This document shows positions 1 to 64,000 of a stretch of 64,000 nucleotides of DNA, piece after piece. Position numbers and translations under genes: made by a program. Each line of letters starts with the position of its first letter. Position 1 is the stretch's first letter. The notes below the pieces were generated by a model. The model was not told where the DNA came from. It saw nothing but the letters and a program-made list of their open reading frames with translations, and ran no database searches. Source of the stretch: Mytilus galloprovincialis (Eukaryota; Mollusca; Bivalvia; Mytilida; Mytilidae); contig NC_134838.1 of assembly GCF_965363235.1 (NCBI RefSeq), positions 12,370,441-12,434,440 of the forward strand, written 5' to 3'.

Positions 1-530
1 ATACTAGATCTCAACATCTATCTAATTTAAATTCTAAATTCAAAAATTTTTCAAGATTACCTGATGAAATGAAATTTGTTTGGATTCTTTCATCTGAAGA
101 TTTGTTTGTTACTTCAAACTTATCTAATTTATTGCACTCCCTTTTTGAAGAACGAAAGAAAATTATAGAAAATATTGTTGTATAAAAAAAAAAAAAAAAA
201 AATAGAAGAAAAAATATATATTAGATATATATATATAAATTAAAATTGATCAGGAGTTGTCTCCCATAGACCTAGAACTATCCTAAAGATTTATGTAATT
301 TCTCCAGGTCACAGTGGCACCCATAACAACTATGTTTTGTCAATAACTTGGTTTATATCAGGTTAATTAGTGTAAATGTATATTCATGTGGTTTTTTGTT
401 TAATTGTACTTTAATCATTCTAATCATTTTCTGTGCTTTATTTTGTAATTCATTTGATTGTATAGCTCAAATTTTGGGCACCATGATTGGTTAATAAAAA
501 AATTATCTTATCTTATTATCATTCGAATTT
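1..530 (+). mobile_element. 3' end of a LINE-type retrotransposon (truncated by window edge)
   Basis: An open frame runs from base 3 to a TAA at 183-185 (about 60 codons). It contains the peptide LPDEMKFVWILSSEDLF and ends in a charged helix (LFEERKKIIENIVV). This resembles the extreme C-terminus of CR1/L2-like LINE polyproteins, where a short cysteine- or acid-rich tail follows the reverse transcriptase. After the stop there is an A-run, then about 300 bp of UTR-like sequence ending in a TTATCTTATCTTATTA tail at about 504-520, as expected for a LINE 3' end with a short repeated terminus. The clade is inferred from a short tail only. Confidence 0.55.
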
Positions 531-549
531 AAAATGTCTTGTTTTTCAT

Positions 550-2045
550 ATATGTTGTTCTTACTAGCAAACATTGTGAAGGATGTTTAAACTGGCCATT
601 CTTTTAAATGTAATGCATGAGGGAATGCGAAAGCAGTGGGATCAGACCGAGATCTTGTTGGTGGGTTACAAACGTCTTTTAATACTGATAACCAGAAAAC
701 ATGCCTCTAAGTAAGAAATACCTGTTCCCGATATAGAATCTTCAAAGAATTGTTATTCAATATTGTAAAGCCGATAAGATAGTTATCAAAGGTACCAGGA
801 TTATAATTTAGTACGCCAGACGCGCGTTTCGTCTACATAAGACTCATCAGCGACGCTCATATCAAAATATTTATAAAGCCAAACAAGTACAAAGTTGAAG
901 AGCATTGAGGATCCAAAATTCCAAAAAGTTGTGCCAAAAAGAAATATCTCATTCCTGAAATAGACTATATGAATCATTTGTTTGTTTGTTCTTGTTTTTC
1001 TTTGTTTGTACATATATTTTTCAGAGAAATTGGCTCGGTGTGTGTGTTTTGTAATAAGTTGTCGAATATTTTGGGGAATTTCTGTTATCTCATGCCTTCT
1101 TGTTGGATTGCAGTCTAGTAAAGGATACTGTTGTTACAAATGACCAATGGGGTCAAGAATGAAAATGAAAGCATGTTGGCTTCAGTCATGTACAGATAGA
1201 TTCAATCAAGGTTAGTGCATATGTCAATTCAGACTGTTATGTGTCACATATGTATTATGATGCCATGGATAGTAATAGAAGTGTTGTTGTCATTTTAGTA
1301 ATCCCTCACTTATTCGACAGGAAATTTCTCCAGCTAAGCTAAATGGTTTATTCAATCATAAATTGGGACACCAATGAAATCTGATATTAAAACCCATAGG
1401 AGCACCGACATGGAAGCAGTCAATAGTAATGATATTAGAAATAAAAAAGAACGTTATAGAAGGTCAATGACAGTATTCTGCAAAATCAGTTAACCATATG
1501 TCTTAAATACCTTATAGTTGTCATTTCTATCATTTTCTAACAGCTGCTGGTCAATTTGTACTTTTTTTACCTTTTTTTATGGCTTTGCAATTTTTAATGG
1601 TTATTTCATCGATTTTGTTTTACTTTTACGTAATATTGCTGCTTCAACTTCAAGTCATTCCCACCTTGTGGTACATGATATGTTTAGGCCTAGGGTATCA
1701 GCTGTTTTCTACGACTGCTCTGTACTGATATAGTACTGCTTATATAAAATGCAATGACATTTTGGGGTCAACGACAATAAGACAATTATATGACTGTGAA
1801 AACGTATATAAAATGTCAAGTTTCCTTCTTTTTAAAAAGGTTTTCACTTAGTTTTATTTCGACGATATCAACTTGATTGAATAATTCTTCCATTAACAGA
1901 TGAAACGATTTCATATTTGGTCTTTTTGAATTAAGTATAGTTTTGATCAATTTATGATTTCTATTTGAAATTGTGTTAATGTTTTTATGTTAGTTGTGGC
2001 GGTAAAATGCTGATGAATGTAGGACCAACAAAATATGGCAACATT
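550..2045 (+). pseudogene. Decayed alpha-L-fucosidase (GH29) gene copy
   Basis: Three exon relics lie in the order and orientation of the intact genes downstream. Exon 2 is at 550-660: the acceptor CAG has become CAT, and the peptide [11 protein letters not shown] is followed by an internal length change before the NAKAVG and RDLVG motifs. Exon 5 is at 1114-1210: 97 nt instead of 98, with a good acceptor and GTTAGT donor but a frame break. The start of exon 7 is at 1994-2045 (TTGTGGCGGTAAAATG, encoding the [12 protein letters not shown] region), after which similarity stops. Exons 1, 3, 4, 6 and 8 are absent. KHCEG resembles copy 4 (43088-51770) more than copies 1-3, so this may be a remnant of an older lineage. 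It cannot make a fucosidase. Confidence 0.9.
781..936 (+). repeat. Dispersed repeat family M (ACGCGCGTTTCGTCTACA core), copy 1
   Basis: The core reads CGCCAGACGCGCGTTTCGTC, followed by ACTCATCAG and a tail ending AAGTTGAAGAGCATTGAGGA. The same order of blocks recurs about a dozen times in this window on both strands. This copy sits inside the fucosidase pseudogene, between exon relics 2 and 5. The repeat class is unknown to me; it has no coding potential. Confidence 0.8.
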
Positions 2046-2497
2046 GTGTCAACAGTGTTTTCCCCCTTCGTGTTACCATGTTTAGATTGTTATGATATAG
2101 GAATATTCGTTAGTATATGGAAATCTCTCATCAATAATATAATTTTACGTTTTGTATGACATTACACTATATTTGAACTTCAATAATAATTTGCTTATTT
2201 CGTCAACCAAAGGGGGGTTTAATTAGAAGTATTTCCCCTTCTTTCAAGGTCTTTTGTTGCTGCATAAAGAAAGTAATCATTGACGACTACTTTCGTCCAA
2301 TGACTTTATGATTGCTTTAGGTCGGTTGTTTCTTATAATTTAATTAGAAATGTCTTCAACTGTCATGCGAGCTGTTGCATAGATCAATAAGGAAATGTTT
2401 AAAATATCAAATATTTATCGACAGTGATTGAGATATAACAAATTCAACGCTCTGTCGATTTTCCTATGACAAGTTAGTAAAAACGACAGGTCTATGG

Positions 2498-2533
2498 TCA
2501 TGTGATAAATCATGTGAGCTTTAAATTGTAAAC
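2498..2533 (+). promoter_or_regulatory. Conserved proximal promoter / 5' UTR block of fucosidase copy 1
   Basis: CATGTGATAAATCATGTGAG, followed by CTTTAAATTGTAAA, runs straight into the start codon. TCATGTGA occurs twice (2498-2505 and 2510-2517) with GATAA between. The same block lies immediately before copies 2 and 3. TCATGTGA is the known M-box recognised by MiT/TFE bHLH-Zip factors, and GATA is a common gut-factor site. Use of these sites here is inferred from conservation only. Confidence 0.6.
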
Positions 2534-5500
2534 ATGGCACATCAGTTCTTGTTGCTGTTCATTTGTTGCATAGGATTACAATGGAGTAATGCAAAATATA
2601 CTCCTGATTGGGCCTCTTTGGATACACGACCGTTACCAACATGGTATGACGAAGCCAAATTTGGAATTTTCATTCATTGGGGTGTATTTTCTGTTCCAAG
2701 TTTCCATGGAGCATGGTTTTGGCCATTGTGGAAGTCAAGCAACCCAGCTCCAGATATTGCAGATTTTATGAAAAGAAATTATCCACCTGATTTTACCTAT
2801 GCTGACTTTGCTAAAGATTTCACAGCAGAATTTTTTAATCCAGACGAATGGGCAGACATATTTAAAGCATCGGGAGCAGGGTAAGAATTGGAAGATATAT
2901 TTAAGCAATGGGAACAGGTCACAAGAGAATGCTTATAACGTTAAGATTTACATTACAGCTTTGGGAGGTGTTATGATTGGTATTTATTCTGATAAACTTG
3001 GTCTAAATATCTTTACTTGCTTTTAGTAACTGAAAAACATCCTAAATAGATTTTTTGTCTTTTGTCTTTTCTTTTGTGTGCCTAGAATCTGTCTTACGAG
3101 TAAGGCCCTTTGAATTTGGTTTTGACATGTTGCCTATAGTGTGCTGATACACCACCGTACTAGGTTAATGGGTAGTTGAGAGTTCATAAACATTATTACT
3201 CAACAGATTAATTATATCTCTGTACCAAATGAAGGTAGTCTAGCGGCTGTCGTTGGTTGACGTATGTCATAATCGTTTTTTACTATTATTTTTAGCTTTG
3301 AATAGGTCGCTCATTTTGGATTTTGTTATCTAGAAATGTAGCTGTTTTCATCCTTGATGTTTAGTTGTTATCAAAGTACATTTCATCTTTTTCCATATGT
3401 GCATTTGCTCTGTAGTTATTTTATTTCATGAAAGTTTATATCGTGTTTATTTAAATATTGCAACTTATGAAGGCAGAATTGGCATAGTAATACTTTGCTG
3501 TTTAAATCAAAGGTAAAACTGTCTTGATTTTTTTTTAATATTTTCAGATATGTTGTTCTTACCAGTAAGCATGGCGAAGGATTTCCTAACTGGCCGTCAA
3601 GTCATTCATTTAACTGGAATGCAAAAGCAGTGGGACCAAACAGGGATCTTGTTGGTGGGTAAAAATCAAGTTTATTGAATAACCAGAAACTTCTCTTAAA
3701 AAAAAGATTTTTTCGAATACTGGCTTTAATTCTATATCATGAAATAATTAAAATTCCGTATTTTAGCGGCCTGAGTCATAAATGAATTTGACAGAGGGCG
3801 ATTAATATTACAACGACAAAGCACATACGTCGAAAGGATGTTTCTTATGCACTGTTTGAAAGCAAAATAATCTATGTTAATTTAATGCGTCTTCGATAAA
3901 AACTTTGACAAAAACTTGAGAAATTTGCAATCTTGTATCAAAATTGTCTCCAAGCAATACAAAGCGGTGAATAAAATTTTGATTTAATTTTGTGTTGATA
4001 AATAAATAAATACATATAAATTCTTACATACAGATGACGAAATTCTTAATATTTACTTGTTTATTTCTGTATGTCACCTATTGGTATCATACATATAGAC
4101 TTATAATGTTTAGAGCCTAGAGTTGTCAACACTCAGTGCCGAAGGTGTAAGTTCTTAGACTGTCGTGGATAGTTAAATGTAGCACTGACAAACGATCGAT
4201 ACATGAAGTCTTTATTAATTTTTTTCAGGTGATCTGGCTGCAGCAATACGAAACAGAACTGATATAAAGTTTGGAACATACTACTGTCTTTCAGAATGGC
4301 TTCATCCACTGTATATGAAAGATAAAGCATCAAACTTCACAACTCAGAATTTTGTGAAGGTAAAATTCTATAAACAGAAACAGTCCAGAGTACAATCTAT
4401 GCTTCATATAATACTTATTAAATAAGTAGGTTGATTAGTAAAAAACAATATAATACCAGTGAGCTCTCAATCCAAACACCCACTGAAATCTTGGTATCAT
4501 AAAAATGCTTCTTTATTGTCATATCTGTTGTTTTTATACCTTAGAACTGAGGAAATAATATCCACTCATCACATTAAGAGTAAAATACAAGATATTATGC
4601 TACATAAAAGTCTATCGTTTTGCTAATTAAAGTCGATATATCTGTTTATGATTTTCTTTTGTTGAATTGTTAATTGTATTATCAATTTGATATTTGCTTG
4701 CTCTTTTAGACAAAAACCATTCCTGACCTTTATGAACTAGTAAGCAAATATAAACCAGAAATAGTATGGGCTGATATGGTTGATGATTTAGGATCTTCTT
4801 CGTACTGGACTTCAAAAGAATTTCTTGCTTGGTTGTTCAATGAAAGGTAACTGCACAATATACTTTTACAAGGTATTGACAATTCACTTGGAAACCCAAC
4901 ATATACCCTCACGGCACTTACCAATGAGGAAATCCTGGATAATCATAGGTCTGTTCTATGTTCCTATGTCCTTACAAACAACGGTATATTGCTGGGTATT
5001 CCAAGTGCTCCACGAAACCTCATTCTAAATTATTAACATCTATTTTATCAGCAATCAAAGACGGGCTTCAAAGTTATTGTGAAACTGCCTATTCTAGAGG
5101 TGGCGTGAATCAGATGTGGATACTTAAAAGAGGGACGAAAGATACCAAAGGGACAGTCAAACTCATAAATCTAAAACAAACTGACAACGCCATGGCTAAA
5201 AATGAAAAAGACAAACAGAAAAACAATAGTACACATGACACAACATAGAAAACTAAAGAATAAACCCCACGAACCCCACCAAAAACTAGGGGTGATCTCA
5301 GGTGCTCCGGAAGGGTAAGTAGATCCTGCTCCACATGTGGCATCCGTCGTGTTGCTTATGTGATAACAAATCCGGTAAATAGTCTAATTCGGTAGGTCAC
5401 ATTCATGAAAGGGAAGGGGATTGTAGTTACGACGTAAGGAACATATCCGATATCATTTGTGAAACGGTTATTCCATAACGGTCAACCAACTCGTGATGGC

Positions 5501-8500
5501 GTACGTAAAATTTACGAAGGGATGATTTCAACTTCACCATTTGGAACTCTTGGTTTAATAGCTTCCTTGTGAGCAGTAACCCTCTATCAAGAAAATCATG
5601 ATAGGAAGTGCAAGCACGGGAATATCGTATCAATTGGGAGATATATACCCCGTATGCAGGTGCTGCTGGAATGTTGCTACTTAGAAATGGAAAGTTCACA
5701 ATTGGAAAGCTGAAATCATCTCTTTTGTCGTAAAGTTTTGTTTTCAACCGACCCTCATTGTCAATTTCTAGATGATAGTCAAGATATGAAGCCGACTTAA
5801 CTGTATCTGTAGTATCCTTTATCTCCAATTCGATGGGATAGATGCGTTCCACATAGTCACCAAATTTTGAATTGTTTAGTGAAAGAACGTCATCTATATA
5901 GCGGAAAGTAGAGTTAAAGGATATTGCTAACTTCTTATCTTTCTTCCTAAGAAGTTCCTGCATGAAGTCAGCCTCATAATAATAAAGAAACAAGTCGGCA
6001 AGTAGAGGGGACACAGTTTGTTCCCATTGGGATGCCGACAGTCTGTTGAAAAACACGTCCTCCGAACGTTACAAATATGTTGTCAATCAAGAAATCAAGC
6101 ATCTTGATATTATCGGTTTCAGAGAATTTTTTGTTTGAATCAGAGTGATTCTTTACAAAGTATGATTTATCCCTCCCTAAGACAAGATACTTGTATCTAC
6201 GTTGGTTATTCTTTTTTTATGAAGCAAAGTAATACCAACTCTTTCAATTTGTCTTTTAGTTTGGAATGTGGAATACTTGTGTAAAGAGTAGAAAAGTCAA
6301 ATGTTTTAATACTGTTACAAGATGAAAGAGAGTTAGATTGTATGTACTCTAAAAGATCTTTGGAATTTTTAAGTATCCACATCTGATTCACGCCACCTCT
6401 AGAATAGGCAGTTTCACAATAACTTTGAAGCCCGTCTTTGATTGCTGATAAAATAGATGTATTAAAAATTCCAAAGATCTTTTAAAGTACATACAATCTA
6501 ACTCTATTTCATCTTGTAATAGTATTAAAACATTTGTCTTTTCTACACTTTATACAAGTATTTCACATTCCAAACTAAAAGACAAATTGAAAGAATAGGT
6601 ATTGCTTTGTTTCATAAAAAAGAATGACCAAAGAAGATACAAGTATCTTGTCTTAGGAAGGGATAAATCCTACTTTGTAAAGGATCACTCTGATTCAAAC
6701 AAAAAATTCTCTGAAACTGACATTATCAAGATGCTTGATTTCTTGATTGACAACATATTTGTTACGTTCGGAGGACGTGTTTTCCACAGACTATTGGCAT
6801 TCCGATGGGAACGAAGTGTGTCCCTCTTCTTGCCGACTTGTTTCTTTATTATTATGAGGCTGACTTCACACAGGAACTTCTTAGGAAGAAATATAAGAAG
6901 TTATCAATATCCTTTAACTCTACTTTCCGCTATATAGATGATGTTCTTTCACTATATAATTCCGGAGTACCTGAGATCACCCCTAGTTTTTGGTGGGGTT
7001 CGTGTTGTTTATTCTTTAGTTTTCTATTTTGTGTCATGTTTACTATTGTTTGTCTGTTTGTCCTTTTCATTTTTAGCCATGGCGTTGTCAGAGTATTTTC
7101 AATTTATGAGTTTGACTGTCCCTCTAGTATCATTCGTCCTTCTTTTACACTTTCATTTTAATTGTAAACCATTATTTTTGCAACACTTTTTAAAAATCTG
7201 GTTAGGTATATTATTTTTGTGTAAAACTTATTCCGTTTTGTAAAAGCGTACTTAATATACGTCGATATGAATTTATACCATAACATTATCCAGAATACTA
7301 TCATACATAAGAAATAGTATGGACTGAGGGCTTTTAGAATTACATATAGACAGCTCATTCAGCCTTGACATATTTCTAAATTATTTGGTTTTACATTACA
7401 AACATAGTTTTTAGCTGAAGGCTTTGTTTACCTTTTTCGGTAGGAGAAAACCGAATTTTAATGTGATGAAAATCCCGCACCAGGAGTCGGATTTCAGCTG
7501 GCCCATAAACAAAATGTGTACTAGTTAAATGAAATTGGACGTCATACTAAACTCCAAAATTTAAAATGAACTGTAATTAAAAAACATACAAGACTAACAT
7601 TTGTCAGCACAAATATATACAACTACAGTGATTTTTTTGTACTTTTCTAGATCGGCAAAAAACGTGTGTGCACACTTAGATATAAAAATAAGAAGTGAAA
7701 TGATTGGCCATGAGACAAATCTCCTCTAGAAACTAAATGACGTAGAAGTTTACAACAATTGGTCACTCTACACCCTTCAACAATGAGCAAAATAAATACC
7801 GCATAGTGAACCATAAAAGGTCCCGAAATGACGAAATATAAAACAATTCATAGGAGAATTAAACAGTCCGAATTATGAGTAAACCAATAAACGAAAAACA
7901 AATACAATTAAAAACCAATTGTTCAAAGAACAATTGAAGGTCTTTCCACAAGTAGAGATCTATTTTATTATCAAAATATTAAAAATCAATCTAAAATGTC
8001 AGTTCCTATGGCTTTATAATTATAAATATGAATTCAAAGCAAAGGTCAAAATCTGGATCGTGCAAATTACCTATGACCTTGACCTTAATTTCAAGGTCAT
8101 AAACCAAGGATCTCAAATCAAAAGACCCTAGGTTTTTATTATGTATGGTTAATGAGTTATATCACTTTAAGCATAATTCCAAATATAAGATGGGCGAAAA
8201 CTCCTATTTATTGTTTACGCACCCTTTCAACCAAAATTTATAAGTAACGGCATGTCGCAACTAACAATTTAGTGAAAATAAGATGTTGATATGTTATAAG
8301 GTTTTGGAAATTAGTAAAAATAAGCCAAAATAAAAATTTAGAATATGACCTTGACCTTTGACCTTGACCTTATTTTCATTTTTTTGGACGAAGGAACTTA
8401 AATCCAAAGACCCTAGGCCTATATCAATGATGGTTTACCAGTTAGAAACGCATATCACTTATATCAAATGCATAAGTGGAAATAACTCGCATATGGAGTC

Positions 8501-11500
8501 TCCGGATAGCTTCGGTCCAAATGAATATCCTAATCCTGAAGAAGTAACGAGCAATTTGGTAAAATAAATTTGTCGTAATCTTGCAAAGGAGTAGTGGCCA
8601 CAAGAAAAACAGTGTTTGGGGAGATAACTCTTACAACGTAAAGTATTTTGTTACGCAGTTGTAAATTTTTAAAGCGTATAAACTATACGACATCATATTT
8701 CAAATATCTAAGCGACATCTTTTGAAACATCAATACTACGCAAGAAAAAAATTTAGGCGGAAGAAAAAAAAAAAAAATAATAATCAGAACAAATTCAATA
8801 GGTCTTTCCACGGAAAGGTGGAAAGACCTAATAAAAGACAATCACTGAATTACAGGCTCCTGACTTTGAAACGGCAGATTCAGAATGAGGCTGTTGTAAC
8901 TATTGTTTCACCATACCATATTGTGTGCCTGTATCAAGTCTGATTCGTGTATTTCTAGTTGTTGCTTTTCTCCGAAGGAACCGAAAATGTCTGTGTGGTT
9001 GGTAACATAAGGTGTCTTTACATTTTTTAAATCTTTTCACCTCTTTTCCACTCGTTTACTTTCAGTCCAGTAAAGGACACTGTTGTGACAAATGACCGCT
9101 TTGGCCAAGATTGTAAATGCAAACATGGTAGCTACAAGACATGTACAGATAAATTCAACCCAGGTTAGTGAATAAATACTTTGCACAGCGCCAATGTGGG
9201 GAAACCAATTATCACCGAAAAGGTAACGAAAAGTGTAAAAAAGATAGTATTAATCGGTACTGAAATTTAAGAAAAAACCTAAGACACTGAATCATTTAGA
9301 ACTATCATGTCGAAGACAAAGCGGTACTCATGGAAAACAAATAAGATATTTATCAAAAAGTAACAGATTGTGTCTTAACTAATTATCTAATAGTAAAGAT
9401 CTTTCGGATTGCAACCAGAAAGTTGATTGACAGGTTTATACAATTCACTACATTTTTTTTTGTCGAATTTACCGTTTGGATTCGTAATGAATAGAAAAAA
9501 ACAACGTGCACAAAGAAGTTTAATATATAAGCAGGCATTGGTTCAATGACTTCCTCAACATACTAATTACCAAAAACCTTGTTCCCACTGACTTTAATTG
9601 TGCCTATACAATTTCTCGTGTGGTCAATAATTGAATTAATAAATTCCAAGCTTGAGGTAAGTTGTAAGCCTATAGCTAGCTGAAAGTACGTTGATTTTGT
9701 TGAACGAGGAATACTGCTTTCTCAAAAGTTGCTAAGACAGGGCTATGAATCAATCAAATTAAGGTCACCACTCAAGAAATTTTACGGTCGCCATCATGAG
9801 CTGATTGGCCATTATGACAAAAGTGTGTCAGAAATCATATCTGATATTCTTCCTCAGTCATTATAACCTTCCATCAATACCGAACTGAACATAGAAATAA
9901 CACGACGGGTGCCGTATACGGTGCAGGAAATGCTTACCCTTCCGGAGCACCTGATTTCACTCCCGGTTTCTAGTGGAGTTCGTGTTGTTTCTTAATTATT
10001 ATTTATAACTGTTGATGTAAATGTCCTTTGGTTTTGTGAGTCTTTGTTTACTTCTTGGTTTTGTGAGTCTTTGTTTACTTCTTGGTTTTGTGAGTCTTTG
10101 TTTACTTCTTGGTTTTGTGAGTCTTTGTTTACTCCTTGGTTTTGATTGTTATTGTCTTGTACGTCTAGGCAGGGTACATTTCTTTTTATTCTCGTTATTA
10201 TGATTAGGTTCTTTGCATTAAGTAGACCTGTTGGTGACCTTCTGCTGTTGTTTTTTTCTATGGTCGGGTTGTTGTCTCTTTGGCACATTCCCCATTTCCA
10301 TTCTTAATTTTATTATCATACTTGTCAGTTGTAGTATATAACCTATCTGACCAGATAGTAATACAGTTGTAGTTATAACTGTGTTTTAATCTTATTCATA
10401 ATATGTTAATAATCATAGGTAATAACATATTAAGCACTGTGATTATATCCAATGATACTGGTGCAAATGCTTTCTCTTTCAACTTTCAGGTGTTTTACAG
10501 AAATTCAAATGGGAAAATTGTATGACTATAGATAGATACGCCTGGGGGTACCGAAGGAATGCTGTTGTTGGAGACTTTCTGACTATTCATGAAATCATTT
10601 CAACCTTTGCATCCACAATAAGGTAAGTAAAATATACTCATGGAAAAGAAATGTAAGCATTAGATTCAAGATACTTTTAAAAATTGTCTGGACTCTTATC
10701 ACCATTAAAGAGTCCCAAGCATTAACTTTAAACGTGTTATTTTAAAAGTACTGGTAATATAAAATACAAGGGGAGTTGAAGGTCTTAGATAAAGACTTGT
10801 TTTAATAAACATTTTTAATATTTAAAGCTTAATCGATAACACTTTTAATGACAATACGCAATATGCAATATCATTTTTATCACTACTTATGTTTGATCGT
10901 AATTGTACAAAACTTTACAACTTGTTAGATTATGATTAACAGATTTGCATAAGGGTAGATTCTCCAGTCGGTTGAATTTTCCAAAGTCAGTTGAATTTTT
11001 CAAAATACACGGGGAGATGTGCATGTTGGTATGATATTTCAGTTCAGTGAGTTTTTTACTAGATTAATGGCTCATCGGACATAAATCCGTTGGCCCTACC
11101 CAGATTTTACTTTGGCATCACAAGTTCTCAAAAAATATTCATTGAATCAACATCAACACTTGATATCTTGTTACATACATCATAATATGATGATATTTAG
11201 GAGGTAGTTCTATTTGAAAATATTATTCTTGCTTATTATGTCATAGTTGTGGCGGTAATATGCTGATGAATGTAGGACCAACAAAATTTGGGAAAATCAT
11301 GCCAATATTTGAAGAAAGACTCCGTCAGTTTGGCCAATGGTTGAAGGTGAATGGAGAGGGAGTTTACAGTACAGTTCCATGGAGTCACCAGAATGACACA
11401 GTAATCAGAAATACTTGGTATGATATCTTTTAAGTTGCATAACACGAAACTGTAAACGGTATACAAAACAAAGAAATAAAGAATTGAATTGTTATCTTTA

Positions 11501-12090
11501 TACATAAACTGTGATTTGCAAGACATACTGATGTAAATACACTGGGTACTGGCATTCGTCTATCTTTTCGGTATGAATATCAAGATAAATGTCAAATATG
11601 AATTACATAAATTTGTTCTTACTTATTTGGCACCAAAATGATTGTGTAATTTAAGTAATTAAATAAAAATAATAATAATGGTAAGAAACACAGTTGACTT
11701 ACAGCAATTTCACAGCGAAGAAGTCTACAGATAAATGAATAGTTCTCTTGGCTCCATGGTTTGGATATAACATTATTATTCATCACACATTGAATGTTTC
11801 AACTGTTAAACCCATGCTGCTTTTACAGGTATACAAAACGACAAATGGAGAAGGAAATAACTGTGGTGTATGTATTTCTCCTTTCATGGCCTGAAGACAC
11901 AGTTCTGAAATTAGGAGCACCAATCCCATCAAAGCAAACAGAGGTCAGCATGCTCGGTTATCCAGACAAATTTGTTTGGAAGGCTGGTCCAGGAGGCAAA
12001 GGAATTTATGTCACTATACCAATCATACCGTGGAACAAACTACCATGCGAATGGGCATGGGTACTTAAACTAACACATATATCAAATTAG
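2534..12090 (+). CDS. FUCA1-like: Alpha-L-fucosidase-like protein, GH29 (copy 1), 8 exons
   Basis: Coding exons: 2534-2880, 3548-3654, 4229-4359, 4710-4846, 9066-9163, 10490-10622, 11247-11417, 11829-12090. They join in frame to 461 aa, close to human FUCA1, with GT-AG sites throughout. Family role: hydrolysis of terminal alpha-L-fucose from glycans in lysosomes or as a secreted enzyme. A signal peptide occupies residues 1-20, ending SNA before KYTPDW. The GH29 barrel carries FGIFIHWG (His48), TSKHGEGF (124-125), WAD (Asp217, predicted nucleophile), NDRFG, CTDKF (Asp269) and KWENC (Glu282, classical acid/base position). A C-terminal beta domain starts near residue 375. Oddities: the usual SEW is GAW (Ala60) and the usual His-His is His-Gly (Gly125); both positions line the fucose pocket in known structures. 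Intron 4 is 4.2 kb because of retroelement insertions. The gene is intact; activity is uncertain. Confidence 0.95.
5037..6461. repeat. Inverted repeat arms (5037-5130 and 6368-6461)
   Basis: The 94-bp block at 5037-5130 on the plus strand is an almost perfect reverse complement of 6368-6461. Both carry the same piece of Penelope-like element (the MNQMWILK coding segment). The arms bracket the minus-strand element body, so the intron RNA could fold back over about 1.3 kb. Confidence 0.85.
5130..6465 (-). mobile_element. Penelope-like retroelement relic (reverse transcriptase portion plus 3' UTR)
   Basis: Translated on the minus strand, this shows [12 protein letters not shown] (an RT motif like FDVxxLYTNIP of Penelope-like elements), a segment [10 protein letters not shown] with the YIDD catalytic motif, then [25 protein letters not shown] and [11 protein letters not shown]. 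This order is typical of PLE reverse transcriptases. The 3' UTR covers roughly 5130-5426. No GIY-YIG endonuclease is visible. The copy is incomplete and broken. It lies antisense within intron 4 of fucosidase copy 1. Confidence 0.8.
6462..7145 (+). mobile_element. Second, internally deleted Penelope-like relic, opposite orientation
   Basis: This is the same family as the minus-strand relic to its left, now on the plus strand. RT motifs around 6500-6950 are followed directly by the 3' UTR (6958-7145), so the C-terminal RT part has been lost. The UTR block beginning CCTGAGATCACCCCTAGTTT is the reverse complement of about 5275-5305. The two relics form a head-to-head pair inside intron 4. The copy is broken. 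Confidence 0.75.
7675..7880 (+). repeat. Dispersed repeat family N (CCTTCAACAATGAGCAA), copy
   Basis: A block containing GATTGGCCATGAGACAAAT, then CCCTTCAACAATGAGCAAAA and GGTCCCGAAATGACG. It matches 44205-44400 and, more loosely, 17980-18200, 14010-14130 and 25045-25145. It is non-coding and of unknown class. Confidence 0.65.
7937..8829. mobile_element. Candidate non-autonomous element with AGGTCTTTCCAC ends and TGACCTTGACCTT blocks
   Basis: AAGGTCTTTCCAC at 7937-7949 is mirrored by GTGGAAAGACCT at 8818-8829. The right end is itself a perfect 12-bp hairpin with a 6-nt loop (8800-8829). Inside are two similar blocks, about 8060-8130 and 8343-8420, each with TGACCTTGACCTT followed by CAAAGACCCTAGG or a near match. 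I could not define a target-site duplication, so the outer boundaries are tentative. It lies in intron 4 of copy 1. Confidence 0.45.
9697..10000 (+). mobile_element. Penelope-like element 3' remnant
   Basis: The plus strand retains the C-terminal end of the same RT family ([20 protein letters not shown] region) and the start of its 3' UTR, with the block CTTCCGGAGCACCTGATTTC seen in the other copies. It is a short, broken remnant just downstream of exon 5 of fucosidase copy 1. Confidence 0.7.
10021..10145 (+). repeat. 27-bp tandem repeat, about 4.5 units
   Basis: The unit is GGTTTTGTGAGTCTTTGTTTACTTCTT (27 bp), almost identical in each copy. It sits between the Penelope-like remnant and a family E repeat tail, inside intron 5 of copy 1. 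The open frames across it on both strands (GFVSLCLLL and QNQEVNKDS repeats) simply reflect the period being a multiple of three. Confidence 0.9.
10220..10308 (+). repeat. Dispersed repeat family E tail (GGTCGGGTTGTTGTCTCTTT)
   Basis: The block runs from AGACCTGTTGGTGACCTTC to CACATTCCCCATTTCCATTC. It is shared with 21845-21950 and 27590-27665. Fuller copies begin with a GACGTC-ATTATC block and GGGGCCAGCTG. Class unknown. Confidence 0.7.
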
Positions 12091-12413
12091 ACTGACTTGT
12101 ATATGTCTTATCATTATTTTAAACTGGAAACGTGTATGAATCTTGGATGCATGTCACTCTTACAATTCAAAAGTGAGGTACTGTTTGTTTACCATTGGTA
12201 ACCTCTGAAACGTTTTCAAATGTGTCGTTTGTATGCTAACTACATATGTGCTCATAATTATCAGAGTGTGTTTTTAATCATCAGTAAGTGATCTTCAGAA
12301 ATATTTTATTTGCAGAGCTTCTTCTATGCCATATTCGTTTCAGTCTCCATATCAATTCAGATTGAACAAAAGCATATCCGTGTAGATCTGCCGATCTAAA
12401 TCAAACAGATGAT

Positions 12414-12419
12414 AATAAA
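12414..12419 (+). promoter_or_regulatory. Candidate poly(A) signal, fucosidase copy 1
   Basis: AATAAA lies 324 bp after the stop codon, inside a 3' flank that still aligns with the flank after copy 2 (12100-12420 against 24410-24780). It is the first canonical hexamer in that conserved flank. Usage is inferred. Confidence 0.4.
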
Positions 12420-12888
12420 GGATAACAACTTTAATCATTTGAAATTGATTAGATGGAGATATAGCCTTTCTTGTGTTTTATTGTGCAACATTCTACGGCG
12501 TGATAGACATGTTACGAAAACGTTGAATATTTGCAGGTTTAAATATTTACATATTCTTTGGAATGGAATGGTCACAACGAAACTTGGGCTTGAAATGGTT
12601 CAAAACAAAATGTGAAGTGGGCAAAAAAAATAAAAATCGTAAAAGAAACTAAAAACATTGTTTTCAAATGTATTCTTGTATGTTGTTTGATCTGAATATC
12701 TTATGTGTGTAAGCCTACAAACTTTACTCCTAGGTTGAATGATATTGACCATATATCAAACCTCATTGTGTTTGCTTGGTCTGTTAATTCTATAATCTAA
12801 GTTATACGGAAACCCCTACCATTAATCGTAGATGATAGACAACGCTAAAGCTGATTTCGACAGCTTCAACACTCTTTTATAAATGTTA

Positions 12889-13058
12889 TCAAATAAACTC
12901 ATCATAGATACCAGGATTAAATTTTGTGTTTACGCCAGATGCGCGTTTCGTCTACAAAAGACGCATCAATGACGATCGAATTCAAAAAAGTAATAAGGCT
13001 AAATAAAGTACGAAGTTGAAGAGCATTCAAGACCAACATTCCTTAAAGTTTTGCCAAA
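12889..13058 (+). repeat. Dispersed repeat family M, copy 2
   Basis: It begins CTCATCATAGATACCAGGAT and carries the GCGCGTTTCGTCTAC core and the AAGTTGAAGAGCATTC tail. It lies in the copy 1 to copy 2 intergenic region. Confidence 0.8.
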
Positions 13059-13179
13059 AAAAAAGCGAAGGTAATGTACTCCTGAGGTAAAAAAGCTTAT
13101 AATTTCAAAAATTCAAATGTTTTGTAAATAGTTAATTTATAAATATGACCATATCAAAGATAATAAATGTCAACAAAGA

Positions 13180-13401
13180 AGTGCGGACTACTGGGCTCAT
13201 TATACCCTCTGGGAATTAAAACTCCACCAGCAGTGGCATCGAACCAGTGGTTGTAAATAAACTATTCACAGATACCAGGACTGAATTTTGTATTTACGCC
13301 AGACGCTCGTTTCGTCTACAAAAGACTCATCAGTGACGCTCGAATCCAAAAAAGTCAAAAAGGCCAAATAAAGTACGAAGTTGAAGAGTATTGGGGACCA
13401 T
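13180..13401 (+). repeat. Dispersed repeat family M, copy 3 (extended 5' block)
   Basis: Besides the core, this copy keeps an upstream block (ACTGGGCTCATTATACCCTC through GTGGCATCGAACCAGTGG). The reverse complement of that block contains CTGGTTCGATGCC, which resembles a Pol III B box. The same block is present at about 27005-27080. Whether this makes it a SINE is untested. Confidence 0.7.
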
Positions 13402-13743
13402 AGGCATAAGAAAAAAAAGATTACATATACAAATTTTAAACCTATACATGTTAAACACTGTTTATATATTAAATACTGGTTAAAAAATTAACATGAAAAA
13501 ATGAGTAGATTATATATCACCAACGCAACTACGAGCATGTGCATCAGTATTTCAATAAAAATAACGTAAATTTTCAAACAGACTAAAGAAGCACAAATCC
13601 GACCGCTGTATACAAACAATTATCCTTTTGATAAAAATGTCAAAGGCATATACTGTATCATAAATGTATTATATAAAAATAAAAATATTTGGTTTGTTGT
13701 CAGTGTGACAACTATCTACTAGTTTTCAAATGTGGATATGTAT

Positions 13744-13842
13744 AGATTATTGTTGATCATCTCAACTCGATTGCTTTTCAAGTTTTCGCCGTACCGCCTC
13801 AAGCGGGAAAATCAATCTCGTTGAGATGACCAATGATAATCT
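13744..13842. repeat. Short fold-back (hairpin) element
   Basis: AGATTATTGTTGATCATCTC at the left is an imperfect inverted copy of the right end; the reverse complement reads AGATTATCATTGGTCATCTC. The loop region contains CGCCGTACCGCCTCAAGCGG. One arm recurs at 17400-17465 in intron 1 of copy 2. Such structures are typical of MITEs. No clear target duplication was seen. Confidence 0.65.
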
Positions 13843-14174
13843 GTTGATCGCTATTTTACCTATGACGACCAATTTCATGTCAGTTTCATTAGCAACGCCA
13901 CGTGCCTCCTTAGTTTCTAGCGATAATTTTCCATCTCAAGCGAGTAACATGATATGAAAAATTATCACAAAAAAAGATCAAAGGAAAAATGCACAAAATA
14001 GCGATAAAAGCAATTATAGACCCCGTACGACTTTCAACAATGGGGAAAAAACTTCTGTATAGTCAACATCAAATGGCCCCGACATTGAAAATGGAAACAT
14101 TACAATTTATGAAAAACAAATAAAACAGATATGAACAAATAGTTATATTTCAAAGTTTCACAAACTATATGTTA

Positions 14175-14460
14175 TATTGATAAACAAAGGCGACAGTACT
14201 ATACCTCTGTTCAAAATTCACTAATCGATTGATAGAAAACAAATTCGGGTTACAAACTAAAACTGAGAGAAATACATCAACTATCTAAGGAAAACAAAGG
14301 AACAACAGACACACTGAAGTACCGCAAACACCAACTACATAGAAACGAACTAATTGATAACAACTGCCATATTTATGACTTGGTACAGGACATTTTAAGA
14401 AAAATGGTTGGTTGAAAATTGCTAGCCAAACCTCTCGCTTCTATGGCATTTTTAACAAAA
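14175..14460 (+). repeat. Dispersed repeat family C, copy
   Basis: The block order is GGCGACAGTACTATACCTCT, ATCGATTGATAGAAAACAAA, GGAAAACAAAGGAACAACAG and GCTAGCCAAACCTC. It matches 16775-16960, 46155-46450 and 58972-59165. No protein is evident. Confidence 0.75.
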
Positions 14461-14559
14461 TATCACTAAAATGACATTACTATGTGACAAAAATACAGCA
14501 CAAGCAAGAACAGTCAGTACAGAGAAATGCACAAATAAATGAGATCATAGTCGTTACAA

Positions 14560-15445
14560 CATAGACCTGAAGAAAATTTTTATTCAAAGGATCGATGAGT
14601 TTATGTATACTTGAAACAGGAGATTTCTGTTTCAGTTGGTTTTGTTGAAAAATGATGTCATGAATGCAGATTCTGGTAAGTTCCAAACCATTGTCGTTGA
14701 AAGTTAAAAATTTTGAGAAAAAGGCTCTTTTAATATACAATAAGCTAAAACATCATGTGATGAGATTGCAAAACTTTTAGTTATTGATATTATTTATCAA
14801 CTGAACTTTAAATCATATTGAAAAAAACGAGTTCAATAGTATTGTAAAGCTTCAACAACTGAACGTGATGTTCGTAAGTGAATTTGTTACAAAATTAAAT
14901 ACATTTTTTTTCAATTTTGTTCTTTTTTTTCGTTTTACGTGGCATTTTTCAGAAAAAGAAAAAATCTAAATCAGAAAAAAAATGAGAAAAAGGGCTTAAC
15001 TATATATAAACGTAAACTACGTTGGTACGGATGATAAACTACATTTTATAGCTACAGTTCCATCGCTGAAAAATATTTGTATATGTAACATGACCATTAA
15101 ATGTTTTGAAATTTAAAAAAAAATTACGATCATGTCTGAATGACATAATTAGATTCAAAATGTATTTTATATGGCTAACATTGCAGATGTACATAGAAAT
15201 TGACTATCAATTGAATTATGATAAAAACCCTTTTAAATAATTATCTGATGTTTGATGTAATCTTCTACCTGGTGGTTTTATATTGACGGATTAGTGATTG
15301 CCTTACTCCACATCTACACAAAAAGGCTACTGATCGCTACTTCGCGGCGATAATGGTTTAAAAAATATGCTAAATAACGATAGTTGAAAATATCTGAACT
15401 CTATAGAATTGTACTGACTGTAAGTGCACTGTTTTAATACGTTTG
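14560..15445 (+). mobile_element. Degenerate LINE-like relic shared with 25985-26670
   Basis: The stretch aligns in pieces with 25985-26670 downstream of fucosidase copy 2: the GTTTATGTATACTTGAAA block, ATGTGATGAGATT, ACTACATTTTATAGCTACAG, and TTCTACCTGGTGGTTTTA near the end. In the better preserved copy the last segment resembles a LINE C-terminal motif (SAGVLWNHLPGDFRK). Its position after both copies suggests it was already beside the gene when it duplicated. This copy is interrupted by unrelated sequence. Confidence 0.45.
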
Positions 15446-15483
15446 TCTCGTGACTTTATATATTTTCTCCGTTTTTTTTTATG

Positions 15484-15999
15484 ATTACCTGTTGAAATAA
15501 TTAATATGGGGACGAAGTCCCCTATTACAGTGGAAAATTCAATAAAAAAAAATAAAAAAAAAAAAATCGGGAAAATTTCCAGAATTTTTCATTGTACTAA
15601 TGAACTCAAAATCGTTCAATTTTTTTTTTTTTGTCGCGTTTTTTAATTTCCGGATCTGCGCAGAACACATAACTCTACTTCCTTCTTCCGGTCTTGTTGT
15701 CGTGAGACTTTGATAAGTCTAGTAAAATATAAGAACTCAAGGAACACAATGCCAATATTTCATTTTTAATCATTCTTTGTCTTTGATATGAATAAACGTT
15801 AGGCCTACAGTACCTAATGCATTGCGTTTCTATGTTTACATTGAACATGACGTCATAACTTAAATAACGTCACAAGTAAAATCCCTAACAACAGAACCAA
15901 AATCGGAAACGTTACGGTATTTCCGTATCTTTTTTTTAACAAATATTTAAATTACAAAAAAAATAATTTAAACAAACTTCGTCCCCATTCACAGGTAAT
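15484..15999. mobile_element. MITE with ATTACCTGT ends and GGGGACGAAG subterminal repeats
   Basis: The left end ATTACCTGT (15484-15492) is inverted as ACAGGTAAT (15991-15999). Next inward, GGGGACGAAG (15508-15517) is inverted as CTTCGTCCCC (15977-15986). The interior is AT-rich with no frame. It lies about 230 bp upstream of copy 2's start, so it could influence that promoter. Confidence 0.75.
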
Positions 16000-16191
16000 G
16001 CCTGCCTCATATTAAGCTGCATTTTTATGCTTATCAATTTTTGATCGAACTGTAGTAAGAAAACTTCTGTAAAATATATTTATTTATCGATTATATGTAT
16101 TTCCCTTATAAATAATTGTGAACTATAACCAGTTCTACGCTCTAAAGATTTTAACATTAAAAAGGTAGTTCAATACAATGGGACTGTTTTT

Positions 16192-16228
16192 CCATGTGAT
16201 AAATCATGTGAGCTTTTAAATTGTAAAA
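16192..16228 (+). promoter_or_regulatory. Conserved proximal promoter / 5' UTR block of fucosidase copy 2
   Basis: CATGTGATAAATCATGTGAG, then CTTTTAAATTGTAAA, ends at the ATG. One exact TCATGTGA is at 16204-16211; the upstream one is CCATGTGA. Weaker similarity to copies 1 and 3 extends about 120 bp further upstream, through TTATTTATCGATTA and TTCTACGCTCTA. Confidence 0.6.
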
Positions 16229-19200
16229 ATGGCGATTCACTGGTTGTTGATATTCTTTTGTTGCATAGGATTACATTTTAGTAGTGCAAAATATACTCCT
16301 GATTGGGAGTCTTTGGATTCAAGACCTTTACCTAAATGGTATGACGAAACCAAATTTGGAATTTTCATAACTTGGGGTGTTTTTGCTGTTCCAAGTTTCT
16401 CCTCTGAATGGTTTTGGCCACACTGGAAGTCAAAAAACCCAAATCATGATATTGTAAATTTCATGAAAAGGAATTACCGACCTGATTTTACGTATGCTGA
16501 CTTTGCTGCAGACTTCACAGCAGAATTTTTCGATCCAGATGAATGGGCAGATATATTCAAAGCATCTGGAGCAGGGTAAGACGTAATCTCATAATGTGGG
16601 AAATACAGAAATATCATCGACTTAATAGGCATGAAAAAACCGCTATCAGTTGTATAGCATATACATTTAAAGTACAGCTTAACTGGGCATCAACAACATG
16701 TAAAAGAGGATATGAAAAAAAAAGTTTTTGAAATTTTGAATAACTTTCTCAAACTTGTATTCTGTATTTCATCCAAACTTGGACACAAAAAAGGCAACAG
16801 TAGTATACCGCTGTTCGAAAGTCATAAATCGCTTGATAGAAAACAAATCCGGGTTACAAAATAAAACTGAGGTAAACACATCAAATATAAAAGGAAAACA
16901 ACGAAACAACAGAAACACTTAAGTGCAACAAAAAATCAAAGCGACAGAAGCTTGTTTATGATCATAAGATAGTACCCAGAAGTAAAGTAAAACAAAATAT
17001 CCTGTATATCCGTATTTTACTTATAAATGGACTTTTTCTGCAATTAATTAACATTATCGCTATTTTACGAAATTGCCTTTGATCTTACAGACTTATAACT
17101 TTCTTTCTCATTACAGTTGAGTGATATGAAAAATTATTGCTTGAAACTAAGGGAGCATGTGCCCGTTGTCAATGAAAAGTAAAATCACAAAAATACTGAA
17201 CTTAGAGGAAAATCAATTCGGAAAGTTCATAATAGCATGGCAAAATCATATAACAAAACGCATCTAAAACGAATGGACAAGAACTGTCATATTCCTGACT
17301 TGGAAAATGCATTTTCAAATGTAGAAAATGGTGGATTAAACCTGGTTTTATAGCGCTAACCCTCTCACTTTAACAACGTCGTCATATGTAAAATAGCGAT
17401 AAACAGATTTTTATTGTTCATCTCAACTCGGTTGCTTATCTTACTTTCGCCGTACCGACTCAAGGAAATTACTGTATCTAGAGGAATATTTTTAATAACA
17501 TTCCCCCCATTTTTGTTGAGCCTGCGACTAAAAGCAAAAGTAGGCGAGACACTGGGTCTTTCGGAACCTTTACACATTTCTTTTTTTACTGTTTTTACAA
17601 AACTTCAACTTATAACCAACTTCCAACGCCATGGATCAAAAAAAAGAAAAAGACCTACAGTACACAAAACACTAAATACTGATCAAAACAAACCCCATCA
17701 AATATTTGGCGGGATTGTAGTAACGAGATTTGGAAAATATCCGTCGTGGCCGTTGATTTGAAAAAAGATTTAAATACTATGTTGTTTAAATCTATGGTAA
17801 AAATGTATTTTTTGCGATTTTTAGATATGTTGTTTTTACAACTAAACATGGTGGAGGATTCCCCAACTGGCCATCGTCTCATTCTTTTAACTGGAATGCA
17901 AAAGCAGTAGGACCAAACAGAGACATTGTTGGTAGGAAAACGCTTCTTTATGGTATAACCAGAAGACATGTCAATATATCTAGTAGATATAAGAAGATGT
18001 TGTATGAGTACCAATGAAACAAACAACTCTCCATTCAAGTCACAATTTGTAAAAGAAAAACAATTATAGGTCAAAGTACGGTCTTCAACACGGAGTCTTG
18101 GCTCACACCGACCAGTAAGCTATAAAGGGCTCCAAAATATGACTAGTGTAAAACCATTCAAACAAGAAAACCGGTGTCCTAAATAGATACCGACCTTTAC
18201 CCTTACCCGAAACAATAGTGTAACAGTACAACATATAAAGACACACTATAAATATCAATTGAAAAGGCTTAACTCAATTAAAAGACATATAAACTAAGTG
18301 AACGTACACTTAATGAATAAACTTGATCTATGACACAAGGTAAATACAAAATCAATAAAGAAAGGGGTGGATAGATAAAGGCAACAGTAGTATACCGCTG
18401 TGAAAAGTTAGATGATTACAAAAAGTAAACCATTACCTTGAACAAATAACCTTGCCGCCATATAGAAAATTGTAAGCAGGTTAAAGAAAATAATTTTGTT
18501 GTCAGGTGGAGCACGAAAAATATTTTGTATCTATTACAAAATAAATAATTTTGTTGTTCATAGTACGAGAAGCAGAAGTTTGTATGTCCCACATGTTGTA
18601 TCTTCACATTAAGCTGTAATCAGGTTAGAAGAGCCTGCGTCGATAATTATTTGATAGAGGGCAATTCCAATTACACCAAAACAAAAGGCCGGATAACAAA
18701 GTTATAAATTTAGGCTATAGGTATCCTTCAATGCATTATTGTTTACGAAAAATTACATAATGTTCATAACTGCATCAACATAGTCTTCAAACGCAATGTA
18801 TAGCGTATAATAACATTTTGATTTAATGGTTATGTGTAAAGTTGTTGATAAATTTTTCAATTATACCATAAAGACTCTTTATATATTCAAACTGCATTCG
18901 GTTCAGCAATAGGAGAAATAGGTCCAAACTCTTTCACTGAAATTAACAATCAAATGTTATCGTATGTTGTTACTAGAATACGAATCCAATACAAAAAAAG
19001 CGTTAAGTTATTATGTCCGACCTAAGTGCATTATGTTTTGGTCTGTGCGTACGTTCATTGGTTCGTCCGTCCATTCGTCCGTCTGTTCATCCGTCAGTCC
19101 GTCTATCCTCCTATTTTTTTATGAGTCCAATCAAATTGAAACTTAGTACACATATTCCCTATGATATGATAGATTTTTGACGGTCCACTGAAAATATGAA

Positions 19201-22200
19201 ATGATAGAGCGAGTACGACATCCGTGTACTATAGACACATTCTTTTTTTTATATGTTTTTTACATTCAGGAAATTGGTGAAGATGGCATATCTTTGATAC
19301 CACACCTTAATACCGACTATCGGTTCTGCAGCTGCAATAGGTAACACAGATGAACATCTGATGACAAGATTTGAAAATGTATTGCTTAACAATATTAATC
19401 AGAACAGCCGAAAACTAACTTGATGTACACGATAAAACTATCTATTGTTTTAATGGCAATCGGAATCACAGTTCCTATATATTTTTTTCCAAAATTTAAA
19501 TAGTATAACCCTTAATTATAAGGTATAAAGTCTACAGCTGACATGTGATTTCTAGCGCTGCAGATATAAAGTATAACGCTTACAACAGGAGATATTTAAA
19601 GAATATAATTGTTATTTTCAGGCGATTTGGCTGAAGCGATAAGAAACAGAACGGATATAAAGTTTGGAACATACTATTGTCTTTCAGAATGGTTTAATCC
19701 ACTCTATCTAAAAGATAGGGATTCAAATTTCACTACCACGGATTTTGTAAAGGTATATTATATTATTGTGTCTTTATGTAAGTGGTTATCTTAGGTACAA
19801 GGATTGTAATTTAATAAGCCAGACGCGCGTTTCGTCTACACAAGAGTCATCAGTGACTCTCAGATACAATAGTTATAAAGCCAAACAAGTACAAAGTTGA
19901 AGAGCATATATAAGATTTATGTTTCATATAACAAAACAATAAGCGTGTATGAAGGGCATACAACGAATGTACAAATTCCCTTAAGCATGATTATACATTT
20001 ATATGGGTTGCTAAACCAAGTAATGTTGCATTTCGACCATCAAGCTCTCTATTAAAATTCAGTCTGAAAACTTGGTATCATAATGACTCCATTCTGCATG
20101 GGCATGTGATTTGTTTCAGTACCTTTTTAAAAAGCATACGCCCCCCAATGGTTTAAAGTTCAAGCAAATCAAGTCATTCTGTAATTATTCAGGGCAATAT
20201 TAACCTTTGTGTTTTATTTTATAAAACTATTCATCTTATCAAACTAATCTTTTATACTTTTTTTTAAGACAAAAGCCATGCCAGACCTTTATGAATTAGT
20301 AAGCAAATATAAGCCAGAAATTGTATGGGCAGACACGGTGGATAATTTAGGACCTGCCTCATACTGGACATCAAAAGAATTTCTTGCTTGGTTGTACAAC
20401 GAAAGGTAATCTTAAAATCTTGACTCCTCATTGGTTATTATGAAATGTGTTTACGCTTGGTTTATAATGACCATTCATTCTTATGTTTCACCTCATTTAA
20501 CCTTGGCTATGCAGATAAATGTGATAATATAGCTCTTAACTTTTCAACGTATTTATTCATACATTACTTTCAAATATTTGGATTTTAACGTTCCTTTTAA
20601 AGGTAAACATAGAAAAATGCGTCGGACGCAATACATTTTAAATTTATTTCCATTTGTTATAATGACCATAACAAAAGTAAAAACAAATATGTTGTATTGG
20701 GAAGGTATAAATCATACTCTATAAAACTGATTCAACCAACAATTCTATTTGAAACTCACAAAATCATTTGTAACCGAAATTTGAAAAAATGACTGGGACA
20801 GTTTGCTATTACGATGAATGTTCTTGTATTGAAGATACAAAGATGTCTGAAACCGCATAAATGTCATTTAAACATTTACGCCATCAGTGATTTACTTTTT
20901 TATTTGATATTCAAAAGGGGCGTGTGTGCAGACCATAAATTGATTAACCCCCTTTTTCCATGTCTGTACGTAGTAAATCAAGTCTGGTTCATTGTTGATG
21001 TTTCTTGTTCGTACTAAAAAAATTCCAGATGATTCCGGGTGGTTGTGGTGGTTGTTGTTGTCTGTGGTATTGTCAATACTGCTTTGGATCCCTTTTTTCA
21101 ATTTTTCACTCGTTTATCTTATCGAATTTGATGCGACTGTCATACGAGTAAGAGGTTCAGCTAGCTGTAAAACCAAGTTATCCCACCATTTTCTACTTTT
21201 GAAAATGCCTGTACCACGTCAGGAATATGACAGTTATTGTCCATTCGTTTGGTGTGTTTTATCATTTGATTTTGCCCTTTGATTAGGGACTTTCCGTTTT
21301 GAATTTTCCTCGGAGTTCAGTATTTTTGTGATTTTACTTTTTACTTACAGTCCAGTTAAGGATACTGTTGTTACAAATGACCGATGGTGTCAAGAATGTT
21401 TTTGTAAACATGGAGGCTTCAAGACCTGTTCAGATAGATTCAATCCAGGTTAGTGTTTATATGGTAATTGTGACTGTTTTATCTCAGTTTTTTGGCAGAT
21501 AGTATCGGTACACATGTATCATGGTGCTACGAGTGTAAATTCCAACTAGAAATGTTGCCGTTCGGTAGGATTGCACTGCAAAAACATAATATTTTGTCAA
21601 TGAGGGGTGAGTGGTGTTTAAATATTTGACAAAAGGAAACGAAATATGGAATCCAATAGCTTTCTTCAATACCAACAGCAATAGTGATATTGAAGAATAA
21701 AAAAAACGCAGGTAGGAAAAATGCATTTTTAATTTTAGTTTCTTGTGTATAATTCGGAGTTTAGTATGACGTCCATTATCACTTTACTAGTATACATATT
21801 TTTAAGGGGCCAGCTGAAAACCGCCTCCTGGTGCGGGAGTTTCTCGCTACATTAAAGACCCATTGGTGGCCTTCGGCTGTTGCCTGCTCTATGGTCGGGT
21901 TGTTGTCGCTTTGACACATTCTCCATTTCCTTTCTCAATTTTATATCGTATAGTCGGCTATAAAAGGCCCGACTTAACAATACTTTTTTCCTGTTTTGTA
22001 TAAATTATCTTACGAAACATAAGTATAAGTTGTTGCAATTTCTGTTTTTCGATGTTACTAAAAGAGGGGCGAATAAACCTAGAGAGACAGTCAAACTAAC
22101 ATATAATTAGATATAGATAAATACAAAGAACTAATTATAATGCACCGTATACAAATTAATTGAATATGGTCATTTTAAAATTTTCTTTTGTTCAACTTTT

Positions 22201-24407
22201 AGGTGTTTTACAGAAATTCAAATGGGAAAATTGTATGACAATAGACACACACTCATGGGGATACCGCAGAAATTCTAACATCGATGCCTATCTGAGTGTT
22301 CATGATATCATTTCAACTTTTGCATCAACAATCAGGCAAGTAAAATATCTCCATGGCCAGATTGTAAGCAATTGTTCACTTGTGAAAACTAAATGTTTGC
22401 GGTTGATTAAAGATGCATTTACTAGTTATCTGGACTCCGCTCACCATTACTTTTTTATTAGCGGTTCTAACGAGTGTAGTCTATGGACAAACTTTGTAAC
22501 AAATGGAAACCAGATAAACTTAAGGCTCACAGATGTCGACATAGGCGGGTTATCATGAAAGTACTGATTCAATGAAATACAACGTCTTAACTCACATTTT
22601 AAAAGGTTTTTAACACTTGTCCATTAATAGGCATTCATTTAAACACAACCATAATCATAGACAAAGCGTGTCGCTGTGCAAAAACTCATCGACATATTTG
22701 AGAATATATATTCATATATTGTACGACGCTAGATTAAAACTGACGAGGAAAGGTAACACACAGCCACCGAAAGCTTAAGAATAAAAAATTTGCGAAAGCA
22801 AATTTACAGATCTAACATTGTTGGGTTGATGTTTAGACGATTTGTATATACATATATTTATACAGTCATATAAGTCCTCATAGTTGTGATATTTGAATTA
22901 GAAGAGTTATAACAAAAATACTTAATGCAATAGTTGTTAGCAAAATAAACATCACTTTTGTTAACCTTAAACACCAGCCGTAGAACTCAAAATAACACAA
23001 TTGTACATTCATCAACAGACTTTCGATATAACCAACATTTATAAACTGACCATTGTTAATTAAAGCTCATAAATATAACAACGTCCCACCATTGATAAAT
23101 GTTAGATTAGTCTTTTCCGTTCTAAGTATTTATTTTGGGTTCCTTGGTGGTGATGTTGCATTTATTACTTTTCCAGAGATATTAGTTCTTATTTTGTACG
23201 ATATATTTGACAGAAGCATCTCAGAATTCAAGTATCATTATAGTCGTTACTGCTTTTAGCTTTAATGTTTATCATTGACCTTCTATTTGTGTGTGATCAG
23301 GGAAACATATGGGAAATAACATGGATAGGAACAAATAGAACATCGTCATAATCAATGCGAAATGGGAAAGCATATGACGCAGCATTTTTTAAAATTCTAT
23401 CGTGTTACCGTATTCGAATTTTATCATTCGCATCTTATATTTCATTATTTAATACATTTTATAATGTATAAGTATTTTTTTCAATTAAAAAATATCTCTG
23501 ATTTCCTTTAATGATAGTTGTGGTGGTAACATGCTGATGAATGTAGGACCAACAAAAGAAGGGAAAATCATGCCAATATTTGAAGAAAGACTACGTCAGT
23601 TTGGCCAATGGCTGAAGGTCAATGGAGAGGGAGTTTATAGTACGGTCCCATGGAGTCATCAGAAAGATACAGTAACCAAAAATATTTGGTATAAGTATTA
23701 TCAAATTTCACTACACAAAAATAAAAAAAGCGTCATATTAAATATAAATTTTACTGGTTTGTTCCTACTTTTATGGCACCCAAATGATTGTTTAAATTGA
23801 AAAAAAAAATATATATTCAATTAATTGTAAAAAAAACCACAGCAGGATAAAAGCGATTGTTTTGTAAAGTAGTATAAAAATAAATGAGTAGAAAGTAAAA
23901 TCACAAAAATACTGAACTCAGAGGAAAATCCAATCGTAAAGTCCATAATCACATGGCAAAATCAAATGACAAAACACATAAAAAACGAATGGACAAGAAC
24001 TGTCATATTCCTGACTTGGTACAGGCATTTTCGAATGTAGAAAATGGTGGATTGAACCTGGTTTATAGTAGATTATTGGTGCTCTGTATAAATAAAATAC
24101 TTGATATTTGATTAAACGAATCTCTTAAATATGTTACTTTTACAGGTATACTAAACGGACAATGGAGAGTGAGGGAACTGTGGTTTATGCATTTCTTCTT
24201 TCTTGGCCTACAGACGCACTTCTAAATTTAGGGGCACCGATCCCACCACAACAAACAGAAGTCAGCATGCTCGGTTACCCAGACAAATTTATCTGGAAAG
24301 CTGGTCCAGGAGGCAAAGGAATTCATGTCACCATACCAATTATACCGTGGAATAAACTACCGTGCGAATGGGCATGGGTACTTAAACTAACACATATATC
24401 AAATTAG
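16229..24407 (+). CDS. FUCA1-like: Alpha-L-fucosidase-like protein, GH29 (copy 2), 8 exons; pocket His replaced by Thr
   Basis: Coding exons: 16229-16575, 17825-17931, 19622-19752, 20269-20405, 21351-21448, 22203-22335, 23518-23688, 24146-24407. Together they encode 461 aa in frame. Intron 6 begins with GC (CAG|GCAAGT); the others begin with GT. A signal peptide ends at SSA (20). The predicted nucleophile is Asp217 (WAD), with Asp269 (CSDRF) and Glu282 (KWENC) also kept. Two pocket motifs are changed: FGIFIHWG reads FGIFITWG (Thr48), and the His-His-Glu of family members reads His-Gly-Gly (124-126). Glu60 (SEW) is retained. In characterised GH29 enzymes the equivalent His contacts fucose directly. 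The protein may therefore have altered specificity, weak activity, or only sugar binding. Nearest relative in the window is copy 3 on the opposite strand. Confidence 0.95.
16775..16960 (+). repeat. Dispersed repeat family C, copy in intron 1 of copy 2
   Basis: GGCAACAGTAGTATACCGCT is followed by TCATAAATCGCTTGATAGAA and AGGAAAACAACGAAACAACA, matching the other family C copies. Confidence 0.75.
17165..17375 (+). repeat. Dispersed repeat family D (AAGTAAAATCACAAAAATACTG), copy
   Basis: Block order: AAAATCACAAAAATACTGAA, AGAGGAAAATC, CATGGCAAAATCA, GAATGGACAAGAACTGTCAT, CCTGACTTGG, GGTGGATTAAACC. Other copies are at 23885-24075 and 54870-55075 on this strand, and at 21120-21345, 32540-32765, 36590-36815 and 53930-54110 in the opposite orientation. 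It is one of the most frequent repeats in the window. Confidence 0.8.
17640..17757 (-). mobile_element. Penelope-like 3' UTR remnant in intron 1 of copy 2
   Basis: GTACACAAAACACT, then GGCGGGATTGTAGTAACGAG and AAATATCCGTCGTGG, match the 3' UTR of the relic at 5130-6465. It lies 67 bp before exon 2, antisense to the gene. Copy 3 has a longer remnant at the equivalent place and relative orientation (38527-38810). It is a fragment only. Confidence 0.65.
17980..18200 (+). repeat. Dispersed repeat family N, diverged copy
   Basis: AAGAAGATGTTGTATGAGTA, followed by a GGTCTTCAACACGGAG block, resembles the better preserved copy at 44205-44400. Confidence 0.5.
19010..19235 (+). repeat. Dispersed repeat family G (CCGTCC-rich head, GTCCACTGAAAATATG tail)
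   Basis: A TTATGTCCGACC start and a run of CGTCC/CGTCT units are followed by CAAATTGAAACTTAGTACAC and a tail ending CCGTGTACTATAGACACATT. It is the reverse complement of 28195-28480 block by block. It lies in intron 2 of copy 2. Confidence 0.75.
19794..19910 (+). repeat. Dispersed repeat family M, copy 4
   Basis: AAGCCAGACGCGCGTTTCGT with the CAAGAGTCATCAGTGACTCT and AAGTTGAAGAGCATAT tail, starting 41 bp after exon 3 of copy 2. Confidence 0.8.
21120..21345 (-). repeat. Dispersed repeat family D, reverse copy
   Basis: It runs right up to the acceptor of exon 5 of copy 2 (exon begins at 21351). The intron's end, including its pyrimidine tract (TTTTACTTTTTACTTACAG), is therefore repeat-derived or nearly so. 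Matches 36590-36815 and 32540-32765. Confidence 0.75.
21745..21950 (+). repeat. Dispersed repeat family E, full-length copy
   Basis: From GAGTTTAGTATGACGTCCAT through GGGGCCAGCTGAAAACCGCC to GGTCGGGTTGTTGTCGCTTT. Partial copies are at 10220-10308 and 27515-27665; 7480-7560 looks like a reverse copy of the left part. Confidence 0.7.
23885..24075 (+). repeat. Dispersed repeat family D, copy in intron 7 of copy 2
   Basis: AGAAAGTAAAATCACAAAAA to GGTGGATTGAACCTGG; it is one of the least diverged copies of the family. Confidence 0.8.
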
Positions 24408-24916
24408 ACTTTAAATTTATTTGATGATTGATTTGAAAAGGTCTAATCATAACTTTAATCTAGAAGCGTGTGTGAACATTGGGTGCAGGTCACTCTTACA
24501 TTGTTAACCGAAGATACCTTTGGGTTACCATTTTTAATCTCGGATATATCATACCAAATGTACCCTCAGCATGCTGATCACATATGTGCGCACAAACCTC
24601 AAAGTGTATTTGTTTTCATGATCAGAGTGTCTTCTTCAGCAAAACACTGCAAAGCTACTTCCAGAAATTTTTCAATTTAGTTACATGTCTGACTCGTCAT
24701 ATCAATTCAAATTGCACTAAATCTTTTCAACGTAGATCTGCTGATTTTAATTTAAAAAAATGACATCAAATCTGAAGTGGTGGCGATGGAAGTAATGAAA
24801 TAATGGCGATATAATATAATATCCTAGTGTTTTTGGTATTTACAAATAATTTTGTTCTATCTGTAAAATTTGCTCTAGGTCCGTTTCGTCTAATGAAGAA
24901 ATATTAAGATCAAATT

Positions 24917-24980
24917 TTTGTTTTTTTTGTTTTTTGTTTTTTTGTTGTTTTTTTTTGTTGTTAAAAAAAAAAAAAAAAGA
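24917..24980. repeat. Low-complexity T/G then A tract
   Basis: A run of T interrupted by single G residues, followed by about 16 A residues. It lies 0.5 kb after copy 2's stop codon. There is nothing else of note there. Confidence 0.9.
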
Positions 24981-25149
24981 TCAAAATTCGAAAAAAAACA
25001 AACTTTGAGAGCATACATAACAGATTGAATTTAAAAAATAAATGATATAAACAAGTCTGTTTACAACCTTCAACAATGTGAAAAAAACTACTGTTTAGTC
25101 AGCTTCAAATGTGAAACGTTTCAATTTATGAAAAAACAAATATGAAAGA

Positions 25150-25560
25150 GAGGCGAACGATACCAAAGGAACATTAAAACGCTTAGTTAAAAATAAACTG
25201 ACAACGCCATTACAAAAATAGAAAAACAGGCAAACAGACAAACAACAGTACACAAAACACAAAACTCAACATAGGAAACTAAGACTAAATAACACGAATT
25301 TAACCCCACTAATCACTGGAGGTGATCTCAGGTGCTCATGCAGGACAAACAGATCCTGCTCACCATGTGGCAGAACGTGTTGCTCATGTTAGTACAAACC
25401 GGTAATAAGTCTATATCGGCAAATCACATTCTGGGATAATGGAACGGGATTGTAGTTACAACATGTGGAATATATTCGCTATTATCTGTGAAACGGATAT
25501 TATATAACGGTCAACCAACTGATGATGGCGGCTGTACAATTTGCGATGATAAATATAACA
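25150..25560 (-). mobile_element. Penelope-like 3' UTR remnant
   Basis: GGCGAACGATACCAAAGGAA, AACAGTACACAAAACAC, GGTGATCTCAGGTGCTC, GGGATTGTAGTTACAACATG and GGTCAACCAACTGATGATGG follow the same order as 5130-5500 of the minus-strand relic. No coding part remains. It lies in the intergenic region after copy 2. Confidence 0.75.
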
Positions 25561-25984
25561 GACATGAACCAACGATAAACACTAAATTACAGGCTCATTA
25601 CTTAGCACAGACACCTACAGAATTTGGCGGGGTTGAACACAAAATAAGAACATAAGTTACTAAAGAATTAATTCACTAGATCGGTACTTAGCACGGAGAA
25701 AAAGACAATAGATACAACCACCGACATATTATTGTACTAGCAATTACTACAAGCTAGTTCAAAGTCAATTACAACTTATAAGTAAATCATGTAAGTTTCA
25801 ATCTAAAGTATCAACCAGTACACATCTTACAGATTAAGTGCAAAGCTATCAAAAACTGTCTGAGAAAGGCATGAGCGTGTGTAATGTCACACTATATTTA
25901 AGTAGACAGTAGACTAGTATACAGGATATAATGAAGGGTAAAAAAGCAATGCGTTATATTGATCAGCCTTAGGAAAAAACGTAT

Positions 25985-26670
25985 TCATTGGAGCAATCAG
26001 TTTATGTATACTTAAAAGGTTTGAGACGAAGCCTGTTTGTAATATACAGTCAGCTGACAGATTATGTGATGAGATTATCAAATTTTGGAGTATTGATATT
26101 GATTATCAACTTAATTTTAGTCACCATAATAAAAAAAAAAAACGTTTATTGTAAAGATTCTCTCCAACTGTACTGATCTGAATGTTCGAAAGTGTATTGG
26201 TTGATATATTACGAAATTAAATTATTTTATTTCATCTCAATCTAAATTTTTAGCTTTTTGCGCAGAATTATTTTGCAACAATAGCGCTTCTAATTTGTAA
26301 TAATGCGGAAAGGGCTTAACAATTTATAAACGAAGATTCGTTACGTATGATTAACTACATGAAAGAGATACAGTTCCATCAATGAATGTTAGACCCATGG
26401 GTAGCATGCCTGTTGAATGGTTTCAAATTTCTTTTAGCGTGTTACCATTTAGTTGTATACAAAGATTGTAAATATTTACTGACACTGCAGATATGCCTAG
26501 ATCTTGAACATCAACTTATTATAAGAACTCTTTTAAATATTCAGCAGGGGTTTTATGGAATCATCTACCTGGAGATTTTAGAAAAAATGCTTTTATACGA
26601 TAGTCAAAAATATTTTAAACTATGGAATAGTATTTACTGCAAGTGCAATGTTTTTGCAGCTTATTAATAA
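25985..26670 (+). mobile_element. LINE-like relic (C-terminal RT region) shared with 14560-15445
   Basis: Near 26540-26600, in one frame, the sequence reads roughly YSAGVLWNHLPGDFRK. This resembles the conserved WNxLPxxxR segment near the C-terminus of many LINE polyproteins. It is followed by 3' UTR-like AT-rich sequence to about 26900. Pieces align with 14560-15445 after fucosidase copy 1. A broken frame and one short motif make the family assignment tentative. Confidence 0.45.
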
Positions 26671-26929
26671 TTTTTGTTAAATTCATATCTATTAAGATCA
26701 TATCAATCATAAATCTTTATCATTTTTTCACTTTTAATCAGCTTTCTAATCATGATTAGCTGCAAAATAAATATTTGGTTTTGATTTAATATTTAGCTTA
26801 TTTCTAATTAATATTAACATGGTGAATCTAAATACGTCATGTGTTTTGTTTAACTTATTTCATTTGATTGTATTGTTGAGCCTTGTATGTCGATTAAAAG
26901 ATCAGAAGAGCTTGTATTTATCATATGAG

Positions 26930-27360
26930 TACACCTTTTTGTAGACTAAACGCGCGTCTGGCGTATATACAAAATTGAGTCCTGCTATCTATGATGAGTT
27001 TATTTACTACCACTGGGTCGATGCCACTGCTGGTGGAGATTTATTTCCCCGAGGGTATCACCAGCCCAGTAGTCAGCACTTTTTGTGATGACATGAATTA
27101 TCATTGATATGGTTTTTACAAAATTTAGAATTTTTGAAATACTAAGGCTTTTCTTTCTCAGGCATAGATTACCTTAGCTGGATTTGGCAAAACTTTTAGG
27201 AATTTTGATCCTCAGTGCTCTTCAATTTCGTACTTTATTTGGCCTTTTTAACTTTTTCGGATTCGAGCGTCACTGATGAGTCTTTTGTAGACGAAACGCG
27301 CGTCTGGCGTATATACAAAATTTAGTCCTGGTATCTATGATGAGTTTATTTACAAACATT
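26930..27360 (-). repeat. Dispersed repeat family M, two copies in a row (reverse)
   Basis: The first copy (about 26930-27110) carries the reverse core AACGCGCGTCTGGCGTATAT and the CTGGGTCGATGCCACTGCTG block. The second (about 27190-27360) carries the tail CTCTTCAATTTCGTACTTTA and the core. Order and orientation match 13180-13401 reversed. Confidence 0.8.
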
Positions 27361-27514
27361 CTATACACGAAATATGTTTATTCAAAATGTTTTTGTACCT
27401 GAGAAACAGACGTAACCATGACACGTAACATTGACTAATAAACCCTGAATATAATGTCAAAGCCATACGAACCCTGCCAGACCAATATGTCAAATATGCC
27501 ATCAATCAAAAATG

Positions 27515-27665
27515 GTTGTTTTGATAGTATGACGTCAATTATCACTGAAGGGGCCAGCTGTAGCACGCCTCCGTGTGTGGGATTATCGCGCTGTGTTGAA
27601 GGCGTATTGGTTGTTTGGTCAGGTTGTTGTCTCTTTGACACATTCCCCATTTCCATTCTCGCTTT
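27515..27665 (+). repeat. Dispersed repeat family E, copy
   Basis: GTATGACGTCAATTATCACT, GGGGCCAGCTGTAGCACGCC and GTTGTTGTCTCTTTGACACA, with a short middle section. It accounts for the overlapping open frames on both strands here. Confidence 0.7.
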
Positions 27666-27719
27666 AGTTTACCTATTGCTTCTCGTATCAGATAAAAGAA
27701 CAAAACCCATGAAAGCTTA

Positions 27720-28190
27720 ACATTGACCAATGAGTCATGAAAACGAGGTTAAGGTCTGATAAAAGCTACCAGACAGTACATGGTAATTGGATAAATAGTA
27801 TGCAATTGTATGGTATCTTTCGCCCCTCTTACATAGTTCTACTTATTTTTAAAGAATTAACTCTCTTAGGTGTTCTGTTGCGTCTTCTTGTCAATTTCGT
27901 CGCTCATGTGGGTAGCATTGCAATGAACAATGAAAATGAGGTTAAAATCAGATGAACCATACCATACCTGATAGACATGTACATCTTACAATCGATCTAT
28001 GCATTAAATATATATTTGACCTATTGCTTATAGTATCGACTGAACAAACTAAACTATGAAAAAGTTAACATTAAACATGAAAATGAGGTCACGATCAGAT
28101 GATACCTGCCAGACATACCTTCTTGCACATCTTGCAATCCCTCCATACAATAAATAAAGTTGACCTATTGCTTATAGTTTAATAAAAAAC
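27720..28190 (+). repeat. Dispersed repeat family F (AATGAGGTCAAGGTCA units), diverged copy
   Basis: About three units of roughly 150 bp, each with a CATGAAAATGAGGT-like start, AGACATGTACATCTTACAAT and TTGACCTATTGCTTATAGT. It is interrupted at 28195 by a family G element and resumes briefly at about 28500-28565. Confidence 0.7.
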
Positions 28191-28194
28191 AAGA

Positions 28195-28480
28195 ATGTGT
28201 CCCTAGTACACGGATGCCCCATCCGCACTATCATTTTCTATGTTCAGTGGACCATGAAAATGGGGTTAAATCTCTAATTTGGAATTAAAATTAGAAAGAT
28301 CATATCATACAGAACATATATACTAAGTTTCAAGTTGATTAGACTTCAACTTCATCAAAAACTACCTCGACCAAAAACTTTAACCTGAAGCGGGACAGAC
28401 GGACGAACGGACGAACGAACGAACAGACGGACGGACGCACAGACCAGAAAACATAATGCCCATAAATGGGGCATAAAAAA
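28195..28480 (-). repeat. Dispersed repeat family G, reverse copy inserted into family F
   Basis: AAGAATGTGTCCCTAGTACA to a GGACGGACGAACG-type run and CATAATGCCCATAAATGGGG. It splits the family F array, so it is the younger insertion. Confidence 0.75.
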
Positions 28481-28639
28481 GACCAAAAACACATAAAATC
28501 AACGCTGAGCAATGCACCGTGAAAATGAGGTCAAGGTTTAATAAAATATGCGAGACTGACAAGTACATCATAAAATATTTCCACACATTAAATATATATG
28601 AACTATTATATAGTATTAAAAAAAATCAAAATACAAAAA

Positions 28640-29012
28640 CTATTCAGTATATGGATATGGATAGTAAACTGTACATTGATAATTATTCATTAAACAGATA
28701 TGGATAGTAAACTCCAAATTGCTAGAAATAAAAGAAATAGTAATGCCAATATTAGAAATGTTAATAATGTTATACAAATAGACAGGAAATACGAAACAGA
28801 TTTGAACAATAATTATAAACAAAGTTTTAATCTGCTAAGTCAAACTGAGTTCTTGTAATTAACCATGGATAACGCCGCCGGACAAATTCTATTCAGTATA
28901 CGGATATGGATAGTAAACTGCAAATTGATAATTATTCATTATACAGATATGGATAGTAAATTGCTCATTGCTAGAAATAAAAGAAATATTAATGTCAATA
29001 TTAGAAATGTTA
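28640..29012 (+). repeat. Direct duplication, about 122-bp unit
   Basis: 28640-28762 and 28892-29012 are near-identical. Each holds two GATATGGATAGTAAAC motifs and the AGAAATAAAAGAAATA and AGAAATGTTAATAAT blocks. The spacer (28763-28891) is unrelated. Confidence 0.8.
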
Positions 29013-29322
29013 ATAATCAAAACAACCTTAAAAACAGTATTGTCGAGATATGGAGACACCTTCTTTTATTTAATTTAGTAACTAATACATTTAGACAATA
29101 TACAATAATGTACAGACAAATATTTATGCACTAACAACATAGATTAATTTCACAAAGAAAATATATAAACTGAGATTCAAATGCGTCAATTCATCACAGA
29201 CAAATTGTTTCAAGTATACATGGTGCACGGAAAAGAATGAATGGAATAAATATTGGCAGGGCAAAAACACAAAATAAGTGCAACAATGAAACATTATAAC
29301 TAGATGTGTCAAAGCGACACGA

Positions 29323-29804
29323 ATGGCCCCGTCCCAAAAAGTTGAAAAATCTGCAATTTCACTATTAACACATGTGGACACAAACATGATGGTAGTCTCA
29401 CAAAAATCAGATCAAAATCTGGAGGCGTATAGAAAAAAAATCTGTATAACGGTGATTTTCAATAATTTATCAAAGTCCAAAGCCCGTAATTTCAGCAAAA
29501 ATTAGCGGAACGGAACGAAAATTAAACTTGACCTGTAACATCATGGTTAACTCACATACCAAAAATCATCACAATATCTGAAGGTGTTTAGAAAAAAAGT
29601 CCGTATATCTGTGATTTTCAAAAATTTCTCAAAGTTCAAAGCCTGTATTTTCGTCAAAAGTTAGTGGAGCGGAATGAAACTTAAACTTGACCTGTAACTC
29701 ATCATGGTTAACTCACATACTAAAAATCATACCAATATCTGAAGGCGTTTAGAAAAAAACGCCGTATAATGGTTTGTTGCGGAATGGCGGAATGACGGGG
29801 CCAT
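29323..29804. mobile_element. Short inverted-end element ATGGCCCCGTC with three internal repeats
   Basis: ATGGCCCCGTC (29323-29333) is inverted exactly as GACGGGGCCAT (29794-29804). Between them, a unit of about 170 bp (ATCTGGAGGCG-like start, GTATA-CGGTGATTTTCAA, TCAAAGTCCAAAGCC, GCGGAACGGAACGAAA, TTAAACTTGACCTGTAAC) is repeated two and a half times. No coding frame is present. Confidence 0.6.
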
Positions 29805-30036
29805 AAAAATATATTCAACATCATGGTTTAAAAAGAAAATATGTTATCCATTTTACTTTTCAATCGAAAAAGTTTTGTAATCTTGATGTGACAAAAGAGT
29901 TTCATGAAAGCACTATGGTAAACAAAGTCATGATTTAAAGACTTGTATTATGCTCTTATGGCAATTGTTGTTTATGGCACACGTACATTGACATGATTAC
30001 ACATATCCTAACCAAGCATCATACACACCTTATAGT

Positions 30037-33000
30037 TTAATTTGTTATGTGAGTTAGCTTAAGAAGCCATGCCCATCCGCATGGTAGTTTGTTCCACGGT
30101 ATAATTGGTATAGTGACAATAATTCCTTGGCCTGCTGTGCCAGCTTTCCAGATAAATTTGTCTGGGTAACCGAGCATGCTGACCTCTGTCTGTTGTGAAG
30201 GGATCGGTGCTCCTAATTTCAAAACTTCGTCTGTTGGCCAAGAAAGAAGAAATACATAAACTACAGTTCCCTCACTCTCCATTTCCCGTTTAGTATACCT
30301 GTAAAAGCAACATATCTAAGAGATTCATTCAATCATAAATCAAGTGTATCATTCATGCAGAGACAAAAGATTTACTCATTTATTTTTTAGTATTTTACGA
30401 TGCGCATGCAATTGCTTTTTTTAAACACTATTCAAAATATTTTAATTCAACAATCATTTGGTTGCCAGCAGGGAAGGAATAAACCAGTAAAAAATATATT
30501 CAACATCTCGAAATATAAAAAAGAAAGGCTTTTAATAGAAGACATATATACCACAACAGGCGTGGAGGAACTTTGATTGCGACGTCGGAATTGGGCTTTT
30601 GATTTTAAGGGAATTCGCGGTTTACACTTATCGGGTCTCTGAAATAAATGATGTTTTTTTCTTGAGGATCCGGAAAGAATGATTTTTTTCCGGGAAGTCT
30701 GGATTCAGCTATTCTTTATTTTTCTTTCAGGAATTCGGAATGGTAACTGCTCCCGCTATATATATCGATCCTCTAATTTCCCCCATTTTACAGTTCTGTT
30801 ACTCCTTTTTGTCTTGCTAAAATTGATCAATGTATTCCAATGAATATTCAAGTCGTTAATTTGTCTTTTGTATTTCTTGTTCTCTTTTATGTAGTACAAT
30901 TTAATAATACTTATACCATATATTTTTGGTTACTGTATCATTCTGATGACTCCATGGAACCGTTCCGTAAACTCCCTCTCCATTTATCTTCAACCATTGG
31001 CCAAACTGACGGAGTCTTTCTTCAAATATTGGCATGATTTTACCTTCTTTTGTTGGCCCTACATTCATCAGCATGTTACCACCGCAACTACCACAAAAGG
31101 AAGATTTAGTCATTTTATAAAATTGAAAAATTACTTCCAAAAGATCATTACAAAACGTCTCATTTAACGAGGTTAAAAGTGCAGATAACAACAGCTGAAG
31201 GCAGTATAACATGACAGACTTTTTTTCATAAAACCCATGATGGTAATGATGATGTTCGTTTGTTCCTATCTTTGGTGTTTAAATTTCTCATTGAATTCCT
31301 TAAGCACACTTGTAAAAAAAACCGCTTCAGCCAAACAAGCATTACAAATTAAAGTAAGATATATAAAAAACTAAAATAAGTGCCCCATGACCATCAAGAC
31401 ACTCAAATCAAATAAATGGATAGGAAAAGTCACTCGCTTTAGTTCAACATTCATCAAAAGTTCTAATAGTTATCAGTGGAAAAGAATGGCTGAAAACTAT
31501 TGCAGTATATGCAATCATAAATTTGTTAAAACGTATACTTTATAATTTCAAATATCACAATTATGAGGACTTCTTCTGGAAGTATTATTCAAAAAAGCAG
31601 ATACTGTTGATAATAAATTGAAAAAAGATGAGAACCTGCCATTTATATATACTCTTTAACATGTCGGTGTGATTTTCAACAACCAAACATTCTCCATGAC
31701 TGTCGTTGTTTTTAATTGTTTATTATTTAAAGGTCAGATGTAAAAAAAAAAAACTTAAAAATATGATTAAAGATCTTGTATTTTATATAATCAGTAATTT
31801 CATAATTGCCTGTCAATTTGTCTTCATATGGACATGTGCGCCTTATGTATATTTGGTTTTCTATTGTTATAAAGTTTATGGTCCAAAGACTACATTTTGA
31901 AACATATAAGAAATAGTAAATGGTAATCGGAGTCCAGATAAGTAGTAACAGTCTAGTCATGGTGATATTTTACTTGCCTGATTGTAGACGCAAAAGTTGA
32001 AATGATATCATGAACACTCAGATAGTCTTCGATGTTGGAATTTCTGCGATATCCCCAAGACCTTCTGTCTATTGTCATGCAATTTTCCCATTTAAATTTC
32101 TGTAATACACCTGAAAGTTGAATAAGAGAGCTTAAAAAAAATACCGGAATCATTGAATTAGTTTTATGCTTGATATTTAGTTGTTTATATCTATTAATCT
32201 CTAATAAGAAGGATTGCAACACAGACATTGCAACAACTTATATTAATCCTTTATATTTCATTATTTGTCTGCTACATTAAGATGTTAAGATTGGACTTAA
32301 AGAAACAAATCTAACTACTCCACAGACTCAACATTAACCAATGAATCAATAAACAAGTATACGGTCATGTGAGTGCCTTTTATAGTCGACTGTACTGTAT
32401 GGGTTTGTTTCATTGTTGAGGGCCGTACGATCGCCTATTATTGCATATCTAAACTTCTTTTGAGTTCATAATTGCTGTACCCATATTTTTACTATTTTAT
32501 TTATTATGTCTGTTTAGTTCACGCATCATTGTAAATATAACGGAATTTGATGAGACTATCATCAAAGTGAGAAGGTTAGCGCTATAAAACCGGGTTTAAT
32601 CCACCATTTTCTACATTTGAAAATGTCTGTACCAAGTCAGGAATATGACAGTTATTGTCCATTCGTTTTTGATGTGTTTTGTTATTTGATTTTGCCATGT
32701 GATTATGGACTTTCCGATTAGATTTTCCTCTAAGTTCAGTATTTTTGTGAATTTACTTTTTTTTATATAAGTTTCCATAACTACACGTTATACCATAAAA
32801 GCAATAACCCTGTGAATCGATAAGTCATTTGCATCAGGCTAGGAAAATTGTCCTTGAAATTGAAGCAGCAATATTACAATCGAGGAAATAACCATACACA
32901 CTAAAACAAGAGTGCACACGCTGAAATGTCTCGGCTTCTTTACTAATCATTGATATTATGTTGATAGACCTAAATATAAAGCTTTATTACAACTGTCACA

Positions 33001-36000
33001 TAAACTCAACATTAACCAAGAAAACAAAACATTGATCAATGAACCATGAAAATGAGGTCAAGGTCAGATGAACCATGCCAGCAGGCAGACATGTACAGCT
33101 AACAATTCTTCAATACAACAAATATAGTTGACTTATTGCTTATAAATTAAGAAAAACAGAGCAAAACACAAACACTTAACACTTAGCAATGGACCGTGAA
33201 AATGAGGTCAAGGTCAAATAAAACCTGCGTAACAGACATATAGATCAAAAAATATTTCCATACACCAAATATAGTTGACCTAATGCATAAAGTATTTGAA
33301 AAATAGACCAAAACTCAAAAACTTAACTTTGACCACTGAACCATGAAAATGAGGTCAAGGTCAGATGACACCTGTCAGTTAGACATGTACACCTTACAAT
33401 CATTCCATACACCAAATATAGAAGACCTATTGCATAAAGTATAAGAAAAACAGACCAAAACACAAAAACTTAACTATAACCACTGAACCATGAAAATGAG
33501 GTCAAGGTCAAATGACACCTGCCATTTGGACATGTACACCTTACAGTCCTTCCATACACCGAATATACTAGCCCTATTGCTTATAGTATCTGAGATATGG
33601 ACTTGACCACCAAAACTTAACCTTGTTCACTGATCCATGAAATGAGGTCGAGGTCAAGTGAAAACTGTCTGACGGGCATGAGGACCTTGCAAGGTACGCA
33701 CATACCAAATATAGTTATCCAATTACTTATAATAAGAGAGAAATTAACATTACAAAAAATCTGAACTTTTTTTTCAAGTAGTCACTGAACCATGAAAATG
33801 AGGTCAAGGACATTGGACATGTGACTGACGGAAAGTTCGTAACATGAGGCATCTATATACAAAGTATGAAGCATACAGGTCTTCTAACTTCTAAAATATA
33901 AAGTTTTTAAGAAGTTAGCTAACGCCGCCGCCGTAGCCGCCGCCGCCGGATCACTATCCCTATGTCGAGCTTTCTGCAACAAAAGTTGCAGGCTCGACAA
34001 AAAGGACGAAAAGACGAACAAGTAATAAAACACTACCGTTTGGTCTCTTCTGCTTCCCTTTTCAATATATCATTAAGAATATTTTCAATTTTTTTTATGG
34101 GATCCGCAAATGTTACATTGATGAGGTTGATCTTGTATCAAATGATACTCTCTCACTTTATTAAAAGAGGGGCGAAAGATACCAGAGGGACAGTCAAACT
34201 CGTAAATCTAAAATAAACTGACAACACCATGGCTTAAAAAGAAAAAAGACAAGCAGACAAATAATAGTACACAAGACACAACATAGAAAACTTAAGACTA
34301 AGCAACACGAACGTCAGTACTTGCCGTCAGATAAGGGTCACGCGAACTTGGTTGACCTTGACTATGATAATTCAAATAAAAAGCGAAATTTTCGTCATAT
34401 ATATCATCCGTATTATAAGTATGCGAACTTAACTAGTTTAAATATATCATCCTTGTGAACCAGATATGTCCACGCAAATCAATTTAACGGATGTCTTACA
34501 ATACATTTACTCAATGAGTTATGATATATAAGCTCTTTTTAAAAGTTAGAAATTTTCAAATAGTTTGGTCTAGAGCATCACTGAAGTGACATTTATTGTC
34601 GGAATGCGCTTCTGTTGCAGGCAAATTGGTACCGTAATGTTATAAGTTTTTTGTTTAAACAAAAGACATATTTACAATACGTTGATTAATGATATAGCAG
34701 CCAAAACAACACACACCCAAATATATCTAGGGATCAACATTGTGTGCTCAACGATAGAAACAGTGTTTATATCATATTTTAAGTTCTGAATTGCCTTGCT
34801 TTGGGATTGCCTAGGTCAGTATCTCAACAACTATGTAATGGTCACGTTTGCTTAAGAACTGTAGAGAACAAACTCGTCTGGAAGGAGTCATCTTATTGTA
34901 GTCTCATTTGCATAAAACTGGAATTTAAAGTATTTTAATTTAGTACCTGTCAGTTTCCTGGTTTGTTTATCAAGAATTAATAATAATAGTTGTTGATATG
35001 AAGAATTTTATTTTCTTGACCTTTAGACTTCTCATACTTATTGCGTTGTGTTCTGTATGCTAACTAATGAATGTCTTCTGGTTTGTATTATGAAGATGCT
35101 TTGTTAATTACGGAGAGTATGGGAGGAATTATTATTTTGTATTTTTATAATTTCAAATTTCATTTATGAGTTCGACAGCCTCCCATGCTACGATTACAAT
35201 GTCTTATATTTATCAAATATTAGTTTTTGTCAACTTGATATGAAGAAAACGGTTTTCCATTTCGAGATTTTTCTGACGATGTTTCCACTGATGAGTCTTA
35301 TGTAGACGAAACGCAAGACTGGCGTATTAAATTATAATCCTGGTACCTTTGATAACTATTTCGACAACATCTTAAACGTTTTTGATTCAATATCATCATT
35401 GCTGTTGGTGTTCGAAATCCTATTGAATTTCAAATTCTATTTCCTTTTGTCAGATGTGCATCCCCTCCTCTCAAATTATTTAATAGAAACTAATTGCTTT
35501 TGCAATGCACGCATACCAAACAACAGCATTTTTAGTTGCAATTACTCTGATTATCCATGTGTAACGATGCTCTGCCAATGAAAATGAAATATCTGTCCTC
35601 ATCATCATTGTCTACTAACCTGGATTGAATTTATCTGTACATGTCTTGTAGCTACCATGTTTGCATTTACAATCTGGGCCCCATCGATCATTTGTAACAA
35701 CAGTATCCTTCATTGGACTGTAAGTAAATAAGTAGAAAATAGATAACAGAAATCTCAAGAAATATTGACAATACTATTGACTACACAAACCACCGCAGGA
35801 ACGATGAAACCGAAATATTTGAAGAAATATTGCTCATCATAGATACCAGGTATAAAATTTTGTGCTCCACTTGCGCGTTGAGAAGATGGGGATGATCTCA
35901 TTAATCTGCAAAATCAAGGTTAAAAACGGTGATGCAGTAAAATGAATTATCAGCAGAAAATAATTGGACACAAATATTTCACAATAACCAATGAGAAGTA

Positions 36001-39000
36001 AAGAATAAACATTACCTTTCATTGAACAACCAAGCAAGAAATTCTTTAGCAGTCCAGTATGAGGAAGGTCCCATATCATCAACCATATCAGCCCATACAA
36101 TGTCTGGTTTATAATTACGTACTAGTTCATACAGGTCTGGCATGGTCTTTGTCTTAAAACACATGAAAGATTGGCTTGATATAACCATAAGTTTTATAAT
36201 TGAAACAAAAAGATTGATATTGACTTTATTAACACACAACGGCTTTTCTTATGTTCGCATTTTAATCTTAATGAGAAAAAAATCGAAGTTATATGATTTA
36301 GGTAGAGAAAGTGAGAAACAATTGACATGCCAGTATGGAAGCATTATTATGAAGCCAATGTTTCAGACTGCAAATTTGTGGAGAGCTTGCCTTTTTCGGT
36401 CCCAGTACTTAAAATCGTATAATAGATTAACAATGAATGAGGTTGTTAAATTTGATTCATGCCTTTTTGTGCTTCCTTGTTACATATTTTTTATAGTGAT
36501 TTTATATAACACAATATTCACTGGTGTACACTTATTTTTTTTACATTTTTGCCTACTATGTCTGTTTGTTTTGTTAACGCATTGTCATTAAAATGGAATT
36601 TGATTCGACTGTCATACAAGTGAGAGGTTTAGCTAGCTATAAAACAGTTCATTCCAAAATTTCCTACATAAGAAAATGCCTGTACCAATTCAGGAATATG
36701 ACAGCTGTTATCCATTCTTTTGATGTGTTTGAGCTTTTGATTTTGCCATTTGATTAGGGACTTTCCGTTTTGAATTTTCCTCGGAGTTCAGTATTTTTAT
36801 GATTTTTCTTTTTGCTGGTAGAAATGCAAATTTGCTTGGTTTAGCAACCCATATAGATGCTATATCTTGCTGAATAGAATATGCACCTACGTTGTATGCA
36901 CTTTATTAACTAACGCTTATTGTATAAAACATCAATCTTATATCCACAAGTCAAACAATACTGGAACATACCTTTACAAAATTCTGGGTGGTGAAATTCG
37001 ACTCCTTATCTTTGAGATAAAGTGGATTAAACCATTCTGATAGACAGTAGTATGTTCCAAACTTTATATCCGTTCTGTTTCGTATCGCTTCAGCCAAATC
37101 GCCTAAAAATAACAAATAAAGTCTTAGTGGCAGCGTAATACTTTATTTTGCACATGAGTTTTCATCTTTAGTGCTATAGTTTACATTTTAAGATTTATAC
37201 TTTACATCTTCAGCGTTGGACTTGACATCTGTATGGGGTTAATATCCCCTAATATACAAATACTCTTTCTACAACAATATGGCTTCTTTTGTGAACACAC
37301 CGGAGATAACTAAGTAAATATCCAGGATTAAGTGATCTACATGTAACTAACGGCTGGGTATTGTTAATTCCATCATATGTGTATTTCAGTGGAACAATGG
37401 GAATTGCAATTCGAGAATCTACATAACACTCCCTGTGGTTGGAGTTACCTTCTTTGAATAAAAAGTTTTGAATAAAGCCACCACTATATAACCTGCATTA
37501 ATGGTATAGTGAATCTAGTAGTTGTATGGTTTGAAAAAATTAGACAAAAACCAAACGACATAAATTTTCAAAAGACATTTATAAATAAATGTATGAAATA
37601 TGGCAATTTCTTCCTCGGCCCGTTTAGAAAATGTTTTGAATGATTTGTTCAAACACTATTACCGTCTATCACTACGGCAGAAACAATAGGATATGCGATT
37701 ATTAAAAGGAGGTTTCCAATCCCGGATAAATTTGGGCTTCCAACCCCCGGCCCCCTTCCCAACTTGATACGCTTCTGCATCTGCAGTACCGAAAGCCGAT
37801 AATAGGGTATGGTATCAAAAATCTGACATCGCCACCAATTTCCTAAATTAAGTCAAAAACAAAAAAAAGATTAAATAAACGCTTTTTATCTTGGATTTAT
37901 ATTCTCGTAATAAAATACAATATCATTCGAATGTGTACTGTTTTTGAACCGAATGCATTTTGATTATATAAAGATTATTTATGGTGCTATTGAAACATTA
38001 ATCAACAACTTTACAGATACCCATTAAATCAAAATATTATTGTCCGCTATATATATATGTTGCTTTTGAAGACTATGCAACTTTGAACATTATGTAAGTT
38101 TTAGTGAAAAAAAATGTATAGAAGGACACCTTCAGCCAAAATGAATAACTTTGTAGTGAAAACGGTGAAGGGAAAACATCTCGGATTATTGTTTGGTTTA
38201 ATTGGAATAGTCCTTTGTCAATGTTATTCCAAACTCATGCTCTTCAAACGGGATTCCTGCGATGTGAAGATACTACTTATGGGATACTAGTATTTTATAG
38301 ATTTATAGAAATGTTTTCTGGTTTTACAATAAGATCCGTTTAAATACCTACCTACAATGTCTCTGTTAGGTCCAACTGCTTTTGCATTCCAGTTAAACGA
38401 ATGAGAGGATGGCCAGTTTGGGAATCCTCCACCATGTTTAGTTGTAAAAACAATATATCTAAAAATTGAAAAAGGGCATTTTTACTTTAGATTTAAACAA
38501 TATAGTATTTCAATCTTTTTTTCAAATTAACGTCCACGACGGATATGTTCCAATTGTCGTTACAACAATGTGGTCCCAATTCCCCCGAATGTGACCTATA
38601 GCGTTAGATTTATCGCCTGGTTTGTTGTTACACAAGTAACACGACTGATGCCACCAGTAGAGCAGGGTCTGTTCAACCTTTTGGAGCACCTGAGATCACC
38701 CCAAATGGTGCTCGTATTGATCAGTCTTTGTTTGCTATGTTGTATCATGTATACTGTTGGTCTTTTTTCTTTTATAGCAATGGCGTTGTCAGTTTTCTAC
38801 CTTAATAATTTGCAGTTTAGTAATAAACAGTAGGAAACTGTAAAAAAAAAATAGTGGATTGCCAATGAAGATCTATGCGCAAAATACCTAAGAACCCATA
38901 AATCGGTTAACAAAAGGTTGAACATTTCAACCGAGATAATTTAATAACGATATTGACTTTAGTCGAGTATATTTCTGTATTTCCCACATTATGAGATTAC

Positions 39001-39354
39001 ATCTTACCCTGCTCCTGATGCTTTAAATATATCTGCCCATTCATCTGGATTGAAAAATTCTGCAGTGAAATCTGCAGCAAAGTCAGCATAGGTAAAATCA
39101 GGTCGGTAATTCCTTTTCATGAAATTTACAATATCTCGATTTGGGTGTTTTGCCTTCCAGTGTGGCCAAAACCATTCAGAGGAGAAACTTGGAACAGCAA
39201 AAACACCCCATGTTATGAAAATTCCAAATTTGGTTTCGTCATACCATTTTGGTAACGGTCTTGAATCCAAAGAGGCCCAATCAGGAGTATATTTTGCACT
39301 ACTACAATGTAATCCTATGCAACAAATGAATATCAACAACCAGTGAATCGCCAT
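30037..39354 (-). CDS. FUCA1-like: Alpha-L-fucosidase-like protein, GH29 (copy 3, minus strand), 8 exons; pocket His replaced by Thr
   Basis: Coding exons in transcript order: 39008-39354, 38352-38458, 36972-37102, 36016-36152, 35620-35717, 31978-32110, 30917-31087, 30037-30298 (all minus strand). They encode 461 aa in frame. Intron 6 starts with GC, as in copy 2. A signal peptide ends at SSA (20). FGIFITWG has Thr48 in place of the family His; the usual His-His-Glu is His-Gly-Gly (124-126). Glu60, the predicted nucleophile Asp217 (WADMVDD), Asp269 (CTDKF) and Glu282 (KWENC) are present. The first exon differs from copy 2 at few residues, and introns 1 and 2 share unique blocks and a retroelement remnant with copy 2, so the pair arose by inverted duplication. 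It is structurally intact; enzyme activity is doubtful for the same reason as copy 2. Confidence 0.95.
32540..32765 (-). repeat. Dispersed repeat family D, reverse copy in intron 5 of copy 3
   Basis: GGAATTTGATGAGACTATCA, ACCATTTTCTACATTTGAAA, CAAGTCAGGAATATGACAGT and GATTATGGACTTTCCGAT. It matches 21120-21345. Confidence 0.8.
32905..34000 (+). repeat. Dispersed repeat family F, full-length copy with AGGTCAAGGTCA units and 3' hairpin
   Basis: It starts ACAAGAGTGCACACGCTGAA and contains six units of about 147 bp, each beginning CCATGAAAATGAGGTCAAGG. It ends in a CCG-rich run and an exact-stem hairpin (33964-33998: GTCGAGC arm, TGCAAC-AAAA-GTTGCA centre, GCTCGAC arm). AGGTCAAGGTCA lies at 33055-33066, 33205-33216, 33352-33363 and 33499-33510, with degenerate versions near 33645 and 33800. 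A second full copy is at 57493-58757. There is no frame. It lies in intron 5 of copy 3. Confidence 0.85.
34150..34320 (-). mobile_element. Penelope-like 3' UTR remnant
   Basis: AGAGGGGCGAAAGATACCAG through AACTGACAACACCATGGCTT to ACACAACATAGAAAACTTAA. It matches 5130-5250 of the larger relic. Fragment only. Confidence 0.75.
35289..35365 (-). repeat. Dispersed repeat family M, reverse fragment
   Basis: CTGATGAGTCTTATGTAGAC, then GGCGTATTAAATTATAATCC and TGGTACCTTTGATAACTATT: the reversed head of the family M variant seen at 781-936. A further head fragment, ATCATAGATACCAGG, is at 35838-35852. Confidence 0.7.
36590..36815 (-). repeat. Dispersed repeat family D, reverse copy in intron 3 of copy 3
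   Basis: ATGGAATTTGATTCGACTGT to TCGGAGTTCAGTATTTTTAT, closely matching 21120-21345 of copy 2. In copy 2 the element is in intron 4, so this is an independent insertion and not shared by descent. Confidence 0.75.
38527..38810 (+). mobile_element. Penelope-like 3' UTR remnant in intron 1 of copy 3
   Basis: GACGGATATGTTCC, ACACAAGTAACACGACTGAT, GGAGCACCTGAGATCACCCC and AGCAATGGCGTTGTCAG follow the family's 3' UTR. It lies 69 bp from exon 2, antisense to the gene, the same place and relative orientation as 17640-17757 in copy 2. It is broken and non-coding. Confidence 0.75.
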
Positions 39355-39392
39355 TTTTTACAATTTAAAAGCTCACATGATTTATCACATGC
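39355..39392 (-). promoter_or_regulatory. Conserved proximal promoter / 5' UTR block of fucosidase copy 3
   Basis: On the minus strand it reads GCATGTGATAAATCATGTGA then GCTTTTAAATTGTAAA before the ATG. TCATGTGA corresponds to 39373-39380. The similarity with copy 2 continues about 120 bp further (TTATTTATCGATTA, TTCTACGCTCTA, AAAAAAGGTAGTA). A CGATATAAAG box lies about 60 bp before the ATG (39412-39421) and could serve as a TATA element; copy 2 has lost it. Confidence 0.6.
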
Positions 39393-39614
39393 AAAACAGT
39401 CCCTTTATATCGTACTACCTTTTTTATTTAAAAATCTATAGAGCGTAGAATTGGTTATATTTCAATCACATTTTTGTACGGGAAGAAACTAATCGATAAA
39501 TAAATGTATTTTAAAATATTTTCCTTAATACAGTTTGATCAAACATTGATAAGTATGTAACATGCAACATGATTCCTTATTTCTAAAGATAATTATAAAG
39601 AAAACCGGAGAAAA

Positions 39615-39722
39615 TTTGGCTTGATATAACCATCATAAGTTTTATAATTGAAACAAAAAGATTGATATTGACTTTATTAACACACTTGGTTGTTCAATGA
39701 AAGGTAATGTTTATTCTTTAAA
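39615..39722. other. Rearranged scrap of fucosidase copy 3 (intron 3 antisense joined to exon 4/intron 4 sense)
   Basis: 39618-39688 repeats the plus-strand sequence of 36172-36238 (TGGCTTGATATAACCAT, AACAAAAAGATTGATATTGA), part of intron 3 of copy 3. Directly after it, TTGGTTGTTCAATGAAAGGT and AATGTTTATTCTTTAA match the end of exon 4 and the start of intron 4 of the same gene, but read on the opposite strand. Two pieces about 200 bp apart in the gene, in opposite orientations, are therefore joined here, 260 bp upstream of that gene's start codon. Confidence 0.8.
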
Positions 39723-40224
39723 GTCATGAGACAAACGCATTCAAATAATATAAATACTAATAATGAATGATTATAATTAAGCTTTATTTATAGTCGACAT
39801 AGTTTAGAACTTGTATTTTATCTGGCAAGACTAAACTGACCGTAACCTTATTTCTATGGTTCATTGGTCAATATTCAATATTCGTAATATGCTTTGATAC
39901 TCTTATCAAATTGGCTCAGTAACACTATTAGGTGTATGGTATTAGCATGATTGTAAAATGTACATGTGCATGTCTGTCTAGCAGGGTTTTATCCGACAGT
40001 GGCCTTATTTTCTGGCTCATTGATAATGTATATGTGATATTTACAGTAAAACCTTCATATTCATACTTTAGACAAAAATCCAATCGTCGAAGAAGGCGAG
40101 ACATGTCAGCGTGTGCACTTTTGGTATAATGATAGCGTGATATTTGTAGAAAATCTTTAAATTACAGACTTCAATCATGTTTCAATCATTGATGCACGCG
40201 AGACATGCCAGCGTGTGATCTCTT

Positions 40225-40420
40225 GGTAAATAGTTATCAAAGGTACCAGGCTTATAATTTAATCATGACGCCAGACGCGCGTTTCGTCTACATAAGACTC
40301 ATCAGTGACGATCAGATCAAAATAGTTATAAAACAAAACAAGTAAAGTTGATGTGCATTGAGGACACAAAATTCCAAAATTTGTGAAAAATACGGCTAAG
40401 GTAATTTATGCCTGGGATAA
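40225..40420 (+). repeat. Dispersed repeat family M, copy
   Basis: AGTTATCAAAGGTACCAGGC, CGCCAGACGCGCGTTTCGTC, ACTCATCAGTGACGATCAGA and a shortened tail. It is followed by partial repeats of GACTTCAATCAT and ACATGTCAGCGT (40080-40510), a small local duplication. Confidence 0.8.
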
Positions 40421-40502
40421 GGTAACTGTTTATGTGATATTTGTAGTAAAATCTTTATAGACTTCAATCATATTTCAATTATTGAAGCACGCAAGACATG
40501 TC

Positions 40503-41330
40503 AGCGTATGTGTGAGCCAAAATTTGATCCTGTGAAAAAAGTTCCAGTGGAACTAATATCACAGGAAATATGTTCTGGGAGAACTTTTTTCACAGATGAT
40601 TTTTATATAATTTGTTCCATCTCTATGAAATAAGTTCCACACTTTACTGTGAAATAAGAACCAGGTTGGTGAAATTTGTTCCTAACCTAGTGAAATAAGT
40701 TCCGGAATTATGAGATTTGTTGCTTACCTGGTGAAATAAATTCTTGGTTTGTGAGATTTGTTCCTCACCTTGTGAAATAAGTTCCTTTTCTGTGAAATAT
40801 GTTTCACTGGTAAAACAAGTTATCTTATATACTGAGTATTTGTCATCAGTGAGCTTAAAGTTATTAGTGCATAATAAAAATAAGTAGTATATTAATAATA
40901 TAATAAGTAAAAAGTGAAATCATCTATTTTGGGTCCTGTGGAATAGGTTTGAGCGGAACTCATTCATTGATTTCTATACAATGTTCTTTTAAAACTAATA
41001 TTACAGGAACTTATTTAACATTTTTTAAAACTCTAAAATTGTATAGTCTAAATACAATCTAATTAAAAACCGATCTCTCATCGCTCCCGTATTCTGATAT
41101 GTCGCGTTGGAGATCGGTTTTTAATTAGATTGGTCTAAATATTATTGGAACAAAATTCATGGAGCTATCATTTTTGATCTGGAACTTATTTCACATTTGG
41201 GCATAAAATTAGTTCTGGAACAAATTTTACATTGCTGGAACATATTTTCCGTGAAATAAATTCCGGCGGAACATATTTCCTATGAACAAATGTCACCGGC
41301 GCCGGAACATGTTTTTTGGTTACATATGCA
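40503..41330. mobile_element. Fold-back element built from GTGAAATAAGTTCC motifs
   Basis: The left half holds many degenerate GTGAAATAAGTTCC or GTGAGATTTGTTCC units at about 25-30 bp spacing (40530-40810). The right half holds the inverse, GGAACTTATTTCAC-like units (41000-41300). The ends are weakly inverted: GTATGTGTGAGCCAAAA at the left against GCATATGTAACCAAAA read from the right. A separate short MITE sits inside the right half. Confidence 0.6.
41055..41132. mobile_element. 78-bp MITE with 23-bp perfect inverted ends and 9-bp target duplication
   Basis: The left end CAATCTAATTAAAAACCGAT followed by CTC is exactly inverted at the right (GAGATCGGTTTTTAATTAGA then TTG). GTCTAAATA flanks it on both sides (41046-41054 and 41133-41141), a 9-bp target duplication. 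Nine-base duplications are typical of Mutator-like (MULE) transposition, which is the likeliest driver. It is inserted in the fold-back element around it. Confidence 0.85.
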
Positions 41331-41610
41331 CTCTTGTTGTACAAGTAGACCCAAAACACGGTTAACAAATCATTCCTTTTTCATTAATCCTTGTACTATT
41401 TTTCCAAAGGAATAAGTGCAGATACATTTTTTCTAGATCGAAACTATTGTAAAATTGCAATTCAATCATACGAATGTAACAATAATAGCTCAAATGACAA
41501 TAAGTAGTATTGAAATTTTGTGTACTATTTGTGTTATTTTGGTTTTATACTCGTGTTCGTTCGTTAACGTTCTTAAATTTCGATTATCATATTTTTATTA
41601 GTGTACAAAT

Positions 41611-42057
41611 AGAACGAAATTCAAAACAGTGTAGCTGTGGCCATTGATTGACACATTAAATTCATCCATTGACTGGGACAATTTACATGAACGTTTATCT
41701 GTAACGACCACTGTTCACGACGTACCTACGATAGACATTTAAACTGTGGGGTCACCAAAGGTTTCTTAACGCCTTTAATTATAAAATAATTCAAAAAATT
41801 AATCAGGAATAACCTTTATGTTTTGATTTATATAATTGATATAAATCAAAACACCGTGTTATTTCTGATTAGTTTTTCGAATTACTTTATTAAGGTGTTG
41901 AGAACCTTTGGTGACCCCATAGTTTAAGTGTCTTTAAAAAGTACATAGTGAGCAGTGGTCGTTACATACAAACGTTCCCCTAAATTGTCCCAGTCAATGG
42001 ATTAATTTAATGTGTCAATCAATGGCCACAGCCACACTGTTTTGAATTTCATTCTAG
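41611..42057. repeat. Long imperfect inverted repeat, about 447 bp, nearly loop-less
   Basis: GAAATTCAAAACAGTGTAGC at the left is inverted at the right as a GTGGCCATTGATTGACACAT-containing arm. Matching blocks continue inward: CATTGACTGGGACAATTTA, TAACGACCACTG, GGGGTCACCAAAGGTT, then the centre TTGATTTATATAATTGATAT near 41835. The arms differ by scattered changes and small gaps. It looks like a palindromic MITE or fold-back element; no clear target duplication was found. Confidence 0.8.
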
Positions 42058-43087
42058 AAATGTTTTGAGAGTGCGGATTGATAGATATAATACCTATTGA
42101 TATTCTTTTTATTACTAAAAATAAAAGAATAAAAAAGGGGGACGGTATATGATTTTAATATAACAACACATTAAAAGGCATCTCTAAAATACAACAAAAT
42201 AACATAAATTCTAATATGTATAGCCTACGTCTCTTAATCAATAAAATATTTGAAAATGATCAGAATTTCCATTTCATTGATAATGTATTCTTTTGGTTTA
42301 TTCTAAAGAAATCGATGCCGAGACAGAAGTAGGCATGATCCTTCTCGAAAACGGCAGCCTGCATGTTTATTTAGAAGAAGGGTACGAGTATTCTTGCTCT
42401 TAAAACCCCGTTTATATCGAATTACCGGTCAAATAAAGTGTTCTCAATATGCCTAGTATTTTTGACCATCAAAACAATTTTGGATTCGTCTACTCAGTCT
42501 CAAAATATTGTCAGACACAAAGACAACCCACGGGCACGGGTACTTGTTTTCTATCCATGACAAGATCTTCTATCCCTATATACTCGTAACATATAGGGAT
42601 ATATAATCAAATTTAAGATCTTATAAATATGTATCGTCCAATATTGGTTTATATCAGTAGGCAAAAGCCAGACTATCCCATCCCGGAATAGAAAATGCCT
42701 GAAATGTTCAGAATACCTTATTACTGTTGACACGACATGTACAATATATTATTTGTAAATACATAAAGCAACTTTCGATTTGACAATAAAATTATACATC
42801 TAGTCGAGTATATAAAAGATCACAATATGGGTTTCACCTGATCTCACCTGTAAAGTTTAAATACTTGATTTCTCGAGCTTGATTTATACGTTATTTTATA
42901 TCAAACAATTTTATTGTTATGACTGTGTGCATTTTAGTGTAGAATTACAACGAAATATTCATGTGAAGTTTTATTGGATTGTTACATGTAATTTATACGT
43001 GTGTATCGGTAATGCTATTTATACTTAAAGATGGTTAATGCTGTTTACAAATAAACGGATCGTGATCATCTTTACATATTCTCAGGG
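42058..43087 (+). other. Upstream region of fucosidase copy 4, no recognised motif block
   Basis: I see no gene, repeat family or copy of the CATGTGATAAATCATGTGAG block found before copies 1-3. It is AT-rich unique-looking sequence up to the start codon at 43088. Copy 4 may therefore be regulated differently. Confidence 0.5.
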
Positions 43088-46000
43088 ATGTCGTTAAAAC
43101 AATTGGCAATTTACATATTTTGTATACAAGCTTATTCTGCAAAATACACACCGAACTGGAAATCTTTAGATTCTAGACCTTTACCGCCATGGTACGATGA
43201 AGCTAAATTTGGTATATTTATCCATTGGGGTGTATTTTCAGTTCCAAGTTTTCATTCGGAATGGTTTTGGAATTATTGGAAACTGCAGAAAATACCAGAT
43301 GTGGTATCTTATATGGACAAGAATTATTCACCGGATTTTACATATGCTGACTTTGCTTCACAGTTTACTGTGGAGTTTTTCAACCCACGGGAGTGGGCGG
43401 ATATTTTACAGGCCTCGGGCGCACGGTAAGTCAGCCCATGACAAATTAAAAAAACCAAAACAAGATGATTATGATATCAATATTAAATTTCAAGTGTTAA
43501 CTTAAACCATACTTACCCTTCATATTAATGACAAGACATGTAGCCCGATTATGCATGTAATATTTGCCACTGGACGTTTAGCAATCAACAATCTATCGAT
43601 CGTCCTGAATGGACAAAATGAATTGTATTTGTTTTATATTGGACACTCAGAGAGGTGGGTTCAATGGATTAATTTAAATAAATTAATAATAGTTCTTTCA
43701 ATCTTGGGCTTTATAAATATTTTGATATGAGCGTCACTGATGAGTCTTATGTAGACGAAACGAGCGTCTGGCGTACTAAATTATAATCCTGGTACCTTTG
43801 ATAACTATTGACCAAGACTTTACAATATCTCAACTCCTTGTGGGTACTTTTAAAGTTATATCGATCATTTGACGCTATAAAGACATATTAAAATATGAAA
43901 TTAAATACGAAAATACAATTAAATTAAATAAGCTAGCTTCAAGCATCTTTTTATCATGCAGTTTATTTTTATTTTTAGTTATTATATATGACGGCAGAAC
44001 TTATTTATTAGTATATTTTTTCAGATATGTTGTCCTTACCAGCAAACACTGCGAAGGTTTTACTAACTGGCCATCAAACTATTCTTTTAACTGGAACTCC
44101 AATGCCACGGGTCCTAATAGAGATTTAGTTGGTAAGCGAACTTTTAAGCTCCTCCATTACAAGCCAATTGTTAATAAGCAGTAATCAATGTTAATATAAA
44201 AAAGAAGATGTGGTATGATTGCCAATGAGACAACACTTCACACTTAAGAGACCAATTGACACAGAAATTAACAGCTATAGAACAACGTACGGCCTTCAAC
44301 AATGAGCAACGCCCATACCGGAGGGTCAGCTTTTAAACGTCCCGAAATCACTAATTTAAAACAATTTAAACGTACAAATGCATACAAACAAACAACTATT
44401 CAACAACAGGAAAATGTAAGATTTGTTTGCACTGTTGATCAGTTATTGTACATGTAATCCGGTTATAGCTTGATAAAAACACCCAGACGACAATTTATGC
44501 ATTGAATTGTTTCCATTTCAGGCGAATTTTCAAGTGCCATTCGAGAAAAAACGAATTTGAAATTAGGATTATACCACTGTCTTTCTGAATGGTTTAATCC
44601 ACTTTACCTCAGTGACAAGGAAGCCAATTTTACAACAAACGATTTTGTGAAGGTATTTTTCTCATTCTTATAGAGTTATGTGTGGTAAGATGCTATAAAC
44701 TAAGTATGTAACCTACACACTCATGTGTTAAGTTATACAAATAAAATGTTTGTCTCTCTGTACCACCTCAATGAGATGAATCTCTACCTGACATTTCTTA
44801 CACATATATATTTTCCTCTTACATTCTCATAAAAAGCAAAATACTTCATTTTTTTTTTTTACAAACGTGCAGGTTCTATCAACATGCTTCATTATTTATA
44901 ACAAGTTTTATTTGGCGAAAGACAATCACATTGGAACCTTTTATAGCTGACAATGAAAGCAAGTCTAGTAACCGCTATTTATATACTGTCCGTCCAAAAT
45001 ATTTTGAACAGTACACTTTCGTCAAAGTTTGCTTGGCTTCTATGAAAAGGAACGTTTTTATATTTGATCTGGTGCTTTATAATGATGAGTTGTAACAATT
45101 TTTAGAAATGCCGTGTAGTAGCTACTTCCTGCTTTGCCAATTCTTTGAAATTTTGCAACACTCATTGTAGACGGATATTTATATTTGGTCTAGAGCTTGA
45201 TAAGATTGAGTTATAGCGTGTAAGCAATTCTTACATCTGCTTTACATCTACTTCCTGTTTGCTGATATATATAGTTTGAAATTTTACAACACTCATTACA
45301 TTGTGCATGGAATATTTTCGTCAACCATTTCTCGGCTTCTATGGAAGCGAATAATTTCATATTTGCCCATTAGGATCATGTAAATTCTGTTCCATATAAG
45401 ACCATACAGAGGCGGATTTAGGGGGGGGCAGGGGGCCCGGCCCCCCCTTTTGGGAAAAAATTTGGTTGCTTATATAGGGAATCATTGAAGCGTGACTGGA
45501 GCGGGCCCCCTCTTAGGTCAGTCAGTGGGCCCCCACTTATGTAAATTTCTGGATCCGCAACTGCCATATAATGATCCATTTCTTTTAGTGCAGAAGTTTA
45601 TTTTTCTCATTTGTTTAATTTAGTTTAAGATCATGCCCGAGCTTTATGAACTGGTCAGTAAATATAAACCAGAGTTGCTTTGGTCTGATTTATGTGAGAA
45701 AAAAGGGCCTGCATCCTATTGGACATCAAGGGAATTTCTTACATGGCTGTACAACGAAAGGTGAGAGCTAAAGTCTAAATATGTTAATGTAATCAATAAT
45801 GGGGTTTTACTGATCTTATGTTTATATTTTACGATTTGAAATGCATGCATGAATGTTAAATATTTCTTTCCTCTCTATTGTGTAATATTCATTAATTGCA
45901 CATTCAAACAGGATGCTCTATTTTGTTTGCAGTGCAACTGATGAGTCTTATTTAGACAGACAGTTCCTAAGGAATAAAACTAACCTTTTCTTGAAATATA

Positions 46001-49000
46001 TCAAGTAACGCTTATTTGGATTTGGATCCTATTCATCTGTATTATAGTGCAGCGTTCAATTTTTTTAACTTGACATATCACTGAAGTTAACATGTAATTT
46101 AACATGTGAAAACTCAAAGCTACTTTAGTATATAACACAGTAAGTGTATCAGTAAATAAAGGCAACAGTAGTTTCGAGAGTAGTATACCGGAGTTTAAAA
46201 GTCATAAATCGATTGAGTGAAGAAAACAAATCATAGGTTACAAACTAAAACCGAGGGAGCTCATTAATTATAAGAGGAAAACAAAGGAACAACATGAACA
46301 CTGAAGTGCAACAAAAAACAAACACAAACACACATAGAAAAGAACTATTTGAAAACAACGGTCATATCCCTGACTAGGTTCAGGACATATTAAGAAAAAT
46401 TGGCGGGTTGAATTTTATTTTATGGCTAGCCAAACCTCCCGCTTAACTAAACGTGCTATTATTCCTTTAATTGGTTTTAGTGGATACATTTTTGCAGGGT
46501 GATAAAAATGTGTAAAAAAACCATGATTAATTTTAAAACAATGTTTTTTTTTAAAATAAACTGTTTCAGTCCAGTGAAAGAGACAGTTGTAACTAATGAC
46601 CGTTGGTGTGATGTTTGTTTGTGTAAACATGGCGGATATCACACCTGCACAGACAGATACAATCCAGGTGTGTACTATAAATCATGTTTTAATCTACATC
46701 ACTTTGAAACAGCCCCAACCATACCCCCCCCCCCCACCCCCCCCCCCCCACCCCCTGTAAACATGGCGGATGTCACACCTGCACAGACGGATACAACCTA
46801 GGTGTGAACTATAAACCATATATATGAATCCACATCACTTTGAAACAGCCCCAACAATACCCCCCCCCCCCCACCCTGTAAACATGGCGGATGCCACACA
46901 TGCACAGACAGATATAACCCAGGTGTGTACCATAATGAAGAGATTTATTTTATATAGTATATGTATTTTTTTTTTTTTGCTTAAAGATGTATAGTAAAAT
47001 TTTCATCACTTGTCGTCCGTCGTCCGTCGTCTGTTGTCCGTCGTCGTTAACTTTTACAAAAATCTTCTCCTCTGAAACTACTGGGCAAAATTTAACCAAA
47101 TTTGTCCACAATCATCATTGGGTATCTATATTAAAAAAATGTGTCCGGTGACCCGGCCAAACAACCAAGATGGCCATCATGGCTAAAAGTAGAACATAGG
47201 GATAAAATGTAGATTTTGACTTATATCTCTGAAACCAAAGCATTTAGAGCAAATCTGACAGGGGAAAATTGTTTTTCAGGTTAATATCTATATGCCCTGC
47301 AATTTTTCAGATGAATCGGACAACTTGTTGTTTGGTTGCTGTCCCTGAATTGGTAATTTTAAGAAAATTTTGCAGCTTTTGGTTATTATCTTGAATATGA
47401 TTATAGATAGAGATAAACTGCAAACAGCAATAATGTACAGCAAAGTTAGACCAAAATATAAGCAACATCACCTTAAGGAGTTATTGCCCTTTATAGTAAT
47501 TGTTTACAATTTTCAAAAATTTTTACAAGATATTTTGCACTGTAACTACTGGGCCAAGTTCATTTTAGATAGAGAAAATTGTTAGCAGCAAGAATTTCAA
47601 TAAAGTACGATCTACAACCATATCACCATCACCAAAAAACAATTTTGTTATGAATCCATCTGTATCCTTTGTTTAAAATGCACATAGACCAAGATGAGCG
47701 ACACAGGCTCTTTATAGTCTCTAGTTCTTTTAACAGTATATATACAAGAAATTTCCCTTTTCCATTAATTTTGTGTCATTTTTATGCTTAAACACGTACT
47801 GTATAAATCTGAAAGCTGTCAACAAAGAATTCTTGACCTGTCGCCATTTTTTTCGAACTATTTAAACTTTCAAATAATTAAAAAACAACAACAAAAGAGT
47901 GCATCTTATGAATATAGATTTAAAGTTATATGATTTAAAGTTATATATACCTACTTAGAAAAACATTCATTCTTCTGCATACTTAAACATGTAAACGCAT
48001 CTCATCATTATAACAAATATTTAACCTAACATAAGTAGTCCCCTACCGACGAAGTCGAAGTGGACTTGAGGTTTGCACTCCGTCTGTCTGTCCGTCTGTC
48101 TGTCTGTCTATCCATCCGTCAGTCCGGCAAATCAGTTTTCCACACTTTTATTCTTCGTCCTTGAAGATATTGTTTATTTTTGAAAGCTTAGTTTGTCCTA
48201 ATGTAATTACAGGTACATTGCAGAAGCATAAATGGGAGAACTGTATGACAATAGATCAGAGGTCATGGGGATATCGTAGAAATGCAAATATTGAAGATTA
48301 CCTATCTGTGCATGAGATTATTACAACTTTCGCATCGACAATCAGGTAATTATTAATCTAATCTGGCCTTTACAAATAATAATTACAAAAAAGTATTGTA
48401 GACAACTGCATTTTATAGACTACACTTTGATTATAACTTTTATTATATCATCTTGCTGTTAAATTCTTTTTTTAAAAACAAAATGTATGATACAAAAAAA
48501 GTGCATGTCTTTTTAAGTGTATTTTTTAAGAGTACGCACAACAAAGGTAACGTGTTTATATGCAGGATGTGGAGAAGGGTTTAAATACTCATTGATGTAG
48601 ATACCATATATCAAACAGCATAGAACGTAAAATGAGTACCATTATAAATAATCATAGATACCAGGATGGCAATTTTATATGTGCACAAGACGCGCGTTTC
48701 GTCTACAAAAGACTTGTAAGTGCCGCTCGAATAAAAAAAATGTAAAAAGGCCAAATAAAGATCAAAATTGAAGAGCATTGAGGACCAAAATTTCCTAAAA
48801 ATTTTGCCAAATACAGTTTAGCTAATATTTTTCTGAGGTAGAAAAGCCTTTAAGTTAGTTTTTCAAAAATTCAATGCTTTGAAAACAGTTAATTTATAAT
48901 TATGAACATATCAATGATAACTCAAGTCAATACAAAAGCGCTGGGCTGGACTGGTGATACCCTCAGGAAATTAAAACCTAGATACCAGGACTGAAATTTT

Positions 49001-51770
49001 ATATTTGCGCCTGACGATAAAAGAGATAATACAAACACACGCTGATTACCCCCCCCCCCCCCCCCAAGATGAACAGAGGCACTATTCCAAAGTGCAAGTG
49101 CAAACAGATAACACATATAATAAGACAGATACTGAAAATGGATAAAAACAAAAAACACACAAATGTACCCTGGAGAAATAAATCAAAAGACATATGTATT
49201 TTTAGTTGTGGTGGTAACATGTTAATGAATATTGGTCCAACCAAAGATGGAATAATTATGCCAATATTTGAAGAAAGACTTCGACAGTTTGGTAGCTGGC
49301 TGAAAGTTAATGAGGAGGCTGTATATGGAACTGTGCCATGGAGTCATCAGAAGGATAGTTTGACCAAAGATATTTGGTATGGTAGAACGTGTTCATTATC
49401 AATGATGAATATACGTATTCATTGTTCATTTTAAACTATGTAATTTAGGATTCAGTGAAAATTAGGTGTTATCAATTTTGGAATATCACGATATGTAAAA
49501 AAAGTGGGTTAAATAAACTCATCATAGATACCAGGACTAAGTTTTGTATATATGTCAGACGCGCGTTTCGTCTACAAAAGACCCATCAGTGACGCTCGAA
49601 TCCAAAAAAGTTAAAAAGGCCAAATAAAGTACGAAGTTGAAGAGCATTGAGGACCAAAATACATGTTGACAGCATACCTGACACTAGACGGAGTGACTAC
49701 GGATCGCTTTGAAAATATATGAAATATTGATAGATAGTCGTCTCCGTCTCATCTTCTACCAATCAGTCAATAAATTTGATTATATTGAATTATCAGTTAT
49801 AATTCATAAAAAAATATCAAATTAAAATTAAGACAACAACGTGTTGAAGATATGATATCTATCCGATTGAATTCAAAATTCAGTACATTAGTTAAGCCTC
49901 GGTCACACCTTACCGGATAGCTCGAACGGACGCCTAACGGATAACTTTTTTTCAATCCGTTAGACGTCCGTCCATATCCGTTGCATGTCCGTTAAGCGTC
50001 CGTTTTATCCGTTGCATGTCCGTTAAGCGTCCGTTTTATCCGTCGACGTCCGTTCTGTCCGGTGGAAAATTTTGAGCATGTTCAAAACTTTGAACGGACG
50101 TCTAACGGATAAAATGTCCGTTGAACGTCCGTTAGACGTCCGTTAGACGTCCGTTTTGTACGGTACTCGTCCGTTTCGTTTCCGTTTTGTATCCGTTACG
50201 TGTCCGTTATACATCCGTTGGAGGTCTGGCAGATAAATTCACCAACGGACTTCTAACGGACGTCTAACGGATAAAACGGATGAGAAACGGACTTCTAACG
50301 GACGTATAACGGACATAACGGATGATGAACGGATCTGAAACGGATAAAATTGATGCCAATTGAAAATTTCTCGTCAGAAATGCCAAAAATATTTCTTAAG
50401 GTTCATGAATTCTTATTATTCATAATCGATCCTAGAGTAAGGGCACATCTTCACAATCAATCAGCTGTTAAACTTATTCAGGTCAGACACTACCCTTTAG
50501 CGGCATTTTGAAGAACAAACAAAAACCAGTTACACAGAACTTTGACAAATAGATTTGCTTTCATTATATTGCATGTTTTTTCAGTTTTGTTTGGTAGGAT
50601 TTGCATGATTTTTTATGTGATAGTCGGTTAAAAAGTTCATCAGAGCTCATGTTTTGTCTGTTATTATGTATATATATGCCGACTCGAAATAAAATCAACT
50701 TACTTAATTACTTAACTAGAACATTTTCAATATTAATGCGATTGACATGTATTATTATTGTCGCCTTTAATTTTTTCGTATATCTTGTTTATCCGTTTTA
50801 TCCGGTACGCTTCCGTTAGGTGTCCGTTTTATGCGGTACTCGTCCGTTGGATGTACGTTCGACATCCGTTCTGTCCGTTACGTCTCCGTTTCTCGTCCGT
50901 TGCATATCCGTTGCATGTCCGTTATGCATTCGTTAGGCGTCCGTTTTAGTTGGTCAGTACATCAACGGACGCCCAACGGATAACAATTTTGTCAACGGAC
51001 AACTTTTATTTTCATCCGTTAGGCGTCCGTTCGTCTTATCCGGTAAGGTGTGACCGAGGCTTTAAAAATAATGACGTTCCATAGCTTATTACTAAATTCA
51101 GCATTTAGTACTGATGATGAATCTCGGTTATCGGATTTCATGTCATTCAACTAAATAATTTATGCCATCATATTTCAGCTTCACACATAACTATATTTCA
51201 ACTATATTTTCGAATGTTGAAGTTGATGCGTTCGGGAACATTTTTCGAATTAAACGTAGGCAAGAAAATTAGACAAAAGCTATTCTCGAAATTCTGGAAA
51301 TTCTAGATTAATATATGACCTTTCCGATATTCTCCGAACTTTGTTACAGAAGATATATTTTCTCTATTCCCAGTCAGATTTTCTTTAAAGCATGTTTTAG
51401 TACCCATTTAAGACATTTAAGTTCCTTACAAAATTAATCCTATTATGATTAAACCAGTCAACTTACACGAAGCAGGTAACTTTGAAAATCAATAGATATT
51501 ATTTTTCACAGGTATACAATGCGGAAAACTGATAATGAAGGAACTGTTGTTTATGCAATAGTGTTGTCATGGCCAGTACAGTCTGTGTTGAGTTTATTTG
51601 AGCCTTTAGCAACGCCAGTCACACAAGTAACAATGCTTGGTTATCAGGGAGAATTTAGTTGGATTGCTGCTGAATATCAAGGAATTTATATAGATGTGCC
51701 AATTATATCATGGAATAAACTGCCTTCTCGGTGGGCATGGATATTCAAATTGACTTTTATAGACAATTAG
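43088..51770 (+). CDS. FUCA1-like: Alpha-L-fucosidase-like protein, GH29 (copy 4), 8 exons, most canonical pocket
   Basis: Coding exons: 43088-43425, 44025-44131, 44522-44652, 45624-45760, 46570-46667, 48213-48345, 49206-49376, 51512-51770. They encode 457 aa in frame with GT-AG introns throughout. Exon 1 is 9 nt shorter and exon 8 is 3 nt shorter than in copies 1-3. A signal peptide ends at YSA (18). FGIFIHWG (His46), SEW (Glu58), WSD (Asp214, predicted nucleophile, as in human WSD), CTDRY (Asp266) and KWENC (Glu279) are all present. The only obvious pocket change is TSKHCEGF, with Cys122 for the second His. Of the four it looks the most likely active alpha-L-fucosidase, and it is the most diverged from the other three. 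[10 protein letters not shown] adds a cysteine compared with copies 1 and 3. Confidence 0.95.
43720..43808 (-). repeat. Dispersed repeat family M, reverse fragment
   Basis: GAGCGTCACTGATGAGTCTT, GTAGACGAAACGAGCGTCTG and ATAATCCTGGTACCTTTGAT, in intron 1 of copy 4. Confidence 0.8.
44205..44400 (+). repeat. Dispersed repeat family N, well preserved copy
   Basis: AGAAGATGTGGTATGATTGC, ATGAGACAACACTTCACAC, GTACGGCCTTCAACAATGAG and TTTTAAACGTCCCGAAATCA, in intron 2 of copy 4. Confidence 0.75.
45407..45563. mobile_element. MITE family Q (CAGAGGCGGAT ends), 157 bp, target duplication CCATA
   Basis: It begins CAGAGGCGGATTTAGGG and ends TGGATCCGCAACTG, flanked by CCATA at 45402-45406 and 45564-45568. 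The interior carries GC-rich runs and matches 52779-52942 in reverse orientation. It lies in intron 3 of copy 4. The translated GPGG/GGP-type peptide seen across it is an artefact of the G/C runs. Confidence 0.85.
46155..46450 (+). repeat. Dispersed repeat family C, copy in intron 4 of copy 4
   Basis: AAAGGCAACAGTAGTTTCGA, AAATCGATTGAGTGAAGAAA, AGGAAAACAAAGGAACAACA and GGCTAGCCAAACCTCCCGCT. The order is the same as at 14175-14460. Confidence 0.8.
46623..46934 (+). repeat. Three tandem copies of the 3' half of exon 5 plus its splice donor (copy 4)
   Basis: GTAAACATGGCGGATATCAC is at 46623 in the true exon, and near-identical units begin at 46757 and 46878. Each unit runs through the CTGCACAGACAGATA-like coding end, a donor-like AGGTGTG, a TCACTTTGAAACAGCCCCAA block and a C-rich run. 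Periods are 134 and 121 bp. The extra copies are in intron 5. Reading through the first donor meets a stop at 46799-46801, so they do not extend the protein. Confidence 0.9.
46975..47735 (+). repeat. Dispersed repeat with GTCCGTCGTCCGTCGT head (CAAGATGGCCATCATGGC block)
   Basis: A CGTCC-rich head, then AAACTACTGGGCAAAATTTA, CCAAGATGGCCATCATGGCT, TTATATCTCTGAAACCAAAG, and a second CTGTAACTACTGGGCCAAGT at 47538. The phrase is repeated internally at a distance of about 450 bp. It is non-coding. Its style matches repeats I know in bivalve genomes; the class is not determined. Confidence 0.6.
48652..48990 (+). repeat. Dispersed repeat family M, long copy plus second partial head
   Basis: ATCATAGATACCAGGATGGC, GACGCGCGTTTCGTCTACAA and TTGAAGAGCATTGAGGACCA, followed by GCGCTGGGCTGGACTGGTGA and a new AGATACCAGGACTGAAATTT head at 48980. 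It lies in intron 6 of copy 4. A 17-base C run follows at 49050-49066. Confidence 0.8.
49515..49665 (+). repeat. Dispersed repeat family M, best preserved copy
   Basis: CTCATCATAGATACCAGGAC, GTCAGACGCGCGTTTCGTCT, CATCAGTGACGCTCGAATCC and GTACGAAGTTGAAGAGCATT. It is useful as a family reference. Confidence 0.85.
49894..51062. mobile_element. 1.17-kb fold-back element with AGCCTCGGTCACACCTTACCGGAT ends, target duplication TTA
   Basis: The left end AGCCTCGGTCACACCTTACC is exactly inverted at the right (GGTAAGGTGTGACCGAGGCT). TTA flanks both sides. Both subterminal regions (49925-50340 and 50790-51040) are arrays of a 10-12-bp motif around TCCGTTAGACG, in both orientations. The centre (50345-50790) is AT-rich unique sequence. 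A 3-bp TTA/TAA duplication is the rule for PIF/Harbinger transposons, which is the likeliest mobiliser. It has no transposase and lies in intron 7 of copy 4. Confidence 0.85.
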
Positions 51771-52157
51771 TCCTTTTATTAACAAATAATTTAACAGGAC
51801 TCTGTCTCCAGTAACCATCAGTCTCTGTACGTAGGAATCAGCCAGCTATGCAACTTATTATATCAACTATTGAAAATGTCTTAAAGGAAAGAAGAACTGG
51901 TGTGTGACAGATATATGTCCTGGCAAGCACTATTTCTGTACGTATTTGCTAGTGGCAAAGCAGGGAAGGATCTCTTATCAATTGATAAAACCATCATCTT
52001 ATCAATCACATTTTCCCAAAATTTTGCAGGTTTGCAATGGATTTAAAACGCGAGAAAAAATATCAATTCGTAAAATAGAAGAATATGTGAAGAATTACGA
52101 AACATGCTGAAAGTAAAACCAGCTATATGCAGTACATTGATCTACAAAATTACAATG

Positions 52158-52163
52158 AATAAA
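52158..52163 (+). promoter_or_regulatory. Candidate poly(A) signal, fucosidase copy 4
   Basis: AATAAA lies 388 bp after the stop codon. The sequence between (51771-52157) shows no other feature and would form the 3' UTR. Usage is inferred. Confidence 0.4.
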
Positions 52164-52778
52164 AACTTACGAGCATCCCATAATTTCTTTGATATATTTT
52201 CTGTATTACTATATCATTTAATGGAGTTCTGAAGGAAACATCCATTCAATCACTTTTTACCTCAACATTCCATTCTTAGATACAAACACACTTTGTTGTC
52301 CACATTTCCGTTTCTAACTGTTTATCTTTGTGTTTTGTATCCACAGTGATATAATTAGATAAGTAACGGCTTTAAATCCATCATGCAATGAAGCCATTTC
52401 GACGACTAAGACTTGCCAGATTTTTACACAAGTTTCATAATTAGTTTTTATAGTGGGACTGGAAATACAACTCTATAAATTCATCTCCTGTTTTCTTGGA
52501 CTATGTTCCATCTTTTGTTTATATGTAGTGTTAAGTTTTAGCTTGCATTTGTCTTGTCGTTTTTCATTTCTTTTAATTTATGGCTTACGATAGCACCTAG
52601 ATGTTTTCACCTTTCAACATCACGAACATATTTAATAGTAAAATATGTGATTAACTTGGCAGATTAAAAATATGGAATGCATTCCTAGCACTCTTTATCG
52701 ACACCTTATACTACTTCTTAAACTATTATTGTCTGATTATACTCCTGAATACAAAAAATGAAAATATCTATACAAGAA

Positions 52779-52942
52779 CACTGGCGGATCTAGAAATTTT
52801 CATAAGTGGGGGCCCACTGACTGACCTAAGAGGGGGCCCGCTCCAGTCACGCTTCAGTGATTCCCTATATAAGCAACCAAATTTTTTCCCAAAAAGGGGG
52901 GGCTCGGGCCCCCTGGGCCCCCCCCCCCTAAATCCGCCTCTG
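52779..52942. mobile_element. MITE family Q, 164 bp, target duplication AAGAA
   Basis: It begins CACTGGCGGATCTAG and ends TAAATCCGCCTCTG, with AAGAA at 52774-52778 and 52943-52947. The interior is the reverse complement of 45407-45563 with few differences, so these two are close relatives and recent. Confidence 0.85.
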
Positions 52943-52947
52943 AAGAA

Positions 52948-53929
52948 CCAATTTGACAATATATTGGAAACTCTTTTAGTATTATAATTTTCACGTTATG
53001 ATGGTTGTAAACTTGGATACTATTGATGATGAGTTTCATTATCTATTTCTATGTACATTTCTTAAAGGTACCAAGTGATCTCTGTTGATTAAAATCCACC
53101 TTTAATATCGATACGCATGACAATACTTTAACCGGCTGTAAAAGGTTGTAAAATTTTGTTATTTGTTGTTAGTTATTCATTCTTGCCTGTATCCTATAAT
53201 TTGTTTATTTTACTTAGACAATTTGATGTTTTGAAAATTTAATGTTAATTATTTTGTATATATGTTTTTGTTAATAAAAATTTAAAAAACTTTTTGGTTA
53301 ATTTGTGCCGATCACTAGACTGGTAAGTAAAGGTACTGTGTTAGTTAATCAAGGTAAGTAAAGGTACTGTGTTAGTTAATCAATCATAATTACGGAATGT
53401 CTTGAGTATTTTGGTGTGTATTAGCTCCTTATTCTCAACCTGATTACGGTTTTTTTACCCTCGAAAGGCTGAAAATTATGGGAGAAACTTACCAGTTTTC
53501 TTGTAATGTACAATATTTTAGCACTCTTGTATAGTTAAATTTCGGATTTAATGGTCGCTATAGGATTTTGAATCCAGTAACAGTGAATTAGAAAGGACGT
53601 TATCAACGTGCAGCAGAGAGAAACCTATTACTTATTCCTTGGGTACCGTTAATTTAAAATTGTTATTGTAGTTTATGTTGTTTCACATCTTATTGTTCGA
53701 GAATTATATCAAATTCAAAATTTAAATGCATCAGTTTTGCATTTGGAAAATATCTTCAATGATAATCGAGACTATAAGAATTGGATGGCTGGTACGTAAA
53801 ACGATCGTTGAATAGAAAACATTGAAAAGAAGGGGTGCTGTTGCTCTTTGAATTGAAAAATCGAAAATGCACATCCTGCTTGAATATCTTTATGCGAGTT
53901 ATGTTCCATTTTTTATTTTAAGCATTTTA
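52948..53929. other. Intergenic stretch, no gene seen
   Basis: The only structure noticed is a direct repeat of a 31-bp unit containing GGTAAGTAAAGGTACTGTGT near 53321-53382. The remainder is AT-rich with no convincing frame. Confidence 0.5.
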
Positions 53930-54110
53930 AATTTATGATTTTGCCTATTTTTGCCATTATACTAATTGTATTGTTATTCTGAAGCAGGTCAGGAATATGA
54001 TAGTTGTTGTACATTCGTTTGATGTGTTTTGTCGTTTGATTTTGCCATATGATTAGGGACTTTCCGAATGAATTTTCCTCGAGGTTCAGTATTTTTGTAA
54101 TTTTACTTTT
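53930..54110 (-). repeat. Dispersed repeat family D, reverse copy
   Basis: GGTCAGGAATATGATAGTTG, TTCGTTTGATGTGTTTTGTC and GATTAGGGACTTTCCGAATG. Confidence 0.75.
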
Positions 54111-54865
54111 GATGAATGTTTCAAAACACAATCAATGTATATATTAACTAAAAAGATTCAATTTTATGCTTTTAATATCAAATGTTTTAAACAAATTTGA
54201 AGTAAATGTCATTTCGACCCTTCATTTACCTTACCAGTTGAAGCAAGATCCATATTAGGGTTGGTAGCACAAACAAAAATTGACGTCCAAAGTACCTGGG
54301 CTCTTCTATAATTGACCTCATTTTTCATGAAGTGTTTTATTTCTTCACAATGAGTATACAATATGTTAGTATTTACTGTGCTTTAGCTTTTTCAATGAGT
54401 GTACCGATTGGAAATGATTGTTTAATGTGTATTGTGTACAGAGATGATTGGAACATGTTCTATCTAAAATTTCAAATTCAATTTTAAAAAAATGCATTTA
54501 TTTTGAATTATTTGCGCCAATGGCTTATAGCATCAGTTATCTATATGGAAATATTAGGACAAAAGATATACTAGTACACAATTGAAGATTATGTAAATGC
54601 TAAGAAATAACTTCAATTGATTTGCTAATGTAAATAGGTTGTGAAAGTTGATTGACAAAGTAAAAGGCAGCGCAGATGGAACATATACGAGTTTAAACTT
54701 TCATTTAAAAAAAGACAATCATTTGTTTTAATTACAATACAAGATTTAAGTCGTTAGCATTGTACCTCGCATTTATCTTAGATCATAATCTGATTGAAAT
54801 ACAAATCATATCTGTCCGCCCTTTTCTTATAAGCATTTGCCAGATGACCTATAGTAGTCAAACTC
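54111..54865. other. Intergenic stretch, no gene seen
   Basis: AT-rich sequence. The longest frames are short and lack motifs, and no repeat family from elsewhere in the window is recognised. Confidence 0.4.
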
Positions 54866-54869
54866 CAAA

Positions 54870-55195
54870 AAACTTCCCGAGTCGTCAATTTGAGTCAATT
54901 TCTATTAAAAAAATAATGAAATACCGAAGTCCAAGGAAAATTCAAATCGGAAGGTCCCTTATCACATGGCAAAATCAAAAGCTCAAACACATCAAACGAA
55001 TGGAAAACAACTGTCATATCCTGACTTGGTATAGACATTTCCTTATGTAAAAAAGTGGACAAATTCTGGTTAAAAACAAAGAAATAACATGACCTTACAG
55101 TTTTAGTTTGTAACCCGGATTTGTTTTTTTTTTCTCAATCGATATATAAAATTCGAACAGCGGTATACTACTGTTGCCTTTACTTACATTCACTG
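54870..55195. repeat. Family D copy (plus) followed by family C copy (minus)
   Basis: 54870-55075 matches family D (GGCAAAATCAAAAGCTCAAA, ACTGTCATATCCTGACTTGG). 55095-55195 is the reversed head of family C (CCCGGATTTG, GAACAGCGGTATACTACTGT, TGCCTTTACTTA). Another diverged family D copy is at about 55690-55840. Confidence 0.7.
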
Positions 55196-55924
55196 TTGTA
55201 TCTTTCCCTTTAAGTTTTTATGGATATAAAAGGTGTGAATACAGTGATGTTTCGTAATACTTTAACGACATCGTAATGCAGTGACGACTCAACATGGTAT
55301 CGTTGTTATATTACTACTTAGAAATGTAAAGGTTGCATCAACGCAGAATATAACAGACATTTAAAATATAACAGGTTACTGGGCAAGAAGGCTATGTCAG
55401 TGTTACGTTCGGGTTTTTTACTACTAGTTTATACTGGATGCAATAGTTCGATATGACGCATACTAAATCATTACTTTGAATTCGATAACTTAATATTGTT
55501 AAAAAAAATTTTGTGTACTACAAATGTTATCAAAACTATATTTAAGCGCCACATTTCAATCAGTTTCGCTTCGACTTCTAAATTTTGAAATACTAAATAT
55601 TTGCGGAAATGAAAGTTTAAAATATACACTGAAAATTATGATTAATAGTACAAAATGTTCATTGAATAATAGATCAAAGAAACTCAACCGCTTATCTAGA
55701 AAAAGTAAAAAGTGAAATAACAAAAATACCGAACTCCTAGAAAGATTCAATACGAAAAGTACTTTGTCAATGTCAAATGTCAAAACAAAAAGCTCAAGCA
55801 CCCCAAACCAATGGAAAAAGTAAGAAACTGGATTTAAATAGGTCTTAAATGTAGCAAAATAACTGCTCAAGAAACTATTTCAATATAAATGCAACAAAAG
55901 TACAAAAAATAACACTGGTTGATA

Positions 55925-57337
55925 ACACAGGCAAATTTCATTCACATCAATTTCGCCCGACTTTAAATTCATGTGAATCTCACATGAATTTCACCTCAAA
56001 CTAACTTATACGTGAAATCGCGCGAAATCTGTTTATGTGAGTTTCACATGAATTTTATGTGACATTCACATAAAATTCACATGAAAATCACATGAATTTT
56101 GTTCACGTGAAATTCACATGAATTTTGTTCACGTGAAATTCACATGAATTTTTTAGTGTTGTCAGCGGTTAACCGGTTAACCGTTCGAACGATCGAATAC
56201 CGAATACCAAAAAAGCTAACCGGTTAACCGGACTTTTTTTCAATTTAAATAGATTTCATATAAATGTGTATTGAAATCATTAAATAGTAGTGTTTTCTTT
56301 AAAAAATGTTGTCGTGGTAATTAATTTGACGGATCAACTGTCCAGTATACTGATTGGTATTGTTAATCCAAAAATATAAAATTAATCAAAAATGTGTCTC
56401 TCAGCTCGGGGCAAGATCTTAAGAAAACATAATTAGTTTCATGTTTTTTTAACAATAATTTTTAATCAGTAATACGATTAAATTTTACGATTTACTTCAT
56501 TATTTCACTTTTGATCTCATATTGTGTAGACCTACATCTGAATGTGCGTCGTGCAGGTCTTTGTCATAACTAAATACTAAATCAAAAACTGTAAAAAGCA
56601 AACCAACGTGAATGTAATCATAGATGTATAACATCTATGATGTAATCAATGTATCAGGATTAATCAATTTCAAGATCAAGACGTTTTCTTTATTTTTCAA
56701 TTTGAAGTTAGTACAAACGCCATAATTGATACCGTGTATTTGATTATTAAAAGTCAAACTTCGACAGGAATCTTCACAGACAAGCATTATAAAACCAAAG
56801 GCCAAACTTCCATTCATCGTATTATAAAAACGTAAATGTATGACTTGGATGGAATGTAGTCACATTGACACTCATACCACATTTTCTTACATCGATGTGT
56901 AGGGTACTTTAGATGAGGCCTTCAAACATTAACTTCGTCCTGAATAGGCATGAAATATTTGCCACTGGACGTTAAGTAACCAACAATCAATCAATCAAAC
57001 ATTAACTTAAACTACCGGTTAACCGGTTAATCGGTCGAACGATTATACGAGTAACCGGTTAGACAAAAGTGTACGATTTGACAACACTAGAATTTTTTAA
57101 ATAAATTAATTCAAACAACGTCTAAATTTTCAAATTTAAGTAAAATCATGATAAATACCAATTTATTTGTTGAAAAGTCTTGTGAAATTCATGTGAAATT
57201 TTTTTTTTGTTTTCACATGAAAATTTTCACGTGAGTTTCATGTATAAGCTCGTTTGAGGTGAATCTAACGTCAAATTTTTCATGTGAATTTCATGTGAGA
57301 TTCATGTGAAATTCACGTGAGCATATTTTGCCTGTGT
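55925..57337. mobile_element. Fold-back element with ACACAGGCAAA ends and CACATGAAATTCACGTG arrays, split by a hAT MITE
   Basis: ACACAGGCAAA (55925-55935) is exactly inverted as TTTGCCTGTGT (57327-57337). Both halves hold repeated palindrome-like motifs such as TTCACATGAATTTT and CACGTGAAATTCACATG. With the inner insertion (56154-57089 plus one duplication) removed from the count, the element is about 470 bp. No target duplication is clear. It has no coding frame. Confidence 0.75.
56154..57089. mobile_element. Non-autonomous hAT-type element, 936 bp, 8-bp target duplication GAATTTTT
   Basis: The ends are TAGTGTTGTCA and its inverse TTGACAACACTA (one mismatch inward), flanked by GAATTTTT at 56146-56153 and 57090-57097. 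Subterminal arrays of GGTTAACCGGTTAACCG, and TTCGAACGATCGAATA-like blocks, occur near both ends in inverted order, as hAT transposases like. The interior has no transposase. An 8-bp duplication and TAGNGNTG-type ends are hAT hallmarks. Confidence 0.85.
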
Positions 57338-57394
57338 AGCTTCTGGGAAGGTCGATAAAATGACACTGAAGAAATATACCAGTCATAGATGGAA

Positions 57395-57490
57395 AATCCA
57401 GGCAAAAGATACGAAAGGGACATTCAAACTTACAAGTCGAAGATAAACTGACAACGCCACGACAAAAAAAGACCAACAAACGACCAATAG
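57395..57490 (-). mobile_element. Penelope-like 3' UTR fragment
   Basis: GGCAAAAGATACGAAAGGGA, then AAACTGACAACGCCACGACA. It ends where the family F repeat begins. Fragment only. Confidence 0.65.
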
Positions 57491-57492
57491 TA

Positions 57493-58757
57493 CACACAAG
57501 AGTGCACACACTGAAATGTCTCGCCTTCTTTACTAATCACTGATATTATGTTGATACTCCTAAATATAAAGCTTTATTACGACTGTCACATAAACTTAAC
57601 ATGAACCATGAAAATGAGGTCAAGGTCAGTTGAACCATATGCCAGGCAGACATGTATAGCTAACAATGCTTCCATACAACAAATATAGTTGACCTATTGC
57701 TTATAGTTTAAGAAAATAGACCAAAACACAAAAACTTAACACTGAGCGATGAACCGTGAAAACCAGGTCAAGGTCAAATAAAACCTGCACGACTGACATA
57801 TAGATGTATAGATCATAAAATATTTCCCTACACCAAATATAGTTGACCTATGGCATATAGTATTAGATAAATAGACCAAAACTCAAAAACTTAACTTTGA
57901 CCACTGAACCATGAAAATGAGGTCAAGGTCACATGACATCTGCCCGCTAGACATGTACACCTTACAATCATTCCATACAACAAATATAGTAGACCTATTG
58001 CATATAGTATGAAAAAAACAGACCAAAACACAAAAATTTAACTATAACCACTGAACCATGAAAATGAGGTCAAGGTCACATGACATCTGCCGGCTAGACA
58101 TGTACACCTTACAATCATTCCATACAACAAATACAGTAGACCTATTGCATATAGTATGAAAAAACAGACCAAAACACAAAAATTTAACTATAACCACTGA
58201 ACCATGAAAATGAGGTCAAGGTCAGATGACACCTGCCAGTTGGACATGTACACCTTACAGTCCTTCCATACACCGAATATACAAGCCCTATTGCTTATAG
58301 TATCTGAGATACGGACTTGACCACCAAAACTTAACCTTGTTCACTGAATCATGAAATGAGGTCGAGGTCAAGTGAAAACTGTCTGACAGACATGAGGACC
58401 TTGCAAGGTACGCACATATCAAATATAGTTATCCTATTACTTATAATAAGAGATAATTCAACATTACAAAAAATCTGAACTTTTTTTTCAAGTGGTCACT
58501 GAACCATGAAAATGAGGTCAAGGACATTGGACATGTGACTGACAGAAACTTCGTAACATGAAGCACATGAAGCATCTATATACAAAGTATGAAGCATCCA
58601 GGTCTTCCACTTTCTAAAATATAAAGCTTTTAAGAAGTTAGCTAACACCGCCGCCGCCGCCGCCGTAGCCGCCGCCGCCGCCGTAGCCGCCGCCGCCGCC
58701 GGATCACTATCCCTATGTCGAGCTTTCTGCAACAAAAGTTGCAGGCTCGACAAAAAC
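57493..58757 (+). repeat. Dispersed repeat family F, second full-length copy
   Basis: It begins CAAGAGTGCACACACTGAAA and has seven units of about 147 bp starting CCATGAAAATGAGGTCAAGG, then a long CCG run (58648-58702). It ends in the same stem-loop as 33964-33998, here at 58717-58751. Compared with 32905-34000 it carries one additional unit. The Ala-rich frame on the minus strand is the CCG run and is not a protein. Confidence 0.85.
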
Positions 58758-58965
58758 ACTACATAGAAAATTACAGACTAAGCAACATGAAACCCGCCAA
58801 AAACTTGGTATGAGCTCAGCTGCCCCGGAAGGGTAAGCAGATTCTGCTTCACATGTAGCACCCGTCATGTTGCTTATGATAGTACAACCCCGGGGATAAG
58901 GAGTATATCCGTTACTATCTGTAAATCGGATATACCATAATGGTCAACCAACTTGCGATGGCGTC
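58758..58965 (-). mobile_element. Penelope-like 3' UTR remnant
   Basis: CACTACATAGAAAATTACAG, CCCCGGAAGGGTAAGCAGAT and GGTCAACCAACTTGCGATGG, in family order. The family F element sits between this and the fragment at 57395-57490. Together they continue one another (the first ends at the ACACA block and this resumes in it), so family F probably inserted into one remnant. Confidence 0.7.
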
Positions 58966-58971
58966 CTTAAA

Positions 58972-59165
58972 AATAGGCAAAAGTAGTATACCGCTGTTCA
59001 GAAGTCATAATTCGATTAAACAGATGGAAAAATGGGTAACAAACTAAAACCGAAGAAAACACATCACTCATTTGAGGAAACCTACAGAGTAACAGACAAA
59101 AGCAACCACCGACAAGAATAGAAATGGACTGTTATATATACTGCCATATTCCATAAATAAATAAT
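58972..59165 (+). repeat. Dispersed repeat family C, copy
   Basis: AGGCAAAAGTAGTATACCGC, TCATAATTCGATTAAACAGA and CATTTGAGGAAACCTACAGA. Confidence 0.65.
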
Positions 59166-59469
59166 ATCATAGTATATTACATGTAAAATATAGAATAACA
59201 ACGGACACCTTACATGAATCTACAACAGCACATCAGGACACCACAAACGAAATATACATTAAGCGTCACATGAATGGATCTATGTAACAAAATTGACGTA
59301 TTTTTGTGACTTTATATTATCATAGGTATGTGCATGTAATTGTGTTATTATTAGTATTTTCTAACCATGTCCGGTTTTTTTTTAAATCACAACTGTGCAT
59401 AAACCAAAAAATTCTGTGCATATATTTGCTTCATACTTATAAATGAAAACATATAGTAAATGAGGTAGC

Positions 59470-60165
59470 TTATTTTTATCTTAAAATTTACAAAGGGGTG
59501 GTTTCAACTCCAACACTGGGAACTCTTGGTTTAATAGCTACCTTGTGAGAAGCAACCCTCCATTAAGGAAATCATGGTAGGAAATACGATTTCTGGAATA
59601 TCGTATCAGCTGGGAGATATATACTATATGTATACAAGGCTGGCGGAATGTTGTTACATGAAATATAAAGTTCACAATTGGGAACAGTGGCGGATCCAGC
59701 CATTTTAAAAGGGGGGTTCCCAACCCAGAGTAAAGGGGGTTCCAACTATATGCTCCCATTCAAATGCAGTGATCGTCCAAAAAAAGGGGGTCCAACCCCC
59801 GGAGCCCCCCCCCCCCCCCTGGATCCGCCACTGGGGAAGCTGATATCATCTCTTTCGGCAGTTCTTCGTTTCTATTATGTATTTCGGGATTTGTTTTTGT
59901 TGCATTTTAGTGTTTCTGTTGTTCCATTGTTTCCCTCATATAGTTGATGTGTTTCATTCGGTTTCAGTTAGTAGCCCGGATTTGTTTTTTCTCAATCGAT
60001 TTGTGACTTTTTCAATTTAAGATGCAATTCAAGATATGTGTTGTATCCTTTATCTCAAGTTCGATGGGATAGATGCATTCAACATAGTCACCAAATTTGA
60101 ATTATTCAGTGAGAGAACATCAGCTATATAGCGGAAAGTAAAAGTTAAAGGATACTGCTAACCTC
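59470..60165 (-). mobile_element. Penelope-like RT remnant carrying two later insertions
   Basis: 59490-59684, 59839-59865 and about 60015-60165 correspond, in order, to 5515-5715, 5716-5740 and 5770-5940 of the relic in copy 1. The RT segments [17 protein letters not shown] and the UTR-proximal part are recognisable on the minus strand. A family Q MITE (59685-59833) and a reversed family C piece (about 59870-60010) are nested in it. The copy is fragmentary and broken. Confidence 0.75.
59685..59833. mobile_element. MITE family Q, 149 bp, target duplication GGGAA
   Basis: It begins CAGTGGCGGATCCAG and ends CTGGATCCGCCACTG, a perfect 15-bp inverted pair, with GGGAA at 59680-59684 and 59834-59838. 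Its interior differs from the two other family Q copies (GGGGGTTCC blocks), so it belongs to another subfamily. The interrupted flank rejoins cleanly to the Penelope-like sequence at 5697-5730. Confidence 0.9.
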
Positions 60166-60169
60166 CTTT

Positions 60170-61795
60170 TAGAAGTAACGTGTTTAAAGATCTTTTCAAA
60201 AACGAACACACCTGATGAAGAGGAAATTAAAGTGAAAAATACAGCAATACCATATTCTTCTTTCTTAAGTTAAAATAAAATACTGTGTCATTGATTTTTG
60301 AAAGGACAACACATGTACGTTGTAGGAAAATATTGAAAACGGATAAGGTGTAAGAGAAGACTAAAACATATTTTGAGAGTGTGTTGTCCTGTAGACGTAC
60401 CGATTTAATGCAGTGTCATCGTGCCAGCTATACTCAGTCTAAATTGAAAAATGCCTAAAATTGAGCATTACACATTATTTTTATTTTTTGCTAATCACTG
60501 TATTGCGTGGATTAGTTCAGAAAGATAGGACCTAATGAGACCAGAAATACTTCCATTATGGCAATAAAACTTACAGATGTATAAACCCATCTAAAATACA
60601 CCTTCTGCCAAGATACGAGAAAAAAAGGTTGAAATTATCACGTAATAAGCTCCATGATTTCTATTATAGATTATTTTATTTCCCATAGTATTTTTAAAAG
60701 TGTCATAAATAATGAAAGACATCGTAAATCCATAACGCAATTGAAGTCCCTCTGACATGATACATGGTACTATGTATTGTCAAGTTCCTTGCCTTGCTAC
60801 TTGTAACTTATATGGAAATTCATGATTGGCAATTGCAATGAATGAATATTAAACAGGATGCTTAACCTCTTGGACTGCCAAATTTCTGTTTGGAGTTTGT
60901 TATTCCTACTGCTGTCAATTGTGTTTTAGAATCTGTCACCTTTATTCAACTGACATCATTGTACTGTAAAATGTTTAAGCCACTGCGGTAATAATCGACA
61001 TTTACTGACATGGTGTAAAATTATGAGAACACAACAGTTGGATATTCTTATTGTTTCAAACATTGATGGCATAATGCTATGACTGCATAAGGAAAATTAT
61101 GCTGAGAGAAATCAAATGTCTGAATTGTTACTTGACTTGTCTAAGCCTCTTACACTGTGTCTAAACCACATCGGCAAAATTTGTTCGGACTCGATGGTAT
61201 CTAACATCGGGCACAATGACGGAACATCAATAGACAGAAGAAAGATAGATTTCTCCTTATTTTCTTATTTTTTTCATGATATCAAAGAATATATATACAT
61301 ATACAACTATTTTCTATTGTGATATGCAATAATTTCTACAACTGTTCTATATTAACGGAGAAATAAGTAAAAATGCATGTCAAAATGACGAATTGAGTGA
61401 ACCTTGCCTCGAAATTGTTTAATTTCTCGTTAAATTGTTCACATTGTACGGAAAGAAAGGTACGGGAAGATAGATATTGACCCGAAGATTGCAAATTTAG
61501 TTATTATGAGCATCTCAATACTTGTATTTCTGTGTATGGAACGAAAGAAAAGGGTCATGTCAAATTAACATAAACCGGTTTCGTCAATGTTGTTTACTAC
61601 ACAATCACCCGGTTTCGTCTATATATATCACCCGGGTTTTTTTTTTTTTTTTTTAAACAAACAAATTAATAAAAAGCAACGTTGACACGGATCTGAATAT
61701 TGTCTTTCGAGAATTTAGATATATATTTATTGTAAAGTAAACTTGGCGTGTTAAAATCTATTTTAAACGGGCACGTTTGGACATAGGTAATTATG
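60170..61795. other. Intergenic stretch, no gene seen
   Basis: I find no motif-bearing frame, no shared repeat family and no RNA gene. A T run (61630-61652) follows a pair of short CACCCGG-TTT / CCCGGTTTCGTC repeats at 61600-61640. The sequence is otherwise unremarkable. Confidence 0.4.
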
Positions 61796-61799
61796 GTAA

Positions 61800-62640
61800 T
61801 ACACATTTTTTTTCCTAATGAAAGGTGTATCCCTTATTTCACTTAACTTCAAACTAATTTTAAATTTGTCAAAGAGGGGAATTTTGTACCATAATTGGCA
61901 ATAAACAGCTGCGCCATGACCGCATGATACGCCCGTCGTTTTATGAGTGAAGTTGTATGCAATTTCAGAAATAGTTTCTGAGATAGGGCGCACCATGTGA
62001 AAACCTCTATTCTTTTTAAAAAAAAAACTCAATAACTCTAAAATAAAAGTTTGAATCATCACCAAAAAGTATAGAGATCTTAAGATTAATATTAATAAGA
62101 AGTGAGTAAAATTTAAACAATAATCATAAATAGGTTTTGAGATACATCGCAATAAGTGACCCCCCCTTTTTGTTTTACAAAAAAAAAATCAATTACTCTA
62201 TTAAACCAAAATTTTAAACATCACCAAAAAGTAAACAGAAGTTTAAAAGATTTATATAACTAAGAAGTATGTAAAGTTTGATGTAGTTATAATACTTCGT
62301 TTTTGAGATATGGAGCGACATGTTAAAAAACCCACATTCCTGTTTCACTTACATTTCCTGTAACTCAAAAAGATTTAATTTGATTTTCACTAAAAGGTTT
62401 ACAGATCGTTTGACCATTATAAGAAATAACTATGTTAAATTTTAAGAAATAAGATAAGCTGTCCTCAAGTTACGGTGCGACATGTGTATGCTGGACAGAC
62501 GGATAGACGGATAGAAAGACGGACGGACGGACGGACCGAATGACTGATAGATGGAGGAACGGACGGATGAAAGGACGGACGGACAGGTGGGCGGACAGAC
62601 GGACAGACGGATGTATACAATAATACGTCCTGTCAAAATT
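61800..62640. repeat. Degenerate tandem units of about 170 bp followed by GGACGGACGG run
   Basis: Roughly three units share AATTACTCTA or AATAACTCTA, CATCACCAAAAAGTA, AGAAGT-GTAAA-TT and TTTTGAGATA, at about 62030, 62200 and 62360. The last leads into a run of GGACGGACGG/GGATAGACGG units (62493-62610). Family G elsewhere has the same kind of run, so this may be a related element. Confidence 0.6.
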
Positions 62641-62820
62641 GTTACGGGAGTGTAGAAATGGAAAAAAAACTCGTAATTAAAGGTCAATAAGTTTTATTAG
62701 GATGTCGGCCAAGTCGACTTATTTGTATATTTTGTCTTCCTTATTATTTTTGCTATATAACTTTTATATATATTTGAAAAAAAATGTATAGAAATCGATA
62801 AAAAGAACTTGAAATTCGTC

Positions 62821-63180
62821 ACTTATCTCATAAAGTGTATACCGAATTAAAATATTGTAAGAAATAAGAAAACAGGAACATCCACGAAATCGGATTATGT
62901 GAGTTGGATTATGTTTATTATAAACAAGAAAGAAATCTTTAGATCTGTGTACCATACTTGTATATGTTCCAGTCAAACCTTCTAACATTTGACATATGCA
63001 GCTTTATACAAATAGTTCAAAACGCTATGAATTCGAATCACTATGTCTCGCTTGTTTAAAAATATCAAGGAGAATGTTTATAATAAACATAATCCAACTC
63101 ACATAATCCGATTTCCCGGGTGTCCCTGTTTTCTCATTTCTTACAATATTTTAATTCGGTATACACTTTATAAGATAAAT
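62821..63180. repeat. Inverted repeat with 105-bp arms (62821-62925 and 63076-63180)
   Basis: The left arm ACTTATCTCATAAAGTGTAT to GGATTATGTTTATTATAAAC is inverted at the right with only a few mismatches. The spacer is 150 bp. The same peptide (NKHNPTHIIRF) appears in frames on both strands, which is the trace of the inverted repeat and not a gene. Possibly a MITE or an inverted duplication. Confidence 0.85.
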
Positions 63181-63184
63181 GGCG

Positions 63185-64000
63185 CATCTGGAAGACGTAT
63201 AGGTTGCACGCCCCCGACCCCACCTTTGGTTGCCAAAACTATATTGATTCATGTACTTAACGATTTTGTAAAGCAAAAAATAATCAAAATATTGTTCAAC
63301 TCGGCGGTTTATAAAAGCTGTTCGAATAACGTCCACTTTGAAATAAACTGAATCCGTCTGTCCGTATATATTGTCAAAATATATTGACCAACGTCAGTGT
63401 ACGATCATCATAACACAATGGCGACAGTACAGACCCTTTTTTTTTTTAGTAATGTTAACAAAATAATTATTATTGAATTTTGTCGATGACCTGAGCAGTT
63501 TATACTAATTTGTACATAGCAGTATAGTTACAATTAGTGATGAATAAATTTTATTTCAATGCATGGTAGTTGTAATCCTACATTCATTTTCTGTGTCGAT
63601 TATGCATGCATATACATTTGTCTTAATTTCAACGTTTATCCTTTAGAAGATTTATTTTTAACGATGATAGAAAAGATTACATACATAGAATGATTAGATT
63701 ACTTATAAAGGTGCCCATCCGAGGCTTTTGTGCGAGAAAATCACATATCAATTGTGTGTTTCGATTTTTAAGACCGTAAACTTTAATTTCAAGTTTAAAC
63801 TTGTTCAACATATTTTCCCATAACTCATATAGAAAACGCATATTTAGAGAGCTTTAACCTCAATCTCCTGTTAAAAAATTTCGGAATGCAAAGTAAAATT
63901 AAAATATTTGTGTTCTATAAGAGTAGGAATTCAATTGTTTGCTTATTATTTATTTGAATCTAAGACTCATATAAATAATAAGCCGTTGTCCGGTGAAAGA
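63185..64000. other. Right edge, no gene seen
   Basis: Only a GC-rich patch (CGCCCCCGACCCCACC at 63211-63226) and an AT-rich remainder. No frame with motifs and no recognised repeat family. Confidence 0.4.

What the first reader, a model, noticed from the sequence alone, without database searches (positions are those of the whole stretch)
16364..16378. Pocket histidine replaced by threonine in copy 2 (FGIFITWG)
Seen: residue 48 is Thr (ATA ACT TGG) in copy 2, whereas copies 1 and 4 have His. Known: this His (His34 in Thermotoga maritima fucosidase) binds fucose and is nearly invariant in GH29. The next family pair His-His-Glu is also His-Gly-Gly (124-126). Inferred: changed substrate, weak activity or a lectin-like pseudoenzyme, kept as an open 461-aa frame with its nucleophile intact.
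Basis: partly seen in the sequence, partly recalled or inferred. Interest (0 to 1): 0.75.

Follow-up and report, generated by a model that had tools for sequence, protein, structure and literature searches.

The report
Mussel fucosidase with remodelled sugar pocket
A mussel genome carries a large family of fucose-removing enzyme genes in which a normally fixed sugar-gripping histidine has been replaced several times over while the cutting machinery was kept, which suggests that some copies now act on unusual fucose-containing sugars; no activity has been tested.

Summary
Copy 2 is an intact 8-exon, 461-residue GH29 gene. Codon 48 (16370-16372, ACT) is Thr where the family has a fucose-binding His (His63 in human FUCA1), and residues 124-126 are His-Gly-Gly. 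Copy 3 shares both changes with another Thr codon, so a base error is unlikely. Copies 1 and 4 keep this His but also lack the second His of the pair. The genome is probably Mytilus. Of 28 GH29 genes with a readable first exon, 5 lack His63, in at least four independent events; ten of ten sampled prokaryotic relatives keep it. Nucleophile, acid/base and four other checked residues are kept in 20 of 20 genes read that far. dN/dS between copies 2 and 3 is 0.13: purifying selection. Amino-acid change was concentrated on their shared stem branch, around the pocket, but a control branch is raised too. Best reading: a secreted GH29 hydrolase with a changed sugar-binding pocket, possibly for substituted fucose. 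A lectin-like or weak enzyme is not excluded; activity is untested. New variant of a known kind.

The parts
16229..16575 (+). copy 2 (gene E), exon 1, with FGIFITWG; start looks like a signal peptide by eye only
   Evidence: spliced model; Pfam PF01120 126.1 bits
16370..16372 (+). copy 2 codon 48 ACT = Thr at the human FUCA1 His63 / T. maritima His34 column
17825..17931 (+). copy 2 exon 2
17847..17855 (+). copy 2 residues 124-126 His-Gly-Gly (human H138-H139-E140 columns)
19622..19752 (+). copy 2 exon 3, holds Tyr at the Y182 column (19672-19674)
20269..20405 (+). copy 2 exon 4, holds the nucleophile Asp217 (20332-20334; human D230 column)
21351..21448 (+). copy 2 exon 5, holds Arg252 (R264 column) and acid/base Asp269 (21433-21435; human D281 column, D276 in Armstrong numbering)
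22203..22335 (+). copy 2 exon 6, holds Glu282 (E294 column); followed by a GC donor
23518..23688 (+). copy 2 exon 7
24146..24407 (+). copy 2 exon 8 with stop
30037..39354 (-). copy 3 (gene F), 8 exons, 461 aa; Thr48 (ACA, 39213-39211), His-Gly-Gly; exons 4-5 nearest to gene C outside the window
2534..12090 (+). copy 1 (gene D), 8 exons, 461 aa; His48 kept, KHGEG
43088..51770 (+). copy 4 (gene G), 8 exons, 457 aa; His46 kept, KHCEG

Best explanation
Copy 2 is a functional GH29 protein of a mussel, probably secreted or lysosomal (inferred from its start by eye and from the family), one of a tandem cluster. It has kept the retaining-glycosidase residues (shown by sequence) but lost two of the four side chains named as holding fucose, and the neighbouring Glu (shown). 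The second His was lost first, in the ancestor of this subcluster; the first His and the Glu were lost later, in the ancestor of copies 2 and 3 (inferred from the tree). The frame has since been held by purifying selection (shown). The most likely function is hydrolysis of an alpha-L-fucoside whose sugar differs from plain terminal fucose, for example fucose carrying a methyl, sulfate or glucuronyl group, admitted because small residues replace two His and a Glu (inferred, untested).
For: Intact 8-exon frames with conserved phases. Nucleophile, acid/base, Arg264, Glu294, His138 and Tyr182 columns kept in 20 of 20 genes read that far (the other 8 of 28 genes were read in exons 1-2 or exon 1 only). 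omega 0.130 for copies 2-3 against 0.126 for two His63-bearing siblings. Branch model: shared stem of copies 2 and 3 omega 1.02 against 0.116 elsewhere, 2dL 15.8; their tips 0.137. At 256 columns identical in genes A, C, D and G, copies 2 and 3 share 9 derived residues, 7 of them in the two pocket segments (segments chosen after seeing the sites); the sister pair C and D has 1 such derived residue in 254 columns, outside the pocket loops. Mussel N-glycans carry fucose modified by glucuronic acid and branched fucose (PMC6994554 and PMC8699351, passages).
Against: No activity, expression or structure was tested. FUCA2 shows that intact catalytic residues do not guarantee activity. The raised-branch signal is not specific: the sister stem C/D also gave 2dL 9.4 in the branch model, and in the branch-site test 2dL 5.4 against 6.1 for copies 2/3; two-base codon changes such as CAT to ACT can inflate that test (recalled). 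Pocket variation is not confined to this lineage: a Glu column next to the conserved Trp is Ala or Val in 7 of 20 genes, while copies 2 and 3 keep Glu there. Which fucose hydroxyl each lost residue contacts was not established, so the substituted-fucose idea rests on side-chain size.
Confidence: 0.5

Rival explanations
1. Lectin-like pseudoenzyme: copy 2 binds fucosylated or other glycans without cutting them, for example in immunity or gamete recognition.
For: Two fucose-binding His lost; frame under purifying selection. FUCA2 is a precedent for an animal GH29 without detected activity. A Mytilus alpha-L-fucosidase contig stands in a table of genes changed in hemocytes after a second Vibrio contact, paralogue unknown (PMC6697025, passage).
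Against: Nucleophile and acid/base are kept in 20 of 20 genes read that far, altered ones included. Losing sugar-holding residues is an odd way to make a fucose binder.
Confidence: 0.25
2. Weakened ordinary alpha-L-fucosidase: the changes lower affinity for fucose, tolerated because other copies do the work, with no new substrate.
For: 28 genes with a readable first exon give redundancy. The His is lost at least four times independently, as expected if the position is tolerant when backed up. Another pocket column also varies in 7 of 20 genes.
Against: omega of copies 2-3 is as low as that of His63-bearing siblings (0.130 against 0.126) and the catalytic residues do not drift. Derived changes cluster round the pocket.
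Confidence: 0.2
3. Artefact: assembly or base error, or a dead pseudogene.
For: None found at these loci; elsewhere the 27 Mb and 30 Mb gene pairs of this assembly read alike in the pieces seen and may be one segment assembled twice.
Against: Two loci carry Thr with different codons; no stops or frameshifts in 8 exons; neutrality rejected, 2dL 83.3.
Confidence: 0.05

Closest known systems
Human FUCA1, tissue alpha-L-fucosidase (7pls/7pm4), GH29 subfamily A
   Same: Full-length similarity of the family (559.8 bits for the intronless paralogue; 125.2 bits for copy 2 exon 1); same nucleophile and Asp acid/base columns
   Different: Copy 2 lacks the His63 and His139 fucose contacts and the following Glu; residues after the nucleophile altered
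Human FUCA2, plasma alpha-L-fucosidase
   Same: Animal GH29 with catalytic residues kept and a function in doubt (PMC12427801, abstract and sections)
   Different: Its His columns were not compared here
T. maritima alpha-L-fucosidase (1hl8/2wsp)
   Same: Aligned family member with the His column
   Different: Keeps His at the column; Glu acid/base instead of Asp
BpGH29 exo-alpha-L-galactosidase (7ljj/7snk)
   Same: A GH29 member with a changed sugar substrate
   Different: Keeps the His at this column (alignment), so its specificity change is by another route

Membership tests
GH29 / Pfam Alpha_L_fucos (PF01120) | Sequence similarity above the curated cut-off | tested here: met
   Copy 2 exon 1 alone 126.1 bits against 25.2
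GH29 / Pfam Alpha_L_fucos (PF01120) | Conserved Asp nucleophile | tested here: met
   Asp217 of copy 2; 20 of 20 genes read that far
GH29 / Pfam Alpha_L_fucos (PF01120) | Animal-type Asp acid/base (D281 in P04066 numbering) | tested here: met
   Asp269 of copy 2; 20 of 20 genes read that far
Active alpha-L-fucosidase (EC 3.2.1.51) | Fucose-binding His63 | tested here: not met
   Thr48 in copies 2 and 3
Active alpha-L-fucosidase (EC 3.2.1.51) | Fucose-binding His138 and Tyr182 | tested here: met
   His124 and Tyr169 of copy 2
Active alpha-L-fucosidase (EC 3.2.1.51) | Fucose-binding His139 | tested here: not met
   Gly125 in copy 2; Gly in copies 1 and 3, Cys in copy 4
Active alpha-L-fucosidase (EC 3.2.1.51) | Hydrolysis of alpha-L-fucosides | not testable with these tools
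   needs purified protein
Glycosidase pseudoenzyme | Loss of catalytic residues | tested here: not met
   nucleophile and acid/base kept
Glycosidase pseudoenzyme | Absence of catalytic activity | not testable with these tools
   needs purified protein

The most novel reading that the evidence does not exclude
A mussel lineage of GH29 enzymes has opened its sugar pocket stepwise (second His to Cys or Gly, then first His to Thr and Glu to Gly) so as to cleave substituted fucose, such as glucuronylated, methylated or sulfated fucose of mussel or algal glycans. No animal GH29 with that specificity is known to me (recalled, not searched for).
Probability: 0.25. Interest if true: 0.65.

Novelty: new variant of a known kind. 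Interest (0 to 1): 0.45.

Why it matters
Fucosidases are generally read as active from their sequence family. Here a residue taken as fixed for holding fucose is replaced at least four times in one genome while the catalytic residues, wherever read, are untouched. That gives a natural series of variants for asking what the pocket histidines do. If the substituted-fucose reading holds, it would supply enzymes for mollusc or algal glycans that ordinary fucosidases may not process.

Tried and rejected
Prokaryotic homologues by pattern scan of genome contigs: two scans matched 190 and 43 stretches but confirmed no relative. Conservation was tested instead on ten of the 298 plasmid records with a tblastn match, picked by eye for diversity from the 30 listed; in that alignment the Tyr182 and Arg264 columns are kept in 7 of 10 only, the nucleophile in 10 of 10.

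Error or pseudogene: rejected. Positive selection on the copies 2/3 stem: the branch-site test gave 2dL 6.1, but the control sister branch gave 5.4, so no claim of positive selection is made. The first splice script gave wrong junctions and was replaced by a dynamic-programming aligner.

Which fucose hydroxyl each His contacts: the T. maritima and Fusarium structure papers are not held, and passages searched in other papers did not say it for these His columns. Prior reports of this variant or of a bivalve GH29 expansion: searches showed none in the titles and abstract starts listed; the lists were cut (15 or 20 shown of 54 to 2,932 papers), so this is not proof of absence. You et al. (PMC6718869, abstract and section parts) already report gene duplication of metazoan GH29 in general.

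Full report
What is there. The window (64 kb, 33% GC) lies on contig C1 of a 1.385 Gb unnamed animal genome and belongs to a run of nine GH29 genes at C1:12.24-12.46 Mb. That genome has 17 matches to the Pfam Myticin-prepro family; myticins are, as I recall, known only from Mytilus, so it is probably a mussel of that genus. Copies 1 to 4 of the window each give 8 exons with the same intron phases (2,1,0,2,1,2,2) and no stop or frameshift; three code for 461 residues and copy 4 for 457. Copies 2 and 3 share a GC-AG intron 6 where copies 1 and 4 have GT-AG.

The residue. Codon 48 of copy 2 is ACT (Thr, 16370-16372), in FGIFITWG. By phmmer alignment to the solved human and T. maritima enzymes this is the conserved His column. 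You et al. 2019 (PMC6718869, section read) name H63, H138, H139 and Y182 of human FUCA1 as residues binding fucose. The nucleophile and acid/base columns used here are D225 and D276 of Armstrong et al. (PMC9548408, section read), which are D230 and D281 in the numbering of PMC12427801 (section read). Residues 124-126 of copy 2 are His-Gly-Gly: His138 is kept, and His139 and the next Glu are Gly. Copy 3 has the same set, with codon ACA for Thr. Copies 1 and 4 keep His63 but have Gly and Cys at His139.

How unusual. Ten prokaryotic GH29 genes taken from plasmids all keep His at the His63 column, and 9 of 10 keep His139; these ten were picked by eye from 298 records with a match. Human FUCA1, T. 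maritima fucosidase and the BpGH29 L-galactosidase also keep it. In the mussel genome, one search lists 28 GH29 genes with a readable first exon (5 intronless, 23 with introns); the tool calls such counts lower bounds, and one further last exon (C1:26.385 Mb) without a first exon was not counted. His63 is replaced in 5 of 28: copies 2 and 3 (Thr), C9_55 (Thr), gene I (Asn) and C1_104.825 (Val). His139 is replaced in 7 of the 27 where exon 2 was read (Gly in 5, Cys in 2). The 27 Mb and 30 Mb genes may be one segment counted twice, so distinct genes may be 26 or fewer. Trees with and without the pocket columns place the five His63-lacking genes in four separate places next to His-bearing relatives (20 genes, proteins; 14 genes, nucleotides, exons 4-5 and C7_53 left out, and 28 genes, exons 1-2). 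Support for copies 2+3 is 70, 97 and 100 in these three trees; for genes H+I 100, 100 and 95; for C9_55 with its His-bearing relatives 85, 98 and 84; for C1_104.825 with its relatives 68 in the one tree that has it. The exon 1-2 tree does not resolve whether copies 2+3 are nearer to A or to C+D; the other two join them to C+D at 99.

What was kept. The nucleophile, acid/base, Glu294, Arg264, Tyr182 and His138 columns are unchanged in 20 of 20 genes with those columns read (15 spliced models, some cut short at the last exon, and 5 intronless). The other 8 genes were read in exons 1 and 2 (7) or exon 1 (1) only. Changing the acid/base Asp of FUCA1 to Asn lowered its activity strongly. Not everything else in the pocket is fixed: the Glu column before the conserved Trp (which I equate with T. 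maritima Glu66 by eye) is Ala in copy 1 and Val in C3_250 and the five intronless genes, but Glu in copies 2 and 3, and the residues after the nucleophile vary.

Selection. By pairwise codon likelihood, copies 2 and 3 have omega 0.130 (dN 0.046, dS 0.352, 375 codons; exons 4-5 and the first 12 alignment columns left out), and omega 1 is rejected by 2dL 83.3. His63-bearing siblings C and D give 0.126, H and I 0.163, and C9_55 and C9_90 0.050, the last with dS 3.9, near saturation; C or D against copy 2 give 0.198 and 0.190. Exons 4-5 of copy 3 are 96-98% identical to gene C but 83% to copy 2, which looks like gene conversion, and were therefore left out. A branch model gives the shared stem of copies 2 and 3 omega 1.02 against 0.116 elsewhere (2dL 15.8); with the tips given their own class, these have 0.137. 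At 256 columns identical in genes A, C, D and G, copies 2 and 3 share nine derived residues, seven of them in the two segments around His63 and His138-139 (hypergeometric 6e-6 for those segments, 9e-4 for all pocket loops; segments chosen after seeing the sites); the same count for C and D finds one residue, outside the loops. Against this: the sister stem C/D also shows a raised omega (5.6, 2dL 9.4), and a branch-site test gives 2dL 6.1 for copies 2/3 but 5.4 for that control branch. I therefore claim concentrated change followed by constraint, not proven positive selection. The gene I tip is also raised (0.63, 2dL 8.1), and that of its His-bearing sister H somewhat (0.30, 2dL 4.0).

What it probably does. 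The pattern, catalytic residues fixed while sugar-holding residues change repeatedly, fits a changed sugar specificity better than a dead enzyme. Loss of two His and a Glu to Thr, Gly and Gly should enlarge the pocket (inference from side-chain size). Mussel N-glycans are unusual in having fucose modified by glucuronic acid and branched fucose (PMC6994554 and PMC8699351, passages), and some bacterial GH29 enzymes release fucose from sulfated oligosaccharides (PMC11189522, passage). A substrate with substituted fucose is thus plausible but untested. FUCA2 with intact catalytic residues showed no activity in one study (PMC12427801, abstract and sections), so a binding protein or weak enzyme remains possible. 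Two Mytilus galloprovincialis studies mention an alpha-L-fucosidase transcript, up in gill after diarrhetic toxins (PMC6215123, passages) or in a table of hemocyte genes changed after a second Vibrio contact (PMC6697025, passage); the passages do not say which paralogue.

Verdict. Observation confirmed and extended; interpretation partly supported. It is a GH29 member by sequence; it should not be filed as a proven alpha-L-fucosidase. Interest is moderate, because the recurrent loss of a near-fixed binding residue in one genome is unexpected, but the function is unproven and gene-family diversification in bivalves is common.

Noticed in passing
window 22336 (+) and 31977 (-), donor of intron 6 in copies 2 and 3: Copies 2 and 3 share a GC-AG intron (AG|GCAAGT) where copies 1 and 4 have GT-AG.
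   Followed up: partly
window 35620-36152 (copy 3 exons 4-5): 96-98% identical to gene C at C1:12.359 Mb but 83% to copy 2; looks like gene conversion between cluster members.
   Followed up: partly
window 551-2045: Isolated short GH29-like stretches upstream of copy 1 (three weak tblastn matches, E 0.016 to 5e-5), perhaps a decayed copy.
   Followed up: no
window 46622-46921 (copy 4 exon 5): A 134-base near-tandem duplication covers the end of exon 5; a weak second exon-5-like match lies at 46877-46921.
   Followed up: no
copy 4 (window 43088-51770) and gene C3_250: Both carry Cys at the His139, Ser184 and Gly231 columns together, a possible thiol cluster in the pocket; 7 of 20 genes have Cys at the Ser184 column.
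   Followed up: no
L001-L005 (C1:11.27 and 11.31 Mb; C12:71.84-71.86 Mb): Five intronless full-length GH29 genes (452-466 aa), all with His63 and the His-His pair.
   Followed up: partly
G000 C1 27.10/27.54 Mb and 30.32/30.74 Mb: GH29 genes in pairs about 3.2 Mb apart that read alike in the exon 1 and 2 pieces seen: a recent segmental duplication or an assembly duplicate.
   Followed up: no
window 33021-33667 and 57602-58370: Two arrays of a similar 147-base repeat.
   Followed up: no
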